DNA from: a virus
DNA: 64,000 nucleotides
IMG/VR virus record: IMGVR_UViG_3300033149_003379
Coordinates: 1-64,000 of that record
Reading direction: 5' to 3' (one strand)
Of the stretch, positions 1 to 64,000 are shown piece after piece. The translations under genes and the position numbers were made by a program. The stretch's first letter is position 1; every line of letters starts with the position of its first letter. Under the pieces are notes generated by a model, which was not told where the DNA came from, did not search any database, and saw only the letters and a list, made by a program, of their open reading frames with translations.

Positions 1-2
1 TA

Positions 3-209
3 GAGAGCCCAAGGACGGTATACGACTTCCTGACTTGGGCCAAGTCGAACAACTGGTTTGAGATTAACAGAGTTACTCTCGCCAGGGAGGACCATCAATT
101 CATCGAGGAGCGCTCCTATCTTCTGCCTTCTGGACATATCGTTGATGTTGTAATGACGGAATGTGGAGAGGACATGGGGCTCATCTCCAGTATCAGTCCA
201 GTCAAGTAA
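3..209 (+). CDS. C-terminal fragment of an unidentified protein
   Basis: The third frame is open from the window edge to a TAA at 207-209, giving 68 residues with a plausible protein composition (starts ESPRTVYDFLTWAKSNNW). The start lies outside the window. I do not recognise the family. The next gene starts 13 bases downstream with its own ribosome site, so this is the last part of an upstream gene in the same direction. Confidence 0.6.
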   Translation, partial: ESPRTVYDFLTWAKSNNWFEINRVTLAREDHQFIEERSYLLPSGHIVDVVMTECGEDMGLISSISPVK

Positions 210-222
210 CTTGGAGGGCTGT

Positions 223-438
223 ATGAGCTTGTGCAAGGCAATCTACTACGGAAAGGAGAAGAGGGAGCCCTTTCGAGGAAGTAAGGCCTTCGATTATTCA
301 TGCTGCAATCACAAAAGTTGTGTATATTGCAGACAGAACCGTCTGTACCAGAGAATAAGGGCTGAACAAGCGTCTGAAGAGGAGATTGTAGAATATTTAG
401 GAGTCTATCCTAGAAATAGGAAGGCTCGAGGTGGATAG
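223..438 (+). CDS. Small cysteine-rich protein, putative zinc binding
   Basis: A 71-residue protein beginning MSLCKAIYYG. I chose the ATG at 223 because GGAGG at 213-217 sits at the right distance; the longer upstream reading overlaps the previous gene. The core CCNHKSCVYC has paired cysteines and a histidine, typical of a small metal-binding knuckle, and the tail is arginine-rich. Function unknown. It is one of about ten short Cys-rich proteins scattered through the accessory regions. Confidence 0.65.
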   Translation: MSLCKAIYYGKEKREPFRGSKAFDYSCCNHKSCVYCRQNRLYQRIRAEQASEEEIVEYLGVYPRNRKARGG

Positions 439-442
439 GACA

Positions 443-619
443 ATGAAGACATTTCGTTTGACAGGTGTTATGACATTTGATGCAGAGAATATCGATGATG
501 CGTTCACAAAGCTTGCTGAGCATTTCAAGGCATTGTCTGAAGGTGAGGATGACATGTTGTTTGTCTTTCCTACAAGTTTTGAGATAACCTCTACAGAAAA
601 ACCTACAGAAGATGAGTAG
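443..619 (+). CDS. Small hypothetical protein
   Basis: A 58-residue acidic protein beginning MKTFRLTGVMTFDAEN. The ATG at 443 is preferred over a GTG at 431 because GAGGTGG at 428-434 lies 8 bases upstream of it. The N-terminal pattern (a beta strand followed by an Asp/Ala-rich helix) resembles small ferredoxin-like phage proteins, but this is only an impression. Function unknown. Confidence 0.6.
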   Translation: MKTFRLTGVMTFDAENIDDAFTKLAEHFKALSEGEDDMLFVFPTSFEITSTEKPTEDE

Positions 620-620
620 G

Positions 621-649
621 TTTACATTTTTTCTATTGAGTAGTATAAT
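621..649 (+). promoter_or_regulatory. Sigma70-type promoter TTTACA-N17-TATAAT
   Basis: TTTACA at 621-626 and TATAAT at 644-649 are separated by exactly 17 bases. It lies in the gap before the HTH/zinc-finger gene at 682 and is the best consensus match in the window. The same TTTACA box recurs before 3952, 26561 and 33239. Confidence 0.75.
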
Positions 650-681
650 GACTACAACGTACTAAAAGGAGGTCTCTACTG

Positions 682-1209
682 ATGTACGGAAATCTTCAGG
701 AGTTCGCAAGTACGATGGCCCAAATGAAACGAAATGGCCAGTCGTTGCGAGACATCGGAGAGCACTTCGGTTGTTCATATGAACGAGTACGTCAGATCCT
801 CAATTCGTCTCCAGAGTCCACAGAGCTCGATCCTCTTTTGATAACCTCTACTGAATTGTCTGAAATGTTCGGAGTTTCTCAAGATACTGTCCGAAAGAGG
901 CTGCACAGAGCTGGTATACGATCGATGAACCTACCTCGTCAGAAGACAATTTATGATCGAAGGCAGGCGATCTCTGAGATGTCCAAATATAAGATCTGTC
1001 GTGTTTGTGGCCGTCCTATACCGACATCGAGTATGAGAAGGTCCTATTGTTCTGAACATTGTAGTGAGGTCGGATTGAGAAGGCTTCATATCAACGGTCG
1101 ATTTCGTGAACTTCATAGGAGAAAGGGCCTGAAGATTCCTCCTTCTGTTGATTATGTTGCTAATTCGGGCCTTCTAGCCTATAGGAGGAGGATCGTAAAT
1201 AAACCTTAG
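682..1209 (+). CDS. Putative DNA-binding protein with two helix-turn-helix motifs and a zinc finger
   Basis: A 175-residue basic protein preceded by AAAAGGAGGT. Residues about 20-45 (SLRDIGEHFGCSYERVRQIL) read as a sigma70 region 4-like helix-turn-helix. Residues about 55-78 (STELSEMFGVSQDTVRKRLH) look like a second one. A Cys4 cluster follows (CRVCG then CSEHC, near residues 110-130), and the C terminus is Arg-rich. This architecture suggests a transcription regulator. Its dedicated strong promoter supports an early regulatory role, but the target is unknown. Confidence 0.65.
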   Translation: MYGNLQEFASTMAQMKRNGQSLRDIGEHFGCSYERVRQILNSSPESTELDPLLITSTELSEMFGVSQDTVRKRLHRAGIRSMNLPRQKTIYDRRQAISEMSKYKICRVCGRPIPTSSMRRSYCSEHCSEVGLRRLHINGRFRELHRRKGLKIPPSVDYVANSGLLAYRRRIVNKP

Positions 1210-1222
1210 TTAGGAGGAGATT

Positions 1223-1525
1223 ATGAATTATAGAGTTTATAAACTGAAAGTTCAGTCTGGAGATTGGCAGGTATGGCAAAGGGTAGAGCCATCTGCTGGA
1301 GATGCAGAGTTCATTGAGGTTCAGTATCGAGGTGACAAGGTCTATATTGTTGGTGTATGCTTAGGAGATGTGATACGAAGCGCTGCAGGTCATCCTAATG
1401 CTGCGATGATGGACTTTGATGAACCTCGAGCGTGCTGGCCAGCTATTGAGATATTGCATGACATGTTCCTCCAGGTAGCTGAACAAGATGAGCCTGTACC
1501 ATATGGGCCGACCAAGAGGCCGTAG
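1223..1525 (+). CDS. Hypothetical protein
   Basis: A 100-residue protein beginning MNYRVYKLKVQSGDW, preceded by TTAGGAGGAG. It has no recognised motif; the strand-rich N terminus and conserved-looking Trp residues suggest a small folded domain. It is cotranscribed with the HTH/zinc protein, with 13 bases between them. Confidence 0.6.
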   Translation: MNYRVYKLKVQSGDWQVWQRVEPSAGDAEFIEVQYRGDKVYIVGVCLGDVIRSAAGHPNAAMMDFDEPRACWPAIEILHDMFLQVAEQDEPVPYGPTKRP

Positions 1526-1578
1526 CAAATCAACTATGCAAAGGGCAGAAAATACGAAAGATTCATGGAGGAAATATA

Positions 1579-2079
1579 ATGAGAAAGATCTTTAGTAATT
1601 CTATTACAGAAAAGTTTCTTGACGAACTGAATGAATTCTTTGAAGGTAAGGTTTCTATTAAGCTCTACGAACCGAGGAATCTCAATGGGGATCGTTACGG
1701 TATACTCGATGTGACTGCTGGCAAGCGGACATTGAGAATTTCATACGAGCTTGGTTGGTTTGAAGTTGCTGGTAGCGAAGAAACTACTGATACCACAGAC
1801 GACTCCATCCAAGGAGATGAAATGGAGTTAGAAAAGCCTGAAATTCGGGCTTGGATTTATAAGGACCCTGAAGAAGTCTCAGAAAGACCTGAAATTAGAG
1901 TTTGGTGTCATCCTCACTTTCTAAATCGCAGAGGAGATGACTATTGTGAAGTGTTCGACAGCTTTACCGATGCATTTCGCTTCATAGCTAAACATCCTGA
2001 AGCAGAGCGATTTCCTATGATTGCTTTCAAAGAGAAGGAGATCGACCTGTTTGGTGCTGTTGGAAAGGACGACGTATGA
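1579..2079 (+). CDS. Hypothetical protein, paralogue of the gene at 2318
   Basis: A 166-residue protein preceded by GGAGGAAATATA. Its C-terminal half (residues about 100-166) shares EIRVWCHP, the GDxY..VFDSF stretch, a RFI..PEAE.FP stretch and the closing LFGAVG motif with the protein encoded at 2318-2773. The N-terminal helix also matches. The pair is a diverged duplication interrupted by the small gene at 2076. A linker of about 30 residues repeats the KPEIRAW/RPEIRVW phrase. Function unknown. Confidence 0.65.
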   Translation: MRKIFSNSITEKFLDELNEFFEGKVSIKLYEPRNLNGDRYGILDVTAGKRTLRISYELGWFEVAGSEETTDTTDDSIQGDEMELEKPEIRAWIYKDPEEVSERPEIRVWCHPHFLNRRGDDYCEVFDSFTDAFRFIAKHPEAERFPMIAFKEKEIDLFGAVGKDDV

Positions 2080-2264
2080 TTAGTTTTGTTTCTGAAGAAG
2101 TGGCAAAGAATTGGGGCATTGATGAGATTCCAGTTTTTGTGGTTCCAACAAATGGTCATAAAAAGGGTATTTGGATGGTGCAAACTAAACGTACAAAAAA
2201 GTTAGTTGAATGTCCATGGGTGAAGTACCTGTTCGAGCGCTATAGGATTGTTTTTGACAGTTGA
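2076..2264 (+). CDS. Small hypothetical protein
   Basis: A 62-residue basic protein whose ATG overlaps the TGA of the previous gene (ATGA), so it is probably translationally coupled. It begins MISFVSEEVAKNWGID. No family recognised. Confidence 0.55.
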   Translation: MISFVSEEVAKNWGIDEIPVFVVPTNGHKKGIWMVQTKRTKKLVECPWVKYLFERYRIVFDS

Positions 2265-2317
2265 ATTTTCAATTCAGTCTTGCGAAGGGCAAATATTACA
2301 ATGGAGGATGGAATGTA

Positions 2318-2773
2318 ATGAATAATTTTATTGAAGAGTTCAACAAGTTTTTTGACGGCAGCGCTCATATTGAGATTGATGGACAAGGGAGACTAGATAT
2401 AACAATCGGTACACAGACGATGTTAGTCTCCTTAAACATTGAAAAGGCTCTTCTTGATTCTGCTGAAGTCCTTGGTGTGCAATCCAAAGAGCCACCTCTA
2501 ACTATAGACGATAAGGTTCGCAATCATTGTAGGGACCTGCTTAGAACGTGTTCAACTAACTGGAGAAAAATTGGAAAAACAGAAATTAGAGTCTGGTGTC
2601 ATCCTCGTTATGTAGGCCATAAAGGAGATCCCTACTATGCAGTGTTCGATAGCTTTGCAGATGCGCGGCGTTTCATAGAAAGGTCTCCTGAGGCTGAGCC
2701 CTTCCCTGAAGTTGTCTCCAAAGGAAAGGAGAGTGACTTGTTGAGTGCTGTTGGAGAGAGTGACAAGGAGTAA
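2318..2773 (+). CDS. Hypothetical protein, paralogue of the gene at 1579
   Basis: A 151-residue protein starting at the ATG of MNNFIEEFNKFFDG, with GGAGGATGG just upstream; a TTG start 57 bases earlier lacks a ribosome site. The C-terminal domain carries EIRVWCHP, a VFDSFADA..RFI stretch and LLSAVGE, aligning with the 1579-2079 product. Length and domain order match the paralogue apart from a shorter linker. Function unknown. Confidence 0.65.
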   Translation: MNNFIEEFNKFFDGSAHIEIDGQGRLDITIGTQTMLVSLNIEKALLDSAEVLGVQSKEPPLTIDDKVRNHCRDLLRTCSTNWRKIGKTEIRVWCHPRYVGHKGDPYYAVFDSFADARRFIERSPEAEPFPEVVSKGKESDLLSAVGESDKE

Positions 2774-2774
2774 T

Positions 2775-2954
2775 ATGTTTTATGGAGAGTGTTCATGTGG
2801 TCTGACCGGAGGCTGTGAATTCTGTAATCCAACCAGCCGTTCTCAAGACCAACTATACATCGAACTTATTAGACAAGGATTGGATGAGTCGGAGAGGGGA
2901 CTTGTAGTTCGCCTTGAAGATGTGAAACGCGAATTAGGTGATGATGAATATTAA
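2775..2954 (+). CDS. Small Cys-rich hypothetical protein
   Basis: A 59-residue protein beginning MFYGECSCGLTGGCEFC. The ATG at 2775 follows AAGGAG at 2765-2770. Four cysteines in CSCG and CEFC are arranged like a metal-binding knuckle, and the rest is a charged helix. It ends 8 bases before a tRNA gene. Confidence 0.6.
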   Translation: MFYGECSCGLTGGCEFCNPTSRSQDQLYIELIRQGLDESERGLVVRLEDVKRELGDDEY

Positions 2955-2962
2955 CCGAACTA

Positions 2963-3043
2963 GGGGCTATGGCGTAATGGTAGGCGCAGCGGCCCTCAAG
3001 CCGCTTCCAAAACGGAGTGCAGGTTCGAATCCTGCTAGCCCCT
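2963..3043 (+). tRNA. Type II tRNA, probably tRNA-Leu(CAA), with an irregular anticodon loop
   Basis: The acceptor stem GGGGCTA/TAGCCCC pairs perfectly. D-stem GCG/CGC, T-arm GCAGG-TTCGAAT-CCTGC and a long variable arm (TCC/GGA) identify a class II tRNA. The anticodon arm AGCGG/CCGCT leaves an 8-base loop, or GCGGC/GCCGC a 6-base loop, so the anticodon frame is ambiguous between CAA (Leu) and TCA. Leu is favoured by the TAGGCGCA D-arm/stem context. No CCA is encoded. Confidence 0.75.
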
Positions 3044-3061
3044 GCTGAAGAAGGTTACAAC

Positions 3062-3403
3062 ATGAGAAACGACTGGATGTATGAAACATGCGACCAATGT
3101 ACAAGAGAGCAACGTATTGCATGGCACGTGTCTGATGAATTATGGAACAGCGTAGTTATTCCATACTACAGGAATCGAATACTCTGTCTTGAATGTTTTC
3201 TCAGGATGGCAGATGATAAAGGAGTGATAATTGAGAAGGAAGATGTTTGTATCGAAGGATACATCCAGCGAGCTTATGAGACAGTAAGTCTAACCAAGGC
3301 TAAGGAGATAGCTCTCAGAATCCTTGAGGAGGCCGAAAAGGAGCGTTTGCAAATAGCGGAGGAAGAAGCTCAGCGAGGGATAAACTGGGAAGAATCCAGT
3401 TAG
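3062..3403 (+). CDS. Zinc-ribbon-like hypothetical protein
   Basis: A 113-residue protein with its ATG at 3062, preceded by AAGAAGG; a longer reading would start inside the tRNA. CDQC near residue 10 and CLEC near residue 45 form a potential four-Cys zinc site around a variable hairpin. A long Glu/Lys/Arg-rich helix occupies the C-terminal 45 residues. Function unknown. Confidence 0.6.
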   Translation: MRNDWMYETCDQCTREQRIAWHVSDELWNSVVIPYYRNRILCLECFLRMADDKGVIIEKEDVCIEGYIQRAYETVSLTKAKEIALRILEEAEKERLQIAEEEAQRGINWEESS

Positions 3404-3430
3404 ACAAGTAAATTACTAGGAGGAAAGCAC

Positions 3431-3892
3431 ATGAGAAGTCAAGGAGAGGTCTATAATAGCCCAGTAGAAGTCCTAGGTCCAAAGGTACCAAAAAAGGCAC
3501 AATCCTTTAGAGTAGTACACTACAAACCATATCGATTCGTAGATGTAGTAGTGCTGTTTAGTGGTTCTACTCCTGTAGCACGAGGAATCTCTGTTTGTTC
3601 TCCTCGTGATTGGTATAATCCAGATGTAGGGCTTCGCAAGGCCTGCGGTAGAGCAGTGAAGGCAGTCATGAGCGAGTGTAGTTCTCTTCCAATACATGCT
3701 CACAGATTCTATCTTCCATATGGAGATCGACTCCTTCTTGCAACAGAGGAAGGAAAGTTCAAAGCTGAATACCTTCCATACGTAGATGTTTGGGTTCGGG
3801 CTCTAAATGTCAACGCACAACAAGATGTGATTAGTTGTGATGAAGACGAAGAGAACACTGGCTCGCAGTGGCAATTGGCTATTTCACTTTAG
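3431..3892 (+). CDS. Hypothetical protein
   Basis: A 153-residue protein preceded by TAGGAGGAAAGCAC. Strand-rich central region and acidic C terminus (CDEDEENTG); no motif recognised. Its end abuts the promoter for the Ro60-like gene. Confidence 0.55.
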   Translation: MRSQGEVYNSPVEVLGPKVPKKAQSFRVVHYKPYRFVDVVVLFSGSTPVARGISVCSPRDWYNPDVGLRKACGRAVKAVMSECSSLPIHAHRFYLPYGDRLLLATEEGKFKAEYLPYVDVWVRALNVNAQQDVISCDEDEENTGSQWQLAISL

Positions 3893-3893
3893 T

Positions 3894-3922
3894 TTTACAT
3901 AATGGCAACAATGTGATACAGT
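3894..3922 (+). promoter_or_regulatory. Promoter of the TROVE gene (TTTACA-N17-TACAGT)
   Basis: TTTACA at 3894-3899 and TACAGT at 3917-3922 are 17 bases apart, directly upstream of GGAGGTG and the ATG at 3952. It would drive the TROVE gene and, by read-through, the four stem-loop elements after it. Confidence 0.65.
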
Positions 3923-3951
3923 ATTCTCCTCGGAGATCAAGGAGGTGTACG

Positions 3952-5505
3952 ATGAGTAGAAAATCCGCTCAACTCTTTCCTTCAGTTCATGCTGAGGCCA
4001 CAAAGGCTCGAAATTACGAAGGAGCGCCGACGTTCAAGAGGAGTGATGAAGAAAACCTTCTGAATGTCCTCATGTTAGGAACGCTTGAGGATACCTTCTA
4101 TGTAGATAAGACTGACCTAGTCGATCAAGCATCTGCACTGTTCGATCAGTTTCGGAAGAAGGACCCTGAATTTCTTGCTAAGGCCTTGGTCTATGCGAGA
4201 GAGAATGGCTTTATCCGAATGGCTCCTATACTCGGTCTTGTCTATCTGTCTCTTGCTAATGACAAGACCTACTTTCACTCTATTTTCCAACGAGTTATTC
4301 GTACTCCTAATGATTTGAGAGACTTCGTTCAAATAGTTCGAAGCGGTCAGATCAGAGGAATGGGTCGAACGGTTAAGGATGCTGTGAATGCCTTCCTTTC
4401 GACAAGAATGTCTGAGTATTGGGCTATCAAGTACGGGTCCAATTCTCAGAATCCGTCTCTTCGAGATATTTATAGGATGACTCGTCCTGTTTTGACTGGA
4501 AAGGCACAAGCCATCGCTAGATATCTCGTAAAGGGAGAGTTTGATGTTTCTCAGTTGAGCCAAGTGTCATACTTTGAGGCCCTTAAGAGTGTTGAAACTG
4601 AGGACAATGCAGTGTATTGCATAGAGAGAGGAGCACTTCCCTATGAGGTTGTGACGTCTCTTGCTCCTTCAACAAAGAAGGTATGGACTGCTCTTTTGTA
4701 TCAAGCTCCATACATGAATCTATTGATGAACCTCAACAACTTCCATAAATATGGAGTCTTTGATGATCCGAAGAATGTCGACTATGCAGTCAAGTACTTG
4801 GTTGATAATGTTGAGAAGTCGAAAATCTTGCCATTCAGGTTCTTCTCAGCCTATAAGGCGCTGAACGTAGACAACAATCGAATAATTGAGGCTGTCTCGG
4901 AAGCATTGGAGAGGTCATTCGTCAATTTGCCTGACATTGAAGGAAATGTGCTGATAGCGAATGACATCTCTGGGTCTATGAATTGTGCAATGTCGAATCG
5001 AGGAACCACTACCTATGCAGAGGTTGCAGGTATCTTTGCAGCGGCATTGTTCAAGAAGGCTGGAGACCACTCCAAGATAGTCTCGTTCAATACGCAAGCT
5101 CTTGGAAGAACTGTAAACCGAATGACTCCAATGCTTGATATGGCTCGAATGATTTCAAGCGGAGGAGGAGGTACTGATCTTAGTGCTCCTCTACAGTTCA
5201 TGATGAATAATCGTCACTTTCCTGTAGATGTAGGAATTTTCATTACTGACAGTGAGAGTTGGGCTTCGTACGTGTTTAAGCACAAGACTGACAAGAGCGT
5301 CATTGAGGAATACAGAAGGACTGTTAATCCGAATTTCAAGGCGTTCTTCATTCAACTTGCGCCATACACGCATGCTATAGTACCTAATAACTATCCTGGA
5401 TGTTACTACATCTATGGTTGGTCTGAGCAGATCCTTCAATACATCACTACGATCCTTAATGGCGGAGAGACACAAGTTTCTCAAGTAAGGAAGTTGGTGA
5501 TATAA
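3952..5505 (+). CDS. rsr: TROVE-domain RNA-binding protein (Ro60/Rsr family)
   Basis: A 517-residue protein, the usual size for bacterial Ro60 orthologues (Rsr). The start is the ATG at 3952 after AAGGAGGTG. Residues about 20-330 form an alpha-helical TROVE/HEAT-like ring. Residues about 330-500 form a von Willebrand A domain with a complete MIDAS: DISGSM at residue 338, GGGTDLSAP and ITDSESW. In known systems Ro60 binds non-coding Y RNAs and misfolded RNAs and hands RNA to exonucleases such as PNPase. Ro homologues are known in some phages (mycobacteriophage Bxz1). Here the gene has its own promoter and is followed by an array of four structured RNA elements, which fits a complete phage Ro/Y RNA unit. 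Confidence 0.92.
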   Translation: MSRKSAQLFPSVHAEATKARNYEGAPTFKRSDEENLLNVLMLGTLEDTFYVDKTDLVDQASALFDQFRKKDPEFLAKALVYARENGFIRMAPILGLVYLSLANDKTYFHSIFQRVIRTPNDLRDFVQIVRSGQIRGMGRTVKDAVNAFLSTRMSEYWAIKYGSNSQNPSLRDIYRMTRPVLTGKAQAIARYLVKGEFDVSQLSQVSYFEALKSVETEDNAVYCIERGALPYEVVTSLAPSTKKVWTALLYQAPYMNLLMNLNNFHKYGVFDDPKNVDYAVKYLVDNVEKSKILPFRFFSAYKALNVDNNRIIEAVSEALERSFVNLPDIEGNVLIANDISGSMNCAMSNRGTTTYAEVAGIFAAALFKKAGDHSKIVSFNTQALGRTVNRMTPMLDMARMISSGGGGTDLSAPLQFMMNNRHFPVDVGIFITDSESWASYVFKHKTDKSVIEEYRRTVNPNFKAFFIQLAPYTHAIVPNNYPGCYYIYGWSEQILQYITTILNGGETQVSQVRKLVI

Positions 5506-5514
5506 TTGGAGTGT

Positions 5515-5584
5515 ATGAGGTGTGTAGAGAGGTTACTTCGCTGTTTTGAAGACTGCACTAGGACCTTTCTCGTAACTTCCTCAT
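5515..5584 (+). ncRNA. Y-RNA-like stem-loop element 1
   Basis: The closing stem ATGAGG (5515-5520) pairs with CCTCAT (5579-5584). An inner stem AGAGAGGT (5526-5533) pairs with ACCTTTCT (5563-5570). The apical loop begins TACTTCG. The asymmetric internal loop contains conserved TG on the 5' side and AACTT on the 3' side. This is the first of four tandem copies sharing TGAGGTG, TACTTCG and TTCCTCA while the inner-stem sequence differs. Confidence 0.75.
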
Positions 5585-5603
5585 GTAAACCTATTGTATT
5601 AGA

Positions 5604-5696
5604 TGAGGTGCTGATCGGGCGTACTTCGACATATTACTGAATAGGTGCAACTAACATAGAATCAACTACTTTAGCGCCTGGTCTCGAATTTCCTCA
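5604..5696 (+). ncRNA. Y-RNA-like stem-loop element 2
   Basis: The closing stem TGAGG (5604-5608) pairs with CCTCA (5692-5696). The inner stem GATCGGGCG (5613-5621) pairs over 9 bases with CGCCTGGTC (5675-5683) using two wobbles. TACTTCG follows the inner 5' strand. The inner stem is unrelated in sequence to those of the other copies, so pairing is maintained by compensatory change. Its apical loop is longer than in the other copies. Confidence 0.72.
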
Positions 5697-5718
5697 ACGT
5701 TCCTTAAAAGATGCTAAC

Positions 5719-5790
5719 CTGAGGTGAAGGTGGAGTTACTTCGTTATTTTGTTGATCGAAGAATTAGTACTTCACCGTCAGCTTCCTCAG
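5719..5790 (+). ncRNA. Y-RNA-like stem-loop element 3
   Basis: The closing stem CTGAGG (5719-5724) pairs with CCTCAG (5785-5790). The inner stem GGTGGAGT (5729-5736) pairs with ACTTCACC (5769-5776). The conserved TACTTCG follows at 5737-5743. Same layout as elements 1, 2 and 4. Confidence 0.75.
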
Positions 5791-5800
5791 AGTTACATAA

Positions 5801-5871
5801 ATGAGGTGAATAGTAGGGTTACTTCGTTTTCTTTGCTAAAAACGCCACGCCTTACTAATAACTTCCTCAGT
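5801..5871 (+). ncRNA. Y-RNA-like stem-loop element 4
   Basis: The closing stem TGAGG (5802-5806) pairs with CCTCA (5865-5869). The inner stem TAGTAGGG (5811-5818) pairs with CCTTACTA (5850-5857). TACTTCG is at 5820-5826. It ends 19 bases before the next coding start, whose ribosome site AAAAGGAGG follows immediately. No clear terminator is visible after the array, so processing from a longer transcript is possible. Confidence 0.75.
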
Positions 5872-5889
5872 ATCTAAAAGGAGGATGAT

Positions 5890-6246
5890 ATGACGAACAG
5901 TAAGTCTAGCCTTTCGATTGATTTGAGTATCTCTATGTTACTTGCTGCGATCGCGATGGTCGGAGCATACATAGAGTTTAGAACATTTCTACCTGTAGGA
6001 ATCATTGCTCTCTATTGGTTGATTCTACAATTAGCTTCGATCGTGAATCTCCTTCCTGTTGCAGGTCCAATCTTGTTCTACTTCATTGGACATGAATGGG
6101 CTCTTCCATTTCTCCTATCACAAACCGATATTCCGATGTCAGGATTCTGGGGACTGTCTCTCGTATTCTGGGGATTGTTCATTCTAGGAGTACTCTCTAA
6201 CATTCTGATTATTCTCATCATCATAGCTCTAGCTCGATTGAAATAG
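5890..6246 (+). CDS. Small integral membrane protein
   Basis: A 118-residue very hydrophobic protein preceded by AAAAGGAGGATGAT. Three to four membrane helices are visible (residues about 14-32, 36-60, 64-80 and 88-115). It has no catalytic motif. Membrane function such as a holin-like or superinfection role cannot be decided from sequence. It follows the stem-loop array directly. Confidence 0.65.
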   Translation: MTNSKSSLSIDLSISMLLAAIAMVGAYIEFRTFLPVGIIALYWLILQLASIVNLLPVAGPILFYFIGHEWALPFLLSQTDIPMSGFWGLSLVFWGLFILGVLSNILIILIIIALARLK

Positions 6247-6275
6247 GAAGTTGTATTCAGAGCTTACCAGCATAG

Positions 6276-6281
6276 TATAAT
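6276..6281 (+). promoter_or_regulatory. Probable -10 box (TATAAT) for the Hint/effector operon
   Basis: TATAAT lies 15 bases upstream of the ATG at 6297, with a weak TTGTAT at 6251-6256 (19-base spacer) as a possible -35. It is the only promoter-like signal before the long overlapping operon 6.3-19.4 kb. Confidence 0.45.
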
Positions 6282-6296
6282 TATGTTGGAGGAGTC

Positions 6297-6326
6297 ATGA
6301 AAGGCAAGACCATCCTAAATGACTAG
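6297..6326 (+). other. Nine-codon leader ORF with strong ribosome site, in frame with the Hint gene
   Basis: ATG at 6297 follows TTGGAGGAG, the best ribosome site in the area. It reads MKGKTILND then TAG at 6324-6326. The downstream Hint reading frame continues in the same frame directly after the TAG. It may be a leader peptide, or the start of a gene interrupted by an amber codon. Confidence 0.5.
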
Positions 6327-6332
6327 AAAGAT

Positions 6333-6803
6333 GTGGTTATAGCGAATACACAAGTTAGAGCAGATTCAGGCAAGCTTTCATTAATCTCGGCGGTCTCCAT
6401 TGGTGATCGCCTGTTTTCGTGTAATGGACCTAGACCTGTATCAAGAATCTTGAGGAGACATGTAGACGAGAAGATAATCGCCATACGTACACCCAGAGAT
6501 GTGATATGGTGCACTAGGGACACTCTTTTTGTCAAAGATGATAGAACTATCATACGTGCAAAGGACCTCAAGAAGGGTGATCTTTTACTGTCTCACATCG
6601 TACGAAGGAATGGAGACATGGTGGTTATTCCAGTAGATTGGACCGATCCTTGGAGAAGCAAGGACGGCTGGCTTCAGAGATACACAGGAGAACAGGTCCT
6701 CTTTACGTTAGACAAGTGGTTTACTGGATTCATGTACTCTGTTGAACTCGAAGGCACCGACACGTTCTTTTGTAGGAGGTTGTGCATTAAGTGGGAGAAC
6801 TAA
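6333..6803 (+). CDS. Hint-fold (intein/hedgehog-like) domain protein
   Basis: A 156-residue protein from a GTG at 6333; this start has only a weak ribosome site, and the in-frame ATG at 6297 is blocked by TAG. The pattern follows the Hint module: NTQV, a VSIGDRLFSCNG..V block, a THPF-like hairpin, AKDLKKGDLLLSH, and the closing GFMYSVELEGTDTFF followed by IKWEN. Hint domains catalyse autoproteolysis or splicing. The usual N-terminal nucleophile Cys/Ser is not present five residues before NT, so activity is doubtful. Its end overlaps the following ART gene by 13 bases, recalling polymorphic toxins, where a Hint domain precedes the toxin. Confidence 0.65.
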   Translation: MVIANTQVRADSGKLSLISAVSIGDRLFSCNGPRPVSRILRRHVDEKIIAIRTPRDVIWCTRDTLFVKDDRTIIRAKDLKKGDLLLSHIVRRNGDMVVIPVDWTDPWRSKDGWLQRYTGEQVLFTLDKWFTGFMYSVELEGTDTFFCRRLCIKWEN

Positions 6804-8626
6804 CAAAACTTCATGAGTTGATCGCTGAGCTGTCAGAACCTCAGAAGCTCGAGAAGTTCTACTCGAAGAAATACAATCTTGAATTGATTCCACTGAAACC
6901 CGGACAATTGCCTCCGAAGGGAGCTCAGGTCTTTACAGGAAGGAGAGGTGGTAAATACTACTACTTTCCTCGTGGTAAAAAGAAGGAGGAAGAAGAGACT
7001 GTATCTCAACCGCAAATTGAGGAGAAGCCTGTTGAGACTGATCCTATCAAGAAATACACAGATGGGTCAAAGGAGGCTCACGAAAGGCTATTCAAGGAAC
7101 ATTCCTACGATCTAACAGGTCTTGTTAAAGATACTAAATACGATCGTATTGAATGGGAGGCTATACGTGAGTATGCACAAACTCACAAGGATAATGGAAC
7201 AGATAAGTTCTTAAAGGAAGCTATAGAGCATGCTCGCTATAAAAGATTTCTTGTTTGGTCGGCTGAATATGACAAAAATGTTGAGCTCGCAGTTGAATAT
7301 ATTAAAAAGGCTCGAGAAAAACATCCTGAGATTTCTCATCCTCATGAACGTGGAATAAAAGATTCTGCAATTAAGAATGATGATGGTGAATGGTGGCTTT
7401 ATAATCCATTAGAAAATGTCTTTGCTGGACGAGGAGACTATACATCTCTAACTAAAGATGATTGGGTTCATACAGGACTCAACGATCACAGTCGTAAATT
7501 ACATATAGATGTCGAAAATCATACTATCACAGACTCTAAGGATTCAAAGGTTTATAAGTTTAAAGACCTTGAGGACCTCCAAGAGATACTGATTGGTAGT
7601 TTCGGATTTTCATATGATGACAAAGACTCAATCAAAAGATCGTATAACTTTTTCTCTGAAATAGGAACTGACAAAGGAGACCCTCTTGAAAAGTTTTCTG
7701 AGGAGGAGACCACTGAATTTAAGAGACTAATAAGTCGCTTTGCACATGATGATTATGATGCATATCATATTGAAACTCGAACTCAAGATGAAATCTACAG
7801 GTTTTGTCAGTATTTAGCATCTGTAGACAAAATTGACATGTTCACCTCTGCACCATCATATTTAGACGAGGAACACGCTTCAAAATTAATTGATTGGACA
7901 GTCGGTCAGGTAAAAAGAGCACAATCTTTAGGTATAGCTCATCCATGTCAGGCAGATCTCTTAGGAATATTAATGGACTCTGGAGCTACAGGTGATGTTT
8001 GTGCCAAAGCATTAGCTGAAAGCTACAAATTGTACAGTCATTCTCATGGAGCGAGACTACCGATGCCACCCGTAATCGAGGACCAACAAAACTTAGATGT
8101 AGCTAAACATCAGGTCATTGATAATTTCTTGATTGCTGGTGGAACTAGAGCGCATCAAGCTCTCAGTAGTGCAGTCAACAAAATCTTCAATGGTAAAACT
8201 GATAGAACTGTATTTTATTGGAGAGACTCAGAGACGAGGCATGCAGAACCAATACCTCCATTAATAACCTCTCCTGATAATCAAATCCTCGCAGTCACTA
8301 AGGATATATATCGTGAGACTCAGGAGTATTTTAGAAACAAGAAGATAGATACAGTAACTGTATATCGAGGAGTCAATTCAGGCATTACCACGAATTCTCC
8401 GATTGAGAGTTGGACCGCCAGTTTAGATTGTGCTCGGCGTTTCAATGGAGGAAGTGGAGCAATCTTCAAGGTGACTGTACCGATCGATCGAATCTTTATG
8501 TCATACAAATCACAACGATACGATTGGTTACCTGAGGAAGACTTGGAAGGAAAAAAGGAATACACTCTGATAGGCATAAAGGATGGTAAATCATTATTTG
8601 ATGAATTCCAGGTGGAAAAGGTATGA
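6791..8626 (+). CDS. Tagged effector with C-terminal ADP-ribosyltransferase domain
   Basis: A 611-residue protein starting at a GTG after TAGGAGGT. Residues 35-59 carry the shared tag PPKGAQVFTGRRGGKYYYF, followed by a Lys/Glu-rich linker. The middle 350 residues are unrecognised. The C terminus (about 510-611) fits an R-S-E ADP-ribosyltransferase: VYRG (Arg near 526), ESWTAS, and KKEYTLIG (Glu near 590). Only one Glu of the usual ExE pair is present, so Arg specificity is not assured. It would transfer ADP-ribose from NAD to a host target. It overlaps its neighbours on both sides. Confidence 0.7.
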   Translation: MGELTKLHELIAELSEPQKLEKFYSKKYNLELIPLKPGQLPPKGAQVFTGRRGGKYYYFPRGKKKEEEETVSQPQIEEKPVETDPIKKYTDGSKEAHERLFKEHSYDLTGLVKDTKYDRIEWEAIREYAQTHKDNGTDKFLKEAIEHARYKRFLVWSAEYDKNVELAVEYIKKAREKHPEISHPHERGIKDSAIKNDDGEWWLYNPLENVFAGRGDYTSLTKDDWVHTGLNDHSRKLHIDVENHTITDSKDSKVYKFKDLEDLQEILIGSFGFSYDDKDSIKRSYNFFSEIGTDKGDPLEKFSEEETTEFKRLISRFAHDDYDAYHIETRTQDEIYRFCQYLASVDKIDMFTSAPSYLDEEHASKLIDWTVGQVKRAQSLGIAHPCQADLLGILMDSGATGDVCAKALAESYKLYSHSHGARLPMPPVIEDQQNLDVAKHQVIDNFLIAGGTRAHQALSSAVNKIFNGKTDRTVFYWRDSETRHAEPIPPLITSPDNQILAVTKDIYRETQEYFRNKKIDTVTVYRGVNSGITTNSPIESWTASLDCARRFNGGSGAIFKVTVPIDRIFMSYKSQRYDWLPEEDLEGKKEYTLIGIKDGKSLFDEFQVEKV

Positions 8627-10908
8627 AGGAAATTAAAGTTGGACATGTAAAGGTCTTAGTGCCAGAGAATCCGAAGGATGAACTGAGGATTGGCTCTATG
8701 AAGGATGTTGTTCCGACCTTTATGAATAATAAACGTAGGACTAGTGAGCTTATCAGAAAGGAACAAGCTACTCCGCCTCGTCCAGGTCTTGTCTTCGATA
8801 GAGTCAAACATCGTTGGATTAGGCCTAAATATGGGAAGGAGAAATACGAGGTAAACCTTCCACAAGAAATAAAGGAGATGAATGAGTACCTCGATAGGTT
8901 GAAGCATCGAAAACCTCAACTTAAGGAGCTCGGAGAAAAACTTGATGCTCAGCAGATATCAAAAATAAAGGACAACGTAGATGAATACTTAGGCCAGTAT
9001 GAACGCTTTTTCGATGCAGAAACCTACAATAAGGTTAGAAGTATCAGCTATAGGTTAGTCAGTTCCATCAGTAGATTCACATCCAGATACACTCCAGATG
9101 CACTTCAGGACCTTGTTTTTAAGTCCATTGACTGTCTTATTTACTGTGAAGCAAGGTCATGGGAGAGACAACTATCTGATCATGGTATCAGACATATATG
9201 GAATGATATTGATACAGCCAATCGTATATTCGATGCGATATCCTCTAAGAGTCCTAAAAATCCTATAACTAACCGAGAGGTCATGATGGCGAACCTCATT
9301 CTCATCTTCCATGATATCGGATATACTGCAGGTCCTGTTAGAGAGTCTATTGCTCATACAAAGCAACACCAGATTATCAGTCGAAGATGGTTCGAATATG
9401 AGAAGGAATTCTTCAAGAAGTATTTTTCTAATGACGAACTCGACTTCATGGCTGATATCATTCAGAATCATGATACTACGGTAATTGACTGGGAGAATCA
9501 CCGACTGCTGACTACGGTAAGTCTATCAGATAATTTATCCTTGTTCCATGAGGAGAAATTACCATCATTGTTTAGGTACGTGCCAGGATCGTTAGAAGTT
9601 CTGTTCGACTTGAAGGATGCTCTTGAAGCAGGAGATGAGAAAGCTGAAGATCGAGCTAGGGAGCTTCTGGATAAGAAGATTGATGAGTCCTATCTGCCTG
9701 AATACAGCAAAGCATGGCTCAAACAAGCTGCTAAGGGTATAAATCCGTATACTGTAAAGGTTACTATACCTATGCTGATCGGTCGGATCAGGCATTTCGA
9801 TTGGGAAGACTCTGGATTGGTCGTCGATATTGATGAGAGCCCATTTGATACGAAGGTTGCTCACTTCTTCGATATGGGTCAAAGAAAATACCAGAAGTTC
9901 GCTGAGGATTATGGTATAGACCTCAAAGATAACGATAATATCGAATTCGTTAAGGATGGAAAAAAGGTCCTGACATTGAAAATACGGAGAAGTCCTGAAC
10001 CTACCAAGATACGAAAGAAGTCATATGATGTAATGAAGGTTATGTCTACTCCTCCTCGTCCTGGATTAGTGTTTGATAGAACTAGACGGAGATGGATCAG
10101 ACCGAACAAGGATATTCCTAAACCTAAACAGGAGGAGCTCTCTAGTCCATCCAAGACTCTGCTCAATATGGGAGCTAAAGATATCTTCTTCGGTAAAAAA
10201 GAAAGAGTCAATAAAATTGTCAAAGAGTTGGAGCAAGAACTCAAGACTGCTAGAGACAACCTCATTGGAAAACAAGAGGCAGCTCAAGGAGAGATGCTTG
10301 TTGATGAATGGTGTGAAGGCTCTCTATTGAATATCTATGGTCTTAGGTTCCTAGCTGCAAAGATCTCGGAAGCAAACTTCTCTGAGGAAGAGATTTTGGA
10401 AGGAACCGAGACCTTTGGATTGAATGATAAGAGTCTCGACCTACTGAGACAGCTAAGTCAAGCTAAGTTTCTCATTCCAGATGAGCATGGAAATTTGTCT
10501 ACAGATCGGGCAGAAAATATCTTGAAGCGAGAAAAGGCCTTTGCTGAAAAGAGAGCACGAGAGCTCTTTGGAGATAAGATTAAAGTTTATAGAGCTGTTT
10601 ATGGAGAACAGGCCGAGCAGATATTAGAAGAGTTGGAGAAGAGCAAAACAGGAGAAGCCTCCTTTAGTACAATGCCGCTCGCATCGTATAGTCAAGACCG
10701 AGACGCTGCGGTAATATTTGCTCATAACAATTCAAAGGGAAAGACTTCTGTATTGATCGAACGAGAAATTGGAGCAGACGAGATTCAATTCGCATGGTTC
10801 TCAAATCCAGTGTTCTTGTATCAATTTAAGGAACAGTTCGAGGTTACTATAGCTCCAAAGGAGAAGACAATAACACTTAGTAGAGATTCGGTGACTAAGT
10901 TATGGTAA
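8623..10908 (+). CDS. Tagged effector: HD phosphohydrolase-like domain plus C-terminal ART-like domain
   Basis: A 761-residue protein coupled to the previous gene by ATGA. The tag PPRPGLVFDRVKHRWIRP is at residues 51-68, and a second copy (PPRPGLVFDRTRRRWIRP) lies near residue 476. Between the copies is an HD domain: His near 187, HDIGYT at 230-231, NHD near 283 and SDN near 303. HD domains hydrolyse nucleotides or phosphodiesters. After the second tag, the C-terminal 130 residues have VYRAV, an Ser/Asp-rich strand and EQFEVTI, suggesting a diverged ADP-ribosyltransferase. The internal tag makes it look like a fusion of two tagged proteins. Confidence 0.65.
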   Translation: MKEIKVGHVKVLVPENPKDELRIGSMKDVVPTFMNNKRRTSELIRKEQATPPRPGLVFDRVKHRWIRPKYGKEKYEVNLPQEIKEMNEYLDRLKHRKPQLKELGEKLDAQQISKIKDNVDEYLGQYERFFDAETYNKVRSISYRLVSSISRFTSRYTPDALQDLVFKSIDCLIYCEARSWERQLSDHGIRHIWNDIDTANRIFDAISSKSPKNPITNREVMMANLILIFHDIGYTAGPVRESIAHTKQHQIISRRWFEYEKEFFKKYFSNDELDFMADIIQNHDTTVIDWENHRLLTTVSLSDNLSLFHEEKLPSLFRYVPGSLEVLFDLKDALEAGDEKAEDRARELLDKKIDESYLPEYSKAWLKQAAKGINPYTVKVTIPMLIGRIRHFDWEDSGLVVDIDESPFDTKVAHFFDMGQRKYQKFAEDYGIDLKDNDNIEFVKDGKKVLTLKIRRSPEPTKIRKKSYDVMKVMSTPPRPGLVFDRTRRRWIRPNKDIPKPKQEELSSPSKTLLNMGAKDIFFGKKERVNKIVKELEQELKTARDNLIGKQEAAQGEMLVDEWCEGSLLNIYGLRFLAAKISEANFSEEEILEGTETFGLNDKSLDLLRQLSQAKFLIPDEHGNLSTDRAENILKREKAFAEKRARELFGDKIKVYRAVYGEQAEQILEELEKSKTGEASFSTMPLASYSQDRDAAVIFAHNNSKGKTSVLIEREIGADEIQFAWFSNPVFLYQFKEQFEVTIAPKEKTITLSRDSVTKLW

Positions 10909-12647
10909 ATATCGATATACAAGATTGGTTGGATAGGGTAAAGATCGACGAAGAGGTTGGTGAAACCTTGAAAAAGGAACAAGCTGTTCCTCCAAGGCCA
11001 GGTCTCGTCTTTGATAGGCAGAGACATCGATGGGTTCGTCCAGATAAGGAACGACCGAAGGACTTCAAGTCTCCTAAAGAAGATCTGACCTCTATTTCAA
11101 TACCAGAGAACCTGAAGGGAGACAAACAAGCTGAAGAGCTTATTAGTGTTCTCAACGAGAAATTGAAGAAACTGAAGGAAGACGAAAGCTTTGCTCCATC
11201 ATATCTCGACAATTACGAGTATGATTTACTAATGAATTACTCGGAGGAGTACGCAGAACAACTTGTTCCAATAATAGTTGATTACTACAAGAAGGCTCTC
11301 GATATAGGAGTCAAAAGTGCTAAAGATAAAGACAGGTTCGATAAGTTAACATTTGCGGCAAATAAGATTATTCACGCTCTCTATTATCGAACTAGAGACT
11401 TTCATACTGATTCGAAGGAGGTTCACGACTTACTAGAAACATGCTTAAAGAAACCTTATGAAATAAAGGGAATATTATCACCTCGAGAAGCGAATCGTCT
11501 TTTTGATTATGGTGCTGAGCCTCGTCTACTTAGAGAACATTTCAACTTATTCAGTAAATATGCGTCTTCAATAAAAGAATTTTCTTACTTATTCAAGATC
11601 AGAATTTCTGATGCTCTTTTAGAGAAGTTTAGTAAGAAAGTTGATTTTGTTATGAGTCACTTGAGCCAAGATGAGCTTGACGAGATAAGCTTAGAAAATA
11701 TCATAGAGAGCTTAGCATATAATTGTAAGTCTTCACAGCTTGGAACTGTAGAAGGTCTCGCACATAAAGTATCTGAGACTCTTCGTACAAAGTTCAATGA
11801 TGAGGAACACAGTGAAAGATATAATTCAATTTTCAGAGCTATTGAGCATCGAAAGACTCTTCTTAATAAGATCGGTCTTGATAACCTTAAGCGCTATAAG
11901 GAAACTGGAGAATTAAGACTTCCATCAGGTAACGAATTCAGATCGAAGTTGGAAGAAATCGTAGACATGAGTGTAAAGGACCCTGGTGAAGATACCAAAG
12001 AGTTTGTTTCGGAAATTATGGCTGAGCTTGGAATGAGGGATGTTCACGAACTATTGGTTCGAGAGTGGGAATCTTCTGCTAACTCTCTTGGAGGCAATGC
12101 TCTGTCAAAATACATAGCGGAGTTTTATGATGGTGAAGTAAAGTATCATGAGTTTAAAGGCCCAGAGGATGTTTTACATGCTGTAGAGCAGCTAGGAATG
12201 GTGGATTTTGGAGAAGAAAAACTTACCAAATATATCAAGGAGCACTATCATTTGACTCAAGAAATGCTGAAGTACACCTTTCCTCATACAAACACAATTA
12301 CTTTGTATAGAGGAACCTCTACTTATGAAAGTAAAAATATCGATGTAATAAGAGAGGCTTGGAAAAAACGAATCAAGAGTGGAGACCAAATTCAAGTTGA
12401 TTCAAACTCCGTCAGTAGCTGGACACTTGACAAAGAAGTTGCGCGAAAATTTGCCAATCAACAAGAAGTACGTGGCTTAGTTTTGAGAGCTGAGGTTCCA
12501 TTGTCTTCGATATTTGGATACTTGGCATCATACTGTTTCAGAGGAAATGAACGAGAGTTTCTCGTCATAAAGAAACCGAAGAACAAATATTACATAGAAG
12601 ATGCTTGGGCGTTCCATCATACAGAGGAGGAACTCTATAATGAATAA
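10902..12647 (+). CDS. Tagged ADP-ribosyltransferase effector
   Basis: A 581-residue protein overlapping the previous gene by 7 bases. The N terminus IDIQDWLDRVK resembles the DWLK leader of its neighbours. The tag PPRPGLVFDRQRHRWVRP is at residues 30-47. A helical middle is followed by a full R-S-E signature: LYRGTS (Arg 470), SVSSWTLDKEVARKFA, and NEREFLV with E550-x-E552. The ExE motif is typical of arginine-specific ARTs of the VIP2/C3-like toxin clade. It is about 50% similar by eye to the next protein in its C-terminal half, so the two are paralogues. Confidence 0.8.
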   Translation: MVNIDIQDWLDRVKIDEEVGETLKKEQAVPPRPGLVFDRQRHRWVRPDKERPKDFKSPKEDLTSISIPENLKGDKQAEELISVLNEKLKKLKEDESFAPSYLDNYEYDLLMNYSEEYAEQLVPIIVDYYKKALDIGVKSAKDKDRFDKLTFAANKIIHALYYRTRDFHTDSKEVHDLLETCLKKPYEIKGILSPREANRLFDYGAEPRLLREHFNLFSKYASSIKEFSYLFKIRISDALLEKFSKKVDFVMSHLSQDELDEISLENIIESLAYNCKSSQLGTVEGLAHKVSETLRTKFNDEEHSERYNSIFRAIEHRKTLLNKIGLDNLKRYKETGELRLPSGNEFRSKLEEIVDMSVKDPGEDTKEFVSEIMAELGMRDVHELLVREWESSANSLGGNALSKYIAEFYDGEVKYHEFKGPEDVLHAVEQLGMVDFGEEKLTKYIKEHYHLTQEMLKYTFPHTNTITLYRGTSTYESKNIDVIREAWKKRIKSGDQIQVDSNSVSSWTLDKEVARKFANQQEVRGLVLRAEVPLSSIFGYLASYCFRGNEREFLVIKKPKNKYYIEDAWAFHHTEEELYNE

Positions 12648-14364
12648 AAATCTTGTTATAGAGATTGATTTTAATAAAAAGGATGCTGACTGGCTGAAGA
12701 CTCTTAGAGAAAAGACTGAAGAACCTATTCAGAAAGAACAAGCGGTTCCTCCGAGACCGGGACTTGTGTTTGACAGACAACGACACAGATGGGTTCGACC
12801 TGTAAAGGAAGGTCCGAAGGAACCTAAGTCTTCTAATATGAATAAGCTTCGTATCTCTATACCTGATGACATAAAAGTAGATGAAGAAGTGAAGAATGTT
12901 GTCAAAGACTTCGAAGAATCCTTAGAGAAAATGCAGAATGATGATGACTTTGTTCCTTCATATTCTGGTAGAGGCCTATTGGAGAGTTACTTCGGCGAAT
13001 CTGTTAATAAGTTCATACCATTACTTATTGATTATTACACGAAGGCTCTCGATGTATGTGTGAAGAATGAAAAACATACTGTTAGATTTCAGTATTTCGC
13101 AGCTTGGGCACAGAGCCTTGTCTCAATTTTAACTTCTGATGAATGCAAGAAGTATTCTAAGGAAATAAGAGCTTTGATAGAAACATGCTTGAGAAAAAAG
13201 TTTGTAGTAAAGGACATAGAGCCTAATTTTTATAGCCTAAACGAACTTTACACTTCTGGCCCTGTCATACTCAGGAGGTATTTCGGTCTCTTCTGCAAGT
13301 ATGCATCATCACTAAGTGAACTTGAGGCCGTTCTTAAAGTAGAAGTCTCAGACGAGCTTTTAGAGAAGTTTCGTAAGAAATTATATTCTTGGCTCGAACA
13401 CCCAGATAAAATCTCACCAGCCGTACACGCCAGATTAGAAAACTTAATGTCCTTCTTAGCAGTTTATTGCAAACCTTCACAACTTGAAACCATAAAAGAA
13501 CTTGAACATAAAGAATATATGACTCTGAGTTCTTATGCTGATCCAGAGGTCAGCTCGCTACTAGAGAGAAAGATTAAGGAAAGACAAGACCGTATAAACA
13601 AAGTAGGTCTCAACAATATCAAGCATTTCGCAGAAACTGGTGAATTGAAATTACCGATTGGCAATGAATTCAGAAGCATGCTAGAAGCCGTTCCTGATAT
13701 GAGCGTAAAGGACCCTGGTAAGGAGACTAAGAAATTAGTGAGAGAAATCATGAGTGAACTTGGTCTTGCAAAGGTTCATTCAAAGCTAGTCTTAGATTGG
13801 GAAAAGTCAGCAAATTCGACAGGAGGAAACGTCCTATCAACATATATTGCGAAATTGTATGACGAGAAGGTGAAGTATCATAAACTGAGAGATGAACTTA
13901 GTGTTTCGTCTGAGGTCCGAGAAGCAGAAGATAGGTTCGGAGAAGACAAACTTTTGGAATACACCAAAAAACACTATGAGTTGACACAACAGATGTTGAA
14001 GTACTCATTTCCTCATAAGAATACAATTACCTTGTATAGAGGAACCTCCGTTGAAGAAGGTAAGGGCAAGAAGTTTAAAAGTGACATCACAGAAGGGAGA
14101 GTGAAGTTAGGTGACTCGGTCGAAGTTGATGCTAATTCAGTTAGTAGTTGGACGCTCGACAAAAAGGTTGCTCGTAAATTTGCGAAAAGTAGAGCTACTC
14201 AAGGAGTAGTATTGAAGGCAGAAGTTCCGCTGTCTTCTGTATTTGGATATTTAGCTTCATATTGTTATAACGGAAATGAACGTGAATTCCTCGTAATAAA
14301 GAGACCAGAGAATACCTATTACTTAGAAGATACTTGGGTACATTACGGAGATGACAATGACTAA
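12640..14364 (+). CDS. Tagged ADP-ribosyltransferase effector, paralogue of the preceding gene
   Basis: A 574-residue protein; the ATG at 12640 follows GAGGAGGAAC and overlaps the previous stop. Residues 5-23 read VIEIDFNKKDADWLKTLRE, a leader shared with the GNAT protein at 14357. The tag PPRPGLVFDRQRHRWVRP is at residues 37-54. The C-terminal ART has LYRGTS (Arg 467), SVSSWTLDKKVARKFA and NEREFLV (E547, E549). The large helical region between tag and catalytic domain aligns with the 10902 product. Probable NAD-dependent modifier of host protein. Confidence 0.8.
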   Translation: MNKNLVIEIDFNKKDADWLKTLREKTEEPIQKEQAVPPRPGLVFDRQRHRWVRPVKEGPKEPKSSNMNKLRISIPDDIKVDEEVKNVVKDFEESLEKMQNDDDFVPSYSGRGLLESYFGESVNKFIPLLIDYYTKALDVCVKNEKHTVRFQYFAAWAQSLVSILTSDECKKYSKEIRALIETCLRKKFVVKDIEPNFYSLNELYTSGPVILRRYFGLFCKYASSLSELEAVLKVEVSDELLEKFRKKLYSWLEHPDKISPAVHARLENLMSFLAVYCKPSQLETIKELEHKEYMTLSSYADPEVSSLLERKIKERQDRINKVGLNNIKHFAETGELKLPIGNEFRSMLEAVPDMSVKDPGKETKKLVREIMSELGLAKVHSKLVLDWEKSANSTGGNVLSTYIAKLYDEKVKYHKLRDELSVSSEVREAEDRFGEDKLLEYTKKHYELTQQMLKYSFPHKNTITLYRGTSVEEGKGKKFKSDITEGRVKLGDSVEVDANSVSSWTLDKKVARKFAKSRATQGVVLKAEVPLSSVFGYLASYCYNGNEREFLVIKRPENTYYLEDTWVHYGDDND

Positions 14365-15286
14365 GAAATATGTCATAGAGATAGACTTCGATGCAGATGA
14401 TGTGGATTGGTTGAAGCAGGTCAGAGAGGACACTCCTGAACCTGAGGAGGACCTTGATTCTGAAGATCTGATTAAGGACCTTGACGACTACGCCCTTCAG
14501 GAGATTATGGGTCATAAATTTGCCATAATGGATAACGGAGGTACCAAGCAGAAGCCAGTCAAGCTGAACCATCTCGCTCCAGGAGAGGAGCCTCCAAAGG
14601 GTGCTCATTTGTATGTTGGACCTAGAGGAGGACGTTACTATTACTACACAGGTGATAGTAGCATCACAGATGATAAAAAGAGGGCCCCAGATGCACATCC
14701 TGGTAGGCCAGAGGGCACTCGTATCGCATATTCCTATACCTTTCATAGGAACGACGATGTCAAAAATAACGACATAACGACATGGGTAGAACAGCTGAAG
14801 AAGATATCTGGCTATGAGGGCCTGACTCCGAAGGAGAAGGAGGCAATCGAAAAGGCAAAACATTCCCTACATCTCTTGAGGGCAATCAATAAGGAAGGCT
14901 CTAATGAGGACCACAATGTAATGACTATTAGAAATCCAAAGAGCGGAGAGCTCTATGGTGCTATGATGTGGACTCGTGTTCCTGAGGAGCTCTCAATACG
15001 ATATAATATACCTAGATCGATCGTGATAGAAGATTTGTGTTCATCTCCGAATGTAGTCGTAAATAGAACTAGAAAGGGTGTAGCTACAAGGCTCATGTAT
15101 GAGCTCTTTAAAAATTATTTCCTTACAGATCCGAAACTTGAGGAGGTTTGCTTGTCTCCATACGAATCCGCAGTACCCTTTTATCAAAGGATCGGATTTG
15201 AAGGAGACCCTAATTATGAGGATATGACTATAACACGAAGGGATGCACAGAGATTTGTTGAACAATACGAAGCAGAGAGAATGTAA
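14357..15286 (+). CDS. Tagged GNAT-family acetyltransferase
   Basis: A 309-residue protein; the ATG at 14357 has GGAG 6 bases upstream, whereas the ATG at 14351 is adjacent to it. The leader YVIEIDFDADDVDWLK matches the previous protein. The tag PPKGAHLYVGPRGGRYYYY is near residues 79-97. The C-terminal 130 residues fit GNAT: IVIEDLCSSPNVVVN (beta4), RKGVATRLMYELF (acetyl-CoA pyrophosphate loop, R-x-G-x-A), and CLSPYESAVPFYQRIGF (beta5/alpha4). It would acetylate an amine on a protein or small molecule. The gene overlaps both neighbours. Confidence 0.75.
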   Translation: MTKKYVIEIDFDADDVDWLKQVREDTPEPEEDLDSEDLIKDLDDYALQEIMGHKFAIMDNGGTKQKPVKLNHLAPGEEPPKGAHLYVGPRGGRYYYYTGDSSITDDKKRAPDAHPGRPEGTRIAYSYTFHRNDDVKNNDITTWVEQLKKISGYEGLTPKEKEAIEKAKHSLHLLRAINKEGSNEDHNVMTIRNPKSGELYGAMMWTRVPEELSIRYNIPRSIVIEDLCSSPNVVVNRTRKGVATRLMYELFKNYFLTDPKLEEVCLSPYESAVPFYQRIGFEGDPNYEDMTITRRDAQRFVEQYEAERM

Positions 15287-16830
15287 TGGCAGTATATTCG
15301 AAGAAATTAGGAGCATGGTTAGAGCGTCTTGCTCCAGGAGAGAGTCCTCCTGAAGGTAAAAAGGAGGTTCGAGGTCCAAAAGGCGGACGCTACTACGTAA
15401 TCGGTAAGGAACCAGAAGGTAAAAAGCCGACTAGAGGCCAGGAAGGCGGCATCTCTATAGAGGACCTTCTTGGTGATACTGAAGGTCTTCATAAGGATAT
15501 CCTCGACGGCCTGCAGAAGATCGCTGCTGGTCGTAATCTCACTCCTAATCAAATCTCTCGATTCGAAGATCGTGTTGTCGATCAAGTGGATCGATCTGTT
15601 ACTGATAGGATCGTTAAAACTCTAATTGAGCTGTGGAAGAAAAACAAGGCAAAGAACGGACAAACCTCTCTACAATTAGCTAGAGATTTGTCTCAAATCG
15701 CCTCTCCGCATCTAGTTGAGGAGATGATTTCTATCGGAATGGGAGGAGACGTTCTCGGAGTTAGTGATAGCTTCGTAAATAAGATTTTAGTGCAAGGTCC
15801 GCCAAAATATCAACGTAGCGTCAGTATTGTAAGAAGAATACATACTGATGAACAGTTACAAGATTACCTAAACGCCGAAGTTTTAGATACGAAGAATCTC
15901 ATACGTCTATTGCCGAATCTGACAGAATCTCAACTCAAGATGGTTGAGGAATACCTAGAAGAGCACCCATTAGAAGATTCACTATATACCTCTGACAAGA
16001 AGTATTGGGATAAGCAAATTGGAAATATGTTGTCCCTAAAGAAGGAAGTCTATGAGAACGATCGAGAATTGCTCTCATCTATAAAAGAGTACGGAGCTGA
16101 TGCCCTAACTCCAGAGATGATTTCTAATAAACTGAAGAGGTCACTTCGAAACGTAGCTAAGGAGAGCATTAAGAATCCATCTATATATTCATTACAACTG
16201 ACACAGGAAATCTTCAACGAGCTAGGTTTAGGTGATATTCATAACATAATGAAGAATAGCTGGGAGGAATCAGCAAATACCTTGTTCTCTCTAGCACTAC
16301 GACACAGAGCAGGAGAAATGTACGGAAATACGAACGAGCACTCCTTAGGAGAATGGATACGTATGGTGCATGACACAGACAAGTTCTGTGAGAACATGGC
16401 TTCAATCATTAGTGATCGTTTCGAAGACGATAGATTCACAAAGTACGTTGCTACTCTGAGAAATCTGAGCCGAAGGATGCTCGATATCTCCTTCCCTGAT
16501 AGTGATACTATAAAACTCTGGAGAGGAACATCAATATATGAGGTAGACTATCCGAAGGATAAGAAAGGATTTCCTCTCAGGACTAAGGAAGAGGATGTGG
16601 ATATTAAATCGAATCCTCTCAGTAGTTGGACCTTGAGACGCTCAGTAGCGTTTGACTTCGCTTGGGAGCAAGGAAATCAGGTTGGAATGGTCCTGTCTAC
16701 AGAGGTAGATAAGGATGACATCTTCTCGTACTCGGCATTGTACGCTAATGCAGGAAATGAAAGAGAATTTCTTTTGTTGAATAAAGGTCCAAGAAGGGTA
16801 AAGGCTAAAAAGGTTCTGGATGTGAGATAA
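15286..16830 (+). CDS. Tagged ADP-ribosyltransferase effector
   Basis: A 514-residue protein whose ATG shares its A with the previous TAA. The tag comes very early: LAPGESPPEGKKEVRGPKGG at residues 15-34, then RYY. The middle is helical. The C terminus carries LWRGTS (Arg 413), NPLSSWTLRRSVAFDFA and NEREFLL (E492, E494), an R-S-ExE ADP-ribosyltransferase. The catalytic part resembles the 10902 and 12640 products, but it uses the GGRYY-type tag instead of the VFDR-type tag. Confidence 0.8.
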   Translation: MAVYSKKLGAWLERLAPGESPPEGKKEVRGPKGGRYYVIGKEPEGKKPTRGQEGGISIEDLLGDTEGLHKDILDGLQKIAAGRNLTPNQISRFEDRVVDQVDRSVTDRIVKTLIELWKKNKAKNGQTSLQLARDLSQIASPHLVEEMISIGMGGDVLGVSDSFVNKILVQGPPKYQRSVSIVRRIHTDEQLQDYLNAEVLDTKNLIRLLPNLTESQLKMVEEYLEEHPLEDSLYTSDKKYWDKQIGNMLSLKKEVYENDRELLSSIKEYGADALTPEMISNKLKRSLRNVAKESIKNPSIYSLQLTQEIFNELGLGDIHNIMKNSWEESANTLFSLALRHRAGEMYGNTNEHSLGEWIRMVHDTDKFCENMASIISDRFEDDRFTKYVATLRNLSRRMLDISFPDSDTIKLWRGTSIYEVDYPKDKKGFPLRTKEEDVDIKSNPLSSWTLRRSVAFDFAWEQGNQVGMVLSTEVDKDDIFSYSALYANAGNEREFLLLNKGPRRVKAKKVLDVR

Positions 16831-18224
16831 TGAAGGAAATATTAGTAGACGACAACTACAATGCTGACTGGATAAAGAGGGTCAAACATAAGAGGCGCCA
16901 ATTGAGAGAGGCAGCCGAACTTGAGGAGTCCGTCCATAAGTCATCCTGTCCTGAAGGGCTCGAAATTGAGCTCCAACAGTTGAGTCCTGGTCAAAGCCTG
17001 TTTGAGGACGCACTAGTTCTCTCTAGTGTTAAAGGAGATCGAATTGGCGTAATCAGTAAGGGTAGAGTCTATTTGAAGCCATCTGAGGCTCCTTCGAAGG
17101 GAGCAAGCGTAAAGGTTGGCCCTAGAGGAGGCAGATACTACGAGACTGGAGACTCAGGACAAGTCTCTGAAGAGCCTAAGAAAATAACTTATACACCGTC
17201 TCAAGTTTCAGCTTATTCTACTGATTACTCTACTAGGGAGGACTTCAGAAAACTCTACGAAGACTGTGATAAACTTCTTAATAAATACGATGAATGGCTC
17301 AACAATAAGGATGTGCCTAAAGACACAAAGGATGTCGTCAATGATATGAAGGAGAATCTAATTGCTATCAAGAAAACATTAGATGATTCTCCTTATGATA
17401 CGAGAGTATTTTCGGTAAAGGATTCAAAAGGTAGACCACTCAACATCGCAGCTATTCGTCATGATCGGAAGGAAGACATGATAAGAGTCATGCCTACGTC
17501 AGTAGCTCCTGAAGCACTCAGTGGGTACTCAGACAACTTCGATAGGATTGTTCTTTATCATGCTACCTTGATGTCAAACGAAAGAGTCGTAGAAACTCTT
17601 GAGAAAAATGGAAGATATTTAAATGGTCCAGATAGAATTCTTGTGGTTAGAAATGCTTTAGAGGATGAACTAGGTATAAAACCGAAGATATATGAACAAT
17701 CTGTCGAGAAGAGAGCGGAATCTAGAAGGTACGCTAAAAGTGTTCTTGCGCGTAATGTATATGATGAAAAGCTTGCAGAGCCAGCACTTCAAGGAATAAT
17801 GAAGAGTCCTCCAGAGCATCTGAAGAACTTGAAGAGACTCATAATATCAACGAAGGCTCTTTGGGCTGTTGCTCCAAATGCAGCTGGAGCCTTTGATAGT
17901 GAAACAAACTTTCTTTATTACGGAGACCCTCATTCAGACCCTTCAGTTGCATCCCATGAAGTCGGTCATCTTGTATACTCCACCTTATTGACACCAGAAC
18001 AAAAGGAATGGATTCGTAATAGATATTCTCTCTTGAGCAATCAAGTTTGGTACTTATTAACAGTTCCTCAATCGCTCTTTATCACTCCATATTCAGCGGT
18101 AGTTAATGATAATGAATGGTTCGCAGAGTGTTATAGAGCATACTTGAATAAACCAGAGACTCTATGGACTGTAGACCCTACAGTATACAAATTCTTAGAG
18201 AAGGAGGTCTTCCATAATGACTAA
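16830..18224 (+). CDS. Tagged zinc metallopeptidase, anthrax lethal-factor-like
   Basis: A 464-residue protein starting in TAATG overlap. The N terminus NADWIKRVK resembles the DWLK leader. A tag, GASVKVGPRGGRYY, is near residues 91-104, and a decayed-looking first copy lies near 51-64. The C-terminal domain has HEVGH (His376, Glu377, His380) and, about 50 residues later, NEWFAECYRAYL, supplying the third zinc ligand. This gluzincin layout, with the glutamate helix E-x3-E-x3-Y, resembles the ATLF (lethal factor-related) peptidase domain. Likely a protease acting on a host protein; substrate unknown. Confidence 0.7.
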   Translation: MKEILVDDNYNADWIKRVKHKRRQLREAAELEESVHKSSCPEGLEIELQQLSPGQSLFEDALVLSSVKGDRIGVISKGRVYLKPSEAPSKGASVKVGPRGGRYYETGDSGQVSEEPKKITYTPSQVSAYSTDYSTREDFRKLYEDCDKLLNKYDEWLNNKDVPKDTKDVVNDMKENLIAIKKTLDDSPYDTRVFSVKDSKGRPLNIAAIRHDRKEDMIRVMPTSVAPEALSGYSDNFDRIVLYHATLMSNERVVETLEKNGRYLNGPDRILVVRNALEDELGIKPKIYEQSVEKRAESRRYAKSVLARNVYDEKLAEPALQGIMKSPPEHLKNLKRLIISTKALWAVAPNAAGAFDSETNFLYYGDPHSDPSVASHEVGHLVYSTLLTPEQKEWIRNRYSLLSNQVWYLLTVPQSLFITPYSAVVNDNEWFAECYRAYLNKPETLWTVDPTVYKFLEKEVFHND

Positions 18225-19443
18225 TAAATACAAAGATTGGAAATCTGAAATTGACGGGATAAAGGTCGATCCGCCTCTCGACAAAATACCCGATGTCGAG
18301 GACCTCATAGAGAAGCTCAAAGGACTGCGAAAGTCTAGCAATGAGATAGTTGCTCTCTCGGACATAAAGGGAAATGTTGTGAAAATCGATCCTGAGGTCG
18401 AGCCAAATGATACGGAGAGACTCAAAGGTAAGCTCTTGAAGGATAATGAGGAGAAGGCAAAGACATCGTCTTCTATAGACGAAATTGAAGAGCTAGAAGA
18501 GGAGGAGCCTCCGTTTGTTGGAGAGGTCACCCCAGATGAACTAGAGGTGAAATCCGAGGACGATATCCTTGACGAAATAGCCCAATTCATCGTGGACAAT
18601 CCAGACTACACCGAGGATGAGCTGAGGGAGCTAGCAGATAGGGTCTCTATTGATTTCGATGACTTGAAAGAGATGCTGTCTCCAGAGCGCCTTGAGAAGG
18701 CTAGAAGATACGGTCATCCCAGGACTGAAGAGGAGCGTAGGGAACGACATGCTCGTCTTCATCCAGGAGAGGCCCTGCCTGAACGAGGAACAGGAAGACT
18801 TGCCTTGACTGGTAGTGATGGATCAGTCATCAAGTGGTTTGAGAATCAACGAGAGATGAACGACTACATGAGGCGCTTCACCCAGTACACCCATGCAGTC
18901 CCGTTCGGTCCAGGAGGGCTGGTATGGATGATTGAATCCATTAGTATAGATAAGAATGATACCGACAGCCTCTCCAAGCTAGAATCAGTCGACTCGTATG
19001 ATGATTGGAAAACGGTAATCAGCACGATTAAGAAGGTCCAAAATCCTTCAGTAGACCTACTGTTCTCCAATACTACAACCCTACGTCTAGGCCTAGGAGA
19101 TGCCCTAGATCTGCAAAGGGGCAACAAGCTAGTAGGGATCCAGGATGAAAAATTCGACCTAATGGAGGTTGAACTACTGGAGAAGGGATTTGAGGATTTG
19201 GTGTCTGAATTTAGGGGTCCTGGTGCAATCGTGATCGGCAGATCCCTCTCCGGATCTGGCACCGACGACCCGAACCTAGTGAGGATCAGCTTTGCTGCTG
19301 ACTATGGGAGATACGAGGTCTATGGTATTGGTAAATCTCTAATGGAGTTGGATATTTATGGCACCAAGATCATGAAACGAGGAATTTACTCCATAGCTAG
19401 TGGAGATCCGAGTAATCTGAGCTACTCCGCTGGTCTGGTATAG
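18217..19443 (+). CDS. Large hypothetical protein at the end of the effector operon
   Basis: A 408-residue protein overlapping the peptidase gene by 8 bases. The N-terminal 130 residues are acidic and probably disordered. A basic segment with HPRTEEERRERHARLHPGE (near residue 167) precedes a 230-residue folded C-terminal part. It begins YKDWKSEIDGIKV, perhaps a variant of the DW leader, but has no recognisable tag. Codon use shifts to GC-richer towards the 3' end, continuous with the odd region after it. Function unknown. Confidence 0.6.
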   Translation: MTNKYKDWKSEIDGIKVDPPLDKIPDVEDLIEKLKGLRKSSNEIVALSDIKGNVVKIDPEVEPNDTERLKGKLLKDNEEKAKTSSSIDEIEELEEEEPPFVGEVTPDELEVKSEDDILDEIAQFIVDNPDYTEDELRELADRVSIDFDDLKEMLSPERLEKARRYGHPRTEEERRERHARLHPGEALPERGTGRLALTGSDGSVIKWFENQREMNDYMRRFTQYTHAVPFGPGGLVWMIESISIDKNDTDSLSKLESVDSYDDWKTVISTIKKVQNPSVDLLFSNTTTLRLGLGDALDLQRGNKLVGIQDEKFDLMEVELLEKGFEDLVSEFRGPGAIVIGRSLSGSGTDDPNLVRISFAADYGRYEVYGIGKSLMELDIYGTKIMKRGIYSIASGDPSNLSYSAGLV

Positions 19444-20050
19444 GACACTCCTGGAGCTATCAGAATGCACATCTGGGGCCCTCTACAGGTAGTAGATGTA
19501 GGTAGCATCATCTAGGGAGATTCCTGCACCTAGTCCTGCTAGTGGCTGCTAGTGACTAAAGTGGCTGCGAAGGACTACAGAGGACTACCAGAAGCTGCGA
19601 AGGACTAATAGAGACTGATTAGACTACCGTCGACTATTTGGAACCATTAGCATCTATTAGGTACTACTAATGACTACTCGAGACCACCATTTACCGATAG
19701 AAATAAAACGGTATTTCGAGGCCACTGAAGATTATGGTTGTTAATCAGGACCATGCGGACCATAGAAGAATTGAGTAATATTAGACACTACTAATGACTA
19801 TAACCTCTATTTTAGTCACCTGGACCCTCAGTAGTCGATATAGTCACTATTGAGGACCAGCAGTGACTACCTGAACTCCTGCCGGCTATTTGAGACTACC
19901 ACCTGCTTCAGTCACCAGGACCCATGGCATTTTCATATATCAGGAGAAGGTCTTTTCAGTCGTCTACTAGCATCGGAACAGAGACAGCTCCTGGAGGGAC
20001 CCTGACACGAATACAAATTTGTACCTGGATGTGCAGGTTGGGCAGAAGGG
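19444..20050. repeat. Non-coding region with many GACTA/TAGTC repeats
   Basis: About 600 bases between convergent operons contain no credible gene. GACTA occurs at 19554, 19573, 19583, 19603, 19622, 19632, 19672, 19796, 19865 and 19894, and TAGTC at 19531, 19813, 19832 and 19841. The first seven are spaced 19, 10, 20, 19, 10 and 40 bases, close to whole helical turns. A 12-base palindrome TACAAATTTGTA sits at 20012-20023. This could be an origin, a partition or packaging site, or a decayed gene. Confidence 0.55.
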
Positions 20051-20482
20051 TTATTCGATGGGAAATTCGATTATTTGCTGTATATAGCTTCTGAGCCAGG
20101 CCACCGGTTCATTGTGTAGGTGTTTCTTTAGTACATCAGTCGAACCAAGGATCTCTAGTGACTGTACTACTGCATCTCGTACCTCTACATCCGGATGGTT
20201 CAGGGCTGAAGCTATAATGTCAATATAGTCCTCCTGATCTATCCGTCCCAAACACTTGATGATTGATGCAACAACCGAAGCATTAGTCTCGTAGGATATG
20301 AGATTATGAAGCCAATGTCTCATCTCCAATGGATGCTCAAAGAGGAGTAACCTAAGATGTTCCTCTGCTGGATGCTGGCAGCCGTCCTCAACAGGTTCGG
20401 TGTCTATGGCTAAGAGTACCTCCAAAAGGCGATCATCAAATGTTCGGTCACTCCTTCTAGTATGTACGACATGTTGATTCAA
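20051..20482 (-). CDS. HEAT-repeat-like hypothetical protein
   Basis: A 143-residue protein starting at a TTG with AGGAGG 8 bases upstream. Residues about 55-135 show two or three helical HEAT-like repeats (for example IDIIASALNHPDVEVRDAVV). Such repeats are protein-interaction scaffolds. It is the last gene of the three-gene minus-strand operon, 1 base after the previous stop. Confidence 0.6.
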   Translation of the reverse strand: MNQHVVHTRRSDRTFDDRLLEVLLAIDTEPVEDGCQHPAEEHLRLLLFEHPLEMRHWLHNLISYETNASVVASIIKCLGRIDQEDYIDIIASALNHPDVEVRDAVVQSLEILGSTDVLKKHLHNEPVAWLRSYIQQIIEFPIE

Positions 20483-20483
20483 T

Positions 20484-20969
20484 CTATCTTCCTCCTACTT
20501 CCTTGTTCCACCTCTCCACAGACTTAGACAATTCTTGGATGACACCTCTGGTATCTCGACTTGTTGCCTTGAGGCCGTCATGTAGCACAGCATATCGAAG
20601 GTGGTAGGTGAGTCCGTCATCAGGTGTGAGCTCTCCGTCGTACCATTCGTACTGCTCGACAGAATCCTCCAGTTGTAATAATCCACCCATAATCTCAGCA
20701 ACTTTGCGGAGCAACTCAATGCCGTCGTAATTTGAACGAAGCGATAGAAGCGTGGCTCTACCTAACGGAGTAGGACTATGGCTGTGTACGTGTAATGTTC
20801 GCTCAGTATTTGTTGGACCTGTAAGGTACAATATCAAATAGTCGAGGCCCGCCGCACCGTCAATTGGGTGTTGTACCCTTATATTGCTACATCCTATTGC
20901 TTCCAATACTGCTGCGATGTCCTCTAGTCTGTAATCAACTGATATGTATAGACGTGTATCAACTCCCAT
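20484..20969 (-). CDS. Hypothetical protein
   Basis: A 161-residue protein beginning MGVDTRLYISVDYRLEDI, preceded by GGAGAGGAGG. Mixed alpha/beta composition with a His-rich stretch HVHSHSPTPLG. No family recognised. Middle gene of the minus-strand operon. Confidence 0.6.
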   Translation of the reverse strand: MGVDTRLYISVDYRLEDIAAVLEAIGCSNIRVQHPIDGAAGLDYLILYLTGPTNTERTLHVHSHSPTPLGRATLLSLRSNYDGIELLRKVAEIMGGLLQLEDSVEQYEWYDGELTPDDGLTYHLRYAVLHDGLKATSRDTRGVIQELSKSVERWNKEVGGR

Positions 20970-20974
20970 TCTTA

Positions 20975-21277
20975 TTAGTCCTCCTCTCCGAGCAACTCAT
21001 CATTACAAGGTTCTGGTACATCTCTTGGCTCCTCCTTCACGAGTTTCCACCTACAAGTGCTAGAAGACCAAAACCACGTCTCATGATGTCCACACTTTGG
21101 ACACTGTAGTTCGATAAGGACAAGTGGATTTCCCTTGTTAGACCAGTAGAGCATTGCATCAGCACATTTCATCTCAGTAAGACATGGATAATCACAACCT
21201 CTTCTAGGATAGTCTCCGTTCCGGACACATTCGAGGGTTTTCTGACATAGTCTAAGACTGTTCATACTGAAGCTCAT
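20975..21277 (-). CDS. Cys-rich hypothetical protein, putative zinc ribbon
   Basis: A 100-residue protein with ATG after AAGGAGGAACAA. CPKCG near residue 59, together with earlier cysteines (CDYPC, CADA), suggests a metal-binding fold. First gene of the minus-strand operon, driven by the divergent promoter region. Confidence 0.6.
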   Translation of the reverse strand: MSFSMNSLRLCQKTLECVRNGDYPRRGCDYPCLTEMKCADAMLYWSNKGNPLVLIELQCPKCGHHETWFWSSSTCRWKLVKEEPRDVPEPCNDELLGEED

Positions 21278-21326
21278 TTGTTCCTCCTTGAATCTTAATT
21301 GATGGACCTCCTTTGGATAGTCATAT

Positions 21327-21354
21327 AATATATTATTATCTTAGGAATGTACAA
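21327..21354 (-). promoter_or_regulatory. Minus-strand promoter of the divergent pair
   Basis: On the minus strand TTGTAC (21354-21349) is followed after 16 bases by TATATT (21332-21327), upstream of the gene starting at 21277. TTGTAC is part of a TGTACA palindrome that also occurs at the plus-strand -35, so one regulator could cover both. Confidence 0.5.
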
Positions 21355-21367
21355 GGCAAGAGCTACA

Positions 21368-21397
21368 TTGTACAAATCCTAGAAATACTGATATAAT
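21368..21397 (+). promoter_or_regulatory. Plus-strand promoter of the divergent pair
   Basis: TTGTAC at 21368-21373 and TATAAT at 21392-21397 with an 18-base spacer and an extended TG two bases before the -10. It drives the plus-strand accessory operon beginning at 21430. Confidence 0.6.
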
Positions 21398-21429
21398 ATT
21401 ACTATATTTTATGATAAAGGAGGAACAAA

Positions 21430-21657
21430 ATCAGCAGTCGAGCCTACCGAAAAATGTTAATCTGCAATAATGCAGACTCCTGTGACAATAAGGAATGTCC
21501 GCATAGGTATCCTCATAATGCCTCTCTACAAAGAGGACCCCATCCTAGTATGAGATGTACCAATGTCAAAACTTCATGTGGTTTCCCTGAAGAGTCTATT
21601 TGTATAGTCAAGCGTTTTAGAATAAATCCTACTACTGGCAAGGTATGGATACGATAG
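21430..21657 (+). CDS. Small Cys-rich protein with a possible ATC start
   Basis: The well-formed AAAGGAGG at 21416-21423 is 30 bases from the first ATG (21454) but 6 bases from an in-frame ATC at 21430. The mirrored minus-strand gene has the same leader with ATG at this position, so ATC initiation (75 residues) is proposed; the ATG start gives 67. The body contains CNNADSCDNKECPH and further cysteines, a probable zinc knuckle. Function unknown. Confidence 0.5.
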   Translation: MSSRAYRKMLICNNADSCDNKECPHRYPHNASLQRGPHPSMRCTNVKTSCGFPEESICIVKRFRINPTTGKVWIR

Positions 21658-21666
21658 GAGGTGTCT

Positions 21667-21969
21667 ATGTCTATTCCTGATGCAGTTTCCTTCAAGCTTG
21701 TCCAAAATGGTAGGATTCTCCATAAAGGTTACACGTCGATACCGAACATCTATCAAAGGTTTTTCGCCCTCTACTTTCCTGATGCTAAGTTCATTGTAGG
21801 TGAGCCTGTATATAGAGCAGAAATGCCAAGAAAGGAGGCAAGAGAGACAGTTGAAACTAAGTACCATGAACAACCAAGAAAAGGACAAGAAAGGGACAAA
21901 CCAAAAACCGCTCGACGTCGAAGGGCTGAAAAGAAGAACCTTTCTCAGCCGGAAGTTTTCTCACTCTAA
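21667..21969 (+). CDS. Hypothetical protein
   Basis: A 100-residue protein with ATG at 21667 behind TAGGAGGTG. The first 65 residues look folded (SIPNIYQRFFALYFPDAKF). The C-terminal 35 are Lys/Arg/Glu-rich and probably disordered or nucleic-acid binding. Function unknown. Confidence 0.6.
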   Translation: MSIPDAVSFKLVQNGRILHKGYTSIPNIYQRFFALYFPDAKFIVGEPVYRAEMPRKEARETVETKYHEQPRKGQERDKPKTARRRRAEKKNLSQPEVFSL

Positions 21970-21994
21970 AAAGTCCAGAAAGAAGAGGTCGAAG

Positions 21995-22258
21995 ATGGTG
22001 ATGAATCAATACTGGAGTCATCGAGTCAAGAATGCTGAGCATCTAATCATGACAGGAGTAATTTCCTTAGAGTACTCCAATCAAGACATCTATTGGTCTG
22101 TACCATACCAGACGGCTCAATCCTACAACCTCGACGAATCTGTCATTGATGAAGCTATCAACATATTAGTCAAACAGGGTAAGTTGAAGGACCTGAGACA
22201 GAGGCTTCAAAAAATCTCCATCGAGGAGATAAACAAACTCGTGTGTAACTCTAGGTAA
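21995..22258 (+). CDS. Small protein, possibly winged-helix
   Basis: An 87-residue protein; the ATG at 21995 has GAGG upstream and avoids overlap with the previous gene, though the frame is open further upstream. The helix-strand pattern with SVPYQTAQSYNLDESVIDEA hints at a winged-helix fold, but this is weak. It ends just before tRNA-Gln. Confidence 0.5.
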   Translation: MVMNQYWSHRVKNAEHLIMTGVISLEYSNQDIYWSVPYQTAQSYNLDESVIDEAINILVKQGKLKDLRQRLQKISIEEINKLVCNSR

Positions 22259-22273
22259 TGAAAGGAGGAAGGT

Positions 22274-22348
22274 TCCCGAGTGGTGTAATGGTAGCACGTC
22301 TGGCTTTGGACCAGAAGACTCTAGGTTCGAATCCTAGCTCGGGATCCA
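22274..22348 (+). tRNA. tRNA-Gln(TTG)
   Basis: The acceptor TCCCGAG/CTCGGGA pairs perfectly. D-arm GTG/CAC, anticodon arm TCTGG-CTTTGGA-CCAGA with anticodon TTG, T-arm CTAGG-TTCGAAT-CCTAG. A CCA follows the discriminator at 22346-22348. Confidence 0.93.
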
Positions 22349-22357
22349 GCATATGAA

Positions 22358-22516
22358 ATGAAAATTCCGACATATATTTCAAGTGCAGCTATCCTAGGCA
22401 TAGGTGCTGGAGGAGTAATGATTGCTACTAATGATACACTCCGGTTGATAGCTTTGCTGATCACGATTTTAGGTACAATGATGACAACACTAAGTATCGA
22501 GCATGATGTGCGTTAG
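22358..22516 (+). CDS. 52-residue membrane protein
   Basis: ATG AAA ATT CCG begins at 22358 and runs to TAG at 22514-22516. Two hydrophobic segments (about residues 6-24 and 28-44) with a short loop NDTLR predict a two-pass membrane miniprotein. It starts right after the tRNA CCA end. No strong ribosome site is visible, which lowers confidence. Confidence 0.5.
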   Translation: MKIPTYISSAAILGIGAGGVMIATNDTLRLIALLITILGTMMTTLSIEHDVR

Positions 22517-22552
22517 GAGTAGACATTGAAGTTTTCGACTCAAGGAGGTTAA

Positions 22553-23059
22553 ATGGGTGACATAGTCGCTATCAGTGGAGGTTTCGATCCAATCATGGAC
22601 GGTCATATTCAACTCATGCAAGAGGTTGTCAGAATGAATCCTGACAGGATTGACATCTATGTTAATACTGATCAGGACTTGATAAATAAAAAGGGTTATG
22701 TTCTCCAGCCGCTGAGGTTGAGGTTGAAACTTTGTTTCTTCACCATTATGGGCATTTTGCAAGCTGTTTCCTACAACTATTCTCAACAGACCATCGGAAA
22801 TGTACATGTGAATGTCACACCTGTACTCGATAATGATGGAACTGTGCGAGAAACTCTCAGACAGTATAGACCTACTATCTTTGCCAATGGAGGTGATCGT
22901 AGTGATGAATCTACTATACCTGAGAGGGATATATGCAAGGAGCTCGGCATAGAGATGAGGTTTGGAGTCGGAGGTTACACAAAGTTGTCTAGTAGTTCTG
23001 AAGCATTTCACAATGCGAGAAAGCAATTTGAGATGTACTTTAGAGATAAACCAGTTTAG
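22553..23059 (+). CDS. Cytidylyltransferase-like nucleotidyltransferase
   Basis: A 168-residue protein preceded by AAGGAGG. The N-terminal GGFDPIMDGHI aligns with the HxGH nucleotide-binding motif of the cytidylyltransferase superfamily, but the first His is replaced by Met. FANGGDRSDESTIPERDICKEL and a closing SSSSEAF resemble the RfaE/heptose-1-phosphate adenylyltransferase and NMNAT-like subgroup. It would couple a nucleotide to a phosphorylated small molecule. Substrate not predictable. Confidence 0.75.
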   Translation: MGDIVAISGGFDPIMDGHIQLMQEVVRMNPDRIDIYVNTDQDLINKKGYVLQPLRLRLKLCFFTIMGILQAVSYNYSQQTIGNVHVNVTPVLDNDGTVRETLRQYRPTIFANGGDRSDESTIPERDICKELGIEMRFGVGGYTKLSSSSEAFHNARKQFEMYFRDKPV

Positions 23060-23068
23060 AATTCCATT

Positions 23069-23239
23069 ATGGAACTAACAATGTCAATGATTCAGCGCTG
23101 TAGGCATCTTGCAATTCAGACTCATGAGAGGAATTCTGAATTGAATGATGATGAGCGAGAAAGGGTTGACAGACTTCTGCTAAGACTTGAGAAGGAGAGT
23201 CTCTTAGAAAATGGAGAAGAAGACTACGATGACTTTTGA
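23069..23239 (+). CDS. Small charged hypothetical protein
   Basis: A 56-residue protein (MELTMSMIQRCRHLAIQ) ending in TGA at 23237-23239, with a predicted helical hairpin and acidic tail. The start lies 10 bases after the previous stop and has no obvious ribosome site, so the later Met codons are alternatives. It overlaps the next gene by 29 bases. Confidence 0.45.
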   Translation: MELTMSMIQRCRHLAIQTHERNSELNDDERERVDRLLLRLEKESLLENGEEDYDDF

Positions 23240-23402
23240 GACTTGGCTAACAGAATACAAGCATTGTTGGAAGGAACTTGTAGGTTTAGTTCCAATGGAG
23301 ATTAAGTTCTGGATGGATGACTTGAAGAGGAGGTACTTCTCTCGTGGAGTATCACCATTAGATGCAGCAAGAGAAGACTCGAGTGAGTACCTATGTGAGT
23401 AA
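23211..23402 (+). CDS. Small hypothetical protein
   Basis: A 63-residue protein; ATG at 23211 has AAGGAG 13 bases upstream, and the ATG at 23229 (MTFETWLTEYKHCW) is an alternative. Trp-rich helical composition. Function unknown. Confidence 0.5.
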   Translation: MEKKTTMTFETWLTEYKHCWKELVGLVPMEIKFWMDDLKRRYFSRGVSPLDAAREDSSEYLCE

Positions 23403-23528
23403 ATGAACAAACAAGAGGTACGTGAGATGAACCAATGTGAACTATGTGGTACATGTCAGATCACTGCGGACTACAAACTAGATTCGAATTTGTGGCTGCA
23501 GCTAGGCGCAGACGAAGGAGACAGCTGA
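23403..23528 (+). CDS. Tiny CxxCGxC protein
   Basis: Forty-one residues (MNKQEVREMNQCELCGTC) starting immediately after the previous TAA. An overlapping frame from an ATG at about 23452 encodes an Arg-rich 31-mer ending at 23549 that completes a second cysteine pair. The true product, or a recoded fusion of the two, is uncertain. Confidence 0.4.
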   Translation: MNKQEVREMNQCELCGTCQITADYKLDSNLWLQLGADEGDS

Positions 23529-23569
23529 GGAAACAACAAAATAGAGGTTGAGCCTTAAAGGAGAAGAAA

Positions 23570-23941
23570 ATGGCAAAGAAGGAAGAGTGGAACATCAACA
23601 GCCCTGAGTATCTTCGAGAGTGGACAGAAGAAGTAGTAAGACGTACTGGGGAATATGAGTGTTTGATTTTGGTTGAAGACAAGTCTCAGCTTGGTAAATA
23701 TCGTAAGGTTATCGAGAAGGCTTTATTAGATATTGTGGTGTCTAGATATGTGGAACCGCAATTCCGCAGTTTAGAAATTGATGACGGAAAGATCATATTG
23801 AAGTTCCTTGGTGCAGAGATGCCAGCAGATATGCCGAATCCGATGCCGATAACCGGTCGCTATCAAAATCTAAAGCGGTTTGAAGCAGACATTGCTAACG
23901 GTATGGCTGAGGCCATGGCGAAAGAAGTGGTTGCGATGTAG
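23570..23941 (+). CDS. Hypothetical protein
   Basis: A 123-residue protein preceded by AAAGGAGAAG. Mixed alpha/beta; the C terminus is helical and Ala-rich. No motif recognised. Confidence 0.6.
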   Translation: MAKKEEWNINSPEYLREWTEEVVRRTGEYECLILVEDKSQLGKYRKVIEKALLDIVVSRYVEPQFRSLEIDDGKIILKFLGAEMPADMPNPMPITGRYQNLKRFEADIANGMAEAMAKEVVAM

Positions 23942-23948
23942 GAGAAGC

Positions 23949-24212
23949 ATGGGGATCAGATTCAATCAAGTCATACAAGACAATCCGAATTTGAATGACG
24001 GAACAATGAAGGAAAGGCGGATATGCAGTGTGTGTGGTATGACTGCTGATCGATTGTGGGGCTATAGATGGTGGAATGGGATCATTGTTAATGAGAAATG
24101 GTGTTGTAAGAAATGTCGTAAGAATGCACCGCCTATCAATCAATTCAAAGCACACGATGGACGCATCCTAGAATGGAGCCTGTCTGTCGATGCTGCAGAG
24201 GAGGAGAGATAA
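23949..24212 (+). CDS. Zinc-ribbon hypothetical protein
   Basis: An 87-residue protein starting at ATG 23949 after GGAGAAGC. CSVCG near residue 27 and CCKKC near residue 56 form a four-Cys site around a Trp-rich hairpin (LWGYRWWNG). Function unknown. Its last base overlaps the next start. Confidence 0.6.
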   Translation: MGIRFNQVIQDNPNLNDGTMKERRICSVCGMTADRLWGYRWWNGIIVNEKWCCKKCRKNAPPINQFKAHDGRILEWSLSVDAAEEER

Positions 24213-24871
24213 TGAACATAGTAGCAGTCAAAGAACACCCTATCCTGTTTCCAGGAGACATGGTAAGGGCCATCTTGGATGGCAAGGAGCTCCAGGTGCG
24301 AGTTATCAAGATACCGCACTGTCCCTATGGCCAACTGGGCGACAGGTTGCGGGTCACTGAGACATGGCGCATCGGTGCGTGGAACATAGACACCAGCTGC
24401 ATCGCCATCGACTACAAAGCGGACGGATTCTGCCGCAGAGAATGGTTACAGGTAAATGACCCGGTACGGTTTGAGCGGTATGCCAAGCAGAGCACGCTCG
24501 ATGCCAAAAGGGCCGGGTTTAAGCCGGACGCGGATGGCAATTATCACTGGAAGCCTGGAGAGTCACCTTGCCGCTGGAGGTCGGGGCGATTCATGCAAGC
24601 GAACTTCTCCCGCATCTTTCTGGAGCTTACCAACGTGAGAGCCAAGCGGTTGCAGGACATCATCAAGGCAGATGCGATAGCGGAAGGAACGCCCACGAAG
24701 GCATACCCTGTCGTTGACTACGATGGCGGCTATATCGTCCACGAGCAAGGCACTTGGATTGGTGAATTCTCTGCCTTATGGGACTCAATCAATGCTGAGT
24801 GTGACTACCCGTGGGACTCGAATCCATGGGTGCGGGTACTGACGTTCAAGGTGTTGGAAGCCAATCGGTGA
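24212..24871 (+). CDS. Phage ASCH-like (morphogenetic-protein type) family protein
   Basis: A 219-residue protein starting at ATG 24212 after GAGGAGAG. It follows a widespread phage family: HPILFPGDMVRAILDGKE at the N terminus, GDRLRVTETW, SGRFMQANFSRIFLEL, VRAKRLQDIIKADAIAEG and ALWDSINAECDYPWDSNPWV. The family is related to ASCH/PUA-like RNA-binding folds; its molecular role is not established. The gene is markedly GC-richer than its neighbours, with GCC/GGC/CGC-type codons, suggesting recent acquisition. Confidence 0.75.
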   Translation: MNIVAVKEHPILFPGDMVRAILDGKELQVRVIKIPHCPYGQLGDRLRVTETWRIGAWNIDTSCIAIDYKADGFCRREWLQVNDPVRFERYAKQSTLDAKRAGFKPDADGNYHWKPGESPCRWRSGRFMQANFSRIFLELTNVRAKRLQDIIKADAIAEGTPTKAYPVVDYDGGYIVHEQGTWIGEFSALWDSINAECDYPWDSNPWVRVLTFKVLEANR

Positions 24872-24909
24872 CGCACTGGGAAAGTAACAATTTTATACAG
24901 GAGGCAAGG

Positions 24910-25245
24910 ATGAACGAAGTAACATATGTACCAGGCGAACCGATACCGAGTTTGGCATCACTTCATTCACAACTAAATCAAGATCGTCCGGTGTTTATGG
25001 AAGGTCGATTGTATGAAGCCGAAGAAATTCGAGATTGCAGCCTCCGTTTGATTGAGCACATGATGTATCGAGGTTATCTCTGTTATGCACTCAAAGCTGC
25101 ACAACCACCACCGCGACCAGATCCTTCAGACTCAGTCTCAGTTACAACTAAAGGAATAAGTAGTCGTGAATTCTTTGTGATAATTTCACCGCTCATGATT
25201 ATCTGTGGCATACTAATTGTCAATCTTATTCGTGTACTCTTTTAA
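24910..25245 (+). CDS. Tail-anchored membrane protein
   Basis: A 111-residue protein with ATG 24910 after GGAGGCAAGG. The soluble N-terminal 80 residues end in a proline-rich linker (QPPPRPDPSD), followed by a single C-terminal transmembrane helix (about 88-109). Function unknown. Confidence 0.6.
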   Translation: MNEVTYVPGEPIPSLASLHSQLNQDRPVFMEGRLYEAEEIRDCSLRLIEHMMYRGYLCYALKAAQPPPRPDPSDSVSVTTKGISSREFFVIISPLMIICGILIVNLIRVLF

Positions 25246-25262
25246 AGGAGGACGGAATAGAA

Positions 25263-25466
25263 ATGTACGTTAGACCAAATTTTCACACAAAAGCTGAATT
25301 AAAGAAAGCACTCGCTGCTGGGCATATCATAGAGGTCTTCCAGCCAGGTCTTGGAGATGTTCCAACAACAGGAGAGGTCTTCCTCGAAGGACCGCATTAT
25401 CCAGAGCCTCATACGTGGTATGCAAAAGGTATCATGAAGGATGGTCGATTAGTGAAGGTATACTAG
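25263..25466 (+). CDS. Small hypothetical protein
   Basis: A 67-residue protein preceded by AAAGGAGGACGG. Begins MYVRPNFHTKAELKKAL; a short beta-rich domain (TGEVFLEGPHYPEPHTW) is visible. A common size for phage accessory proteins; function unknown. Confidence 0.6.
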   Translation: MYVRPNFHTKAELKKALAAGHIIEVFQPGLGDVPTTGEVFLEGPHYPEPHTWYAKGIMKDGRLVKVY

Positions 25467-25467
25467 G

Positions 25468-25770
25468 ATGAAGGAGCAGATAGTAGCTCAAATTGAAAAT
25501 TACCTACATGGGTACTTATCACTCAGTGAGCTTTCTAGTTGGTTATTGAGGAATTCTCAAAGCATCTTGGATAGTGGTGATTTGGAAGCTCGTCATTTGA
25601 TGAACGCAGTAGATTCAGCTCTTATTCTCTTGTCAGAGAAGCTCATGACATTAGCTGAGCTTGAACAGGAACTCAGCACTCTCATAAGTATGCAGAGAAC
25701 TACGTTCATTGAGTTGAGTTGTTCATCGATCACTACTGAAAGTTCAAGTGTAACAGAGTTCATTTTATAA
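25468..25770 (+). CDS. Hypothetical helical protein
   Basis: A 100-residue, mostly helical protein starting 1 base after the previous stop. No motif recognised. Ends before tRNA-Arg. Confidence 0.55.
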   Translation: MKEQIVAQIENYLHGYLSLSELSSWLLRNSQSILDSGDLEARHLMNAVDSALILLSEKLMTLAELEQELSTLISMQRTTFIELSCSSITTESSSVTEFIL

Positions 25771-25776
25771 AGACGC

Positions 25777-25853
25777 GCCCTCGTAGCTCAATTGGATAGA
25801 GCATCTGCCTTCTAAGCAGACGGTTCTGGGTTCGAGTCCCAGCGAGGGTGCCA
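25777..25853 (+). tRNA. tRNA-Arg(TCT)
   Basis: Acceptor GCCCTCG/CGAGGGT (one G-U), D-arm GCTC/GAGC, anticodon arm TCTGC-CTTCTAA-GCAGA with anticodon TCT, T-arm CTGGG-TTCGAGT-CCCAG, discriminator G and an encoded CCA. It reads AGA/AGG codons, which this phage uses heavily. Confidence 0.95.
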
Positions 25854-25878
25854 TCGGAATGAATGAGGAGTGTCGTAA

Positions 25879-26454
25879 ATGAATAAACCTAAAGTGTCAC
25901 TCGTAACATACACACCTAATCCAGAAGAGGTCATTGAGAAGGCAGGTAGAGTTTGTTATGACACCATGGATCGCTTCCGTACAAATCCATCGAGAATTCA
26001 AGACTGGATTAAAGTTGGTCATGAATCAATGCTCGAACATGCTTCAGCAACGTTTCAAATAATTGCTAGTCGGGTGTTCACTCATGAAATCGTTAGGCAT
26101 AGAATTGCAAGCTATAGCCAGCGCAGTCAGAGATATGTCTTCGAGTCGCTGCCAGAATTCTATTCACCTCCTCAATTTGATGATGAGGCCAACAAACTGT
26201 TTGAGGAATTGATGGATAACTGTTGGAGTGTCTATAAGGAACTCATATCGAGAGGTTACAAGAAGGAGCTGGCTCGGTATGTGCTTCCTAATGCGTGTCT
26301 AACTACCATAGTGTGTACATGGAATTTTCGAGAGCTTAGACATATCATTAAGCTGCGTACCTCTTCGAGAGCACTTCCTGAAATGAGAGAGGTAGCAACT
26401 CAAATTCTCGATATATGTAGAGAGATTGCACCTAATGTGTTTGAAGACCTATAG
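25879..26454 (+). CDS. thyX: Flavin-dependent thymidylate synthase
   Basis: A 191-residue ThyX, near the typical length. RHRIASYSQRSQRY at residues 73-86 matches the family RHR-x7-S signature that binds dUMP and FAD. GHESMLEHA (48-56) and the C-terminal ELRHIIKLRTSSRALPEMRE are also typical. The enzyme makes dTMP from dUMP using methylene-tetrahydrofolate, NADPH and FAD, supporting phage DNA synthesis. It follows tRNA-Arg. Confidence 0.95.
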   Translation: MNKPKVSLVTYTPNPEEVIEKAGRVCYDTMDRFRTNPSRIQDWIKVGHESMLEHASATFQIIASRVFTHEIVRHRIASYSQRSQRYVFESLPEFYSPPQFDDEANKLFEELMDNCWSVYKELISRGYKKELARYVLPNACLTTIVCTWNFRELRHIIKLRTSSRALPEMREVATQILDICREIAPNVFEDL

Positions 26455-26499
26455 TGTAGTTTTTGTAGAAATTCTCTGTGATCTAATACTCATTACCAG

Positions 26500-26528
26500 T
26501 TTACATGCGCAGAAAATAGGTATAAGAT
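26500..26528 (+). promoter_or_regulatory. Promoter TTTACA-N17-TAAGAT
   Basis: TTTACA at 26500-26505 with TAAGAT at 26523-26528 (17-base spacer; TATAAG at 26521 is an alternative). It lies upstream of AAAGGAGG and the cupin gene and belongs to the TTTACA group. Confidence 0.55.
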
Positions 26529-26560
26529 ACCAGCAAAGAGAAAGGAGGTAGCTTCTAAAA

Positions 26561-26953
26561 TTGCTGATCATACGGAAGCCCTGGGGAAAGGAAATCCTTT
26601 GGGCTCATACCTCAAAGTATGTATCAAAACTTCTGTTCATCAATAATAAGGAGCAGCTCAGTCTCCAGTTGCACTCTAAGAAGGATGAATCCATGCTTAT
26701 CCTTAAAGGGAAAGTCCTCGTTAAACTCGGAAAAGCCGCCTTTACGTGCTCCGCCGGAGATTTCTTTGATATACCTCATGGGACGGAACATCGGTTAACG
26801 GCTTTGGAAGATGTAGTAGTTCTTGAAGTTTCAACTCCAGAGCTTGATGATATTATTAGAATAGCCGATAAGTATGATCGTGATTCTAAAGGAGGAAAGG
26901 AAGATGCAAGAAAAGGAATGGTGGGAGAGAGATATCTTCGAAAAGGAGGGTGA
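26561..26953 (+). CDS. Cupin protein, mannose-6-phosphate isomerase type II-like
   Basis: A 130-residue single cupin from a TTG start with AAAGGAGG upstream. RKPWGKEILWA, then a KLLFINNKEQLSLQLHSKKD stretch and AGDFFDIPHGTEHRL give the two cupin metal-binding motifs (His/Gln/His then His). The sequence is that of the isolated sugar-phosphate isomerase/GDP-mannose-type cupins. It might act in nucleotide-sugar metabolism together with the GDP-mannose dehydratase at 45342, but that link is inference. Confidence 0.75.
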   Translation: MLIIRKPWGKEILWAHTSKYVSKLLFINNKEQLSLQLHSKKDESMLILKGKVLVKLGKAAFTCSAGDFFDIPHGTEHRLTALEDVVVLEVSTPELDDIIRIADKYDRDSKGGKEDARKGMVGERYLRKGG

Positions 26954-27017
26954 GTGTCCTGCTAATACTGGCGGTGAGAAGTGGGCGAAGTTTACTAGGG
27001 AGGAAGCGACTAGCTAA
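26904..27017 (+). CDS. Tiny hypothetical protein
   Basis: ATG at 26904 follows an excellent AAAGGAGGAAAGGAAG and runs 37 codons (MQEKEWWERDIFEKEGECP) to TAA at 27015. It overlaps the 3' end of the cupin gene by 50 bases, so the cupin C-terminal tail or this gene may be annotated too long. Confidence 0.5.
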   Translation: MQEKEWWERDIFEKEGECPANTGGEKWAKFTREEATS

Positions 27018-27058
27018 GGGATAGGTGGTTAGCTCAGAAGGATCGAAAGGAGAAGAAG

Positions 27059-27226
27059 ATGTCTCAGAACTATGAGGAAGTCTCTAGAAGTGAAGGTTAT
27101 GTATATTGTCCATCGTGTAAATACTTCGGACAATGCACTCCCGATCCAGAGGAATACAATCTTCCGTGCGATTCTTTTGAAGAGCAACCACTTGAAGATG
27201 ACTCTTGCTGGGTCCCTCTGGATTGA
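27059..27226 (+). CDS. Small Cys-rich protein
   Basis: Fifty-five residues (MSQNYEEVSRSEGYVYC) after AAAGGAGAAGAAG, with CPSC..C..C spacing (YCPSCKYFGQC then LPCDSF). Probable metal-binding miniprotein with an acidic tail. Confidence 0.55.
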   Translation: MSQNYEEVSRSEGYVYCPSCKYFGQCTPDPEEYNLPCDSFEEQPLEDDSCWVPLD

Positions 27227-27254
27227 TAATTTTTTGTAAGGAGGAGAAAGACCT

Positions 27255-27479
27255 ATGAAAATTCAAGATTTGAGAGAGCATCGCGGTTTTAATGTGTGGG
27301 ATTTGGATACATTTGATGAATATACGGAACAAGATTTCTTTTTAGATGAGGTGTCAGTCTACACCAAGTATGGATACAAGATTACATTTGGTAAATGCGA
27401 TCTTGATATGTTGCGTAGTGTGATTGCTTTATTCGAAGAACACATGGATAACACCGAAGTTACTTCAAAGGAGGACTGA
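27255..27479 (+). CDS. Small hypothetical protein
   Basis: A 74-residue acidic protein preceded by AAGGAGGAG. Beta-strand centre (VSVYTKYGYKITFG) and C-terminal helix. No family recognised. Confidence 0.6.
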   Translation: MKIQDLREHRGFNVWDLDTFDEYTEQDFFLDEVSVYTKYGYKITFGKCDLDMLRSVIALFEEHMDNTEVTSKED

Positions 27480-27482
27480 GAA

Positions 27483-27758
27483 ATGAATTTTAATGAAGAC
27501 CATAAGGTCATTATGGAGTCACTGTCTGATGTAGAAGCTGAAGCCTATGTTGAGTTCTTAGAAAATGAGAAGCACAGACATGAACTTGCGGAGAAACGTG
27601 CTCAGGCCAAGGCAGAAAGTTTGTATGCTTTAGCCCAATTTTATGACTCAGCAGCGATACGTCATCATCTGGATGTTGTTGATATCGAGAAACTTGTCTC
27701 ACGAGTAACTGAGCGCTTTTTCAGAGTCGGGAAAGGAACTGTAGATGCAGAGTATTAG
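27483..27758 (+). CDS. Small helical hypothetical protein
   Basis: A 91-residue mostly helical, charged protein preceded by AAAGGAGG. No motif recognised; adjacent to the previous gene and probably cotranscribed. Confidence 0.6.
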   Translation: MNFNEDHKVIMESLSDVEAEAYVEFLENEKHRHELAEKRAQAKAESLYALAQFYDSAAIRHHLDVVDIEKLVSRVTERFFRVGKGTVDAEY

Positions 27759-27815
27759 CAGGGAGGAAGTGGTAGTAAAGACAGAACTCAGAATGTAAAA
27801 TGAAAGGAGAAGACG

Positions 27816-28136
27816 ATGCTTAATATTAGTGATGAATTAGCAAGAGGCAATAAGGTTAGTAGGGAGGACATTGAAGAGTGGGTTACGGACCAGTTTGAGG
27901 GACGGACTCTTTCTCATTCAGATTTAGAGCATGTTTGTGATTGCCTAGAGGACCTCGTTTATTGGTATTTGGACGGTCGACCATTAGGAGGATTCCTTTC
28001 AGCTGTTCTGAAAAATGACTTTATGCAGGCATGTACAAGGGCGGATATCGTGAACAGGAAGGTTCTTCCATTGTACGCCAAGTTTGTCTTTAATTGCTTG
28101 CCGGCGGATTATTCTCTAATGGTGCACTTTGATTAG
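27816..28136 (+). CDS. Hypothetical protein
   Basis: A 106-residue helical protein preceded by AAAGGAGAAG. VSREDIEEWVTDQFEGRTLS near the N terminus is typical of uncharacterised phage proteins. Function unknown. Confidence 0.6.
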   Translation: MLNISDELARGNKVSREDIEEWVTDQFEGRTLSHSDLEHVCDCLEDLVYWYLDGRPLGGFLSAVLKNDFMQACTRADIVNRKVLPLYAKFVFNCLPADYSLMVHFD

Positions 28137-28153
28137 AACCTCGGAGAGTTGAG

Positions 28154-28363
28154 ATGACTAAGATTAAAGCTCATTCATCTGGAATAACAAAAGAGGAATT
28201 TGAAACCTACGAGGCCATTAGGAAAAGCGGAACAACAAATATGTTTGATGTTGGTGTTGTGGAAATGCTGAGTGGGTATACTCTTGATGGGAAAAAGATT
28301 CTTACAATAATGAAAAATTATGATAACCTCTGTGATTTCTATCCTAGAAGGGAGGCAACATGA
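28154..28363 (+). CDS. Small conserved phage-type protein
   Basis: A 69-residue protein. The core KEEFETYEAIRKSGTTNMFD with VVEMLSGY and a terminal tyrosine helix resembles a small protein recurrent in many tailed phages. No function is known to me. The ribosome site is weak (GGAGAG). Confidence 0.6.
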   Translation: MTKIKAHSSGITKEEFETYEAIRKSGTTNMFDVGVVEMLSGYTLDGKKILTIMKNYDNLCDFYPRREAT

Positions 28364-28620
28364 AAGGTTTTGTACTTATGAAAGGTGCGGCTCCTAAAGT
28401 ATGTAGCTTATGTGATATGCCAGTAGATTTGGATGAATGTTTTTGTGAGGGATGTGGAGCAGAGCTTGTTTGGTGGGGGTGTAGAGATTGTGGTTATATT
28501 CCTCCAAATCAAGCTGCGCTCTATTGTCGCTATTGTGGCAAGAAATTGACACATGTTGTACAGAAGATCAGTAAAGACAATAAAAGAGTGCTCTGGCCTG
28601 CATCATCCGAGGAGGCATAA
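28360..28620 (+). CDS. Double zinc-ribbon protein
   Basis: An 86-residue protein coupled by ATGA to the previous gene. CSLCDMPVDLDECFCEGCG and CRDCG...CRYCG give two four-Cys ribbons. Possible nucleic-acid or protein binding; unknown role. Confidence 0.65.
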   Translation: MKGFVLMKGAAPKVCSLCDMPVDLDECFCEGCGAELVWWGCRDCGYIPPNQAALYCRYCGKKLTHVVQKISKDNKRVLWPASSEEA

Positions 28621-28964
28621 TGTACAAAGATAAATACAAGCTAAGAGCACTCAAGCGTGGTGAGGTTAGATTGGCTAATTGTGGCACTCCATATTGTTCG
28701 GGATTGGAGGGTCGTTGTTGGCTCTGTGGTATGACGTGGGCAGAGTGCCAATGCGGCTCATCAGGAGAGGCTCGGTGTTTCTGTGGCGCCCTAGCGGAGT
28801 CGTGGCGTGACGTGCGTCCTGCCCATATTTTGCGGCTAATTGGCAATAGTTTTCGCGCAGTCTACGAAGGCATCGCGTACACTATTGATTGTCTACATGA
28901 AGGCACTTATCCTGACTTGCACGAGGCCTTTTGGTATTTCATAGATGGATGGAGGGGAAAATAA
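28620..28964 (+). CDS. Cys-rich hypothetical protein
   Basis: A 114-residue protein sharing one base with the previous stop. Cysteines at CGTPYC, CWLCG, CQCG and CFCG suggest one or two metal sites in residues 21-58. The C-terminal half is helical. GC-richer than the surrounding genes. Confidence 0.6.
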   Translation: MYKDKYKLRALKRGEVRLANCGTPYCSGLEGRCWLCGMTWAECQCGSSGEARCFCGALAESWRDVRPAHILRLIGNSFRAVYEGIAYTIDCLHEGTYPDLHEAFWYFIDGWRGK

Positions 28965-28980
28965 CACAGGAGGTTGGTAA

Positions 28981-29148
28981 ATGAAATCTACTTGGAAAAT
29001 GGCACGAAAGCTTGCTTCGAGAAGGCTTTTTCTTGAAGTGCCGGCTGAGCATTGGGACATCTTTGAGAGAGCGTGGCAGTACGATAATTCGCATCCTTGC
29101 CCCATGCCGGTCGGGCATCGGATGTTCCGCCAGCGAGTATGGTTGTAG
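28981..29148 (+). CDS. Small basic hypothetical protein
   Basis: Fifty-five residues from an ATG behind AGGAGGTTGGTAA to TAG at 29146 (MKSTWKMARKLASRRLFLEV). Helical and basic with several Trp. Function unknown. Confidence 0.5.
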   Translation: MKSTWKMARKLASRRLFLEVPAEHWDIFERAWQYDNSHPCPMPVGHRMFRQRVWL

Positions 29149-29173
29149 CATTGTCGGCGATATAGATGCTAAG

Positions 29174-29275
29174 ATGCTCATAGACGCATGCACTGATGTC
29201 TGTAGCGAAATTGACAATGAAGTTGCGTCTCAAGAGCTCAAGGAGAAGAACGAACAAAAAGGAGTGTTGGAATGA
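29174..29275 (+). CDS. Possible tiny protein
   Basis: A 33-residue helical reading (MLIDACTDVCSEIDNEV) ending in ATGA overlap with the next gene. The frame is open further upstream but overlaps the previous gene, and no ribosome site is clear. Listed because it fills the gap and is coupled to the next start. Confidence 0.3.
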   Translation: MLIDACTDVCSEIDNEVASQELKEKNEQKGVLE

Positions 29276-29745
29276 GTGATGCATGTGAAACAAAGGCATA
29301 CTATACTATTCCAAACATCGCTCCAACTTCAAGTGGGAGTATTCATGTAGTGCCCAGACAGGTACTTGAAAGGATTGTACAGGGCGATATACAAATTATC
29401 ATGAATAACGAGAGTCTGCAGCCTGTTCTCTCAACTATTGTTAGTGAATGGATGAAGTATGTTGACTCGTTGAAGCACCTCGCTACTGGGCCGTGGCAGT
29501 CAATGGATGATGCTCCCAAAGATGGAACCGCCGTTCTGCTTAGATTCAAAAATGGATTCTGTCAGGTCTGTTATTGGGCAGAATGGGAAGTTGGTGGAGA
29601 AAGCCCACAAGTTTATGGGGGCCAAACAGTGATTCAAGGAAGTCCTCCTGATGGATTAGAAAGTGGCTGGATAGTCAATGGAGATGATGTGTGTGTTATC
29701 ATGGATGAGCCTATTGCGTGGGCAAGGCTGACGGAGGAGAAATGA
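29272..29745 (+). CDS. DUF551-like hypothetical protein
   Basis: A 157-residue protein preceded by AAAGGAGTGTTG. WQSMDDAPKDGTAVLLRF, a Trp-rich strand and the closing PIAWARL resemble the small phage family whose core is W..M..APKDGT..L. Function unknown. Confidence 0.6.
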   Translation: MSDACETKAYYTIPNIAPTSSGSIHVVPRQVLERIVQGDIQIIMNNESLQPVLSTIVSEWMKYVDSLKHLATGPWQSMDDAPKDGTAVLLRFKNGFCQVCYWAEWEVGGESPQVYGGQTVIQGSPPDGLESGWIVNGDDVCVIMDEPIAWARLTEEK

Positions 29746-30386
29746 AGGCCTATCACTTTCTTCAAGAAGGTATGACGACCGGTTTTGGTGATGAGCCTCC
29801 GTGGACCAAAGGTGAGACAAGAACATGGGAAGGGAAAGTTGTGTTTTGTATCGCGGGTTATCACTCATCACCTACATGGCTGGACGCATTGGAATATGCT
29901 TCCGGTCCTATAGCCTGTATTGTTGATGTCTCCAGACCTGTCGAGAAAGACGACACCAAGCAGGTGTCTAAGATAAGGACACTTGTAGATTACAGGGACG
30001 CAACACGAACCCTCTATCTATTTGCCTGTGACTGTGCAGAGCGCGCTTTGAAAATGGGTAATGTCATTTGCCCACAAGCTCTCCGACACGTCATTGAGGT
30101 GGAGCGTCTGTGGGCAAATGGGAATGCCACCAATAAAGAATTGAACGATGCAAGGAGAGAGGCGTGGTTGAAGTCATGGAGTTTCGCAAAGTCATCGGCA
30201 ATTGCTGCCGCGTGGTCAGCTACTGGTATAGGCTTTGCAACGATCCCGGTGTCTATTGCGGCAATATGTGCAAGGCAAGCAGCTAGACACAGTGCTAGAC
30301 AGGCCAATAACCATGATGTGGAATTAAAGTGGCAGCGCCATCGCCTTGACGAGATGATGACGGAACTATTCAGGGAGGGAGAATGA
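29742..30386 (+). CDS. Hypothetical protein, first of a tandem pair (DUF7666-like)
   Basis: A 214-residue protein with ATG 29742 behind GGAGGAGAA and overlapping the previous stop. Motifs MKAYHFLQEGM, PPWTKGETRTWEGK, GYHSSPTWLDALEYA.GPIACIVDVSRP and LFACDCAERAL match the following gene. The family recurs in phages and has no known function. The C-terminal part is Ala/Arg-rich and helical. Confidence 0.65.
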   Translation: MKAYHFLQEGMTTGFGDEPPWTKGETRTWEGKVVFCIAGYHSSPTWLDALEYASGPIACIVDVSRPVEKDDTKQVSKIRTLVDYRDATRTLYLFACDCAERALKMGNVICPQALRHVIEVERLWANGNATNKELNDARREAWLKSWSFAKSSAIAAAWSATGIGFATIPVSIAAICARQAARHSARQANNHDVELKWQRHRLDEMMTELFREGE

Positions 30387-31048
30387 GAGCGTATCACTTT
30401 CTCAAAGAAGACATGACGACACTGTTCGGCAACGAACCACCGTGGCAGAAAGGGGAGACTAGAGCGTGGCAAGGTGTTTGTGTGTTAGACCAAAGTGGCT
30501 ATCATTCCTCCCCTGTGTGGCTTGGTGCCTTGTCGTGCGCACCAGGCCCCATAGCCTGTATTGTGGATGTTTCAAAGCCTATTCAAAAAGATAAACTGAT
30601 ACAAGTGTCCCGTGTTAGAACATTGGTTGATTATCGTAATGCTACTACAGCACTCCTGTTGTTTGCGTGTGATTGTGCAGAACGGACACTAGAGAGGGCG
30701 AACTTCTCTGGACACTTACTCATGGCAATGTGCCAACTTCTTGAAACGAGGCGCGAGCACATAAGTGGGCGAGTGTCAGACGCAGCATTAAAGGCGGTCC
30801 AACGAGACGTTGAACGGTTCCGCTTGTCAATAGATCGTACAGACCCAAAGTTCGTTTCCCATGAAAACCTCTGCGCACTCAGGGCAGTTGAAATTGTTGC
30901 CACGTCATATCATACATCTGTGGCATGTGCACAGTTAGTAGCACATTATTCTAATGCTCAAGTCCACGATGTCTCTTCGGAAGTACATTGGCAACGTCGT
31001 AGACTTGGCCTGCTTATAGGGAGGTTATTCCGTGAAGTGGGCAGTTGA
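30383..31048 (+). CDS. Hypothetical protein, second of a tandem pair (DUF7666-like)
   Basis: A 221-residue paralogue of the preceding product, coupled through ATGA. It keeps MRAYHFLKEDM, PPWQKGETRAW, GYHSSPVWL, PGPIACIVDVSKP, RTLVDYR and LLFACDCAERTL. It diverges in the C-terminal third. Confidence 0.65.
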   Translation: MRAYHFLKEDMTTLFGNEPPWQKGETRAWQGVCVLDQSGYHSSPVWLGALSCAPGPIACIVDVSKPIQKDKLIQVSRVRTLVDYRNATTALLLFACDCAERTLERANFSGHLLMAMCQLLETRREHISGRVSDAALKAVQRDVERFRLSIDRTDPKFVSHENLCALRAVEIVATSYHTSVACAQLVAHYSNAQVHDVSSEVHWQRRRLGLLIGRLFREVGS

Positions 31049-31178
31049 TAGAAACGGTCGTAGGTATCCCTTGATGGATGACTACGAAGAGGCCGAGGCC
31101 GAAAGGAGGGAAGACGAAAGACAGGAATTGGAGTATCGAAGGAGGAAAGACGAGAAACAGGAGAGAAGACACGAGTGA
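31032..31178 (+). CDS. Small charged hypothetical protein
   Basis: GTG at 31032 behind GGGAGG, running 48 codons to TGA at 31176 (MKWAVDRNGRRYPLMDDYEE). Three quarters of it is a Glu/Arg-rich single helix. It overlaps the previous gene by 17 bases. Confidence 0.5.
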   Translation: MKWAVDRNGRRYPLMDDYEEAEAERREDERQELEYRRRKDEKQERRHE

Positions 31179-31189
31179 AGGAGAGCTAA

Positions 31190-31384
31190 ATGAGTCATAC
31201 TGATAGAGAATCTTTAAGATTTACGTACAAATTCACATTGGGAGACATCTTTAGATTGTGTGAAGAGGACTATCGACGTAAAGAGATTCTCTATTTAGGT
31301 ATCCTCTTAGGTATGCTTCTATCAGAATCTCATAAAAGCGAGTCAGAGGAGACCGAAGTTTCTAAAGGAGAATCAAATGGATAA
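31190..31384 (+). CDS. Small hypothetical protein
   Basis: A 64-residue protein (MSHTDRESLRFTYKFTLG) preceded by AAGGAGAGC. One moderately hydrophobic helix (YLGILLGMLL). Overlaps the next gene by 8 bases. Confidence 0.55.
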   Translation: MSHTDRESLRFTYKFTLGDIFRLCEEDYRRKEILYLGILLGMLLSESHKSESEETEVSKGESNG

Positions 31385-31592
31385 TGTTGAAAAAGCTAAA
31401 TGGACGCAAGGAGTGATCGATGGATGGCTCTCAGTAACTTTTGATCGTGATGCCTACATTATGTTTAGAACTACCGCTTACGGAGTAGAACTGACCCTAT
31501 TCGATTTGTCTGCACAAGATTTGGCTAAAATTGCTGCAGCGGCTCAAGAAGGGTTAGCCAAGAAATTGGATAATACCATAGGAAAAAAGTGA
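31377..31592 (+). CDS. Small hypothetical protein
   Basis: A 71-residue protein preceded by AAAGGAGAATCA. Strand-rich N terminus and an Ala-rich helix at the C terminus. No family recognised. Confidence 0.55.
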   Translation: MDNVEKAKWTQGVIDGWLSVTFDRDAYIMFRTTAYGVELTLFDLSAQDLAKIAAAAQEGLAKKLDNTIGKK

Positions 31593-31607
31593 ATTTTTTG
31601 ACTACTG

Positions 31608-31616
31608 TGATATAAT
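31608..31616 (+). promoter_or_regulatory. Extended -10 promoter (TGATATAAT)
   Basis: TGATATAAT with no good -35 at the normal distance; an extended -10 may compensate. It lies 30 bases before the GTG at 31646. The same TGATATAAT occurs before 21430, 35972 and 60821. Confidence 0.5.
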
Positions 31617-31645
31617 AATGAGAGAGAAACAAAAGGAGGTGTATC

Positions 31646-32023
31646 GTGGAATTAGGTCCAGTAACAATTAATGCAACGGCAAGTTATACTCCACCCCATG
31701 ATGGCTACTGTGAAGCCAGTTATGCACTTGAGGATTTCAGGATTTGTCATGAGTTGGAACTCCGCCTGAAAAGCTCTAGTCGGAATGAATGGTTTGAAGT
31801 GTTACGTCCTGAGATAGAGAAGATACTGAACTCTAAGGATTTTTACTTTGAGAATACCTTCAGTAAGACGATTTGTTCAGTTATCTACAGGAGACAAAAT
31901 ATTGCACCATTCAAAAATCTAGCGGATATTCAGAGAGAAGTTGAGGCCCTCGTAGAGCATTACGCAACTCGACTGAATGAACTGGAAGTTCTCAAGAAGA
32001 TAGCAGCAATCGAAGGCAAGTGA
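31646..32023 (+). CDS. Hypothetical protein
   Basis: A 125-residue protein from a GTG following AAAAGGAGGTG. Helical C-terminal half; no motif recognised. Confidence 0.6.
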   Translation: MELGPVTINATASYTPPHDGYCEASYALEDFRICHELELRLKSSSRNEWFEVLRPEIEKILNSKDFYFENTFSKTICSVIYRRQNIAPFKNLADIQREVEALVEHYATRLNELEVLKKIAAIEGK

Positions 32024-32057
32024 GAGTAAAGTTAAAAGGACAAAGGAGGAGATTCTA

Positions 32058-33014
32058 ATGAACAGGCGTCGAGTCGATCAACATTTGAGGAACAAGTTCA
32101 ATGACTTCTTAGAGTCAATTACTGATGAGGACCTCAAAAGTAAGATAAGTTCGGATGCTATCATCACCGGTGGGAGTATAGCCTCATTGCTTCTTGGTGA
32201 AAAGCCACATGATTACGATATCTACTTTAAGACTCACAATACCGCTCTTGCAGTTGCAAAGCATTACGTGAAGATTTTCAATGATCGTAGGCGTGAACAA
32301 GGAAAATCTGACAAGCTCGAGGCTGAGGTCTATTCAAATGACTCAGGTCGTATACGAATAAGAATTCCTTCTGCAGGAGTACTTGATGACGATACCGATG
32401 ATTCACAGTATCAGTACTTTGAGACTACAGAAGATGAGTCTGCTGAGGACTACTTGACTGAGACCTTCACTGATTTATTGGAGGATGGAGATGACTATCC
32501 TGAAGAAGCTCTAGAAAAGGTCACTGAAAAAAGCAAGACTCCTCCATATACTCCAATCTTTCTCAGTGATAATGCCATAACTTTGAGTAATAAAATCCAG
32601 ATCGTCATTAGGTTCTATGGGTCAGCTGCAGAGATTCACAAGAATTTCGATTATGTGCATTGTACAAATCATTGGACTCCTAGCGGAGGTCTCGTATTGA
32701 GAAAGGATGCCCTGTTAAGCCTTTTGACTAAGGACCTTCAATACGTAGGTTCGCTATATCCATTAGCGAGCGTAGTTAGGATGAGGAAATTCCTCAAGAA
32801 AGGTTGGAACATAAATGCAGGTCAAATACTGAAAATGTGTTACCAACTGAGTGAGCTTGATCTTAATGATTTCAGTGTTCTTGAGGAACAACTCACAGGT
32901 GTTGATACTGCATACTTTCAAGAGCTTCTCTCAGTTATTCGTAATGAGCGAGAGAATTTGAAAGACATCGACAGCACCTATGTGGCGAGCCTCATTGATA
33001 AGCTCCTCAAATGA
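32058..33014 (+). CDS. Nucleotidyltransferase-like (Pol beta fold) protein
   Basis: A 318-residue protein preceded by AAAGGAGGAG. AIITGGSIASLLLGEKPHDY followed by DIYFK is the GGS...DxD signature of the polymerase-beta nucleotidyltransferase superfamily, as in poly(A) polymerase/CCA-adding enzymes. A long insertion separates it from IQIVIRFYGSAAEIHKNFDY, which can supply the third carboxylate, and VRMRKFLKKGWNI. It may modify RNA or small nucleotides. It sits just before tRNA-Ser. Confidence 0.7.
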   Translation: MNRRRVDQHLRNKFNDFLESITDEDLKSKISSDAIITGGSIASLLLGEKPHDYDIYFKTHNTALAVAKHYVKIFNDRRREQGKSDKLEAEVYSNDSGRIRIRIPSAGVLDDDTDDSQYQYFETTEDESAEDYLTETFTDLLEDGDDYPEEALEKVTEKSKTPPYTPIFLSDNAITLSNKIQIVIRFYGSAAEIHKNFDYVHCTNHWTPSGGLVLRKDALLSLLTKDLQYVGSLYPLASVVRMRKFLKKGWNINAGQILKMCYQLSELDLNDFSVLEEQLTGVDTAYFQELLSVIRNERENLKDIDSTYVASLIDKLLK

Positions 33015-33030
33015 TATCGCAAAGATAGGA

Positions 33031-33115
33031 GGAGAGTTGGCCGAGAGGACTATGGCGGCTGTCTTGAAAACAGCTTGAGCGAAAGCTCACATGGGTTCGA
33101 ATCCCATACTCTCCT
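33031..33115 (+). tRNA. tRNA-Ser(TGA)
   Basis: The acceptor GGAGAGT/ACTCTCC pairs fully. Anticodon arm GCTGT-CTTGAAA-ACAGC gives anticodon TGA. A long variable arm (TTGAGC-GAAA-GCTCA) and T-arm ATGGG-TTCGAAT-CCCAT mark a serine tRNA. No CCA is encoded. Confidence 0.93.
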
Positions 33116-33181
33116 TCAAGTTCGAAGTAACCAAATTCGCATTTTCTTTGATTTTTTTCCGACCCGAATACAAGCTAACTG

Positions 33182-33210
33182 TTTACATTTCGTGGTAGTT
33201 GTGGTACTAT
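33182..33210 (+). promoter_or_regulatory. Promoter TTTACA-N17-TACTAT
   Basis: TTTACA at 33182-33187 and TACTAT at 33205-33210 with a 17-base spacer, 29 bases before the ATG at 33239. Member of the TTTACA group. Confidence 0.6.
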
Positions 33211-33238
33211 ATTGCTAGATTCAAAAAGGAGGCACAAG

Positions 33239-33583
33239 ATGAAGTTGTCCAGAAAGCAAGCAAAGCCCATCCTGAATGCTTCTTTCCCTGACTACTCTGG
33301 ACGCAAAATCAAACTGGTTGAGACAGACCACGTCACCTTGTGTGACCTAAATTGGGGTGGTGGTAGTCGCAACTATTACTGTTTATTGCGCGCCAGTGAC
33401 GGCGCAGCAATGCATTATGAGCCAGCGGCACCATGGGCTGAAATGAACGAAGGTTCGCGAGTCGCACTGTCGCCACGCGTTCTTGTCGTGGAACATTCCA
33501 TATTTTGCGGGCAAGACTGTGGTATCACCATTTATGCTCATCCAGAGGCAATGGCGAGACTGAAGCCAATGCTTCTAAAATAA
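33239..33583 (+). CDS. Hypothetical protein
   Basis: A 114-residue protein with ATG 33239 behind AAAAAGGAGGCAC. Beta-rich; WGGGSRNYYCLLRASDG is notable. GC-richer than neighbours. Its ribosome site matches ten bases complementary to the loop of the RNA predicted at 35972. Confidence 0.6.
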   Translation: MKLSRKQAKPILNASFPDYSGRKIKLVETDHVTLCDLNWGGGSRNYYCLLRASDGAAMHYEPAAPWAEMNEGSRVALSPRVLVVEHSIFCGQDCGITIYAHPEAMARLKPMLLK

Positions 33584-33614
33584 TTTCTTGAAGGAGGACA
33601 ATAAAGGAGGTATC

Positions 33615-34556
33615 ATGGTCGGAAACAAGTTCGACAAGGAACGCCACTTCGGAGTAGAGTTCGAAGGTTTCTGTCGAGATCGAGAGGTTCTCCTCTATAA
33701 ACTGAGGGAAGAAGCTGGATTAGATGTGGTTACTGGTGGACACTTCGATCGACCAGGCAGTCGCCGCTGGTTATTGACATCAGACGGCTCACTTGTTGCA
33801 AGTCCTCATTCACGCACAAGAGTTCCGTTTGAGTTGAAGACTCCGGTACTCAAAGGACTTTCAGGTCTTCGTAAAATCGAAAGTGCATGTAAGGTACTTG
33901 AGGAAGAGTGTGAAGTGAATTACTCTTGTGGTCTTCATGTTCACCACGATGCGCATGATCTGACGAGACAACAAATAGAAAATGTCTACGTGCTATACTA
34001 CAAGTTTCAATCTCTTATCGACTTGATGGTTCATCCTGATAGGAGGGAGAACCGATGCATATATGCACAAGCGCTTCGACGCAGATCTGTTAGCAGAGTT
34101 AACTTCTACGCTGAAGATCGATATTACAAGTTGAATCTCGCTTCAGTGGCTCTTCATGGAACTCTTGAGTTTAGGCAACATCAAGGGACCTTGAACTTCT
34201 TAGAAGTGAAACACTGGATAGTATTCACTCAGGCGATGATAAATGCAGCTATCTCGACAGACAAGAAGCTGTCCTTCCGTCAAGTTAAGAAATGGGACAA
34301 TCTTCGAGGTATCCTTGGAGCCTACAAATGGATGAAGTCCGGCAAGTTCCTTCTCGAAGCGGAAGAGTTCTATCGGCCGTTGATTACTGGTCAGCCTGTA
34401 CGAAGGCGGCGGTCAGTCACTCCTGAGGAGCCAGTACTTACTGAAGATGGAGTCGAAGTTGAAAGCCTTACTTCCAATGGCACAACAATTATGGCTACAG
34501 TTGATGTAACATTATCTCCGACAGGAGAGCCGCAAATCTCTATTAGGTCAGCATAA
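33615..34556 (+). CDS. Amidoligase-family enzyme
   Basis: A 313-residue protein with ATG 33615 after AAAGGAGG. HFGVEFEGF, the His-rich SCGLHVHHDAHDLT, a RENRCIYAQAL stretch and a TLEFRQHQGTLNF stretch are the hallmarks of the putative amidoligase family (COOH-NH2 ligases related to glutamine synthetase/GCS). Such enzymes form amide or peptide bonds using ATP. It is followed by a class II glutamine amidotransferase, the pairing described for amidoligase systems proposed to modify peptides or peptidoglycan. The C-terminal 50 residues look disordered. Confidence 0.75.
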   Translation: MVGNKFDKERHFGVEFEGFCRDREVLLYKLREEAGLDVVTGGHFDRPGSRRWLLTSDGSLVASPHSRTRVPFELKTPVLKGLSGLRKIESACKVLEEECEVNYSCGLHVHHDAHDLTRQQIENVYVLYYKFQSLIDLMVHPDRRENRCIYAQALRRRSVSRVNFYAEDRYYKLNLASVALHGTLEFRQHQGTLNFLEVKHWIVFTQAMINAAISTDKKLSFRQVKKWDNLRGILGAYKWMKSGKFLLEAEEFYRPLITGQPVRRRRSVTPEEPVLTEDGVEVESLTSNGTTIMATVDVTLSPTGEPQISIRSA

Positions 34557-34566
34557 AGGAGGTGTG

Positions 34567-34803
34567 ATGATACGCATAAGATATAATGAGAACGAATGGA
34601 CAGCCGAGAGCTATGATGAGTTAGTTCGTATGTTGAAGCTGTTTCCATGGTCCCAGTCATCTGATATCGAACAGTATATGAAGATGACTAAGGATCGGTT
34701 GAAGGACCTCTTCGATGTAGATATCAACTACACTGATTCGAAGAGTTTCATTGAGAGTCTTGTTTCTGAAGGATTCATAACGTCTGTAGAGGAGGAAGCA
34801 TAA
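34567..34803 (+). CDS. Small hypothetical protein between amidoligase and amidotransferase
   Basis: A 78-residue acidic protein with ATG 34567 five bases after AAAGGAGG. Begins MIRIRYNENEWTAES. It is in the same operon as the amidoligase and GATase and ends directly at the GATase start. Possibly a partner protein; no motif recognised. Confidence 0.6.
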   Translation: MIRIRYNENEWTAESYDELVRMLKLFPWSQSSDIEQYMKMTKDRLKDLFDVDINYTDSKSFIESLVSEGFITSVEEEA

Positions 34804-35718
34804 ATGTGTAGGATTGGAGCTGTAATTCACTTCGGAGACTATCGAGTCTCTACTGATGAGCTTTCAAATTTGCTCCTGAATATGCAACATGGAGGTCGAG
34901 ACGCGACTGGTGTTGGATTCATCGACGAAGATACTCTTATTGCGTCTAAGACGCCAGGTCCGGCGACCTTAGCAGTTCCTAAATTGACACCGTTTATGAA
35001 TCGATATGTAAAGAGAACTAAGGTTGCTTTGCTTCATACGAGATTGGCAACTCACGGCTCTCCGGAGTCTAACTTGAACAACCATCCGATCTTAGGAGAT
35101 AAGTTGATGATGGTTCATAATGGTGTAGTTTGGTTGCCGATGAAGTTCCGATCGAATGGAGCCACAGATACTGAACAGATGCTTCGGGCTATGGAGGCTT
35201 TCGGAGTAAAGTATGGGCTTGAATTCACACATGGCTCTATAGCGGCAGTCTTTGGCAATAAGAGGACGCTGTTCTGGATGAGACGATCAATTTCTCGACT
35301 CAGTGCAGTCTTCGATGCTGAGTTGAAAATCTTAGTCATCTCTACTGAGATGAATGACATTCTGAAGTCTGTACGTTTCGAGAGGCCATTTGAAGTTCCA
35401 ATTCTTCCAGGAAATCTCTATCGAATGGACATAAAGTCGAATAACATTAAGGTCTTGACAGTGAACGAGCCGGTGTTGCATCGGAGTAGAGTCTTAGATA
35501 CAACACCACGAAGGACTGACTTAGAGATTCCGGTGCGTAGCTTAGAAGAAGCCTACCGGCCTGAACCTGCATTTGATTTTGATTCTATTGATGACTTGCA
35601 TAGCGTATTTGAAGAGTCTCTGTCAGAAACGCTTAGTCGGTTGGATATGGAGGACTTCACCACAGTTGATGAAGCTGACTCAGATGAGGAGATGATTAAC
35701 ATCTATGAAAACGTCTAG
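34804..35718 (+). CDS. Class II glutamine amidotransferase
   Basis: A 304-residue protein whose Cys2 (MCRIGAV) becomes the N-terminal nucleophile after Met removal. LLHTRLATHGSPESNLNNHP and MMVHNGVVW give the Arg/Asn/Gly residues of the Ntn glutaminase site. It resembles the glutaminase domain of GFAT/PurF without a synthase domain. It would supply ammonia, most likely to the neighbouring amidoligase. The C-terminal 80 residues are acidic. Confidence 0.85.
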   Translation: MCRIGAVIHFGDYRVSTDELSNLLLNMQHGGRDATGVGFIDEDTLIASKTPGPATLAVPKLTPFMNRYVKRTKVALLHTRLATHGSPESNLNNHPILGDKLMMVHNGVVWLPMKFRSNGATDTEQMLRAMEAFGVKYGLEFTHGSIAAVFGNKRTLFWMRRSISRLSAVFDAELKILVISTEMNDILKSVRFERPFEVPILPGNLYRMDIKSNNIKVLTVNEPVLHRSRVLDTTPRRTDLEIPVRSLEEAYRPEPAFDFDSIDDLHSVFEESLSETLSRLDMEDFTTVDEADSDEEMINIYENV

Positions 35719-35965
35719 TTTCTACCTTGAGAGGTTTGAAGAATACGTTGATTTGGTGAATGAGTGTGCTCGTGAGAGGATCTTTTCAAATTGTATTGTG
35801 GATTGTGATAAGTGTCCGGTCTATCAGGAGTGTGTAGACTTTTGGGATGAATACGTTACTACTCCTCCTAGGAGGGATCCAGACTTTTACAAAAACTGTT
35901 TTGCTCGTCTGAGAGAACTCAGAATGTTGAAACATCTGTCAATTGTTGATGAAAGTGTGATATAA
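35705..35965 (+). CDS. Small Cys-rich hypothetical protein
   Basis: An 86-residue protein overlapping the GATase gene by 14 bases. Cysteines in NCIVDCDKCPVYQEC resemble a metal or Fe-S knuckle. Last gene before the small-RNA locus; its stop overlaps the TATAAT of that promoter. Confidence 0.6.
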   Translation: MKTSSFYLERFEEYVDLVNECARERIFSNCIVDCDKCPVYQECVDFWDEYVTTPPRRDPDFYKNCFARLRELRMLKHLSIVDESVI

Positions 35966-35966
35966 T
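35958..35966 (+). promoter_or_regulatory. Extended -10 promoter for the three-way-junction RNA
   Basis: TGATATAAT at 35958-35966 ends 5 bases before the first paired base of the predicted RNA, which is where initiation would be expected. Confidence 0.55.
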
Positions 35967-35970
35967 ACCT

Positions 35971-36051
35971 GTGGCAGAGAGCCGGCGTATCTATCCCCTA
36001 GATGCGCTGCCTGAAGTTCGCCTCCTTTTCTTCAGGCCTCTGCCATCTTTT
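35971..36051 (+). ncRNA. Predicted three-way-junction small RNA with anti-Shine-Dalgarno loop
   Basis: P1 TGGCAGAG (35972-35979) pairs with CTCTGCCA (36038-36045). P2 GGCGTATCTA (35984-35993) pairs with TAGATGCGCT (35999-36008). P3 GCCTGAAG (36009-36016) pairs with CTTCAGGC (36030-36037). P2, P3 and P1 abut with no unpaired bases on the 3' side, and TCTTTT follows. The P3 loop TTCGCCTCCTTTT is complementary to AAAAGGAGGC ribosome sites. Confidence 0.7.
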
Positions 36052-36079
36052 GTACTTGTAAAGTCTATTTTGGTATAAT
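36050..36079 (+). promoter_or_regulatory. Promoter of the head operon (TTGTAC-N18-TATAAT)
   Basis: TTGTAC at 36050-36055 and TATAAT at 36074-36079. The expected start point (about 36086) is within two bases of the ATG at 36088, so the transcript would be leaderless. Confidence 0.6.
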
Positions 36080-36087
36080 CTACATGT

Positions 36088-37230
36088 ATGGACGCGCAAG
36101 AATTCTTGGCAATCTATTCGAAGCTTGCTCACAATGAGGCTAGCTCCGGAGAGATAAATTATGCCTTCACTAGGCTCAGACCCCTTTTGAAAGGTCTTTC
36201 GATCGGTTCGAGGTTTTCCTCAGCTCATTCCACTTTAGATAAGCTGATCTGCTTAGATGTGGTAGCTCATTGGATTCACCAGGAACCTACTAGAATCACT
36301 CAGGTGTGGTCCGATGCAGATCCGATGATAGCCAAATCAACTCTAGACAGTTTGGCCGGTTATGAATCAAAAAATGATGTTAGGAAATTCAACCGAGGTT
36401 ACAATACTAACCTTCTTGCGAAGGGACCTATTGAGGTCCTCGGAAGTAAGCTAACCGCTAAACATCGTCTTGGAACTCGTGAGAGTATCCGTCCAGCTGA
36501 AGAGAGACTTGTAAAGAAGTGGGTGGCCTTTCCTGATGAGTTGTCATCTGCTGAAAAGACTCTCTTGAAGCGTCTCGGTTATAAGATCTCTCTCGATGGC
36601 GTGTCAGAACCTTTGGTTGTCGGTGGTCCGTGTTCTGTAGAGATGATTGATAAGGAGGGACACCTCATTACCATAAAGGCATTGAAGGAAGCATTCGATA
36701 GGTTTATGAGGAATCCGTCGTACGCTAATGTAATGATGCTCCATTCTGACATGCAAGTTGCTCAGGCTCTGCCATTTTGGATAACTAAGGACGGTACGAT
36801 CTATGAGAGTGGAATTAAAGACAATTATTTATATCTGATTGCGGCGCTCAGAGATGACGATGATATGAGTATTATCTCTAAGATTCGGAAGCAGATCGAA
36901 GATGGCACAATCAAATCATACTCTATTGCAGGTATCGCTCTTAACAAGGAGTTGAAGTCGAAGCAAGGTCAGGTCTTCTATCAGATAGACGCTCTCGATT
37001 TAGGTGAAGTTAGCTTTTGTGCAGATCCAGTCAATCCTGGAGCGTCATTTGAGATTCTCAAATCGAGTGATGGATGTATAGATTATTATGTGGACACTAA
37101 AAGGTCACACGTCGTGCGTTTTCGTGAACTCCTGGTGACACTGGACAACAAGCCACTAGTGACGAAGTCTATTGCAGGATCAGGGAGTGCTCTAGAAGAC
37201 TTTAAGAAATTCCTAAGTGAGGCAGTTTAA
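36088..37230 (+). CDS. Prohead protease, XkdF-like
   Basis: A 380-residue protein; the C-terminal 200 residues follow the XkdF/prohead serine protease pattern. They contain a VEMIDKEGHLITIKALKEA stretch, MMLHSDMQVAQALPF with the catalytic His, KSYSIAGIALN with the catalytic Ser, and LGEVSFCADPVNPGA. The N-terminal region is a helical domain. It would process scaffold and capsid proteins in the prohead. There is no ribosome site: the ATG lies 9 bases after TATAAT, suggesting leaderless translation. Confidence 0.85.
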   Translation: MDAQEFLAIYSKLAHNEASSGEINYAFTRLRPLLKGLSIGSRFSSAHSTLDKLICLDVVAHWIHQEPTRITQVWSDADPMIAKSTLDSLAGYESKNDVRKFNRGYNTNLLAKGPIEVLGSKLTAKHRLGTRESIRPAEERLVKKWVAFPDELSSAEKTLLKRLGYKISLDGVSEPLVVGGPCSVEMIDKEGHLITIKALKEAFDRFMRNPSYANVMMLHSDMQVAQALPFWITKDGTIYESGIKDNYLYLIAALRDDDDMSIISKIRKQIEDGTIKSYSIAGIALNKELKSKQGQVFYQIDALDLGEVSFCADPVNPGASFEILKSSDGCIDYYVDTKRSHVVRFRELLVTLDNKPLVTKSIAGSGSALEDFKKFLSEAV

Positions 37231-37241
37231 CGAGGTGTACA

Positions 37242-37448
37242 ATGCCGGCAGAAAGTGAGTCACAAAGAAGATTGATGGCTATAGCTCTAGGGATTAAACG
37301 GGGAGAGATCCCGAGGTCGTATAGCAAAAAGGCTGCAGAACTTGCGGACTCGATGACTACAGAGGAACTTGAGGATTTTGCCTCGAAATCAATGACGAAG
37401 TCTCTCGGAGAGTTTGAAAGATTCTTAGTGAAAAACTCAGAAAGTTAA
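37242..37448 (+). CDS. Small conserved phage protein (DUF3008-like)
   Basis: A 68-residue protein beginning MPAESESQRRLMAIALG, with KKAAELADSM and LEDFASKSM. This matches the small MPA-S-Q-R family found next to head genes in many phages. Role unknown. Ribosome site CGAGGTG. Confidence 0.7.
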   Translation: MPAESESQRRLMAIALGIKRGEIPRSYSKKAAELADSMTTEELEDFASKSMTKSLGEFERFLVKNSES

Positions 37449-37483
37449 GAAAGAGAACTACACCTGTACATGTTCTTTGTGGC

Positions 37484-37672
37484 ATGTTCTGTAGTTTCGT
37501 ATATCACTTCTATCCAGGTTTGTCAGTGCTTCTGTTTGTTTCCTTCTCAGTATTTGAAATTTGGCAGGCTTCCGAAGAAGGCGACACAGGTTGCATTGAT
37601 TACTGGGAAGGAGTGTTTGGTCTATTTGTTGGAGCCGCTATTTTGTGGCTTTGGAGGATTCTATGCATATAG
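37484..37672 (+). CDS. Small membrane protein
   Basis: A 62-residue protein with two membrane helices (about 8-25 and 44-60) separated by EIWQASEEGDTGC. This frame is preferred over an overlapping one (37470-37697) because of its regular two-helix layout and because it ends at the following start. Ribosome site weak. Confidence 0.5.
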   Translation: MFCSFVYHFYPGLSVLLFVSFSVFEIWQASEEGDTGCIDYWEGVFGLFVGAAILWLWRILCI

Positions 37673-38703
37673 AGGATTTACGCAACAAAGCTCGTAGACT
37701 TGAATCGAACATCGTTTCGGTAGGTATAGGTAAAAAGTATGTCAAAGGTCAGGATACTGGCCGACTAGCCTTGCAGATAGGTGTGTTGAAGAAGCTACCT
37801 AAAGCATATCTGAAGGCTAGCGATATTGTTCCTCGTTCAGTGGATTCTATCGAAACTGACGTTGTCGAAGTCGGAGATGTTCGAATACCTGAATTGATAA
37901 AAAGTCAGGAAGTGGATCGTACAGTCAGAGTTCGGCCAGCTCCATGTGGAGTGTCTATTGGACATAAAGATGTAACGGCAGGAACTCTCGGACTTGTTGC
38001 TACAAAAAATGGTAAGAGAGTGATTGTCACCAATAACCATGTAGGAGCCAATGTTAATCGAGGAGTCAAAGGTGATCCTTGGTATCAACCAGGTCCGTAC
38101 GATGGTGGGCAATTTCCTGACATTATTGCTAGATTGTCTGAATATGTTCCGATTTATCCGGTGAATGAGATACCATCAGACTGCCCCGTAGGTTCAACTT
38201 TAGCAAAGGTGTTCAATTTCTTAGCTGAGAAATTCAATCGAGCGACTAGGCTCTCTGCTACTGTGATTCATGCTGAGCCAAATCTTGTGGATGTTTCTCT
38301 TGGTGAGGTGCTTCATCCATATGATGTTACATTTGAGGTCCTCGGTTTCGGCTCCTACAATTTGAAGGACATCCGAGTTGTTGAGCCTGAGATTGACATG
38401 ACTGTTAAGAAGAGTGGTAGGACTACTGGATGTACCGAAGGAAAGGTGACTGCAATTGATGTTACATTGAATGTGAATATGGGATCGTTCATTGCAGTGT
38501 TTGAAGACCAATTTTTGACAACTCCGATGTCTGAAGGCGGAGATAGTGGTTCACATACCTTTACTAAGAATATGGACTTAGTCGGTCTCTTGTTTGCAGG
38601 TAGTGAACAGATAACTGCTCATAATACGTATATGAACGTGATAAATGAGATCGACTTGGATGCGTATCTACTCAATGATGAAGTTTTTCTGAGTTGTACA
38701 TAA
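37663..38703 (+). CDS. Trypsin-like serine protease
   Basis: A 346-residue protein with ATG 37663 behind GGAGG. VIVTNNHVGAN carries the catalytic His and MSEGGDSGSHTF the nucleophilic Ser; the Asp is probably in the PYDGGQFPDIIARL segment. KSGRTTGCTEGKVTAIDV is the typical strand before the Ser loop. Such proteases appear in some phage head regions. A role in capsid maturation or host-protein cleavage is possible. No signal peptide. Confidence 0.8.
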   Translation: MHIEDLRNKARRLESNIVSVGIGKKYVKGQDTGRLALQIGVLKKLPKAYLKASDIVPRSVDSIETDVVEVGDVRIPELIKSQEVDRTVRVRPAPCGVSIGHKDVTAGTLGLVATKNGKRVIVTNNHVGANVNRGVKGDPWYQPGPYDGGQFPDIIARLSEYVPIYPVNEIPSDCPVGSTLAKVFNFLAEKFNRATRLSATVIHAEPNLVDVSLGEVLHPYDVTFEVLGFGSYNLKDIRVVEPEIDMTVKKSGRTTGCTEGKVTAIDVTLNVNMGSFIAVFEDQFLTTPMSEGGDSGSHTFTKNMDLVGLLFAGSEQITAHNTYMNVINEIDLDAYLLNDEVFLSCT

Positions 38704-38724
38704 TTATTTCTATTAGAGTATAAT
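38694..38724 (+). promoter_or_regulatory. Promoter of the capsid operon (TTGTAC-N19-TATAAT)
   Basis: TTGTAC at 38694-38699 overlaps the end of the protease gene; TATAAT is at 38719-38724. The spacer is one base longer than at 36050. It precedes a 75-base leader ending in a terminator-like hairpin. Confidence 0.5.
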
Positions 38725-38730
38725 TATGTT

Positions 38731-38830
38731 GAGTCATAGTCGCAGAAGAGAAAGGCCAAGAGTACACTAGCAAATTCTGAATAGGTCGAGTAAAGGAGAG
38801 TCGAGTTCATGCGAATTCGGCTTCTTTTTG
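38731..38830 (+). ncRNA. Leader or small RNA between promoter and hairpin
   Basis: About 100 bases between the TATAAT start point and the T-rich end of a hairpin contain no gene. This could be a free small RNA or a regulated leader of the capsid operon. Confidence 0.4.
38799..38829 (+). terminator. Rho-independent terminator or attenuator before the scaffold gene
   Basis: AGTCGAGTTC (38799-38808) pairs with GAATTCGGCT (38813-38822) over 10 bases with two G-U pairs and a 4-base loop, followed by TCTTTTT. Its position upstream of the scaffold/capsid genes suggests either termination of the upstream operon or attenuation. Confidence 0.6.
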
Positions 38831-38861
38831 TGTATAAAAATTAGAAACATGGAGGAATGGA

Positions 38862-39566
38862 ATGGAGATAGATGAGATTAAAGAGACCTTGGAGAAGGTA
38901 CAGAAGGGGCAAGAGGGTCAGGTTACGGCATGGAAGGCTGTAGCTGAGACTTTGGATAAGATGAGTGATGTCCTCGAGAAGATGAATACTGCTCTATCAA
39001 AGCAGGAAGAGGACGAAAAGGAAGATGAAGACGAGCGGATGGTGGATGAGCTTGCTGAGAAGGTGAAGGCTAAGATGGCTGCTACTCAAATCTCGAAGGA
39101 AGACTCGAAGGAGAGTTCGGCCAAGCTGAAGACCAAGCCTGAAGCGCAGCAGGACATCATCCAGGGATCCGCAAATAGCGACGTTAGCAAGGCAGATGAG
39201 GATGAATGGGAAGATGAGGATGAGGAGGAAGGAGAGGTCAGGAGACCTCCTAGAGATGTTGATGAGAATGCGCAAGTGAAGGCTCTCAAGTCATCACTTG
39301 ACAAAGCGGTCGCGGAAGCTATGCGTAGCGTCGATGTGAAGGGTATCGTGGAGAAGGCTATTGATGAAAAACTCTCGAAGATGGGTGTCGGTGAAGCCAG
39401 GTCCGTTAAGAGAGTCAGCATCCCAGTTAATCCCGATTCCCAAAACCTCTCGCTGAAAAAGTCAGCAAAAAGAGAGGACATAGTCGAGGAGCTGTCCAAG
39501 ATGTCTTGGAGTCAGCTTTCGAGACTCGAGGAAGCCGTGAATAACGGCGAAGTAACGCTTGAATAG
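38862..39566 (+). CDS. Capsid scaffold protein (inferred)
   Basis: A 234-residue, very charged, helix-rich protein immediately upstream of the capsid gene and preceded by TGGAGGAATGG. N-terminal coiled coil (residues about 1-70), acidic stretch DEDEWEDEDEEEGE, then basic C-terminal helices that could bind the capsid protein. Position and composition are those of a phage scaffold; no sequence motif proves it. Confidence 0.65.
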   Translation: MEIDEIKETLEKVQKGQEGQVTAWKAVAETLDKMSDVLEKMNTALSKQEEDEKEDEDERMVDELAEKVKAKMAATQISKEDSKESSAKLKTKPEAQQDIIQGSANSDVSKADEDEWEDEDEEEGEVRRPPRDVDENAQVKALKSSLDKAVAEAMRSVDVKGIVEKAIDEKLSKMGVGEARSVKRVSIPVNPDSQNLSLKKSAKREDIVEELSKMSWSQLSRLEEAVNNGEVTLE

Positions 39567-39579
39567 AGGTGAATGATTA

Positions 39580-40911
39580 ATGCCAGATAGAATAAGTCTG
39601 CAGGAGTTTATAGCGCAGTCGCAACGTGGCGCTATGGGACGTGTGTTTGGTCCTGAGTTCATTCAGAAGCAAACATACCTGCAGGTCTCAAACATCTTCA
39701 CCGAGACATACGGGCGTAAGGTCTGGGAAGCACTGAATAACCGGACCGTTTTTTGGAACGCTATCAAAAAGGTCGGATGGGGTCCTACCACTGGTTGGCG
39801 TCTGAGAACTGACAGAGGTTCCGATCGTTCAAGACCGGTTACTGAAGTTGGTTCACTGCCGACTATCGACGTGTCTAACTACGTCAATGTTAGTTCGCTG
39901 CCAAGAATTGCAGCTACCGACTTCGGTGTTTCAATCAAGGCAATGTTTACAGGTCAGTTGGAAGGTGGTATTGGAGATGCTCTCGCGGTTGAACGTGAGG
40001 CTGCTTCGAGAGACCACCTGAAGGAATTGAACCAAGAGCTTCTGCTCAAGAGTGCGTGCCTCGCTAGTGCGGCAGGTTCGACTACTACGTTCAAATGTCC
40101 TACAGCTAGTAGATTCTATCGTGTAGGCGACACAGTCGCATTCTACGATATTTCAGAAGCTGACTACGAGGAGACTCAGGGTGGTGTAATCTCTGACATC
40201 TCTTCAGATGGGACGACTGATACTGTTACTGTGTCTACACTTGCACAGGCTACGGCTGATGGAGATGTTATTTACATCAAAGCTCGTGCCGGTATGACAA
40301 GCCTTGATGATATTGTTGCCGAAGATGATATGACTGTAGGTGGCCAGAAGGCTGCTCCAGATGTCTACAATCTCACCACTCGTACAGCTGGTACATATGC
40401 TGCTGGTGCCTATGTCAATCACAACTCAGGTGTCGGAAGAGACCTGACGCTTGCCTTGATCGATACTTGTATTCAGAAGTGTCGTGAGAATGGTGGCGAA
40501 CCCAAACTGATCCTTACAGGGCACGATCAGTACTTCAAGCTCAACCAGCTGCTGCAAGCTCAGCAGAGGTTCCTTGGTACTGGTGAACTTATCGTTGGTG
40601 TTGGTGATGAGAGGACCTATCCTGGTACTGCGACCGGTCTTGCGGTTGCTACGTACATGGGTATTCCGATCCTTCCTGACGCAGATGTTCCTAAGTCAGT
40701 GGCGACTGATGATAGCGCGCTCGGCTCTAACCTGTATGTTCTCGATACGGACTTCTTTGAGATTGCTGTAGCTCAGCCTACTCAGTACATTGAGAATAGA
40801 GACTTCTTCGCAGCCAATGCGCTCGTGGTTAGAGGTCTTCTGTATACGATGGCTGAACTGAGATGCCGCAATATCTGGGTCCAATCGAAGTTGGGAGATC
40901 TGAACAGTTAA
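39580..40911 (+). CDS. Major capsid protein, HK97 fold (inferred)
   Basis: A 443-residue protein downstream of protease and scaffold. The early TYGRKVWEALNNRTVFWNAI and TGWRLRTDRG correspond to the N-arm/E-loop region, and the late GIPILPDADVP, YVLDTDFFEIAVAQP and DFFAANALVVRGLLYTMAEL to A-domain strands of phage capsid proteins. An inserted Ig-like or I-domain may lie around residues 170-240 (SSDGTTDTVTVSTLAQATADG). Very weak start context (GAGGTGAATGATTA). Confidence 0.8.
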   Translation: MPDRISLQEFIAQSQRGAMGRVFGPEFIQKQTYLQVSNIFTETYGRKVWEALNNRTVFWNAIKKVGWGPTTGWRLRTDRGSDRSRPVTEVGSLPTIDVSNYVNVSSLPRIAATDFGVSIKAMFTGQLEGGIGDALAVEREAASRDHLKELNQELLLKSACLASAAGSTTTFKCPTASRFYRVGDTVAFYDISEADYEETQGGVISDISSDGTTDTVTVSTLAQATADGDVIYIKARAGMTSLDDIVAEDDMTVGGQKAAPDVYNLTTRTAGTYAAGAYVNHNSGVGRDLTLALIDTCIQKCRENGGEPKLILTGHDQYFKLNQLLQAQQRFLGTGELIVGVGDERTYPGTATGLAVATYMGIPILPDADVPKSVATDDSALGSNLYVLDTDFFEIAVAQPTQYIENRDFFAANALVVRGLLYTMAELRCRNIWVQSKLGDLNS

Positions 40912-40928
40912 CTCCAGGAGAAAATGAC

Positions 40929-41135
40929 TTGAAAGTAAGTGAGGTTTTGTCAGAAAGAGTAGGAAAACAGCTACTCGGTGAATTACTAACTATAGTGGAT
41001 GCTTCTAGTGGAGATAAGGTCCAACGAGAGGCATTGAAGAGTCTTGTTAGACAAACTCTCAAGAAGTGCATGGCTGATCTCGTATGTTCTGTGGAAATAG
41101 AACATAGGAAGGGAGAGCAATCTGAGAAAGATTGA
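40929..41135 (+). CDS. Small hypothetical protein after the capsid gene
   Basis: A 68-residue protein from a TTG at 40929 with AGGAG 9 bases upstream. An ATG at 40863 in the same frame would overlap the capsid gene by 49 bases. Helical, with a Cys-containing segment (KKCMADLVC). Function unknown. Confidence 0.5.
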   Translation: MKVSEVLSERVGKQLLGELLTIVDASSGDKVQREALKSLVRQTLKKCMADLVCSVEIEHRKGEQSEKD

Positions 41136-41178
41136 GACCGCCTGAGGGATGGAGAGGTGGTCTCCATTTGGAGGATAA

Positions 41179-41502
41179 ATGGCTTTAAGTAGTGTAACAG
41201 TGTCAATAGACGCTAGAACGGTGTTCGGAAACAAGAGAGTGGTATTTGCTAGTGTATCTCTCGGTAATGACACATTCCCATCAGGAGGGATTTCTCTAAC
41301 GCCTTCTCAATTCGGACTTCAGCATGTCGACCTAGTGCTGTTCGAAGGAAAGAAGCTCGCATATTACTATGACTATGATAACGAAAAGATCAACGCCTAT
41401 CTGCCAGGTAGTTCAACTGGTGCTTCTGAGGTTAGGGTTGCTGCTAATGGTGCTACTCCTAACGAGACAATAAAGGCGATCGTCATCGGGTATGGAGGTT
41501 AG
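41179..41502 (+). CDS. Structural-type protein, first of a tandem pair
   Basis: A 107-residue beta-rich protein. TVFGNKRVVFASVSLGND, FPSGGISLTP, FGLQHVDL and the closing VIGYGG are shared with the next protein. Location after the capsid protein suggests head decoration or a minor head protein. Confidence 0.6.
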   Translation: MALSSVTVSIDARTVFGNKRVVFASVSLGNDTFPSGGISLTPSQFGLQHVDLVLFEGKKLAYYYDYDNEKINAYLPGSSTGASEVRVAANGATPNETIKAIVIGYGG

Positions 41503-41504
41503 TC

Positions 41505-41837
41505 GTGGCAGACATTGGAAGTATAACTGTATCTACAGTTGCTAAAGGAGTCTTTGGAAATAAGAGATACGTCATCGCGTCATTGACTGTAGGTGACGGT
41601 TCGTCTACATTTCCTTCAGGAGGAGTCAGTCTGACACCATCAGATTTTGGACTCCAATCTATAGAATTGATGATGATCGAACATGGAAGCATCGATTACT
41701 ATTATGACATTAGTAATGAGCTTTTGTCGGGTTATCTACCGGCAGCAACCACTGGAGAAGACAAGGTTCGAGTCGCAGTAGATGGTGCAGTACCTAATGA
41801 GACAGTTCGTTGCTTGGTGCTCGGTGTAGGAGGCTAA
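41505..41837 (+). CDS. Structural-type protein, second of a tandem pair
   Basis: A 110-residue paralogue of the preceding product, from a GTG start 2 bases after its stop: GVFGNKRYVIASLTVGDG, FPSGGVSLTP, FGLQSIEL, GYLPAATTGEDKVRV and VLGVGG. Likely a capsid-associated protein; the role is inferred only from position. Confidence 0.6.
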   Translation: MADIGSITVSTVAKGVFGNKRYVIASLTVGDGSSTFPSGGVSLTPSDFGLQSIELMMIEHGSIDYYYDISNELLSGYLPAATTGEDKVRVAVDGAVPNETVRCLVLGVGG

Positions 41838-41838
41838 C

Positions 41839-42120
41839 TTGGAATGGTCTGGGCAGATTATCGGGGCCTTTATTGGAGCAGTGGTTCTATTAATATTGAA
41901 TCTTCTGACCTTTATTTTGACATATGGAAGGCTCTCTCAGAAGGTAGAGGATTTGAATCATACTGTCAATAACGGCTTATGCGAGAAAGTTCAACAAACT
42001 TGTGCAGATGTAGCTCAGATGAAAGGCAATTTAGAAACTTATATGAAGCTTGAGCATGAGATAAAGAAGATGTTGGTACGCCGAATAGAGGTTCTGGAGA
42101 GTAAGACCGATGGCTCATAG
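41839..42120 (+). CDS. Membrane-anchored coiled-coil protein
   Basis: A 93-residue protein from a TTG start behind GTAGGAGG. One transmembrane helix (about 6-30) followed by a coiled coil. Related layouts occur in holin-like or spanin-like proteins, but function is not assignable. Overlaps the next gene by 11 bases. Confidence 0.55.
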   Translation: MEWSGQIIGAFIGAVVLLILNLLTFILTYGRLSQKVEDLNHTVNNGLCEKVQQTCADVAQMKGNLETYMKLEHEIKKMLVRRIEVLESKTDGS

Positions 42121-42586
42121 ACCTATAGTAGCACAAACCATAACGAACGACCACTCGAAGGTTGCTGAAGAGCTTCAAAACTTGTTAAATGCTCATAACC
42201 TCGATACTAGTGCAATCATTGACACTGAGATTACGAAGTTTGGAGCTAATCAGTTTCTGATTGTTGCGATCTTTTACGGTATCTATACTCATTGGCTACA
42301 AGCGAAGTTGAAACCTGTTCTCAATCGAGACCTTGTAATAAATAGGGCATATTCAGATTCATTATCACTCACAGCTGCGTTTGATTGGTTACTTACTGTT
42401 CCTAGATCAGATCAGATATGTCTGAATGTTGCTGCAATTGCAAGAGCGCTGTCTAGTGTTAGGGCTCCATCTGATGAGATCGAATTGAGTCCTTCTATTA
42501 GTAGAGAGATGTCTTCAAATCGTGGAAAGTCGACTAGTACGTCTCTTTCAGCCTCGGTTGAAGCTGAGAAGACTAGTACGTACTAA
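42110..42586 (+). CDS. Hypothetical protein
   Basis: A 158-residue protein. The N-terminal 110 residues are helical with a hydrophobic segment (ANQFLIVAIFYGIYTHW), and the tail is Ser-rich and disordered. It lies in the capsid-tail interval, so it may be a minor virion protein. Confidence 0.55.
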   Translation: MAHRPIVAQTITNDHSKVAEELQNLLNAHNLDTSAIIDTEITKFGANQFLIVAIFYGIYTHWLQAKLKPVLNRDLVINRAYSDSLSLTAAFDWLLTVPRSDQICLNVAAIARALSSVRAPSDEIELSPSISREMSSNRGKSTSTSLSASVEAEKTSTY

Positions 42587-42602
42587 GGTGTAGGAGGAGA
42601 TA

Positions 42603-42905
42603 ATGCCAGAGAAAAAATCAGATCTGTTAGCTGCGGTAGAATATGAACACCGTAAGAAAGGCGGTGATCTTGTCTCTAGAGGATACCAGAAGTTCGATTG
42701 GAGAGGACGAGTTCACATCATCCAAGAGGACTCACAAGGCAGACTTATAGGCGAAGTTATCAAAGACAAAAAGGGTAATATCGTGAAGGTTATAGAAGGC
42801 CATCCTGAGAATCAGTCACTTTTAAACTCATTAGTTAAAGCTATTACTCGTGCTAAGCCTACGAGTAAGGCGAAGAAGCGTTCTGTTCAGTCAGAATCTA
42901 ATTAA
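42603..42905 (+). CDS. Hypothetical basic protein
   Basis: A 100-residue protein preceded by TAGGAGGAG. Beta-rich middle (GRVHIIQEDSQGRLIGEVI) and Lys-rich C terminus. Function unknown. Confidence 0.6.
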   Translation: MPEKKSDLLAAVEYEHRKKGGDLVSRGYQKFDWRGRVHIIQEDSQGRLIGEVIKDKKGNIVKVIEGHPENQSLLNSLVKAITRAKPTSKAKKRSVQSESN

Positions 42906-42920
42906 TGGAGGTCGATATAG

Positions 42921-43304
42921 ATGGCTGCAACAGTAACTAAATATGGTTTCGTAGAAACTGCGAAGCTTATGACAGGTGTAGCTGCAACCGCGTTCAATCA
43001 GGTCGCTCTAGGTGTAGGGTCTCAGACAGAGAACACTAATATTCAGTCTCTCGCATCTGAGATTACCGACAGCGGTCTTGCAAGAGCGACTGCAGATACC
43101 GTAACTGTTGCTTCAAGTGCAACTGCAGGTGATACGTGCAAGTTCGAACACACTTGGACTGCTACAGGTTCTAAGAACGTGAAGGAGTGCGGTGTGTTGA
43201 ACACTGACGACGACCTGCTTTGCTATGCCACCTTCGATAGTGCTATTCCGATGGAATCGGATGACACGCTGAAGGTTACTTGGAGTGTTCAAGTTACATC
43301 ATAA
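42921..43304 (+). CDS. Virion-associated beta protein (tail-fibre-like domain)
   Basis: A 127-residue protein preceded by GGAGGTCG. The pattern VALGVGSQTENTNIQSLASE, GLARATADT, KNVKECGVLN and DTLKVTWSVQV resembles a recurrent siphophage domain found in tail-fibre-like or decoration proteins. Role inferred from similarity of layout. Confidence 0.6.
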   Translation: MAATVTKYGFVETAKLMTGVAATAFNQVALGVGSQTENTNIQSLASEITDSGLARATADTVTVASSATAGDTCKFEHTWTATGSKNVKECGVLNTDDDLLCYATFDSAIPMESDDTLKVTWSVQVTS

Positions 43305-43313
43305 GGAGATACA

Positions 43314-43403
43314 ATGATAGGAGGTATTTTCATAGTATTTGAAGATACCTCCTATCGTCTCGTTATAGGTAAGGAGGACCAGAGTGAAGCTAATATGGTA
43401 TAG
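43314..43403 (+). CDS. Possible 29-residue leader peptide spanning a hairpin
   Basis: ATG at 43314 behind AAGGAGATAC encodes MIGGIFIVFEDTSYRLVIG and ends in TAG at 43401, overlapping the start of the glycosyltransferase gene by 20 bases. The reading is short, but the ribosome site is good and the overlap suggests coupling. Confidence 0.35.
   Translation: MIGGIFIVFEDTSYRLVIGKEDQSEANMV
43317..43355 (+). promoter_or_regulatory. Strong hairpin upstream of the glycosyltransferase gene
   Basis: ATAGGAGGTAT (43317-43327) pairs perfectly with ATACCTCCTAT (43345-43355), extended by TTTCA/TGAAG, giving 16 base pairs and a 7-base loop. There is no T-run, so it is more likely an mRNA stability or translation element than a terminator. 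Confidence 0.6.
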
Positions 43404-44259
43404 TACGTCACCTCATGCAGGAGCAGGCTATGGAGTAATTACAAAGAATCTAGTCAAGAGAATGCAGGAGGACGGCCACACGGTTGATGTTTTTACCAAA
43501 CATCACATGGCTGGAACCTTCATAATTGATGGAATAACTGTTAGAGAAGGAGTTGAGCTCGGCCTAGTAAATAAAGTCTTTGATGATGACGGCTACGATT
43601 TTATCTTCTCGTCAATGGACAATTGGGTCTTAGAGAAACAGGAGCCATTTAGAAAGTGGGTCTCTCTCGTATTTATAGACACAGAGTTTCCAAATCCAAA
43701 ACTGATTAATGCTACTAAAAAGGCGCTCGTTCCAGTAGCAATCACTCGACATGGTCTAGAAGCTCTGCAATATTCTGGACTGAAACCTCAGTATGCTCCA
43801 TTAGGTGTAGACACCAGGATGTTCAGACCTGATAGTGCATTACGAAGGTCCTATCGAGAAAGGCATGGTTGGAGTGATGATACCTTCGTTATAGGATTGG
43901 TCGGTATAAACTACATTAGTGATCGTAAAAACATCATAGGTACTATTAGAGCGTTCCAACGGTTCCATAATGACTATCCTAATTCAGTGTTGTATCTTCA
44001 TACAGATGTGATGGGTTCAGCGACTAAGGGACATCCGTTGAAATGGGTTATACAAGCATGTGGATTCGATCCTGAAGGTCGTGGAGCAATACAGTATGTC
44101 AATCAGAGACTATATCATCAATACGAGATAGCTCATGAAAGGAGAAGGCTTCGGAATGCCATGGTTAGAGGCACAGTCTTGTGGTTGTCCGATCATAAAC
44201 GCAGAAACTACCTCTGGAGCAGAATTGAACTTCGGAGGATTCCTGATACCTCAGGATGA
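43384..44259 (+). CDS. Glycosyltransferase (GT4-like), N-terminal part, frame-disrupted
   Basis: A 291-residue reading from a GTG behind TAAGGAGGACC. The N-terminal domain includes YSTSPHAGAGYGVITKNLVK. The start of the nucleotide-sugar domain (FVIGLVGINYISDRKNI..TIRAF) and MQ-type YVNQRLYHQYEIAH follow. After about 44137 the frame continues as Arg-rich noise, while the expected EGFGMPWLEA motif appears in another frame (next entry). The natural product is therefore one protein split by a frame change, probably with a few codons missing. Confidence 0.7.
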   Translation: MKLIWYSTSPHAGAGYGVITKNLVKRMQEDGHTVDVFTKHHMAGTFIIDGITVREGVELGLVNKVFDDDGYDFIFSSMDNWVLEKQEPFRKWVSLVFIDTEFPNPKLINATKKALVPVAITRHGLEALQYSGLKPQYAPLGVDTRMFRPDSALRRSYRERHGWSDDTFVIGLVGINYISDRKNIIGTIRAFQRFHNDYPNSVLYLHTDVMGSATKGHPLKWVIQACGFDPEGRGAIQYVNQRLYHQYEIAHERRRLRNAMVRGTVLWLSDHKRRNYLWSRIELRRIPDTSG

Positions 44260-44512
44260 GGATGATTTTGAATTCTCTACACTCCTCACGTGGGTCCTAA
44301 GTGTTAGGCCAAACAAGATTTACGATGAACTAGTTAATGCATATAACGAGTGGTCCTCAGGAGAGCTCTCGAAACGTAGTGAGCGAGCTAGACAGGGAGC
44401 TCTACATTACGATTGGGACCTAGTCTACAATCAATATTGGAGACCACTCTTGAAATATAAGTGGAAGAACTTCCAGATTATACCTCCATGTTGGATGAAA
44501 GGAGTGGAGTAA
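44135..44512 (+). CDS. Glycosyltransferase (GT4-like), C-terminal part
   Basis: A 125-residue reading beginning MKGEGFGMPWLEAQSCGCP, the donor-sugar-binding E-x7-E motif region of GT-B glycosyltransferases, then a normal C-terminal helix. The segment usually found before it (about 10 residues ending PS) is absent from both frames. The ATG has no convincing ribosome site, so independent translation is doubtful. The pair probably glycosylates virion proteins or host surface when intact. Confidence 0.65.
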   Translation: MKGEGFGMPWLEAQSCGCPIINAETTSGAELNFGGFLIPQDEDDFEFSTLLTWVLSVRPNKIYDELVNAYNEWSSGELSKRSERARQGALHYDWDLVYNQYWRPLLKYKWKNFQIIPPCWMKGVE

Positions 44513-45342
44513 ATGGACATCTCCTTCCATTTGACTGTGGTGTAGTATGTCCATCTAAGAAATGTGACAATATGCCTTGGTATCGATTTTTTGGAGAATC
44601 TGAGAATGTTCGTCCTCTTTTGTCAAGATTATGGCCTATAATGATGGATGAGGAGGAGAACCTTCTCGTAGATACAAGTTGTCCTGCATATCGTATGATG
44701 TCGCCGAGATTTAAGAACGAGGCGACTAGGGTATGGAAGCACCTGATGTCATATCCTAAGGTTCGTAATCATTACAAGGAGTCACTCCAAGACGGAACGA
44801 TCAACATTATTGGCTGTGTACCAATAGAAAACATCAAGCCAGAATTTGATGATGATTATTATGATTTTCTCCAGAAGTATGTCAAGACTGGTCTATCCTT
44901 AGAAGAGCGTTTTTTCAAGGAAGTTCCTGATGGAGGAGTCATTCTTGATGTTGGAGCAGGAAATGGTGATCGAGTGCGAGAACTCATACAACGTGGCTAT
45001 AAGGCGATCGGATTGGAAGTTAATCCACGACTTGTAGATAATGATTTCGTGTTTCACGGAGATATCCACTCAATACCATATGAGGATAACTTCGCAGATT
45101 TAGTTATATGTGTAGATGTTCTAGAGCATGTCCAAGATCCGATGGCTGCATTAGAAGAGCTGCTCAGGGTGTCTAAGGGTGTTGTTGTGATTCAAGTCAC
45201 TACCTTAGAAGACCCGTCGTTTGCGGAGGACCCGACACATGTAGTCGAATGGAATCAAGAACGATGGAAGAGAGAAATCTCTGAGTATGCATTCATAGAA
45301 TATTGTGATGAGCAGTCTACAATGATTCTAAGGAGGAAGTAA
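44461..45342 (+). CDS. SAM-dependent methyltransferase
   Basis: A 293-residue protein, from a GTG at 44461 or the ATG at 44488. The C-terminal 150 residues are a class I methyltransferase: ILDVGAGNGDRV (motif I), IGLEVNPR (motif II), GDIHSIPYEDN, DLVICVDVLEHVQDP (motif IV) and VVVIQVTT. The N-terminal part has a Cys pattern (CGVVCPSKKC). It lies between a glycosyltransferase and a nucleotide-sugar enzyme, so sugar methylation is a reasonable guess. Confidence 0.75.
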   Translation: MEELPDYTSMLDERSGVNGHLLPFDCGVVCPSKKCDNMPWYRFFGESENVRPLLSRLWPIMMDEEENLLVDTSCPAYRMMSPRFKNEATRVWKHLMSYPKVRNHYKESLQDGTINIIGCVPIENIKPEFDDDYYDFLQKYVKTGLSLEERFFKEVPDGGVILDVGAGNGDRVRELIQRGYKAIGLEVNPRLVDNDFVFHGDIHSIPYEDNFADLVICVDVLEHVQDPMAALEELLRVSKGVVVIQVTTLEDPSFAEDPTHVVEWNQERWKREISEYAFIEYCDEQSTMILRRK

Positions 45343-46301
45343 TGAAGAGTGCATTGATAACTGGGATAACTGGACAGGATGGAAGCTACCTCGCAGAGTT
45401 CCTTCTAAGTAAGGGATACGAGGTACACGGTTTGATCCGTAGGTCTGCTACAGACAATACAAAGAATATCAATCACCTATTAGGAGATATTGAGCTTCAT
45501 TATGGAGACCTATTTCAAGAGCACTACCTGTGTAGCTTGATTGCGGCTCTGCAACCTGATGAAATCTATAATCTTGCTGCGCAGAGTGATGTAGGAACGA
45601 GCTTTGAGTGTCCAGAATATACCTCTGAAGTTACTGGACTTGGAGTGTTGAGGCTGCTAGAAGCTGTTAGAGTATTCTCTCCAGAATCAAGACTCTACCA
45701 AGCTTCTACCTCTGAGATGTTTGGAGACGCAGAGCCTCCACAAGATGAGGACTCTCCTATGTGTCCTAGGAATCCATACGGAGTTGCGAAGCTCTTTGCG
45801 CATAGAATGGTCGACATTTACAGAAAAAGTTATAATTTACATGCGTCCTGTGGGATCCTGTTCAATCATGAAAGTGAACGTAGAGGTCGAGAGTTTGTAA
45901 CTCAAAAAATATGTTTTGGAGCAGCACGTATCAGCAGTGGACTGCAGAAGGAGCTCCGTTTAGGTAATCTTGATGCAGTCAGAGATTGGGGTTATGCTCC
46001 TGATTATGTTAAGGCGATGTGGCTGATGCTCCAACAACCTACGCCTGACGACTATGTGATTGGAACTGGAGAGGTCCATACAGTACGAGAGTTCGTAGAG
46101 AAGGCCTTCAATAGGTTAGGACTTGATTGGAAGGAGTATGTTATAGTTGACCCTATGTACTATAGGCCTCTTGAAACTAATTACTTGATGGCCAATACAT
46201 CTAAGGCTAAAAAGGTGCTCGGATGGGCACCAGAAGTGTACCTGGATGAACTCGTGGATATCATGATACGTAATGCGATAGCGGAGGTCGGGCAGGTATG
46301 A
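45342..46301 (+). CDS. gmd: GDP-mannose 4,6-dehydratase
   Basis: A 319-residue protein of the short-chain dehydrogenase fold, overlapping the previous gene by one base (TAATG). TGITGQDGSYLAEFLLSKGY is the NAD(P)-binding motif. LAAQSDVGTSF, QASTSEMFGDA and NPYGVAKLFAH (catalytic Tyr-x3-Lys) and NHESERRG are diagnostic of GMD. It makes GDP-4-keto-6-deoxymannose, precursor of GDP-fucose, rhamnose or perosamine. Slightly shorter than bacterial GMD (about 345-370). Confidence 0.93.
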   Translation: MKSALITGITGQDGSYLAEFLLSKGYEVHGLIRRSATDNTKNINHLLGDIELHYGDLFQEHYLCSLIAALQPDEIYNLAAQSDVGTSFECPEYTSEVTGLGVLRLLEAVRVFSPESRLYQASTSEMFGDAEPPQDEDSPMCPRNPYGVAKLFAHRMVDIYRKSYNLHASCGILFNHESERRGREFVTQKICFGAARISSGLQKELRLGNLDAVRDWGYAPDYVKAMWLMLQQPTPDDYVIGTGEVHTVREFVEKAFNRLGLDWKEYVIVDPMYYRPLETNYLMANTSKAKKVLGWAPEVYLDELVDIMIRNAIAEVGQV

Positions 46302-47125
46302 GGGTATTGATAGCAATACTTCTCATAGTAATAGTTCTAATACCTAGCCAAGTGATGGCATGGGGTCCACGGACTCATATACAGATAGCTCACGAGTTAG
46401 AGCGGACGTCAAATGACTTCCTTGCAGGTTCAGTATTGCCAGACTTTTCACTCTCACTGAGGGCACGTGGAGTGGACTATCCCAATTTGCAAAGTGTCAC
46501 TCACTCGCAAGAGTTTATAGACCTTTTGCCCGAAGGCGACTTCAAAGACGGTTGGATAGCACACGTTGAGTCTGATAAGATTGAGACTGCCTATTCTAAA
46601 CAAAGGATAAGCGAAGGTGCTCCGATGGGAGCGGATTATCCTGTAGATCAAGCTTATCATGTAGACCAACCTATTATCACTGAGACGCATGGAGCTATAA
46701 TTGATGATATTTTAGACAAGCTAGGTATAGACCGTCCTGAAACGGACTGGCGACTAGTAAACTCAACCTATCGAGTGTATATCCGCTGTTACTGGATGGA
46801 CAAGTACAAGAAGGTTCTGAATGAGTGGTACTCTGATTATCAGGAATACGTTGATAAGTCTGTGCAGGTATCTAAGGACAAGCTGGGCGATAAAGAACCT
46901 TCGCAGCACAATACTGTTAGGTCCTATTACAAGAAGCGGTGCTGTTGGTGTCACGCGGTGGTACCGGAAGGTAGGGCTGAGGCTGAGAAGCAAAAGAGAA
47001 AGTTGTGGCGAGAATACCGACAAAGGATGAATGAAGCTGAAACGCGCAAGGAGAAAATGCAACTGTATGAGGAATGGAAGGTTGAAAGAGAGAAGTTAAG
47101 CACACCATCTATCTGTAGGATATAA
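46298..47125 (+). CDS. Secreted zinc-dependent phospholipase C-like protein
   Basis: A 275-residue protein coupled by ATGA. Residues 1-21 form a signal peptide (hydrophobic core, SQVMA cleavage) that would expose Trp22. Zinc-dependent phospholipases C use the N-terminal Trp as a zinc ligand, and WGPRTHIQIAHELE, LAGSVLPDFS, VTHSQEFIDLLP and DGWIAHVESDK follow the family His/Asp pattern. The C-terminal 100 residues are charged and helical with a CCWCH motif. A phage-encoded exported phospholipase is unusual; it could act at the membrane in lysis or entry. Confidence 0.65.
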   Translation: MRVLIAILLIVIVLIPSQVMAWGPRTHIQIAHELERTSNDFLAGSVLPDFSLSLRARGVDYPNLQSVTHSQEFIDLLPEGDFKDGWIAHVESDKIETAYSKQRISEGAPMGADYPVDQAYHVDQPIITETHGAIIDDILDKLGIDRPETDWRLVNSTYRVYIRCYWMDKYKKVLNEWYSDYQEYVDKSVQVSKDKLGDKEPSQHNTVRSYYKKRCCWCHAVVPEGRAEAEKQKRKLWREYRQRMNEAETRKEKMQLYEEWKVEREKLSTPSICRI

Positions 47126-47126
47126 T
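47121..47126 (+). promoter_or_regulatory. Possible -10 box before the tailspike gene
   Basis: TATAAT 22 bases before the ATG at 47148, with no recognisable -35. Internal promoter possible. Confidence 0.3.
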
Positions 47127-47147
47127 TTAGATGTATGGAGACATAAA

Positions 47148-48809
47148 ATGGCAGATAAAAAGATTTCTGAACTGACAGCTAAGACAACTATCCATGATGA
47201 CGACCTATTTGTCCTAGTTGACTCAGAGGCCACACCTGACGAAACGAAGAAAATTGCTGGAACCTATGTTCGTGCAGGTCGCACAGCTACCTACATAGTT
47301 GCAGCAAGTGATGCTCCTGACCATGTGAAGGCACAGGCCGATTATGTCTGCGACGGTACTGCTGATGATGTGGAGATTCAGGCCGCGCTTGATGCTCTAG
47401 TTGGTATTGCGTATGATGGCGGGAGAGTATTGTTGTCAGAGGGAACCTACAATACCTCAGCCCCAATCGTGTGGCCAATACAAAGTGGGATTACTCTCGA
47501 AGGGCAAGGGCCAGAGAACACAGTACTTAAACTCACCCCTAACTCAGATTGCAATGTAATTGAGCATACAGGCGAAGGAGTATATTTCGGGACCATAAAG
47601 AGTCTGAAGATTCATGGCAATAGGAGCAGCCAGGCATCTGGTAGTGGCATTTACATAACTGGTGATTTCAATGATGCCCGTTTTGAGGATTTGTATGTAA
47701 ATTATTGTAAAGAATACGGCATGTATATCTATAATACTTGGACAACATCAATAACAAACTGTATTTCAGAGAATAATGACCTTGATGGCCTTTTCATAAG
47801 GAACGGGCCAAGTATTGTCACTGGCGGCTTTTATTCCTACAATCGCAATGGGATAAAGATAGCGACTGCAGGTGATTTCCTAATTAGTGGAGCTACTTGC
47901 CGTAACAATAATGAAAAGGGCATACATTTGAGCGAGTCTGGGCATGGATTGATTATTGGGTGCCATACATATGGTGCGCCAGACGGAATATATATCCAGA
48001 ACTCTGCCAAACTCTCTATTATAGGCAATCAAATATACAGTAATACAGGCTCGGGTATCACCCTTCGGAGCAGTGGGACACCGTGGCCTACCGATAATGT
48101 AATCACAGACAACCTTATCTACAGTAATGATAAAGGTTTTTACCTTGTGGAGCATGAAAATGTTCCTATCTCCAGAATTGTTGTGGCAAACAACATATTT
48201 TATGATAACACTACCAATTTTAGCGTATACGATGAAGCACGTGACCTAGATACTTGGCGGATGTATAACAAATATTCTGACATCTTCATGGATGTCCTTG
48301 CTGAAGATGCAGACCATGTAGTGGCCGCCGAAGACTTGACTGCTGCTACTCCTATTACTTGTACGCTGGCAGCCCAGCCCGACGTGCCGAGGAATGTCAC
48401 CATTGAGATAACCGATGCTGACACTTCGATAACCGCCTTCCAGATTACTGTCAGCGGCGTGGATGCCAAAGGCAACAGCACAAGCGAGGTCTTTGATGAA
48501 TCTGGAGGCTTGACACAGACTGGCAATGTTGCCTTTGCCACCATAAGCTCAGTGAAGGTGGATAGCATCACCGGAGTTGGAGCAGGAGACGTTCTTGATG
48601 TTGGTATCGGCTCCAAGCTGGGGCTGTCCAATGTTGTCTATGAAACAGAAGATGTCTACAAGGTCAAGAAGAACAATGCAGATTGGGCATCGGCAAACTA
48701 CACGGTGAACACAACCTATGACACCGTAGACGTTTCAACAGGCGGAGCAATAACGGGAGGCGATGACTTCACTATCTTCTACAGGAGCAACCTCAACATA
48801 ATTTCGTGA
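47148..48809 (+). CDS. Tailspike/tail fibre with parallel beta-helix
   Basis: A 553-residue protein. N-terminal ADKKISELTAKTTIHDDDLF is the common phage fibre start. Residues about 45-370 are a pectate-lyase-like right-handed beta-helix (ISENNDLDGLFIRNG, IIGCHTYGAPDGIYIQNSAK, SNTGSGITLRSSG). Residues 380-553 are beta-sandwich modules. It probably binds or cleaves a host surface polysaccharide. The coding sequence is GC-richer than the tail genes. Confidence 0.8.
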   Translation: MADKKISELTAKTTIHDDDLFVLVDSEATPDETKKIAGTYVRAGRTATYIVAASDAPDHVKAQADYVCDGTADDVEIQAALDALVGIAYDGGRVLLSEGTYNTSAPIVWPIQSGITLEGQGPENTVLKLTPNSDCNVIEHTGEGVYFGTIKSLKIHGNRSSQASGSGIYITGDFNDARFEDLYVNYCKEYGMYIYNTWTTSITNCISENNDLDGLFIRNGPSIVTGGFYSYNRNGIKIATAGDFLISGATCRNNNEKGIHLSESGHGLIIGCHTYGAPDGIYIQNSAKLSIIGNQIYSNTGSGITLRSSGTPWPTDNVITDNLIYSNDKGFYLVEHENVPISRIVVANNIFYDNTTNFSVYDEARDLDTWRMYNKYSDIFMDVLAEDADHVVAAEDLTAATPITCTLAAQPDVPRNVTIEITDADTSITAFQITVSGVDAKGNSTSEVFDESGGLTQTGNVAFATISSVKVDSITGVGAGDVLDVGIGSKLGLSNVVYETEDVYKVKKNNADWASANYTVNTTYDTVDVSTGGAITGGDDFTIFYRSNLNIIS

Positions 48810-48822
48810 ATGGAGGAATAAG

Positions 48823-49386
48823 ATGTCGACACCGGTAGGTTCATATCAAGAAGATATAGATATAAACAATCTCCAGATTGGGACTGTCACAAGACATTTG
48901 GTGATACCTGCGGATAGCCTCGGCAAGAATCCAACCAATCCGCCAGCCGTGGCAGTCTATGGCATCTGCCAGTCATTGGAGTTTACCGTCGGTACGGACA
49001 AGGCGTACTACAAGCTTCACGTGCCGGATGACTGGGTTGCAGGCACGGATATTACTATCCACATCCACTGGACACGGAGTTCCACCGGTGGTGATGACTC
49101 GACGAAGACGGTGAAATGGCAGGTCAAGTACCTTGCCGTAAACGGTGTTAGCGAGAACGTGAATTCCGGCGAAGCGACTCTGTCTGTGGAGGATACGTAT
49201 GATTCTTCCAGTACTACTGACCAGATTGCATACAAGACAGATGCACTTACGATTCCAAACGCCGTGATAGAGGCTGGCGACTGCATTACCTTTGAGCTAA
49301 TGGCGGTGACGCTGAGTGGTACGGCATTGTCAGAACCTGCGTGCGTCGGGCTTAGTATTGATTGGACGGCTAAGCAAGTCCTGTAA
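48823..49386 (+). CDS. Beta-sandwich virion protein (tail fibre accessory)
   Basis: A 187-residue protein preceded by TGGAGGAATAAG. Typical jelly-roll features: LVIPADSLGKNPTNPPAVAV, KLHVPDDWVAGTDITIHIHW and a closing LSIDWTAK. This type follows fibre genes in many phages. Function inferred as an attached surface protein. Confidence 0.6.
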   Translation: MSTPVGSYQEDIDINNLQIGTVTRHLVIPADSLGKNPTNPPAVAVYGICQSLEFTVGTDKAYYKLHVPDDWVAGTDITIHIHWTRSSTGGDDSTKTVKWQVKYLAVNGVSENVNSGEATLSVEDTYDSSSTTDQIAYKTDALTIPNAVIEAGDCITFELMAVTLSGTALSEPACVGLSIDWTAKQVL

Positions 49387-49419
49387 GGAGAACAATGATT
49401 ACCTAATGGAGGATAATTA

Positions 49420-51117
49420 ATGACAGTAAAAATATCCCATCTTCTGACGGAAGATGGAGATGATCTACTGAAGGAGGACAGTAGTCTTCTAGTTTTAGAG
49501 CCAGTTGAAATTACCTCATCAACTTTAGTCAATCTTAGAGTGTCTCCTGCGCCTTGGTATGATCGTAGTTGGGAATACCGAATTCAGCTTACACTCGATA
49601 AGGATAAAGCTGGTGGAGCTACCCTTACTGACTTTCCAATAGTAATTACTGAGAATCATATGCCTGATGCCTTTTGGAGTAATGTACGCTCAGATGGTGC
49701 TGACATTGTAGTCTGTGCTGCAGATGGAACGACGAAGCTGAAGCGGGAATTGGCTACCTTCTCTGTAGTCGACGAGAAGATGGAGCTGCATGTCAGGATA
49801 CCTCGGTATTCTCATACTGCAGACACCATCATTTATCTCTACTTCGGGAATCCTGCTGGAGCTGAGGCCAATGACATTGATACGTGGGACTCTGATTTCG
49901 CGGCTGTCTGGCACATGAACGATAGTCCTGCTGACTCAACACAGATACTGGACTCAACGGTAAATGGGAATACGGGCACGAAGGGCGCGGGAGACAGAGC
50001 ACCAACAGAAGTTGATGATGTAATTGGGAAGGGACAAAGCTTCGATGGAGTGGATGACTATATTGAATTACCTAAAGCTTTTGACTCGGTATTGACAGGG
50101 AATTACACGTTGTTGGCTGTAGCCAAGTGTGTAGGAGAGAACTCTGATGACCGTATGTACCAAAACGTTTTTGATATGCGCGGAGAGAGAGAGGTCACAT
50201 TAGAAGTGAATGAGTCTCCTGACCTTAGAATAGCTCACTTTGTATATGATGGCACACCCTACAGGGCTTATGGCCCATCACAATTTGCCTATAATATGAA
50301 TTACTTGATAGCAGCCACGAAATCGGGCACAACACAACTAGCGTGGAAAGACGGTGTGTCGGGGATCCCCGTTACTTCGGGAGAGCCACATTCGGGTAGT
50401 GCTAGCTCTCGAATTGGGTTGCTGTATACAGATTCAGACTCTGGTGGTGGCAACCTGCGCGGTGCGTTTCGAGGAACGATATCTGAGGCCCGTATCTCTT
50501 TCACTGCCCGCTCTCCCGAGTGGATAGAGGCGACGTATAACTGGCTTTTAGACAACAGTAATTGCTACAGTGTAGGTTCTCCGATGACTGTTGAAGATAC
50601 ATCATATCCACGTACATTTGAAGTGATGAGGGAGAAATTAACTTCATTGATAATTGCTCCACTGAGAGAAAGACTCATATTGCTAGCTAGGTCGTTCTCA
50701 ACAGCAATAGCATTAACCTCTAATGTAGGTCGTACAATGGCGATAAATAGAAGTGTTTCTGCTTCTGAAGTAATGTCGGCTTCAATAGATAGGACGATTT
50801 CTCTTGCACGAAGATTGACAGCATCTCTGTTACCTATTTCGAGTATCACAAGAACGATTCAATCTATGAGAGAATTCTCTTTTAGTAGTTCACTTTCTTC
50901 AACAGTCGGGAGGAATATTGCATCTGTTAGAAGAGTAGTCGCTCAAGAATCTCTACGTGTAATAGGATTGACAAGAGGAGTAGGTAGAACAATTAAAGTT
51001 TCATTCGCATTAGGCTCCTTCGTCAATAGAATCTTTAGGAAGTTTGGATACAAGACTATGACTATGAGACATCTGAGTTCTAGAATCAAGACATTCACCT
51101 TGAGACACAGAGAATAG
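49420..51117 (+). CDS. Tail fibre with DUF2341 and concanavalin-like (LamG) domains
   Basis: A 565-residue protein preceded by TGGAGGATAATTA. YDRSWEYRIQLTLDKDKAGG to YLYFGNPAGAE is a DUF2341 module. FAAVWHMNDSP to YNWLLDN is a LamG-like lectin domain, residues about 155-385. The C-terminal 170 residues form a Ser/Arg-rich region with repeated GRT/VGR phrases. Probably carbohydrate-binding on the virion. Confidence 0.7.
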   Translation: MTVKISHLLTEDGDDLLKEDSSLLVLEPVEITSSTLVNLRVSPAPWYDRSWEYRIQLTLDKDKAGGATLTDFPIVITENHMPDAFWSNVRSDGADIVVCAADGTTKLKRELATFSVVDEKMELHVRIPRYSHTADTIIYLYFGNPAGAEANDIDTWDSDFAAVWHMNDSPADSTQILDSTVNGNTGTKGAGDRAPTEVDDVIGKGQSFDGVDDYIELPKAFDSVLTGNYTLLAVAKCVGENSDDRMYQNVFDMRGEREVTLEVNESPDLRIAHFVYDGTPYRAYGPSQFAYNMNYLIAATKSGTTQLAWKDGVSGIPVTSGEPHSGSASSRIGLLYTDSDSGGGNLRGAFRGTISEARISFTARSPEWIEATYNWLLDNSNCYSVGSPMTVEDTSYPRTFEVMREKLTSLIIAPLRERLILLARSFSTAIALTSNVGRTMAINRSVSASEVMSASIDRTISLARRLTASLLPISSITRTIQSMREFSFSSSLSSTVGRNIASVRRVVAQESLRVIGLTRGVGRTIKVSFALGSFVNRIFRKFGYKTMTMRHLSSRIKTFTLRHRE

Positions 51118-51140
51118 TGTCTTCAAGCTTAGATTTATAG

Positions 51141-51146
51141 TATAAT
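51141..51146 (+). promoter_or_regulatory. -10 box for a leaderless or short-leader transcript
   Basis: TATAAT ends 11 bases before the ATG at 51157, so the transcript would start only a few bases before the codon. No ribosome site is present. Confidence 0.45.
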
Positions 51147-51156
51147 TAGATTGAAC

Positions 51157-51489
51157 ATGGAGACAATATCTGTAAGAGAAGGCTCAACATCAGATTTAGT
51201 GTTTCAGCTTTTGGCTGATAATGAAGCTATCGATTTGACTGGTGTGGATCATGTAGAGCTCCACATGCTGGACTCGAGAGGAAAAGCCTATAGGTATTCT
51301 TCTGATGGAAGTAACCTCGAGATATCAGTTCCAGAAAGTGGATTGGTAGCATTCACTCCAGAGAGCTCTACGTTTTATGCGATTCGTTCTCCATACAAAG
51401 TTTATGTTTTGGTGTATGAATCACCTTCAGAGTATTATTCAGTACCAGAAGGAGAGGAGAATCAAATAGAGGTACGAAGACTTTTCTAA
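51157..51489 (+). CDS. Tail/neck-associated protein
   Basis: A 110-residue beta-rich protein beginning METISVREGSTSDLVFQLLA. The pattern DLTGVDHVELHMLD and SGLVAFTPES..Y is common to the N-terminal domain of phage baseplate upper (BppU-like) or neck proteins. A TTG at 51151 is an alternative start. It has no ribosome site. Confidence 0.6.
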   Translation: METISVREGSTSDLVFQLLADNEAIDLTGVDHVELHMLDSRGKAYRYSSDGSNLEISVPESGLVAFTPESSTFYAIRSPYKVYVLVYESPSEYYSVPEGEENQIEVRRLF

Positions 51490-52566
51490 ATGCTTAGACC
51501 AGACGCTATCTTCAAATTTGACGGAACATCGTATACGGATTTGTCTAATAATCCTAAGACAAATTCTTCGATTGACTTTATCTCTTCAACAGATGATATC
51601 TTCTATATTGGACTTAGAAGAAGATTCATCGGTTTGTATGTTACGCTATCGACACTCGGTAGCTATGATTCGATTTCATACAAATACTGGAACGGTGAGG
51701 AATGGAAGTATCTCTCTTTGTTAGATTCATATGCATTCTCTGTTTCTAAGTATCAACGATGGGTTGTTCCAACTGATTGGGAACCTCTGAACTTTACGGA
51801 TACTTTCCCGCATTCTGCTACAGCTCCAGACAATGTCGAGAGATTCTGGATAAAGATCGAAGCAGGAGGAGTGACAACTCAAGCAGTCATTAGTAAGATT
51901 CGTTGTTTACCGTATGCTACATATGCTTCAAGTGGTGATGTGGCAGCCAAGCTCGGTCTAAATTCAGAAGATATATTTACTACCGTATCAGAGCCTCTGT
52001 CATCCTTTGATGTGGAGGACTTCATAGTTAGAGCAGAGGACAGGATTGACTATCGTACGAGAAAATCATGGAGGTTTAACGCTGAACCAGAGGAACTTCT
52101 TGATTTCAATCTTGAAGGAGTTAGACTCCACCATAGGGACATTATAAAGGTCTTTAATGCGTACCTATGGGATGGGTCTAGTTTCGATTTACTAACTGAG
52201 GGCCGTAATCAGGATTACTTCGTTGATAATGATCGAGGTATGCTGTTCTTTACAAGGTTCTTTTTACCTCCTGCAAGATATCGATATCCTATGTATGGTA
52301 TGGCGTTGGGTTCTTGGAAGGGAGAGTTTCGGTATGCAGTAAAGGTTGACTACTCTTGGGGTAGAGACCTTGAAACATCAAGAGATTTCCACATTGTTAA
52401 TAATCTTGCTGCTAAGATGGCGGCCATCGAATGTTTGAGCTCGTCGAATTTCGTAGCATTGGTGCCAGAAGCTTCTGCATTAGAGGAGATTTCGCAAAGG
52501 ATAGACAGGTGGGAGCGTGAGATTGAAGACCAACTTGAAAATCTCACAGCTTTGATAATAGAATAA
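51490..52566 (+). CDS. Head-tail connector protein with an inserted beta domain
   Basis: A 358-residue protein starting directly after the previous stop. The N-terminal 150 residues (FYIGLRRRFIGLYVTLSTLG, YWNGEEWKYLSL) share a domain with the tail hub protein at 56319. The rest (DVAAKLGLNSEDIF to LENLTALI) fits head-tail adaptor proteins, helical with a central beta region. Position before the tail terminator supports this. Confidence 0.65.
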   Translation: MLRPDAIFKFDGTSYTDLSNNPKTNSSIDFISSTDDIFYIGLRRRFIGLYVTLSTLGSYDSISYKYWNGEEWKYLSLLDSYAFSVSKYQRWVVPTDWEPLNFTDTFPHSATAPDNVERFWIKIEAGGVTTQAVISKIRCLPYATYASSGDVAAKLGLNSEDIFTTVSEPLSSFDVEDFIVRAEDRIDYRTRKSWRFNAEPEELLDFNLEGVRLHHRDIIKVFNAYLWDGSSFDLLTEGRNQDYFVDNDRGMLFFTRFFLPPARYRYPMYGMALGSWKGEFRYAVKVDYSWGRDLETSRDFHIVNNLAAKMAAIECLSSSNFVALVPEASALEEISQRIDRWEREIEDQLENLTALIIE

Positions 52567-53015
52567 TGGCCTACATCGCTGAATCAGTTCCACAAGAAAC
52601 AATAAAGTCTCTGTTGGTTGATAATTGGGACCCTCAAGGAGGAGTAGTTCCGATGCCTCGAATAGAGATTGTGGCGTCAATTCCTTCGTCAGTTCGATTT
52701 GATATACAAAAGAGGGATTACATTTTCATAGCTCAAGATAATGCTGGCGAGGAGATAACTTTGCGTAATACGTGTCAGCATTATGACAAGACATTCAATC
52801 TCGTATTACAGATAATGACATCGAATTCAAGACAGAGGTTGTACGATATAAAAAAGCAGATTCGAATCATTTGCTTCTCGAACGTACATAACTTCACAGG
52901 ATGGCAAAGATTGCTCTATAGGTCCTTTATTGAAGAAGGAGATGAGCAGCCAAAGATCTGGAAAGGGCGAGTTAGACTTACATTGGACTCAGCAAGAGTT
53001 CCAATAACTAGTTAG
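52566..53015 (+). CDS. Tail terminator/completion protein (inferred)
   Basis: A 149-residue protein sharing one base with the previous stop. Alpha/beta composition with a long central helix (SRQRLYDIKKQIRIICF) and a position between connector and tail tube are typical of tail terminator proteins. No diagnostic motif. Confidence 0.6.
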   Translation: MAYIAESVPQETIKSLLVDNWDPQGGVVPMPRIEIVASIPSSVRFDIQKRDYIFIAQDNAGEEITLRNTCQHYDKTFNLVLQIMTSNSRQRLYDIKKQIRIICFSNVHNFTGWQRLLYRSFIEEGDEQPKIWKGRVRLTLDSARVPITS

Positions 53016-53028
53016 TTGGAGGTAATAC

Positions 53029-54063
53029 ATGGCAGCAGGTGATGCAATTATCAGAGGTGAGTCTTGGGAATTATCGTTTGGTCCAGAAACATCATATGGT
53101 GTAGACCCAGGTACAGCAGCTCTGAATTGGGTGTTCGGTGTTGTTCAACAAGCGACTATGCCTGACCCCGAGTTTAATTGGATGCCATACTGGATGCTCG
53201 GCTCAGCATCTAAGAGGAACTTCTATATTATGTATAGAGGTCGAAAATCCTTTGCTGGGTCGATACCAGATATAGTTCTCATAAATGGCTATCCGTTGTA
53301 CCTTCCTATAGGAGATGTAGTAACGACTGGAACGGAATCTCCATATACTCATACAATCTCTGAGACAAATAGGCTCAAGTCTATAACTATGCAACATGAG
53401 TTATTCGATGCAGATGGAAATTCTGAGCTCATTAGGCGTTGGAGTGGAGGAAAGGTAAACAGAGCTAGTTATCATGCTTCTGAAGGTGAGCCTCTCATGA
53501 TGAGCATAGAGGAAATTATATTCAACTCTTATGCTAGTAGTGGAGATTCTGGAATAGCAAGTGCTAGTGCATCCTATCCTACGACTGATCCGTACTTGTT
53601 CTGTCATGGAGCACTTACGTTGTTCGGCACAGAGTTTGCTAGAGTCAGGAATTTCTCGATTGAAGTGAGCAACAATATCGAACCTAAGTACTACATAACG
53701 GATGACTCTGCAGAATCGAGGGCACCATATGAGCTCAGGGAAGGAAGACGAGAATACCGCATGACTGCTAATATTGACATAGCTGATAGTAGTATCTTCG
53801 ATGCGCTGGTTGCAGAAGGCGTATACACGTCGTTGAAGGGATTCGACATCTCTCTTGTATTTACTAGAGGCGATAATGATACAATTACCTTTACGATTCC
53901 GCCGACTACAGCTGATGCAGGTGGAGATAGCCAAGGAGCATTCATACGTTCAGCTCCTCATAATATCGTGAATGAGCCAGCGGTATCTGTTCCTGTTGAT
54001 ATAATTTTTAGATCTATGAAGATCGTAGTAGTTGATGCAGTCGAGGATTATCCTGAAGATTAA
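53029..54063 (+). CDS. Tail tube (major tail) protein
   Basis: A 344-residue protein preceded by TTGGAGGTAATAC. ESWELSFGPETSYGVDPGTA at the N terminus is the classical tail tube start, followed by RRWSGGKVNRASYHASEGEP, RVRNFSIEVSNNIEPKYYI and FDISLVFTRGDND. Beta-rich throughout. Its position before the assembly chaperone supports the call. Confidence 0.8.
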   Translation: MAAGDAIIRGESWELSFGPETSYGVDPGTAALNWVFGVVQQATMPDPEFNWMPYWMLGSASKRNFYIMYRGRKSFAGSIPDIVLINGYPLYLPIGDVVTTGTESPYTHTISETNRLKSITMQHELFDADGNSELIRRWSGGKVNRASYHASEGEPLMMSIEEIIFNSYASSGDSGIASASASYPTTDPYLFCHGALTLFGTEFARVRNFSIEVSNNIEPKYYITDDSAESRAPYELREGRREYRMTANIDIADSSIFDALVAEGVYTSLKGFDISLVFTRGDNDTITFTIPPTTADAGGDSQGAFIRSAPHNIVNEPAVSVPVDIIFRSMKIVVVDAVEDYPED

Positions 54064-54073
54064 GGAGGTTTAA

Positions 54074-54433
54074 ATGGCTGAAGTACAGTGGAGAATAAGT
54101 CACGAACCTGAGGAGAAGACCATACACTACCAAGGGAAGGACTTTACTATTCAGGTGAGGCCCATGACTTGGAGTAAACGTAATCAAATTGTTTCTCAGT
54201 GTTTGACCTATACTGAGAGGGGAGAAGCACAGTTCAATCTCGATCGGTACTACAAGGAATCAATTATGTACATGATTCCTCAAGGTCCATGGGGAAAGAC
54301 TGATGCGATTTTCTTGACTTCTATCAATGAGGAGCTCGGGAGAATCCTTCAATCGTTTGTATCTAATCCTTTTGATAGTGGTGGAGTTGAAGCTCAGGAT
54401 TTTTTCGACGAAGAGCGAGAGCAGTCCTCATAG
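54074..54433 (+). CDS. Tail assembly chaperone, short form (gpG-like)
   Basis: A 119-residue protein preceded by TAAGGAGG. Placed between the tail tube and tape measure genes, as gpG/gpGT. It ends in an acidic helix, and a T-TTT-TTC slippery heptamer at 54400-54406, in the correct frame, allows -1 frameshifting into the following reading frame. Confidence 0.8.
   Translation: MAEVQWRISHEPEEKTIHYQGKDFTIQVRPMTWSKRNQIVSQCLTYTERGEAQFNLDRYYKESIMYMIPQGPWGKTDAIFLTSINEELGRILQSFVSNPFDSGGVEAQDFFDEEREQSS
54400..54406 (+). other. -1 frameshift slippery site (T TTT TTC)
   Basis: Zero-frame codons are GAT TTT TTC; slipping back gives TTT TTT C and continues into an open -1 frame to 54615. The heptamer matches X-XXY-YYZ exactly and lies where lambda-type phages make their G-T fusion. 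Confidence 0.75.
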
Positions 54434-54615
54434 GTAGGGGCAACTTCTATGACTTCGATGTATACAGGAAGTTAGTTGAGATAAAATTGATGCAGCTAGG
54501 TATATCATTCGAGAGTCTACAATCAATGACTGAGCAAGAGGTACTTAGTTACATGGGAGTCCTAGAGGCTGTGGAAGAGAAAATGATGGAGGAACAAGAG
54601 AGAAATGCCAGGTGA
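54406..54615 (+). CDS. Tail assembly chaperone, frameshift extension (gpT-like)
   Basis: The -1 frame encodes 69 further residues (starting RRRARAVLIGRGNFYDFD) rich in helices (LVEIKLMQLGISFESLQSM) to TGA at 54613, overlapping the tape measure start. It has no independent start with a ribosome site, consistent with expression only as a G-T fusion. Confidence 0.75.
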   Translation, partial: RRRARAVLIGRGNFYDFDVYRKLVEIKLMQLGISFESLQSMTEQEVLSYMGVLEAVEEKMMEEQERNAR

Positions 54616-55894
54616 GGGAGAAATCCTTGGTCGAATAATAGTCGAAGATACAATCAAGACTCAATATGAAGGTGCTCCAGGAGGCAGTCTCGGTCGACTT
54701 CCTGGAGGATTGCCTGGTCGAGTACCAGTAGGTCCAACTGGAGATCGTCCAGCTCAAAGCAAGGACATACAGGATTTGAAGAAAGGCCTCTTGGGAGCAG
54801 TCGGACTCGGTGGTCTAGCAAAGGCAGCAGGAGGTATAGGCCTTATTGTAGCTGCGGTTACATTTATTGTATCAGTCATTAAACGTAGTAAAGTGTTTAG
54901 TACATTCATGAATGCGTTTCTGACAGTACTGTCGTCATTTGTGGATGTTATGCTCATGCCTCTAATTCCGATTCTCTCGCGTTTTCTACGCTTTGCTCTG
55001 AAGGTCTTCCAAGGATTCAGAAAGGAAGGCATTATCGGAGCGATTAAGGCTATACTCGAAGGGATAAACCTAAAAGGAATACTTTCGAAGCTTCTAGACT
55101 GGGGAAACTTCATCGCAAAGCTCGTTTGGAGTGATTTTATTGTAGGCATAGTTTGGGAGAATCTCATCAAAGGCCCAGCTCAGTGGGTTTGGGAAAATGT
55201 CATTAAAGGCCCAGCTCAGTGGGTTTGGGAAAACTTGATTGAAGGCCCAGCGCAATGGGTTTGGGAGAATATAATTAAGGGCCCAGCTCAATGGATTTGG
55301 GAAAATGTTATCAAAGGTCCCGCTCAATGGGTTTGGGAGAACGTAATTACAGGTCCAACTCAATGGGTTTGGGAGAATCTCATCGAGGGTCCTGCTCAAT
55401 GGGTCTGGGAGAATGTGATTAAAGGTCCAGCCCAGTGGGTCTGGGAGAATCTCATCAAGGGTCCAGCCCAATGGGTCTGGGAGAATGTTATCAAAGGTCC
55501 TGCTCAGTGGGTCTGGGAAAATGTTATCAAGGGCCCAGCTCAATGGGTCTGGGAGAATACCATTAAAGGTCCCGCTCAGTGGGTTTGGGAGAACGCTTTA
55601 TCTCCTTTAGGAAGTGCATTGAAAAAGCTCTTTCCTGATATCGACATACCATTTCCTGATATTGATATACCATTCTTCCAAACAGAAAGTCTCCAAACAG
55701 GAAGTCCATACATTCCTCGCGATATGCTAGCGTACCTGCATAAAGGTGAAGCAGTGATTCCAGCTAGATATAATACGTTCAACATCACAAACAATCTGAG
55801 CTCCAATGCGCCTACTGGTTATCTAGCTGGTAGAGAGATGGGAGAAGGTTTTGTTAATTCTCTCACGAGTCTTGTATTGAGGACAGGTATCTAA
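54605..55894 (+). CDS. Tape measure protein with a 12-residue tandem repeat
   Basis: A 429-residue protein preceded by TGGAGGAACAAGAG. A hydrophobic segment (about 60-100) with Gly-rich GLLGAVGLGGLAKAAGGIGL and helices are followed by 12 tandem IKGPAQWVWENV-type repeats (residues about 188-331). The C terminus (YIPRDMLAYLHKGEAVIPAR) is a motif common to tape measure C termini. If fully extended at about 0.15 nm per residue, the tail would be short, about 65 nm. It follows the frameshifted chaperone gene as expected. Confidence 0.85.
   Translation: MPGEGEILGRIIVEDTIKTQYEGAPGGSLGRLPGGLPGRVPVGPTGDRPAQSKDIQDLKKGLLGAVGLGGLAKAAGGIGLIVAAVTFIVSVIKRSKVFSTFMNAFLTVLSSFVDVMLMPLIPILSRFLRFALKVFQGFRKEGIIGAIKAILEGINLKGILSKLLDWGNFIAKLVWSDFIVGIVWENLIKGPAQWVWENVIKGPAQWVWENLIEGPAQWVWENIIKGPAQWIWENVIKGPAQWVWENVITGPTQWVWENLIEGPAQWVWENVIKGPAQWVWENLIKGPAQWVWENVIKGPAQWVWENVIKGPAQWVWENTIKGPAQWVWENALSPLGSALKKLFPDIDIPFPDIDIPFFQTESLQTGSPYIPRDMLAYLHKGEAVIPARYNTFNITNNLSSNAPTGYLAGREMGEGFVNSLTSLVLRTGI
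55166..55597 (+). repeat. Twelve tandem 36-bp repeats inside the tape measure gene
   Basis: Each unit encodes I-K-G-P-A-Q-W-V-W-E-N-V with small changes (IEG, ITGPT, WIWEN). Third-position differences between units show that protein sequence, not DNA, is conserved. The number of units could vary and thereby set tail length. Confidence 0.85.
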
Positions 55895-56319
55895 TGGCAC
55901 TAGATGTATCGATTACTAGCCCAGACGGAAATACAAATACCACATATAATATACAATGTGAGGTCGTAGAGCATACTATTAGTCGTAGTCCTACTGCAGC
56001 AGCACTTCCTGGAGAGACTGGCGAAGGTGCAGGAGACCCAGATGTTTTCTATCTCGATCTAGGAATGCAACTTGAACAAATAACAATTTCAGGAGTACTC
56101 GATAATACTAATACTCCGACGAAGGCTACACTTCGTACAATTGCGTCAACGTGGTGGAGAGACAGTGTAGAGGAGGATCCTCCAAAATATATCAAGCTAA
56201 CTCTTCCGGGTAGTGAAGCATATTACGGTGGTATCAAACAAGCATCATTTAGACGTGGTGCTGAAGATACAGAGTATTGGAGGTTCAGCTTGGTGTTTAT
56301 TGTTGAATCAAAGGTATAA
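55894..56319 (+). CDS. Distal tail-type protein
   Basis: A 141-residue beta-rich protein overlapping the tape measure stop (TAATG). YYGGIKQASFRRGAEDTEYW and the closing RFSLVFIVESKV resemble small tail-tip proteins following tape measure genes. Likely between tail tube and hub. Confidence 0.6.
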   Translation: MALDVSITSPDGNTNTTYNIQCEVVEHTISRSPTAAALPGETGEGAGDPDVFYLDLGMQLEQITISGVLDNTNTPTKATLRTIASTWWRDSVEEDPPKYIKLTLPGSEAYYGGIKQASFRRGAEDTEYWRFSLVFIVESKV

Positions 56320-57638
56320 TGGCAACTAGAAGTGGTGTAAAGATTGAATATCTGAATGATAGTGACGTTTGGACTGAAGAGACCGATCGTCTGAGCTTTG
56401 AATATACTGACACTATTCGCGGTAGAGCTAGACTAGTCAATATTCTTTTGTCTAATCGTCTGAATAACAAAGAGCCTAGGTATACGAATTACCGTAAGAT
56501 TCGGGTTACAGAATGGCGTACGAATCGAGTCATTTTCTTAGGTAGAGTAGAATCTGTTGAGCCTAAATGGAGTGATACATATGGCCAATGTGTGAAGCTC
56601 GTAGCTAGAGATTCACTCTCAGAGCTATATGAGCGTAAAATAACCTCTGACTACTCTGATACACCTCGTACTCGTAGTGAGCTAATCGCTCAGATAATCT
56701 CAGACTATGCATATTCAGGTTCTCTGTCTACAGACATAGAGGCTTCCGGCTCCTCTGAAACAGTTGCTCCAGACTATTCTACGTCTGAGATGACGGTAAT
56801 GTCAGCGATTTTTTCATTAGCTAAGGAGGATCCTTGGAGCGATGAAGAGTTTGGTGCTGTATGGAGATGGAACGGAGCAAGTTGGGATGATAATACAACT
56901 GAGGCTGCTAGTGAAGCAGGAACTCCGTTTAACTTCCTTGAAGATACAGAGGATTACTTCTACTTTGGATTGAATAATCCGTTTATTGGAATTCAGTTCG
57001 ATCTCGATACTCTTGGCTCCTACGGAGCCTTTACATGGGAATATTGGAATGGTTCTGAATGGTCTACGCTCTCTCTAGAAACGACTCATGACTTCACCGC
57101 AGATGGAAAGATAGAGTTCATTCCTCCTTCAGATTGGGCTGCAAAAGCGTTCTCTAATGGAGATCCGCATGGAGCAGAGCCTCCAGATACAACAAGTAGA
57201 TATTGGCTTCGTGTATCGGTAGATTCTGTAACTACTGCTGCAAGCTTCTACTATGCAATACCTCTAAGAGGCTATGGATATGAAGTTTGGGTTACGGACG
57301 ATCCTACTCCAGTGTTTAAGTATGCTCGTAGAGGTAGTGTACCATCAGGAGGTCCGTCTGCCAATGGTTTGACTCTTGAGTACAAAGGCACTGCAGGTGA
57401 TCAGACCATAAAGATCTTTAGTGATTATACCTTTCCCGTAGCATCTAAGGAACGATATACTAGAGTTACTGTTCGCGGAAAGGACAGTGATGGAGCGAAG
57501 GTAGAATCTACTGAGATTGACTCTGACCTCGAAGGCACCATAGAGATGGTGAAGGAATTTGTCGAAGAGGTCTACGGAGTTACTACCCTACCCTGGCATA
57601 TTGCCAGACGAGAGCTAAGGCACTACTCAGTCAGTTAA
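56319..57638 (+). CDS. Tail hub/baseplate protein, N-terminal part with inserted domain
   Basis: A 439-residue protein overlapping the previous stop by one base. N-terminal 140 residues (DRLSFEYTDTIRGRARLVNI, FLGRVESVEPKW, VKLVARDSLSELYERKI) fit phage tail hub folds. Residues about 210-310 are the beta domain shared with the connector at 51490. The end IARRELRHYSVS stops where the hub domain would continue; the next reading frame starts LRGNVTIPGFPRYK. The two were probably one protein. Confidence 0.65.
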   Translation: MATRSGVKIEYLNDSDVWTEETDRLSFEYTDTIRGRARLVNILLSNRLNNKEPRYTNYRKIRVTEWRTNRVIFLGRVESVEPKWSDTYGQCVKLVARDSLSELYERKITSDYSDTPRTRSELIAQIISDYAYSGSLSTDIEASGSSETVAPDYSTSEMTVMSAIFSLAKEDPWSDEEFGAVWRWNGASWDDNTTEAASEAGTPFNFLEDTEDYFYFGLNNPFIGIQFDLDTLGSYGAFTWEYWNGSEWSTLSLETTHDFTADGKIEFIPPSDWAAKAFSNGDPHGAEPPDTTSRYWLRVSVDSVTTAASFYYAIPLRGYGYEVWVTDDPTPVFKYARRGSVPSGGPSANGLTLEYKGTAGDQTIKIFSDYTFPVASKERYTRVTVRGKDSDGAKVESTEIDSDLEGTIEMVKEFVEEVYGVTTLPWHIARRELRHYSVS

Positions 57639-57661
57639 GCAAGGAAGCTCTACGAGGTAAT

Positions 57662-60370
57662 GTGACTATACCAGGATTTCCAAGGTACAAGATTTCAGGT
57701 TCGTGGAATGTTGTAAGAGCTGGAAATCTTGTACGAGTCAAATGTTCGAACTCGTTATTGGATGAAGACTTTCTTGTTCAAGAGATAAAGTATACTGAAC
57801 CAGAAGGTATCGCTAAACTAAAATTGCTCAGCTTAGACGGTTGTTGGGAATTCTCTCCATTCGAGATAGAGTCGATCTTTTCAGGTCTCAGTCATTCAGT
57901 GATGAACTCTATGTCTAGAGCTGGTACGATTCAATCAGCTCCTTCGACTCCGTCTGGATGGTCCGCTTCTAATATAACAGCAAGTACTGGTAATAATCCT
58001 GACGGTACTAGTATCATCTATTTTGAAATTGAAGTTCCTCGAGTAGATGAGAATATTTCTGAATACATAGTAAGGTACAGAGTAAAGAATGCCTCTGAAT
58101 GGAGAACGATTGTAGTTCCTCAGACAGAATCAGGAAATCCAGTTACTCAGACTCCTCCAGTTCTAGGAGGACAGACATATGAATTCGGTGTCAGATCAAG
58201 AGGAACATCTGGTCTTCTCTCAAGTTGGACCTCGACAGTTGAAAAGGCAGCCGTTGCTGACACTTCTGCTCCAGGAGCTCCATCGAATCTTTCTGCTACA
58301 GGAAGTTTCAAGTCGATCTTTCTCACTTGGGACAATCCTTCAGATAGTGATCTGAAGTATATCGAGGTTTGGGAGTCTGATACGAACGACCGAAGTGCAG
58401 CATCAAGAATCGCAGTAGTCTTTACAGACTTCTTCTCTAGAGGCGGCCTCGGAAATAATGTCACAAAGTACTATTGGATTCGAGGAGTGGATGCTACTGG
58501 TAATGAGGGAGCCTGGCATCCTACAGGTTCAACGGCAGGTGTTAGCGCAACTACACTAGTCATAGGTTCTACTGATGTTGATGATTTTGCAATAACCGCT
58601 TCTAAGATACACAACAAGGTTCCAGTACTTTCAGGAGATTCTTGGACAGACAATTCACCTTCAGCAGGATCTGTTGCTTGGAATGAGCACTCACTCTATT
58701 ACAACGGAGTTGAGTACACGATATCTGCTGGAAGCACGAGCGACAAATACATTTACTGGACCGGAGGTACCTCCTATTCAACTTCTAATACGAATCCATC
58801 ATCAGCCACTCTTGGAGATGATGGCTTTGTTATTGCTACCAATATCAATGGAGCTCATGACCTCGCCTGGAATGCGATCGCGAATGAGATAATTGGCAAT
58901 GCCTACATCGAAAGTATCACCGCAGAAAAAATAACTGCTGGAGATATCGCTACGGCGAGATTGAGTGCACATGCAGCAGACGGTGTCAATGCTGGCACTA
59001 TTGCTATCTCTGCAGATAAACTGGCTGTTACAGGTACAACAACCTTCGCGAGCGGTAAGACTCTTGCTGAAGAGATAAACAACGGTGTCACAACGATAGA
59101 TGGTGGAAAGATAACTACCGGTACGATCGAAGCTAATCGCTTGGATGTTTCAACACTTGATGCGATTACAGCTAATATGGGTACGTTGACTGCCGGTGAA
59201 ATTCGATTAGGTACAGGCACTGTAGGCACGGACTTCGCAGGTATTAGAATCTACAATGCTGGCACAGAAGTCTCTCCTGACTACAGAGTTTCGAGTTGGT
59301 CTGCTCCTGGAGGAACAGAAACTCTCAACGTCTATTTGGATAGTGATGGGCTTACTGTTATTGGTGAAAAGGTATACTTCAAAAACATATTAGGGGCTGA
59401 TAGAGGAAAGGTCTTCGGTGCTTCAGGAGAATTTCTGGTGGTCAGTGCTGAGGATGATTTGCTTCTTGATGCTGACCTTATTGATATTCGTGGCCCTGAT
59501 GGAGCGTACTTCTCGATTTCGTCATCTCTAACCAGATTTCTTAAGATTTATGAATATGATGGTGATGCATACATAACGAATGTTGAAGACATAGGTGATT
59601 CACCATCCGATCTATCATCAACTGATATAGTTATATACTCTGGAAATGACATCAAATTAAGTTGTGAGCATTACGTTTCTTTAAACTTATCTACTGACAT
59701 AGATGAGAGTGTTGAACCATATTCTGACTTCACTAGCAGTGCTTTGCTTCTTGAAGATGGTGATGATGTTGTTGTAGTTACGGATGATCTTCTATGTGTA
59801 TATAAGCTGCTTATGGGTGGAGACATACAAGCGTCAGACAGTGAAGCTGAGGATATCGGTGACTTAAACGCATTCGATAATATATTTTGTGATGATTTGA
59901 CTACCTCTACAGGGTCGTATGATGAACTTGATGACATAGCCATCATAAAGAGGATTACGGACCGTGGAGATAGAATGTATGATAGGGAAACTCTGCCTGC
60001 TGAAATGAAGATAGACAAAGAACAGTATGTTGAAAAGAATCTAGCAAAATATTCAAAACACGTAATCGAGAAACATGAGCATCTGCAGCAGAAATTGGAA
60101 GAATTAACTAAGGCACTTGCTGTCGAAATGAATGCTTCTAAACGAGCGAAGATACAAAAATCTATAGATATGATAGAATCAAAGCAGAAGTCTTTGGGAG
60201 CGAATATTGACAAGGTTGAAGAGGACCTTTGGAAGAAAGCTGAAGAAAAGTATCAAAAATATGTGAAGATAGGACCAGCAGTCGGTTTAGCTCTCGGAGG
60301 TCTGAAGCAGTTGGCCTTACGAGTTGAGGAATTAGAAAGGAGGTTAGATAATGGACTCGGAATCACTTAA
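57662..60370 (+). CDS. Tail tip protein with FN3 domains and coiled-coil C terminus
   Basis: A 902-residue protein from a GTG with GAGGT upstream. The first 60 residues (VTIPGFPRYKISGSWNVVR) look like the end of the hub domain. FN3-like modules occupy about residues 95-190 and 195-290. VDDFAITASKIHNK, AEKITAGDIATARL and KITTGTIEANRLD are repeated fibre motifs. The C-terminal 170 residues are a coiled coil. This is the receptor-facing tip (J-like) protein. The start within a domain is suspicious. Confidence 0.7.
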   Translation: MTIPGFPRYKISGSWNVVRAGNLVRVKCSNSLLDEDFLVQEIKYTEPEGIAKLKLLSLDGCWEFSPFEIESIFSGLSHSVMNSMSRAGTIQSAPSTPSGWSASNITASTGNNPDGTSIIYFEIEVPRVDENISEYIVRYRVKNASEWRTIVVPQTESGNPVTQTPPVLGGQTYEFGVRSRGTSGLLSSWTSTVEKAAVADTSAPGAPSNLSATGSFKSIFLTWDNPSDSDLKYIEVWESDTNDRSAASRIAVVFTDFFSRGGLGNNVTKYYWIRGVDATGNEGAWHPTGSTAGVSATTLVIGSTDVDDFAITASKIHNKVPVLSGDSWTDNSPSAGSVAWNEHSLYYNGVEYTISAGSTSDKYIYWTGGTSYSTSNTNPSSATLGDDGFVIATNINGAHDLAWNAIANEIIGNAYIESITAEKITAGDIATARLSAHAADGVNAGTIAISADKLAVTGTTTFASGKTLAEEINNGVTTIDGGKITTGTIEANRLDVSTLDAITANMGTLTAGEIRLGTGTVGTDFAGIRIYNAGTEVSPDYRVSSWSAPGGTETLNVYLDSDGLTVIGEKVYFKNILGADRGKVFGASGEFLVVSAEDDLLLDADLIDIRGPDGAYFSISSSLTRFLKIYEYDGDAYITNVEDIGDSPSDLSSTDIVIYSGNDIKLSCEHYVSLNLSTDIDESVEPYSDFTSSALLLEDGDDVVVVTDDLLCVYKLLMGGDIQASDSEAEDIGDLNAFDNIFCDDLTTSTGSYDELDDIAIIKRITDRGDRMYDRETLPAEMKIDKEQYVEKNLAKYSKHVIEKHEHLQQKLEELTKALAVEMNASKRAKIQKSIDMIESKQKSLGANIDKVEEDLWKKAEEKYQKYVKIGPAVGLALGGLKQLALRVEELERRLDNGLGIT

Positions 60371-60545
60371 GAAACTCATCAACGAAGTGAATGATGAAAT
60401 GAAGGCTCTTGTTGATGAGTATAATTCTCTTGTAGAGACAATCAAGAAGGCTCAATCAAGGCAGAACGAAATAACAAAACAGCTTCTTAGGTTAGAAGGC
60501 AAAGGACAAGCGATAAAGGAACTACAAGGAGGTAAAGAAGAATGA
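60351..60545 (+). CDS. Small coiled-coil protein
   Basis: A 64-residue, almost entirely coiled-coil protein (KKLINEVNDEMKALVDEYNS) overlapping the tip gene by 20 bases. It may associate with the tip coiled coil or with the following membrane protein. Ribosome site AGGAGG. Confidence 0.6.
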   Translation: MDSESLKKLINEVNDEMKALVDEYNSLVETIKKAQSRQNEITKQLLRLEGKGQAIKELQGGKEE

Positions 60546-60775
60546 ACGATGGTAAAGCTTGGGTTCGCCAGTGGATTGCGATTGCATTTACATTCGGTTT
60601 GTTAGGTATAACTACATTTGCTCTTTGGGGTGGAGTTGAGACAAATATGGAGGTCTTCTGGTCCTTCTTTACTGTAGCTACAGGCTATATCGGTTGGTTC
60701 TTCAAGAGTAGGGAAGACGAAAAGAGAGCACTTCGAGAAATGCTGAAAGAGAAGCTGAACCAAAAAAGCAAATAG
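60542..60775 (+). CDS. Putative holin-like membrane protein
   Basis: A 77-residue protein coupled by ATGA. Two membrane helices (about 8-29 and 36-54) and a Lys/Glu-rich C-terminal tail are the usual class II holin layout. It comes at the end of the tail module, a common holin position. No endolysin is seen next to it. Confidence 0.6.
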   Translation: MNDGKAWVRQWIAIAFTFGLLGITTFALWGGVETNMEVFWSFFTVATGYIGWFFKSREDEKRALREMLKEKLNQKSK

Positions 60776-60793
60776 CTTGATATAATAATCAAG
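60776..60793 (+). promoter_or_regulatory. Inverted repeat enclosing an extended -10 (CTTGAT-ATAATA-ATCAAG)
   Basis: CTTGAT (60776-60781) and ATCAAG (60788-60793) flank TATAAT (60781-60786). The promoter for the replication genes is thus inside a palindrome that could be an operator or form a hairpin. Confidence 0.5.
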
Positions 60794-60820
60794 TCAATAA
60801 CTCAGCAAAGGAGGTTGCCG

Positions 60821-61372
60821 ATTAACGAGACTATCAGAGTTTCTCATGTTCTTGATAATGGTGAGCTAGTGTGTTGGTGTCCGTTTCATTCAGATTCTAA
60901 TCCTTCACTTTATGTTAATCCATCAAAAGGTGTTGCACACTGCTTTGCAGGTTGCTATAGTGGAGACATCGTAGGTCTTGTAGCTATGTTGAGAGAGACA
61001 AATCGCCTAATGGCTAGATCTGAATTGTATGAGGCCTTCGATTTTGACAATCTGACAGACCTCTCACGATTGCCAGCACAAGATGTGACGACTGAGAAAC
61101 ACATTGATGCAATCAAATGGTTCACTGACCAAGGATTCACCTTGAGGACAGCATATTACTGGAAGGTTGAATTCAATGACACATCGTTTACTCTTCCTAT
61201 TCGTAATGTGAATTCAAAAATTCTAGCATATATCACTAGGAATCTTGTCTCCTTTCCGAAGTATGTAATGTCGAAGGGATTCAAGAAAAATGTCCTCTTC
61301 GGTTTGTTAGTGAAGGTGTTCTTGATTGTTTGTGGTTGTGGCAGAACGGATTCAATAATGTTTCATTGTTAG
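60821..61372 (+). CDS. DNA primase, CHC2 zinc-finger part, frame-disrupted
   Basis: A 183-residue reading. The ribosome site AAAGGAGG is 6 bases before an in-frame ATT at 60821 and directly abuts the TTG at 60815, so ATT initiation is preferred. WCPFHSDSNPSLYVNPSKG and HCFAGCYSGD form the CHC2 zinc finger that begins DnaG-type primases. KKNVLFG, normally followed by the Toprim domain, is at the end, after which the frame becomes meaningless. The Toprim continues in another frame (next entry). Confidence 0.75.
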   Translation: MNETIRVSHVLDNGELVCWCPFHSDSNPSLYVNPSKGVAHCFAGCYSGDIVGLVAMLRETNRLMARSELYEAFDFDNLTDLSRLPAQDVTTEKHIDAIKWFTDQGFTLRTAYYWKVEFNDTSFTLPIRNVNSKILAYITRNLVSFPKYVMSKGFKKNVLFGLLVKVFLIVCGCGRTDSIMFHC

Positions 61373-61557
61373 GAGCTCATCCATCATTAGAGCAACTATC
61401 TCAATTGAAAGAGTTGAATCCAGGTTGGTTCATCTTTGATGATGACATAGCAGGACAAAAGGGAGTTGAATACACAAGAACATTTTTTCCAGATGCGAAG
61501 TTTCTCTTATTCAATGTGAGAGAGCTCAATAAAGAACAAATTATGGAGGTTTTGTAG
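61330..61557 (+). CDS. DNA primase, Toprim part
   Basis: The reading frame carries FVSEGVLDCL (61303-61332, with the catalytic Glu of Toprim), then WLWQNGFNNVSLLGAHPS and WFIFDDDIAGQKGVEY (DxD motif), matching Toprim order. The first usable start (TTG 61330) would exclude the catalytic Glu, so this part must be read as a fusion with the CHC2 part. A -1 shift near 61306-61309 or a small deletion explains the split. Confidence 0.7.
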   Translation: MWLWQNGFNNVSLLGAHPSLEQLSQLKELNPGWFIFDDDIAGQKGVEYTRTFFPDAKFLLFNVRELNKEQIMEVL

Positions 61558-62325
61558 ATGGAAGGACAAACTTACGGATCATTAATCTCTGGTCTGGAAC
61601 AGCTGAAGAAGCGCTCAGAGGAAATTCAGAAGGCTAGAGAGGCTATGAGAAACTCGAATCTTGAGTTGAGATTGAAAGCCGATGAAATAGCACATATTAG
61701 AATTCTAAGTGATGCACCAGACATTCAGACAGGATTGTTCCATAGAGTTGCACGTCAAACTCCTTCAGGAAAGACTTTTACAGAAGAGATTTTCTGTCCG
61801 ATGCCTGACAAAGAGTGCCAGTTCTGCTTGAGTGAGAACTCTGATATTCGATCTCGCAGAGCTAAAATCTTCATTTGGGTGTATCTCTATTACATTCTAC
61901 ACAAGAAGCCGATTCAAGGAGTTGAGACTGAAGAGGTCTCTCGTGCAGGGATGAGGTTCTACAAAGAGACCGTCAATAACCTTAGATACATCCGAACTGG
62001 TGAAGGTTGGGGAGGATACATTTCAAGCAAGTTCATCCAGTTGTACCAGAAGTATGGTACTCTCTGTGATAGAGATTACGAATGGATTAGGCAAGGAGAT
62101 TCGATGACAAATACCGTATATGACATCCTGCCAGAAGATCCGACACCGATTCCTGATGAGGTTAAGAAGGTGATTGAAAAGTTACCTCCTTTGAGCAAGC
62201 TCGTAAAGGGAGAACCGATTGAGTTCGACGGTCAGATTATAGGTGAGGGTCAGTCTGGTGGTGAGAGTGCTAAAGAAGAAGAAATCCCTCTACTTGAACG
62301 TCTGAAGAGGGAGAGAGGAGGATAA
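61558..62325 (+). CDS. Single-stranded DNA-binding-like protein
   Basis: A 255-residue protein. IRILSDAPDIQTGLFHRVAR and a Cys cluster CPMPDKECQFC near residues 80-90, then KIFIWVYLYYILHKKP and GWGGYISSKFIQLYQKYGTL, recall gp32-like phage SSBs. A flexible acidic C-terminal region (SGGESAKEEEIPLLERL) is also typical. Placed next to primase. Identification is by pattern only. Confidence 0.55.
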   Translation: MEGQTYGSLISGLEQLKKRSEEIQKAREAMRNSNLELRLKADEIAHIRILSDAPDIQTGLFHRVARQTPSGKTFTEEIFCPMPDKECQFCLSENSDIRSRRAKIFIWVYLYYILHKKPIQGVETEEVSRAGMRFYKETVNNLRYIRTGEGWGGYISSKFIQLYQKYGTLCDRDYEWIRQGDSMTNTVYDILPEDPTPIPDEVKKVIEKLPPLSKLVKGEPIEFDGQIIGEGQSGGESAKEEEIPLLERLKRERGG

Positions 62326-62666
62326 TGAAGGTTACTGTAGGAGTCGGCTTTACACTTCTAATAGGACCTAGAAGAAATGCCAATAATGAATACATTCGTC
62401 CTCAAGTTGTGTTCTCAGATATCGATCTTGATGGAGATGTTGAGAAGCAGCTTGAGGATGCGAGAGAGGCAACTCGTAAGATTTTTGACGAGGTAGTTGA
62501 CATCACACTTGAGAGAGTTAACATGTTGGCTAATCAAGACCTCTCTCCAGATCTAATGAAGGTTTTCTATCAAATTGATGAAAAATTGAAGGAGCTAGAG
62601 AATGGACTTATTGAAGTTGCAGGAAGAGTACCTGAGAAAAAAGTTCGGAAGAAAACCGAATCCTAA
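62325..62666 (+). CDS. Hypothetical protein
   Basis: A 113-residue protein starting in TAATG overlap. Beta-strand start (MKVTVGVGFTLLIGPRRN) and long helices; Lys-rich tail. It overlaps the next gene by 65 bases. Function unknown. Confidence 0.55.
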   Translation: MKVTVGVGFTLLIGPRRNANNEYIRPQVVFSDIDLDGDVEKQLEDAREATRKIFDEVVDITLERVNMLANQDLSPDLMKVFYQIDEKLKELENGLIEVAGRVPEKKVRKKTES

Positions 62667-62898
62667 AGACGCCGCGTTAGGTTTGGTTGGAGAGATCGGA
62701 GAGCTTGTTTGTAATTCAACCTTTCTGCCGTGGAAGAAACAAGATTCGTTAGAGAATATTAAGGAAGAGCTGATTGACTGTCTCTTCTTCCTATTGGAGC
62801 TATTCATCTGCTTTGATATGGATCAGGACGAAGTGAACAAGAGGTATTGTGATAAACTTGAGCATAACTTGAAGCGAGACGATCATGTGAGGTACTAG
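62602..62898 (+). CDS. MazG/dUTPase-like NTP pyrophosphatase
   Basis: A 98-residue all-alpha protein. GLVGEIGEL and ENIKEELIDCLFFLLEL give the E-x2-E and E-E-x2-D magnesium-binding motifs of the dimeric dUTPase/MazG superfamily. It would hydrolyse (d)NTPs to monophosphates, possibly dUTP as a feeder for ThyX. It starts well inside the preceding gene. Confidence 0.75.
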   Translation: MDLLKLQEEYLRKKFGRKPNPKDAALGLVGEIGELVCNSTFLPWKKQDSLENIKEELIDCLFFLLELFICFDMDQDEVNKRYCDKLEHNLKRDDHVRY

Positions 62899-63777
62899 AT
62901 GTTCAAGCAAGAAGTAGTGTTTGTCGAAGGTGTAAACGGCACAGGAAAGGACTATTTTCTCGAGAAGTCTCGAGAGTACTTTCCTAATGTGATTCCATAC
63001 TATGCTCCTAAGAGTAATTTCTCAATACCGATAAATGACTCCTTCGTTACATTCAATACAATATTCAGGAGTATTGAGATGAACGGAGGCAAACCGTCCT
63101 TCATTTATAGGTCTCCAATAACGGAACTTGTCTATGATAGGTATTTCGGACGAGACCTCTCTGGAGCAGAGCGTCTATTGAAATTGTTTTTCGAGTTTTT
63201 GACTTCAGATGTTTATACCTCTCGTGTAGTGTACTTGAAGCCACTTCATTGGTCAGTTGTGCAACAGAGAAGGCCGTCTATGAAGGAGGAAGACCTTTGT
63301 CTGCTTGATCGGATGTATCATGAAGAATTCGCAAAATATGGAGTGAGCATTATCTATCTAGAGGAATTCGACTCTCTACTGAAGAGGTTGGACCATCAGA
63401 TTGAATCGCTGCCAGAGAAATTCGTTCTCGTTGATGTTGATAACACGTATTATCAATATGGAGGCAGTGAAGAGAACTTTAGAGAGTCTATTCCAGTTTC
63501 TCTGTGGGAGCCAAAGGAGAGTGTTTCACTAGCAAGCATTTTCATTTCTGGAAGGCCTCATGAAGAGATCGGAGCATTGCAATCTCCATTCTACGAGATT
63601 CTCAGGTCGTCGGTTAGTTATAAGTACTCACTAATCAAGAGATTGCTTGAAACGACCGACAAGAAGTTCATCCTGTATGATGACTATCTCTATATCCTAA
63701 CACTCCTATATGAGCATTTCGATTTGTCACTTGATAAGGTTGATGGAAAGAATATATGGAGGCTTTCAAATTGCTGA
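62899..63777 (+). CDS. P-loop kinase fused to a HAD phosphatase (polynucleotide kinase-phosphatase-like)
   Basis: A 292-residue protein starting directly after the previous stop. VFVEGVNGTGKDYF holds a Walker A motif (residues 11-18). The C-terminal half has HAD motifs: LVDVDNTYY (D179-x-D181-x-T183), FISGRP, YKYSLIKRLL (Lys) and LYDDY. The order kinase then HAD phosphatase matches T4 polynucleotide kinase/3'-phosphatase, although a dNMP kinase-nucleotidase fusion cannot be excluded. It may act in nucleic-acid end repair or nucleotide supply. Confidence 0.7.
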   Translation: MFKQEVVFVEGVNGTGKDYFLEKSREYFPNVIPYYAPKSNFSIPINDSFVTFNTIFRSIEMNGGKPSFIYRSPITELVYDRYFGRDLSGAERLLKLFFEFLTSDVYTSRVVYLKPLHWSVVQQRRPSMKEEDLCLLDRMYHEEFAKYGVSIIYLEEFDSLLKRLDHQIESLPEKFVLVDVDNTYYQYGGSEENFRESIPVSLWEPKESVSLASIFISGRPHEEIGALQSPFYEILRSSVSYKYSLIKRLLETTDKKFILYDDYLYILTLLYEHFDLSLDKVDGKNIWRLSNC

Positions 63778-64000
63778 CCATACCTTCGTACAAGCTTTCG
63801 TACTACACGAAAAGACCTGATTGGATGTCAAGGATTCTTGAGTCTAAATCTCAATATGTCTCAAATATTGTGGATAATGTCGAAGGTATTCTCTTTCCAG
63901 GATTCTACGGTGATAATCCAGAATACGAGGTTTTCTACAGGGAGAATCTCATGGAGAAGTTCACTCCTCCTAGAGGAAATCTAGGCGGAGAATATGCTGT
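63771..64000 (+). CDS. N-terminal fragment of an unidentified protein
   Basis: A TTG at 63771 lies 8 bases after GGAGG (63758-63762), and the frame stays open to the window end (76 codons). It begins MLTIPSYKLSYYTKRPDW. An ATG at 63756 in the same frame is an alternative. Family not recognised. Confidence 0.55.
   Translation, partial: MLTIPSYKLSYYTKRPDWMSRILESKSQYVSNIVDNVEGILFPGFYGDNPEYEVFYRENLMEKFTPPRGNLGGEYA

What the first reader, a model, noticed from the sequence alone, without database searches (positions are those of the whole stretch)
3952..5871. Phage Ro60 gene followed by four tandem covarying Y-RNA-like elements
Directly after a complete TROVE/vWA protein, 380 non-coding bases hold four copies of one RNA architecture. 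All four share TGAGGTG on the 5' side, TTCCTCA on the 3' side, and TACTTCG right after an inner stem. The inner stems differ completely in sequence yet each pairs over 8-9 bases (AGAGAGGT/ACCTTTCT, GATCGGGCG/CGCCTGGTC, GGTGGAGT/ACTTCACC, TAGTAGGG/CCTTACTA). This is textbook covariation. Bacterial Ro (Rsr) partners are Y RNAs encoded next to it, so these are candidate phage Y RNAs, in an unusual four-copy array. I do not recognise a known Y-RNA consensus in them.
Basis: partly seen in the sequence, partly recalled or inferred. Interest (0 to 1): 0.95.

Follow-up and report, generated by a model that had tools for sequence, protein, structure and literature searches.

The report
Phage Ro60 gene with Y-RNA array
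A phage carries a Ro60-type RNA-quality-control gene followed by four small structured RNAs of the Y-RNA kind; related arrays, absent from the Rfam catalogue, sit beside Ro genes in many other phages and in Bacteroidota genomes, so this is a largely uncatalogued class of Ro partner RNAs.

Summary
A 517-aa Ro60 protein (TROVE + vWA) is followed by 384 non-coding bases holding four copies of one two-helix RNA. The interpretation (phage Y RNAs) is supported. A covariance model built only from other phages finds three of the four copies at E 0.001-0.003 and the fourth at 14 bits. In those relatives both helices covary; the outer one was not used to select the sequences. All 90 model matches in viral loci lie on the Ro strand. 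In 297 Bacteroidota genomes, 13 of 14 genomes with the RNA are among the 24 with a Ro gene (Fisher p = 2e-15), and the 14th has a partial Ro gene beside it. The array is not unusual: 2-6 copies per locus are common, mixing short members with long ones that carry a tRNA-like module. Those long members match Rfam YrlA below its cut-off, which ties the class to known bacterial Y RNAs. The window copies match no Rfam family and lack the tRNA-like module. Best reading: a sequence-divergent class of bacterial/phage Y RNAs, here in minimal form, that bind the adjacent Ro ring. RNA binding, transcription and function are not shown. New variant of a known kind.

The parts
3952..5505 (+). Ro60/Rsr-like protein, 517 aa: TROVE ring plus vWA domain with MIDAS-type DxSxS (D338 I S G S M343)
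   Evidence: Pfam TROVE and vWA_Ro60, phrog_850 RNA-binding protein 4e-41; AlphaFold2 model pLDDT 84 matches Ro60-RNA complex 1yvp TM 0.79, D. radiodurans Rsr 2nvo 0.70, Thermus phage phiLo Ro60 9l5y 0.65
5511..5589 (+). Y-like RNA copy 1: outer stem GTATGAGG 5513-5520 / CCTCATGT 5579-5586; inner stem AGAGAGGT/ACCTTTCT; TACTTCG 5534-5540
   Evidence: R1 (built without window sequences) 23.9 bits, E 0.0013 in 587 kb
5600..5701 (+). Y-like RNA copy 2 (longer loop): outer stem TGAGG/CCTCA, inner stem GATCGGGCG/CGCCTGGTC; TACTTCG 5622-5628
   Evidence: R1 14.0 bits, E 0.93 in 587 kb, 0.0024 in 1.5 kb; weakest of the four
5715..5795 (+). Y-like RNA copy 3: outer stem CTGAGG/CCTCAG, inner stem GGTGGAGT/ACTTCACC; TACTTCG 5737-5743
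   Evidence: R1 22.6 bits, E 0.003; fold z -3.5
5799..5873 (+). Y-like RNA copy 4: outer stem TGAGG/CCTCA, inner stem TAGTAGGGT/GCCTTACTA; TACTTCG 5820-5826
   Evidence: R1 23.0 bits, E 0.0023; fold z -3.4
5478..5506 (+). Possible promoter of the array: TTCTCA-17-TATAAT with TG before it, overlapping the Ro stop codon; predicted +1 near 5513, the first base of copy 1's outer stem
   Evidence: consensus scan, 10 of 12; the region has 24 such sites against 17.5 expected, so this is suggestive only

Best explanation
The four elements are phage Y RNAs: small stable RNAs that bind the outside of the Ro ring encoded just upstream. Each is a two-helix rod: an outer stem, an asymmetric internal loop (here UG+2-3 nt / 5-6 nt+UU), an inner stem of 8-9 pairs, then a conserved UACUUC that opens a variable terminal loop. 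By analogy with bacterial Y RNAs, the outer stem and internal loop should be the Ro docking site, and the loop end a gate over the Ro channel or a handle for a partner such as PNPase. Several copies with one docking end and unrelated loops would give one Ro protein a choice of Y RNAs. Shown here: protein fold, RNA architecture, covariation in relatives, strand, and genome-wide linkage of RNA and Ro gene. Inferred: transcription, processing from an array, Ro binding, gating or tethering.
For: Out-of-sample detection of the window copies by a model from other phages. Covariation in the 12 non-window copies: 91% of cells paired, 14 of 17 pairs changed on both sides, score 0.744 against 0.204 shuffled and at most 0.201 when slid; the outer stem, not used in picking the sequences, is 94.8% paired. 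70-member set: 0.886 against 0.223. All 90 matches in viral loci on the Ro strand. RNA-first tests: of 26 exact pattern hits in viruses and bacteria only L079 is a true member, and it alone has a Ro gene beside it; in 297 Bacteroidota genomes 13 of 14 RNA-positive genomes are TROVE-positive, p 2e-15. Long members of the arrays match Rfam YrlA at 36-52 bits. RNA class follows the Ro tree: 10 label changes against 36.9 shuffled. The solved Ro60 of Thermus phage phiLo (9l5y) has a class member 12 nt after its gene.
Against: No transcript or binding data. The window copies are the most divergent of the set, and copy 2 is not significant alone. They match no Rfam Y RNA family. The genomes in the linkage test are related, so p is overstated. 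Listeria phage P100, which by synteny has a Ro gene, shows no match, so Ro phages need not use this class.
Confidence: 0.9

Rival explanations
1. The hairpins are cis elements in the 3' UTR of the Ro mRNA. Ro binds them to control its own mRNA, and no free Y RNA is made.
For: In the window they begin 6 nt after the Ro stop codon, and 12 nt after it in phiLo.
Against: In L045, L050, L051, L059, L063 and L064 the array lies upstream of Ro, and in L048 on both sides. Long members carry a full permuted tRNA-like module. A promoter-like site may start the array separately.
Confidence: 0.07
2. Regulatory small RNAs or sponges that pair with host or phage transcripts through the conserved UACUUC or UGAGGUG segments, unrelated to Ro.
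For: Conserved unpaired hexamer; GAGGTG resembles a Shine-Dalgarno sequence (seen directly in the sequence).
Against: Genome-wide linkage to Ro genes and homology of the long members to YrlA.
Confidence: 0.02
3. A DNA-level repeat (recombination site, packaging or origin hairpins) or chance.
For: Tandem spacing with short perfect repeats.
Against: G-U pairs that favour one strand, strong covariation in relatives, strict strand bias.
Confidence: 0.01

Closest known systems
YrlA (Rfam RF02553), bacterial Y RNA-like A
   Same: Same order of parts: outer stem, asymmetric internal loop, inner stem, short conserved segment, then loop module; next to a Ro gene. Long members of the same arrays match it below cut-off.
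   Different: YrlA has an AUGCU internal loop and a tRNA-like module. The window copies have UGnn, UACUUC and no tRNA-like module, and no match.
YrlB (Rfam RF02565), 78-nt Y RNA of Salmonella
   Same: A short Y RNA without a tRNA module, in the rsr-yrlBA-rtcBA operon (PMC7790460); a short YrlA-sequence-type element in L017 matches at 30.5 bits.
   Different: The window copies do not match it.
Deinococcus radiodurans Y RNA / RYPER (Rsr-Y RNA-PNPase)
   Same: Proposed way of working: Y RNA on the outside of the Ro ring as tether and gate (review PMC4726728).
Mycobacteriophage Y RNAs and the Listeria phage CKA15 Rsr locus (PMC12282133)
   Same: Phage Ro-like gene with noncoding RNAs nearby. In CKA15 three short regions are highly transcribed and the Rsr homologue was found in virions.
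   Different: P100, a relative of CKA15, has no match to this model; CKA15's RNAs were only proposed to be Y RNAs.
Ro60 of Thermus phage phiLo (PDB 9l5y, 9kop)
   Same: Phage Ro60; two elements of this RNA class follow its gene (L007:4491-4559 and a weaker one at 4681-4765).
   Different: Protein 22% identical to the window Ro. No paper on it is held in the library.

Membership tests
Ro60/Rsr protein family | TROVE domain | tested here: met
   Pfam 52.4 bits, cut-off 23
Ro60/Rsr protein family | Ring of helical repeats closed by a vWA domain | tested here: met
   AlphaFold2 model matches 1yvp, 2nvo and 9l5y; vWA_Ro60 48.9 bits; DISGSM present
Ro60/Rsr protein family | Binds Y RNA | not testable with these tools
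   needs a binding assay
Bacterial Y RNAs (broad sense) | Encoded beside a Ro gene | tested here: met
   6 nt after the Ro stop; RNA-first linkage in 297 Bacteroidota genomes
Bacterial Y RNAs (broad sense) | Two helices with an internal loop, supported by covariation | tested here: met
   window copies found by model R1
Bacterial Y RNAs (broad sense) | Bound and stabilised by Ro in vivo | not testable with these tools
   needs pull-down or Ro deletion
YrlA (RF02553) | Covariance-model score at or above the gathering score | tested here: not met
   no match for the window copies at E <= 10; long relatives 36-52 bits against 69
YrlA (RF02553) | Permuted tRNA-like module (T arm and D arm) | tested here: not met
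   no T arm or D arm motif in the four loops
YrlB (RF02565) | Covariance-model match | tested here: not met
Vertebrate Y RNA (RF00019) | Covariance-model match | tested here: not met

The most novel reading that the evidence does not exclude
Ro arrays are a swappable adaptor set. One Ro ring can load any of several co-encoded Y RNAs that share the docking end but carry different business ends (plain loops or tRNA mimics), so phages and Bacteroidota tune which nuclease, tRNA-processing enzyme or substrate the Ro particle engages. The window phage has reduced this to four plain-loop forms.
Probability: 0.3. Interest if true: 0.85.

Novelty: new variant of a known kind. Interest (0 to 1): 0.7.

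Why it matters
Y RNA function in bacteria has been studied in very few species, and Rfam recognises almost none of the arrays found here. A covarying class that spans phages and Bacteroidota, in tandem sets of short and tRNA-like forms, gives a catalogue, a consensus docking end and a testable reason for many Y RNAs per Ro protein. A phage Ro60 with a solved structure (phiLo) has members of the class beside its gene, which makes a complex structure directly approachable.

Tried and rejected
Exact window pattern in IMG/VR: no hit beyond the window's own record. Single-protein searches for close relatives of the window Ro: none. Major-capsid relatives (L069-L076) are short contigs with no Ro or RNA match, which is uninformative. 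Listeria phage P100: no model match, so the CKA15 transcription data could not be tied to this class. Nine-protein Ro alignment too diverse to search with. PADLOC: no defence family for the Ro protein or six of the proteins encoded downstream. Chen et al. 2014 and Sim et al. 2020, the key Y RNA papers, are not in the library, so whether this class was already listed there is unknown. In the Ro tree the row L131_cellB is evidently a wrong reading frame (branch length 10) and should be ignored. Archaeal host considered because the capsid genes are nearest to haloarchaeal viruses; a perfect TTTACA-17-TATAAT at 621 argues for a bacterial host, but it stays open.

Full report
What is there. The window is the first 64,000 bases of a 68,219-base IMG/VR virus record of a tailed phage (head and tail proteins). 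Its Ro gene (3952-5505) is a clear Ro60 homologue by sequence and by predicted fold.

Is it more than chance? TGAGGTG...TACTTCG occurs four times against 0.02 expected. Each inner stem pairs fully with its own partner and less well with the others'. Within the window the outer stem is invariant, so its evidence must come from relatives.

Relatives. A two-sequence Ro profile gave 56 viral Ro loci. A descriptor scan of these (GGUG, inner stem, ACUU, UUCC) found the same architecture beside Ro genes, with no counterpart on the other strand. Twelve non-window copies were aligned and made into model R1. Caveat: the descriptor demanded an inner stem, so inner-stem pairing in those twelve is partly by selection; the outer stem beyond GG/CC was not demanded, yet it is 94.8% paired, with six of eight pairs changed on both sides.

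Out-of-sample test. R1, which contains no window sequence, finds three window copies at E 0.001-0.003 in 587 kb and the fourth at 14.0 bits (E 0.93 there; 0.0024 in a 1.5-kb search). A wider model, R2 (70 members, three of them window copies), gives 90 matches, all on the Ro strand.

RNA-first tests, to avoid circularity. An exact 20-base consensus pattern in viral and genome collections gave 26 stretches; only L079 is a real member (five tandem R2 matches), and it alone has a Ro gene adjacent. R2 over 297 Bacteroidota genomes gave 14 positive genomes; 13 are among the 24 TROVE-positive ones, Fisher p 2e-15, and the 14th has a partial Ro match beside the RNA. Seventeen of 20 fetched Bacteroidota Ro loci carry clear matches, always on the Ro strand (one of these, L127, is weak at E 0.011). 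The genomes are related to each other, so the p-value overstates the independence of the cases.

Anatomy of the class. Outer stem (in most relatives with a single bulged base two pairs below the internal loop, absent in the window copies), internal loop UGnA / GCnnGUU (more diverged in the window), inner stem, UACUUC (UACUU in 62 of 70 members), loop. Arrays of 2-6 copies are usual. Long members (mostly over 105 nt) contain a T arm (64 of 80) and often a D arm, the permuted tRNA-like module known from YrlA; short ones do not. The window, L044 and L045 have only T-arm-free members.

Link to known Y RNAs. Rfam at its gathering thresholds names none of these arrays in 16 loci. At relaxed thresholds YrlA matches the long members at the same coordinates (also L008). 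A second group of Ro phages carries arrays with the YrlA-type consensus GAAUGC-[stem]-UUACAU...UUGUC, 29 descriptor hits in Ro loci, all on the Ro strand. RNA type follows the Ro tree (10 changes against 36.9 shuffled). The window Ro is a long branch beside the YrlA-type clade but carries the other RNA type.

How it most likely works. In D. radiodurans a Y RNA tethers Rsr to PNPase and gates the channel (PMC4726728). The same logic fits here: a conserved docking end and unrelated distal loops. This is inference; no expression or binding was measured. A promoter-like site ends at 5506 and would start transcription at about 5513, the first base of the first element, but such sites are not enriched in the region. 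Main rival: cis elements of the Ro mRNA, disfavoured because many arrays lie upstream of Ro.

Novelty. Phage Ro genes and phage Y RNAs are known, and bacterial Y RNAs with and without tRNA modules are known (YrlA, YrlB). What appears new, within Rfam and the papers held, is this sequence class, its tandem arrays in phages and Bacteroidota, and all-minimal arrays such as the window's. The two key papers could not be read.

Noticed in passing
L017, L019, L020, L022, L024, L025, L028, L029, L030, L035, L038, L041: A second Ro-phage group carries YrlA-type Y RNAs (GAAUGC-[stem]-UUACAU...UUGUC), several in arrays and many without the tRNA-like module (29 descriptor hits, all on the Ro strand).
   Followed up: partly
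window 2962-3045: tRNA-like gene (Leu-like, CCTCAA loop) with a 6-nt anticodon loop that ARAGORN cannot assign, about 900 bases before the Ro gene.
   Followed up: no
window 6791-14364: Run of paralogous large proteins sharing a PPRPGLVFDRxRHRWVRP motif; two match DRAT-type ADP-ribosyltransferases. Possibly head-associated effectors.
   Followed up: no
window 36088-40911: Protease and major capsid protein are nearest to haloarchaeal tailed viruses, yet sigma-70-like promoters are present; host unresolved.
   Followed up: partly
L078:39073-39624 (Listeria phage P100): ROOL-like RNA on the minus strand, 86 bits (cut-off 99.1), about 1 kb upstream of gp165, presumed to be the Ro gene; a candidate for one of the highly transcribed regions reported in its relative CKA15.
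   Followed up: no
window 33588-34556: Amidoligase_2 family gene (5.7e-29), followed at 34804-35718 by a glutamine-amidotransferase-like gene.
   Followed up: no
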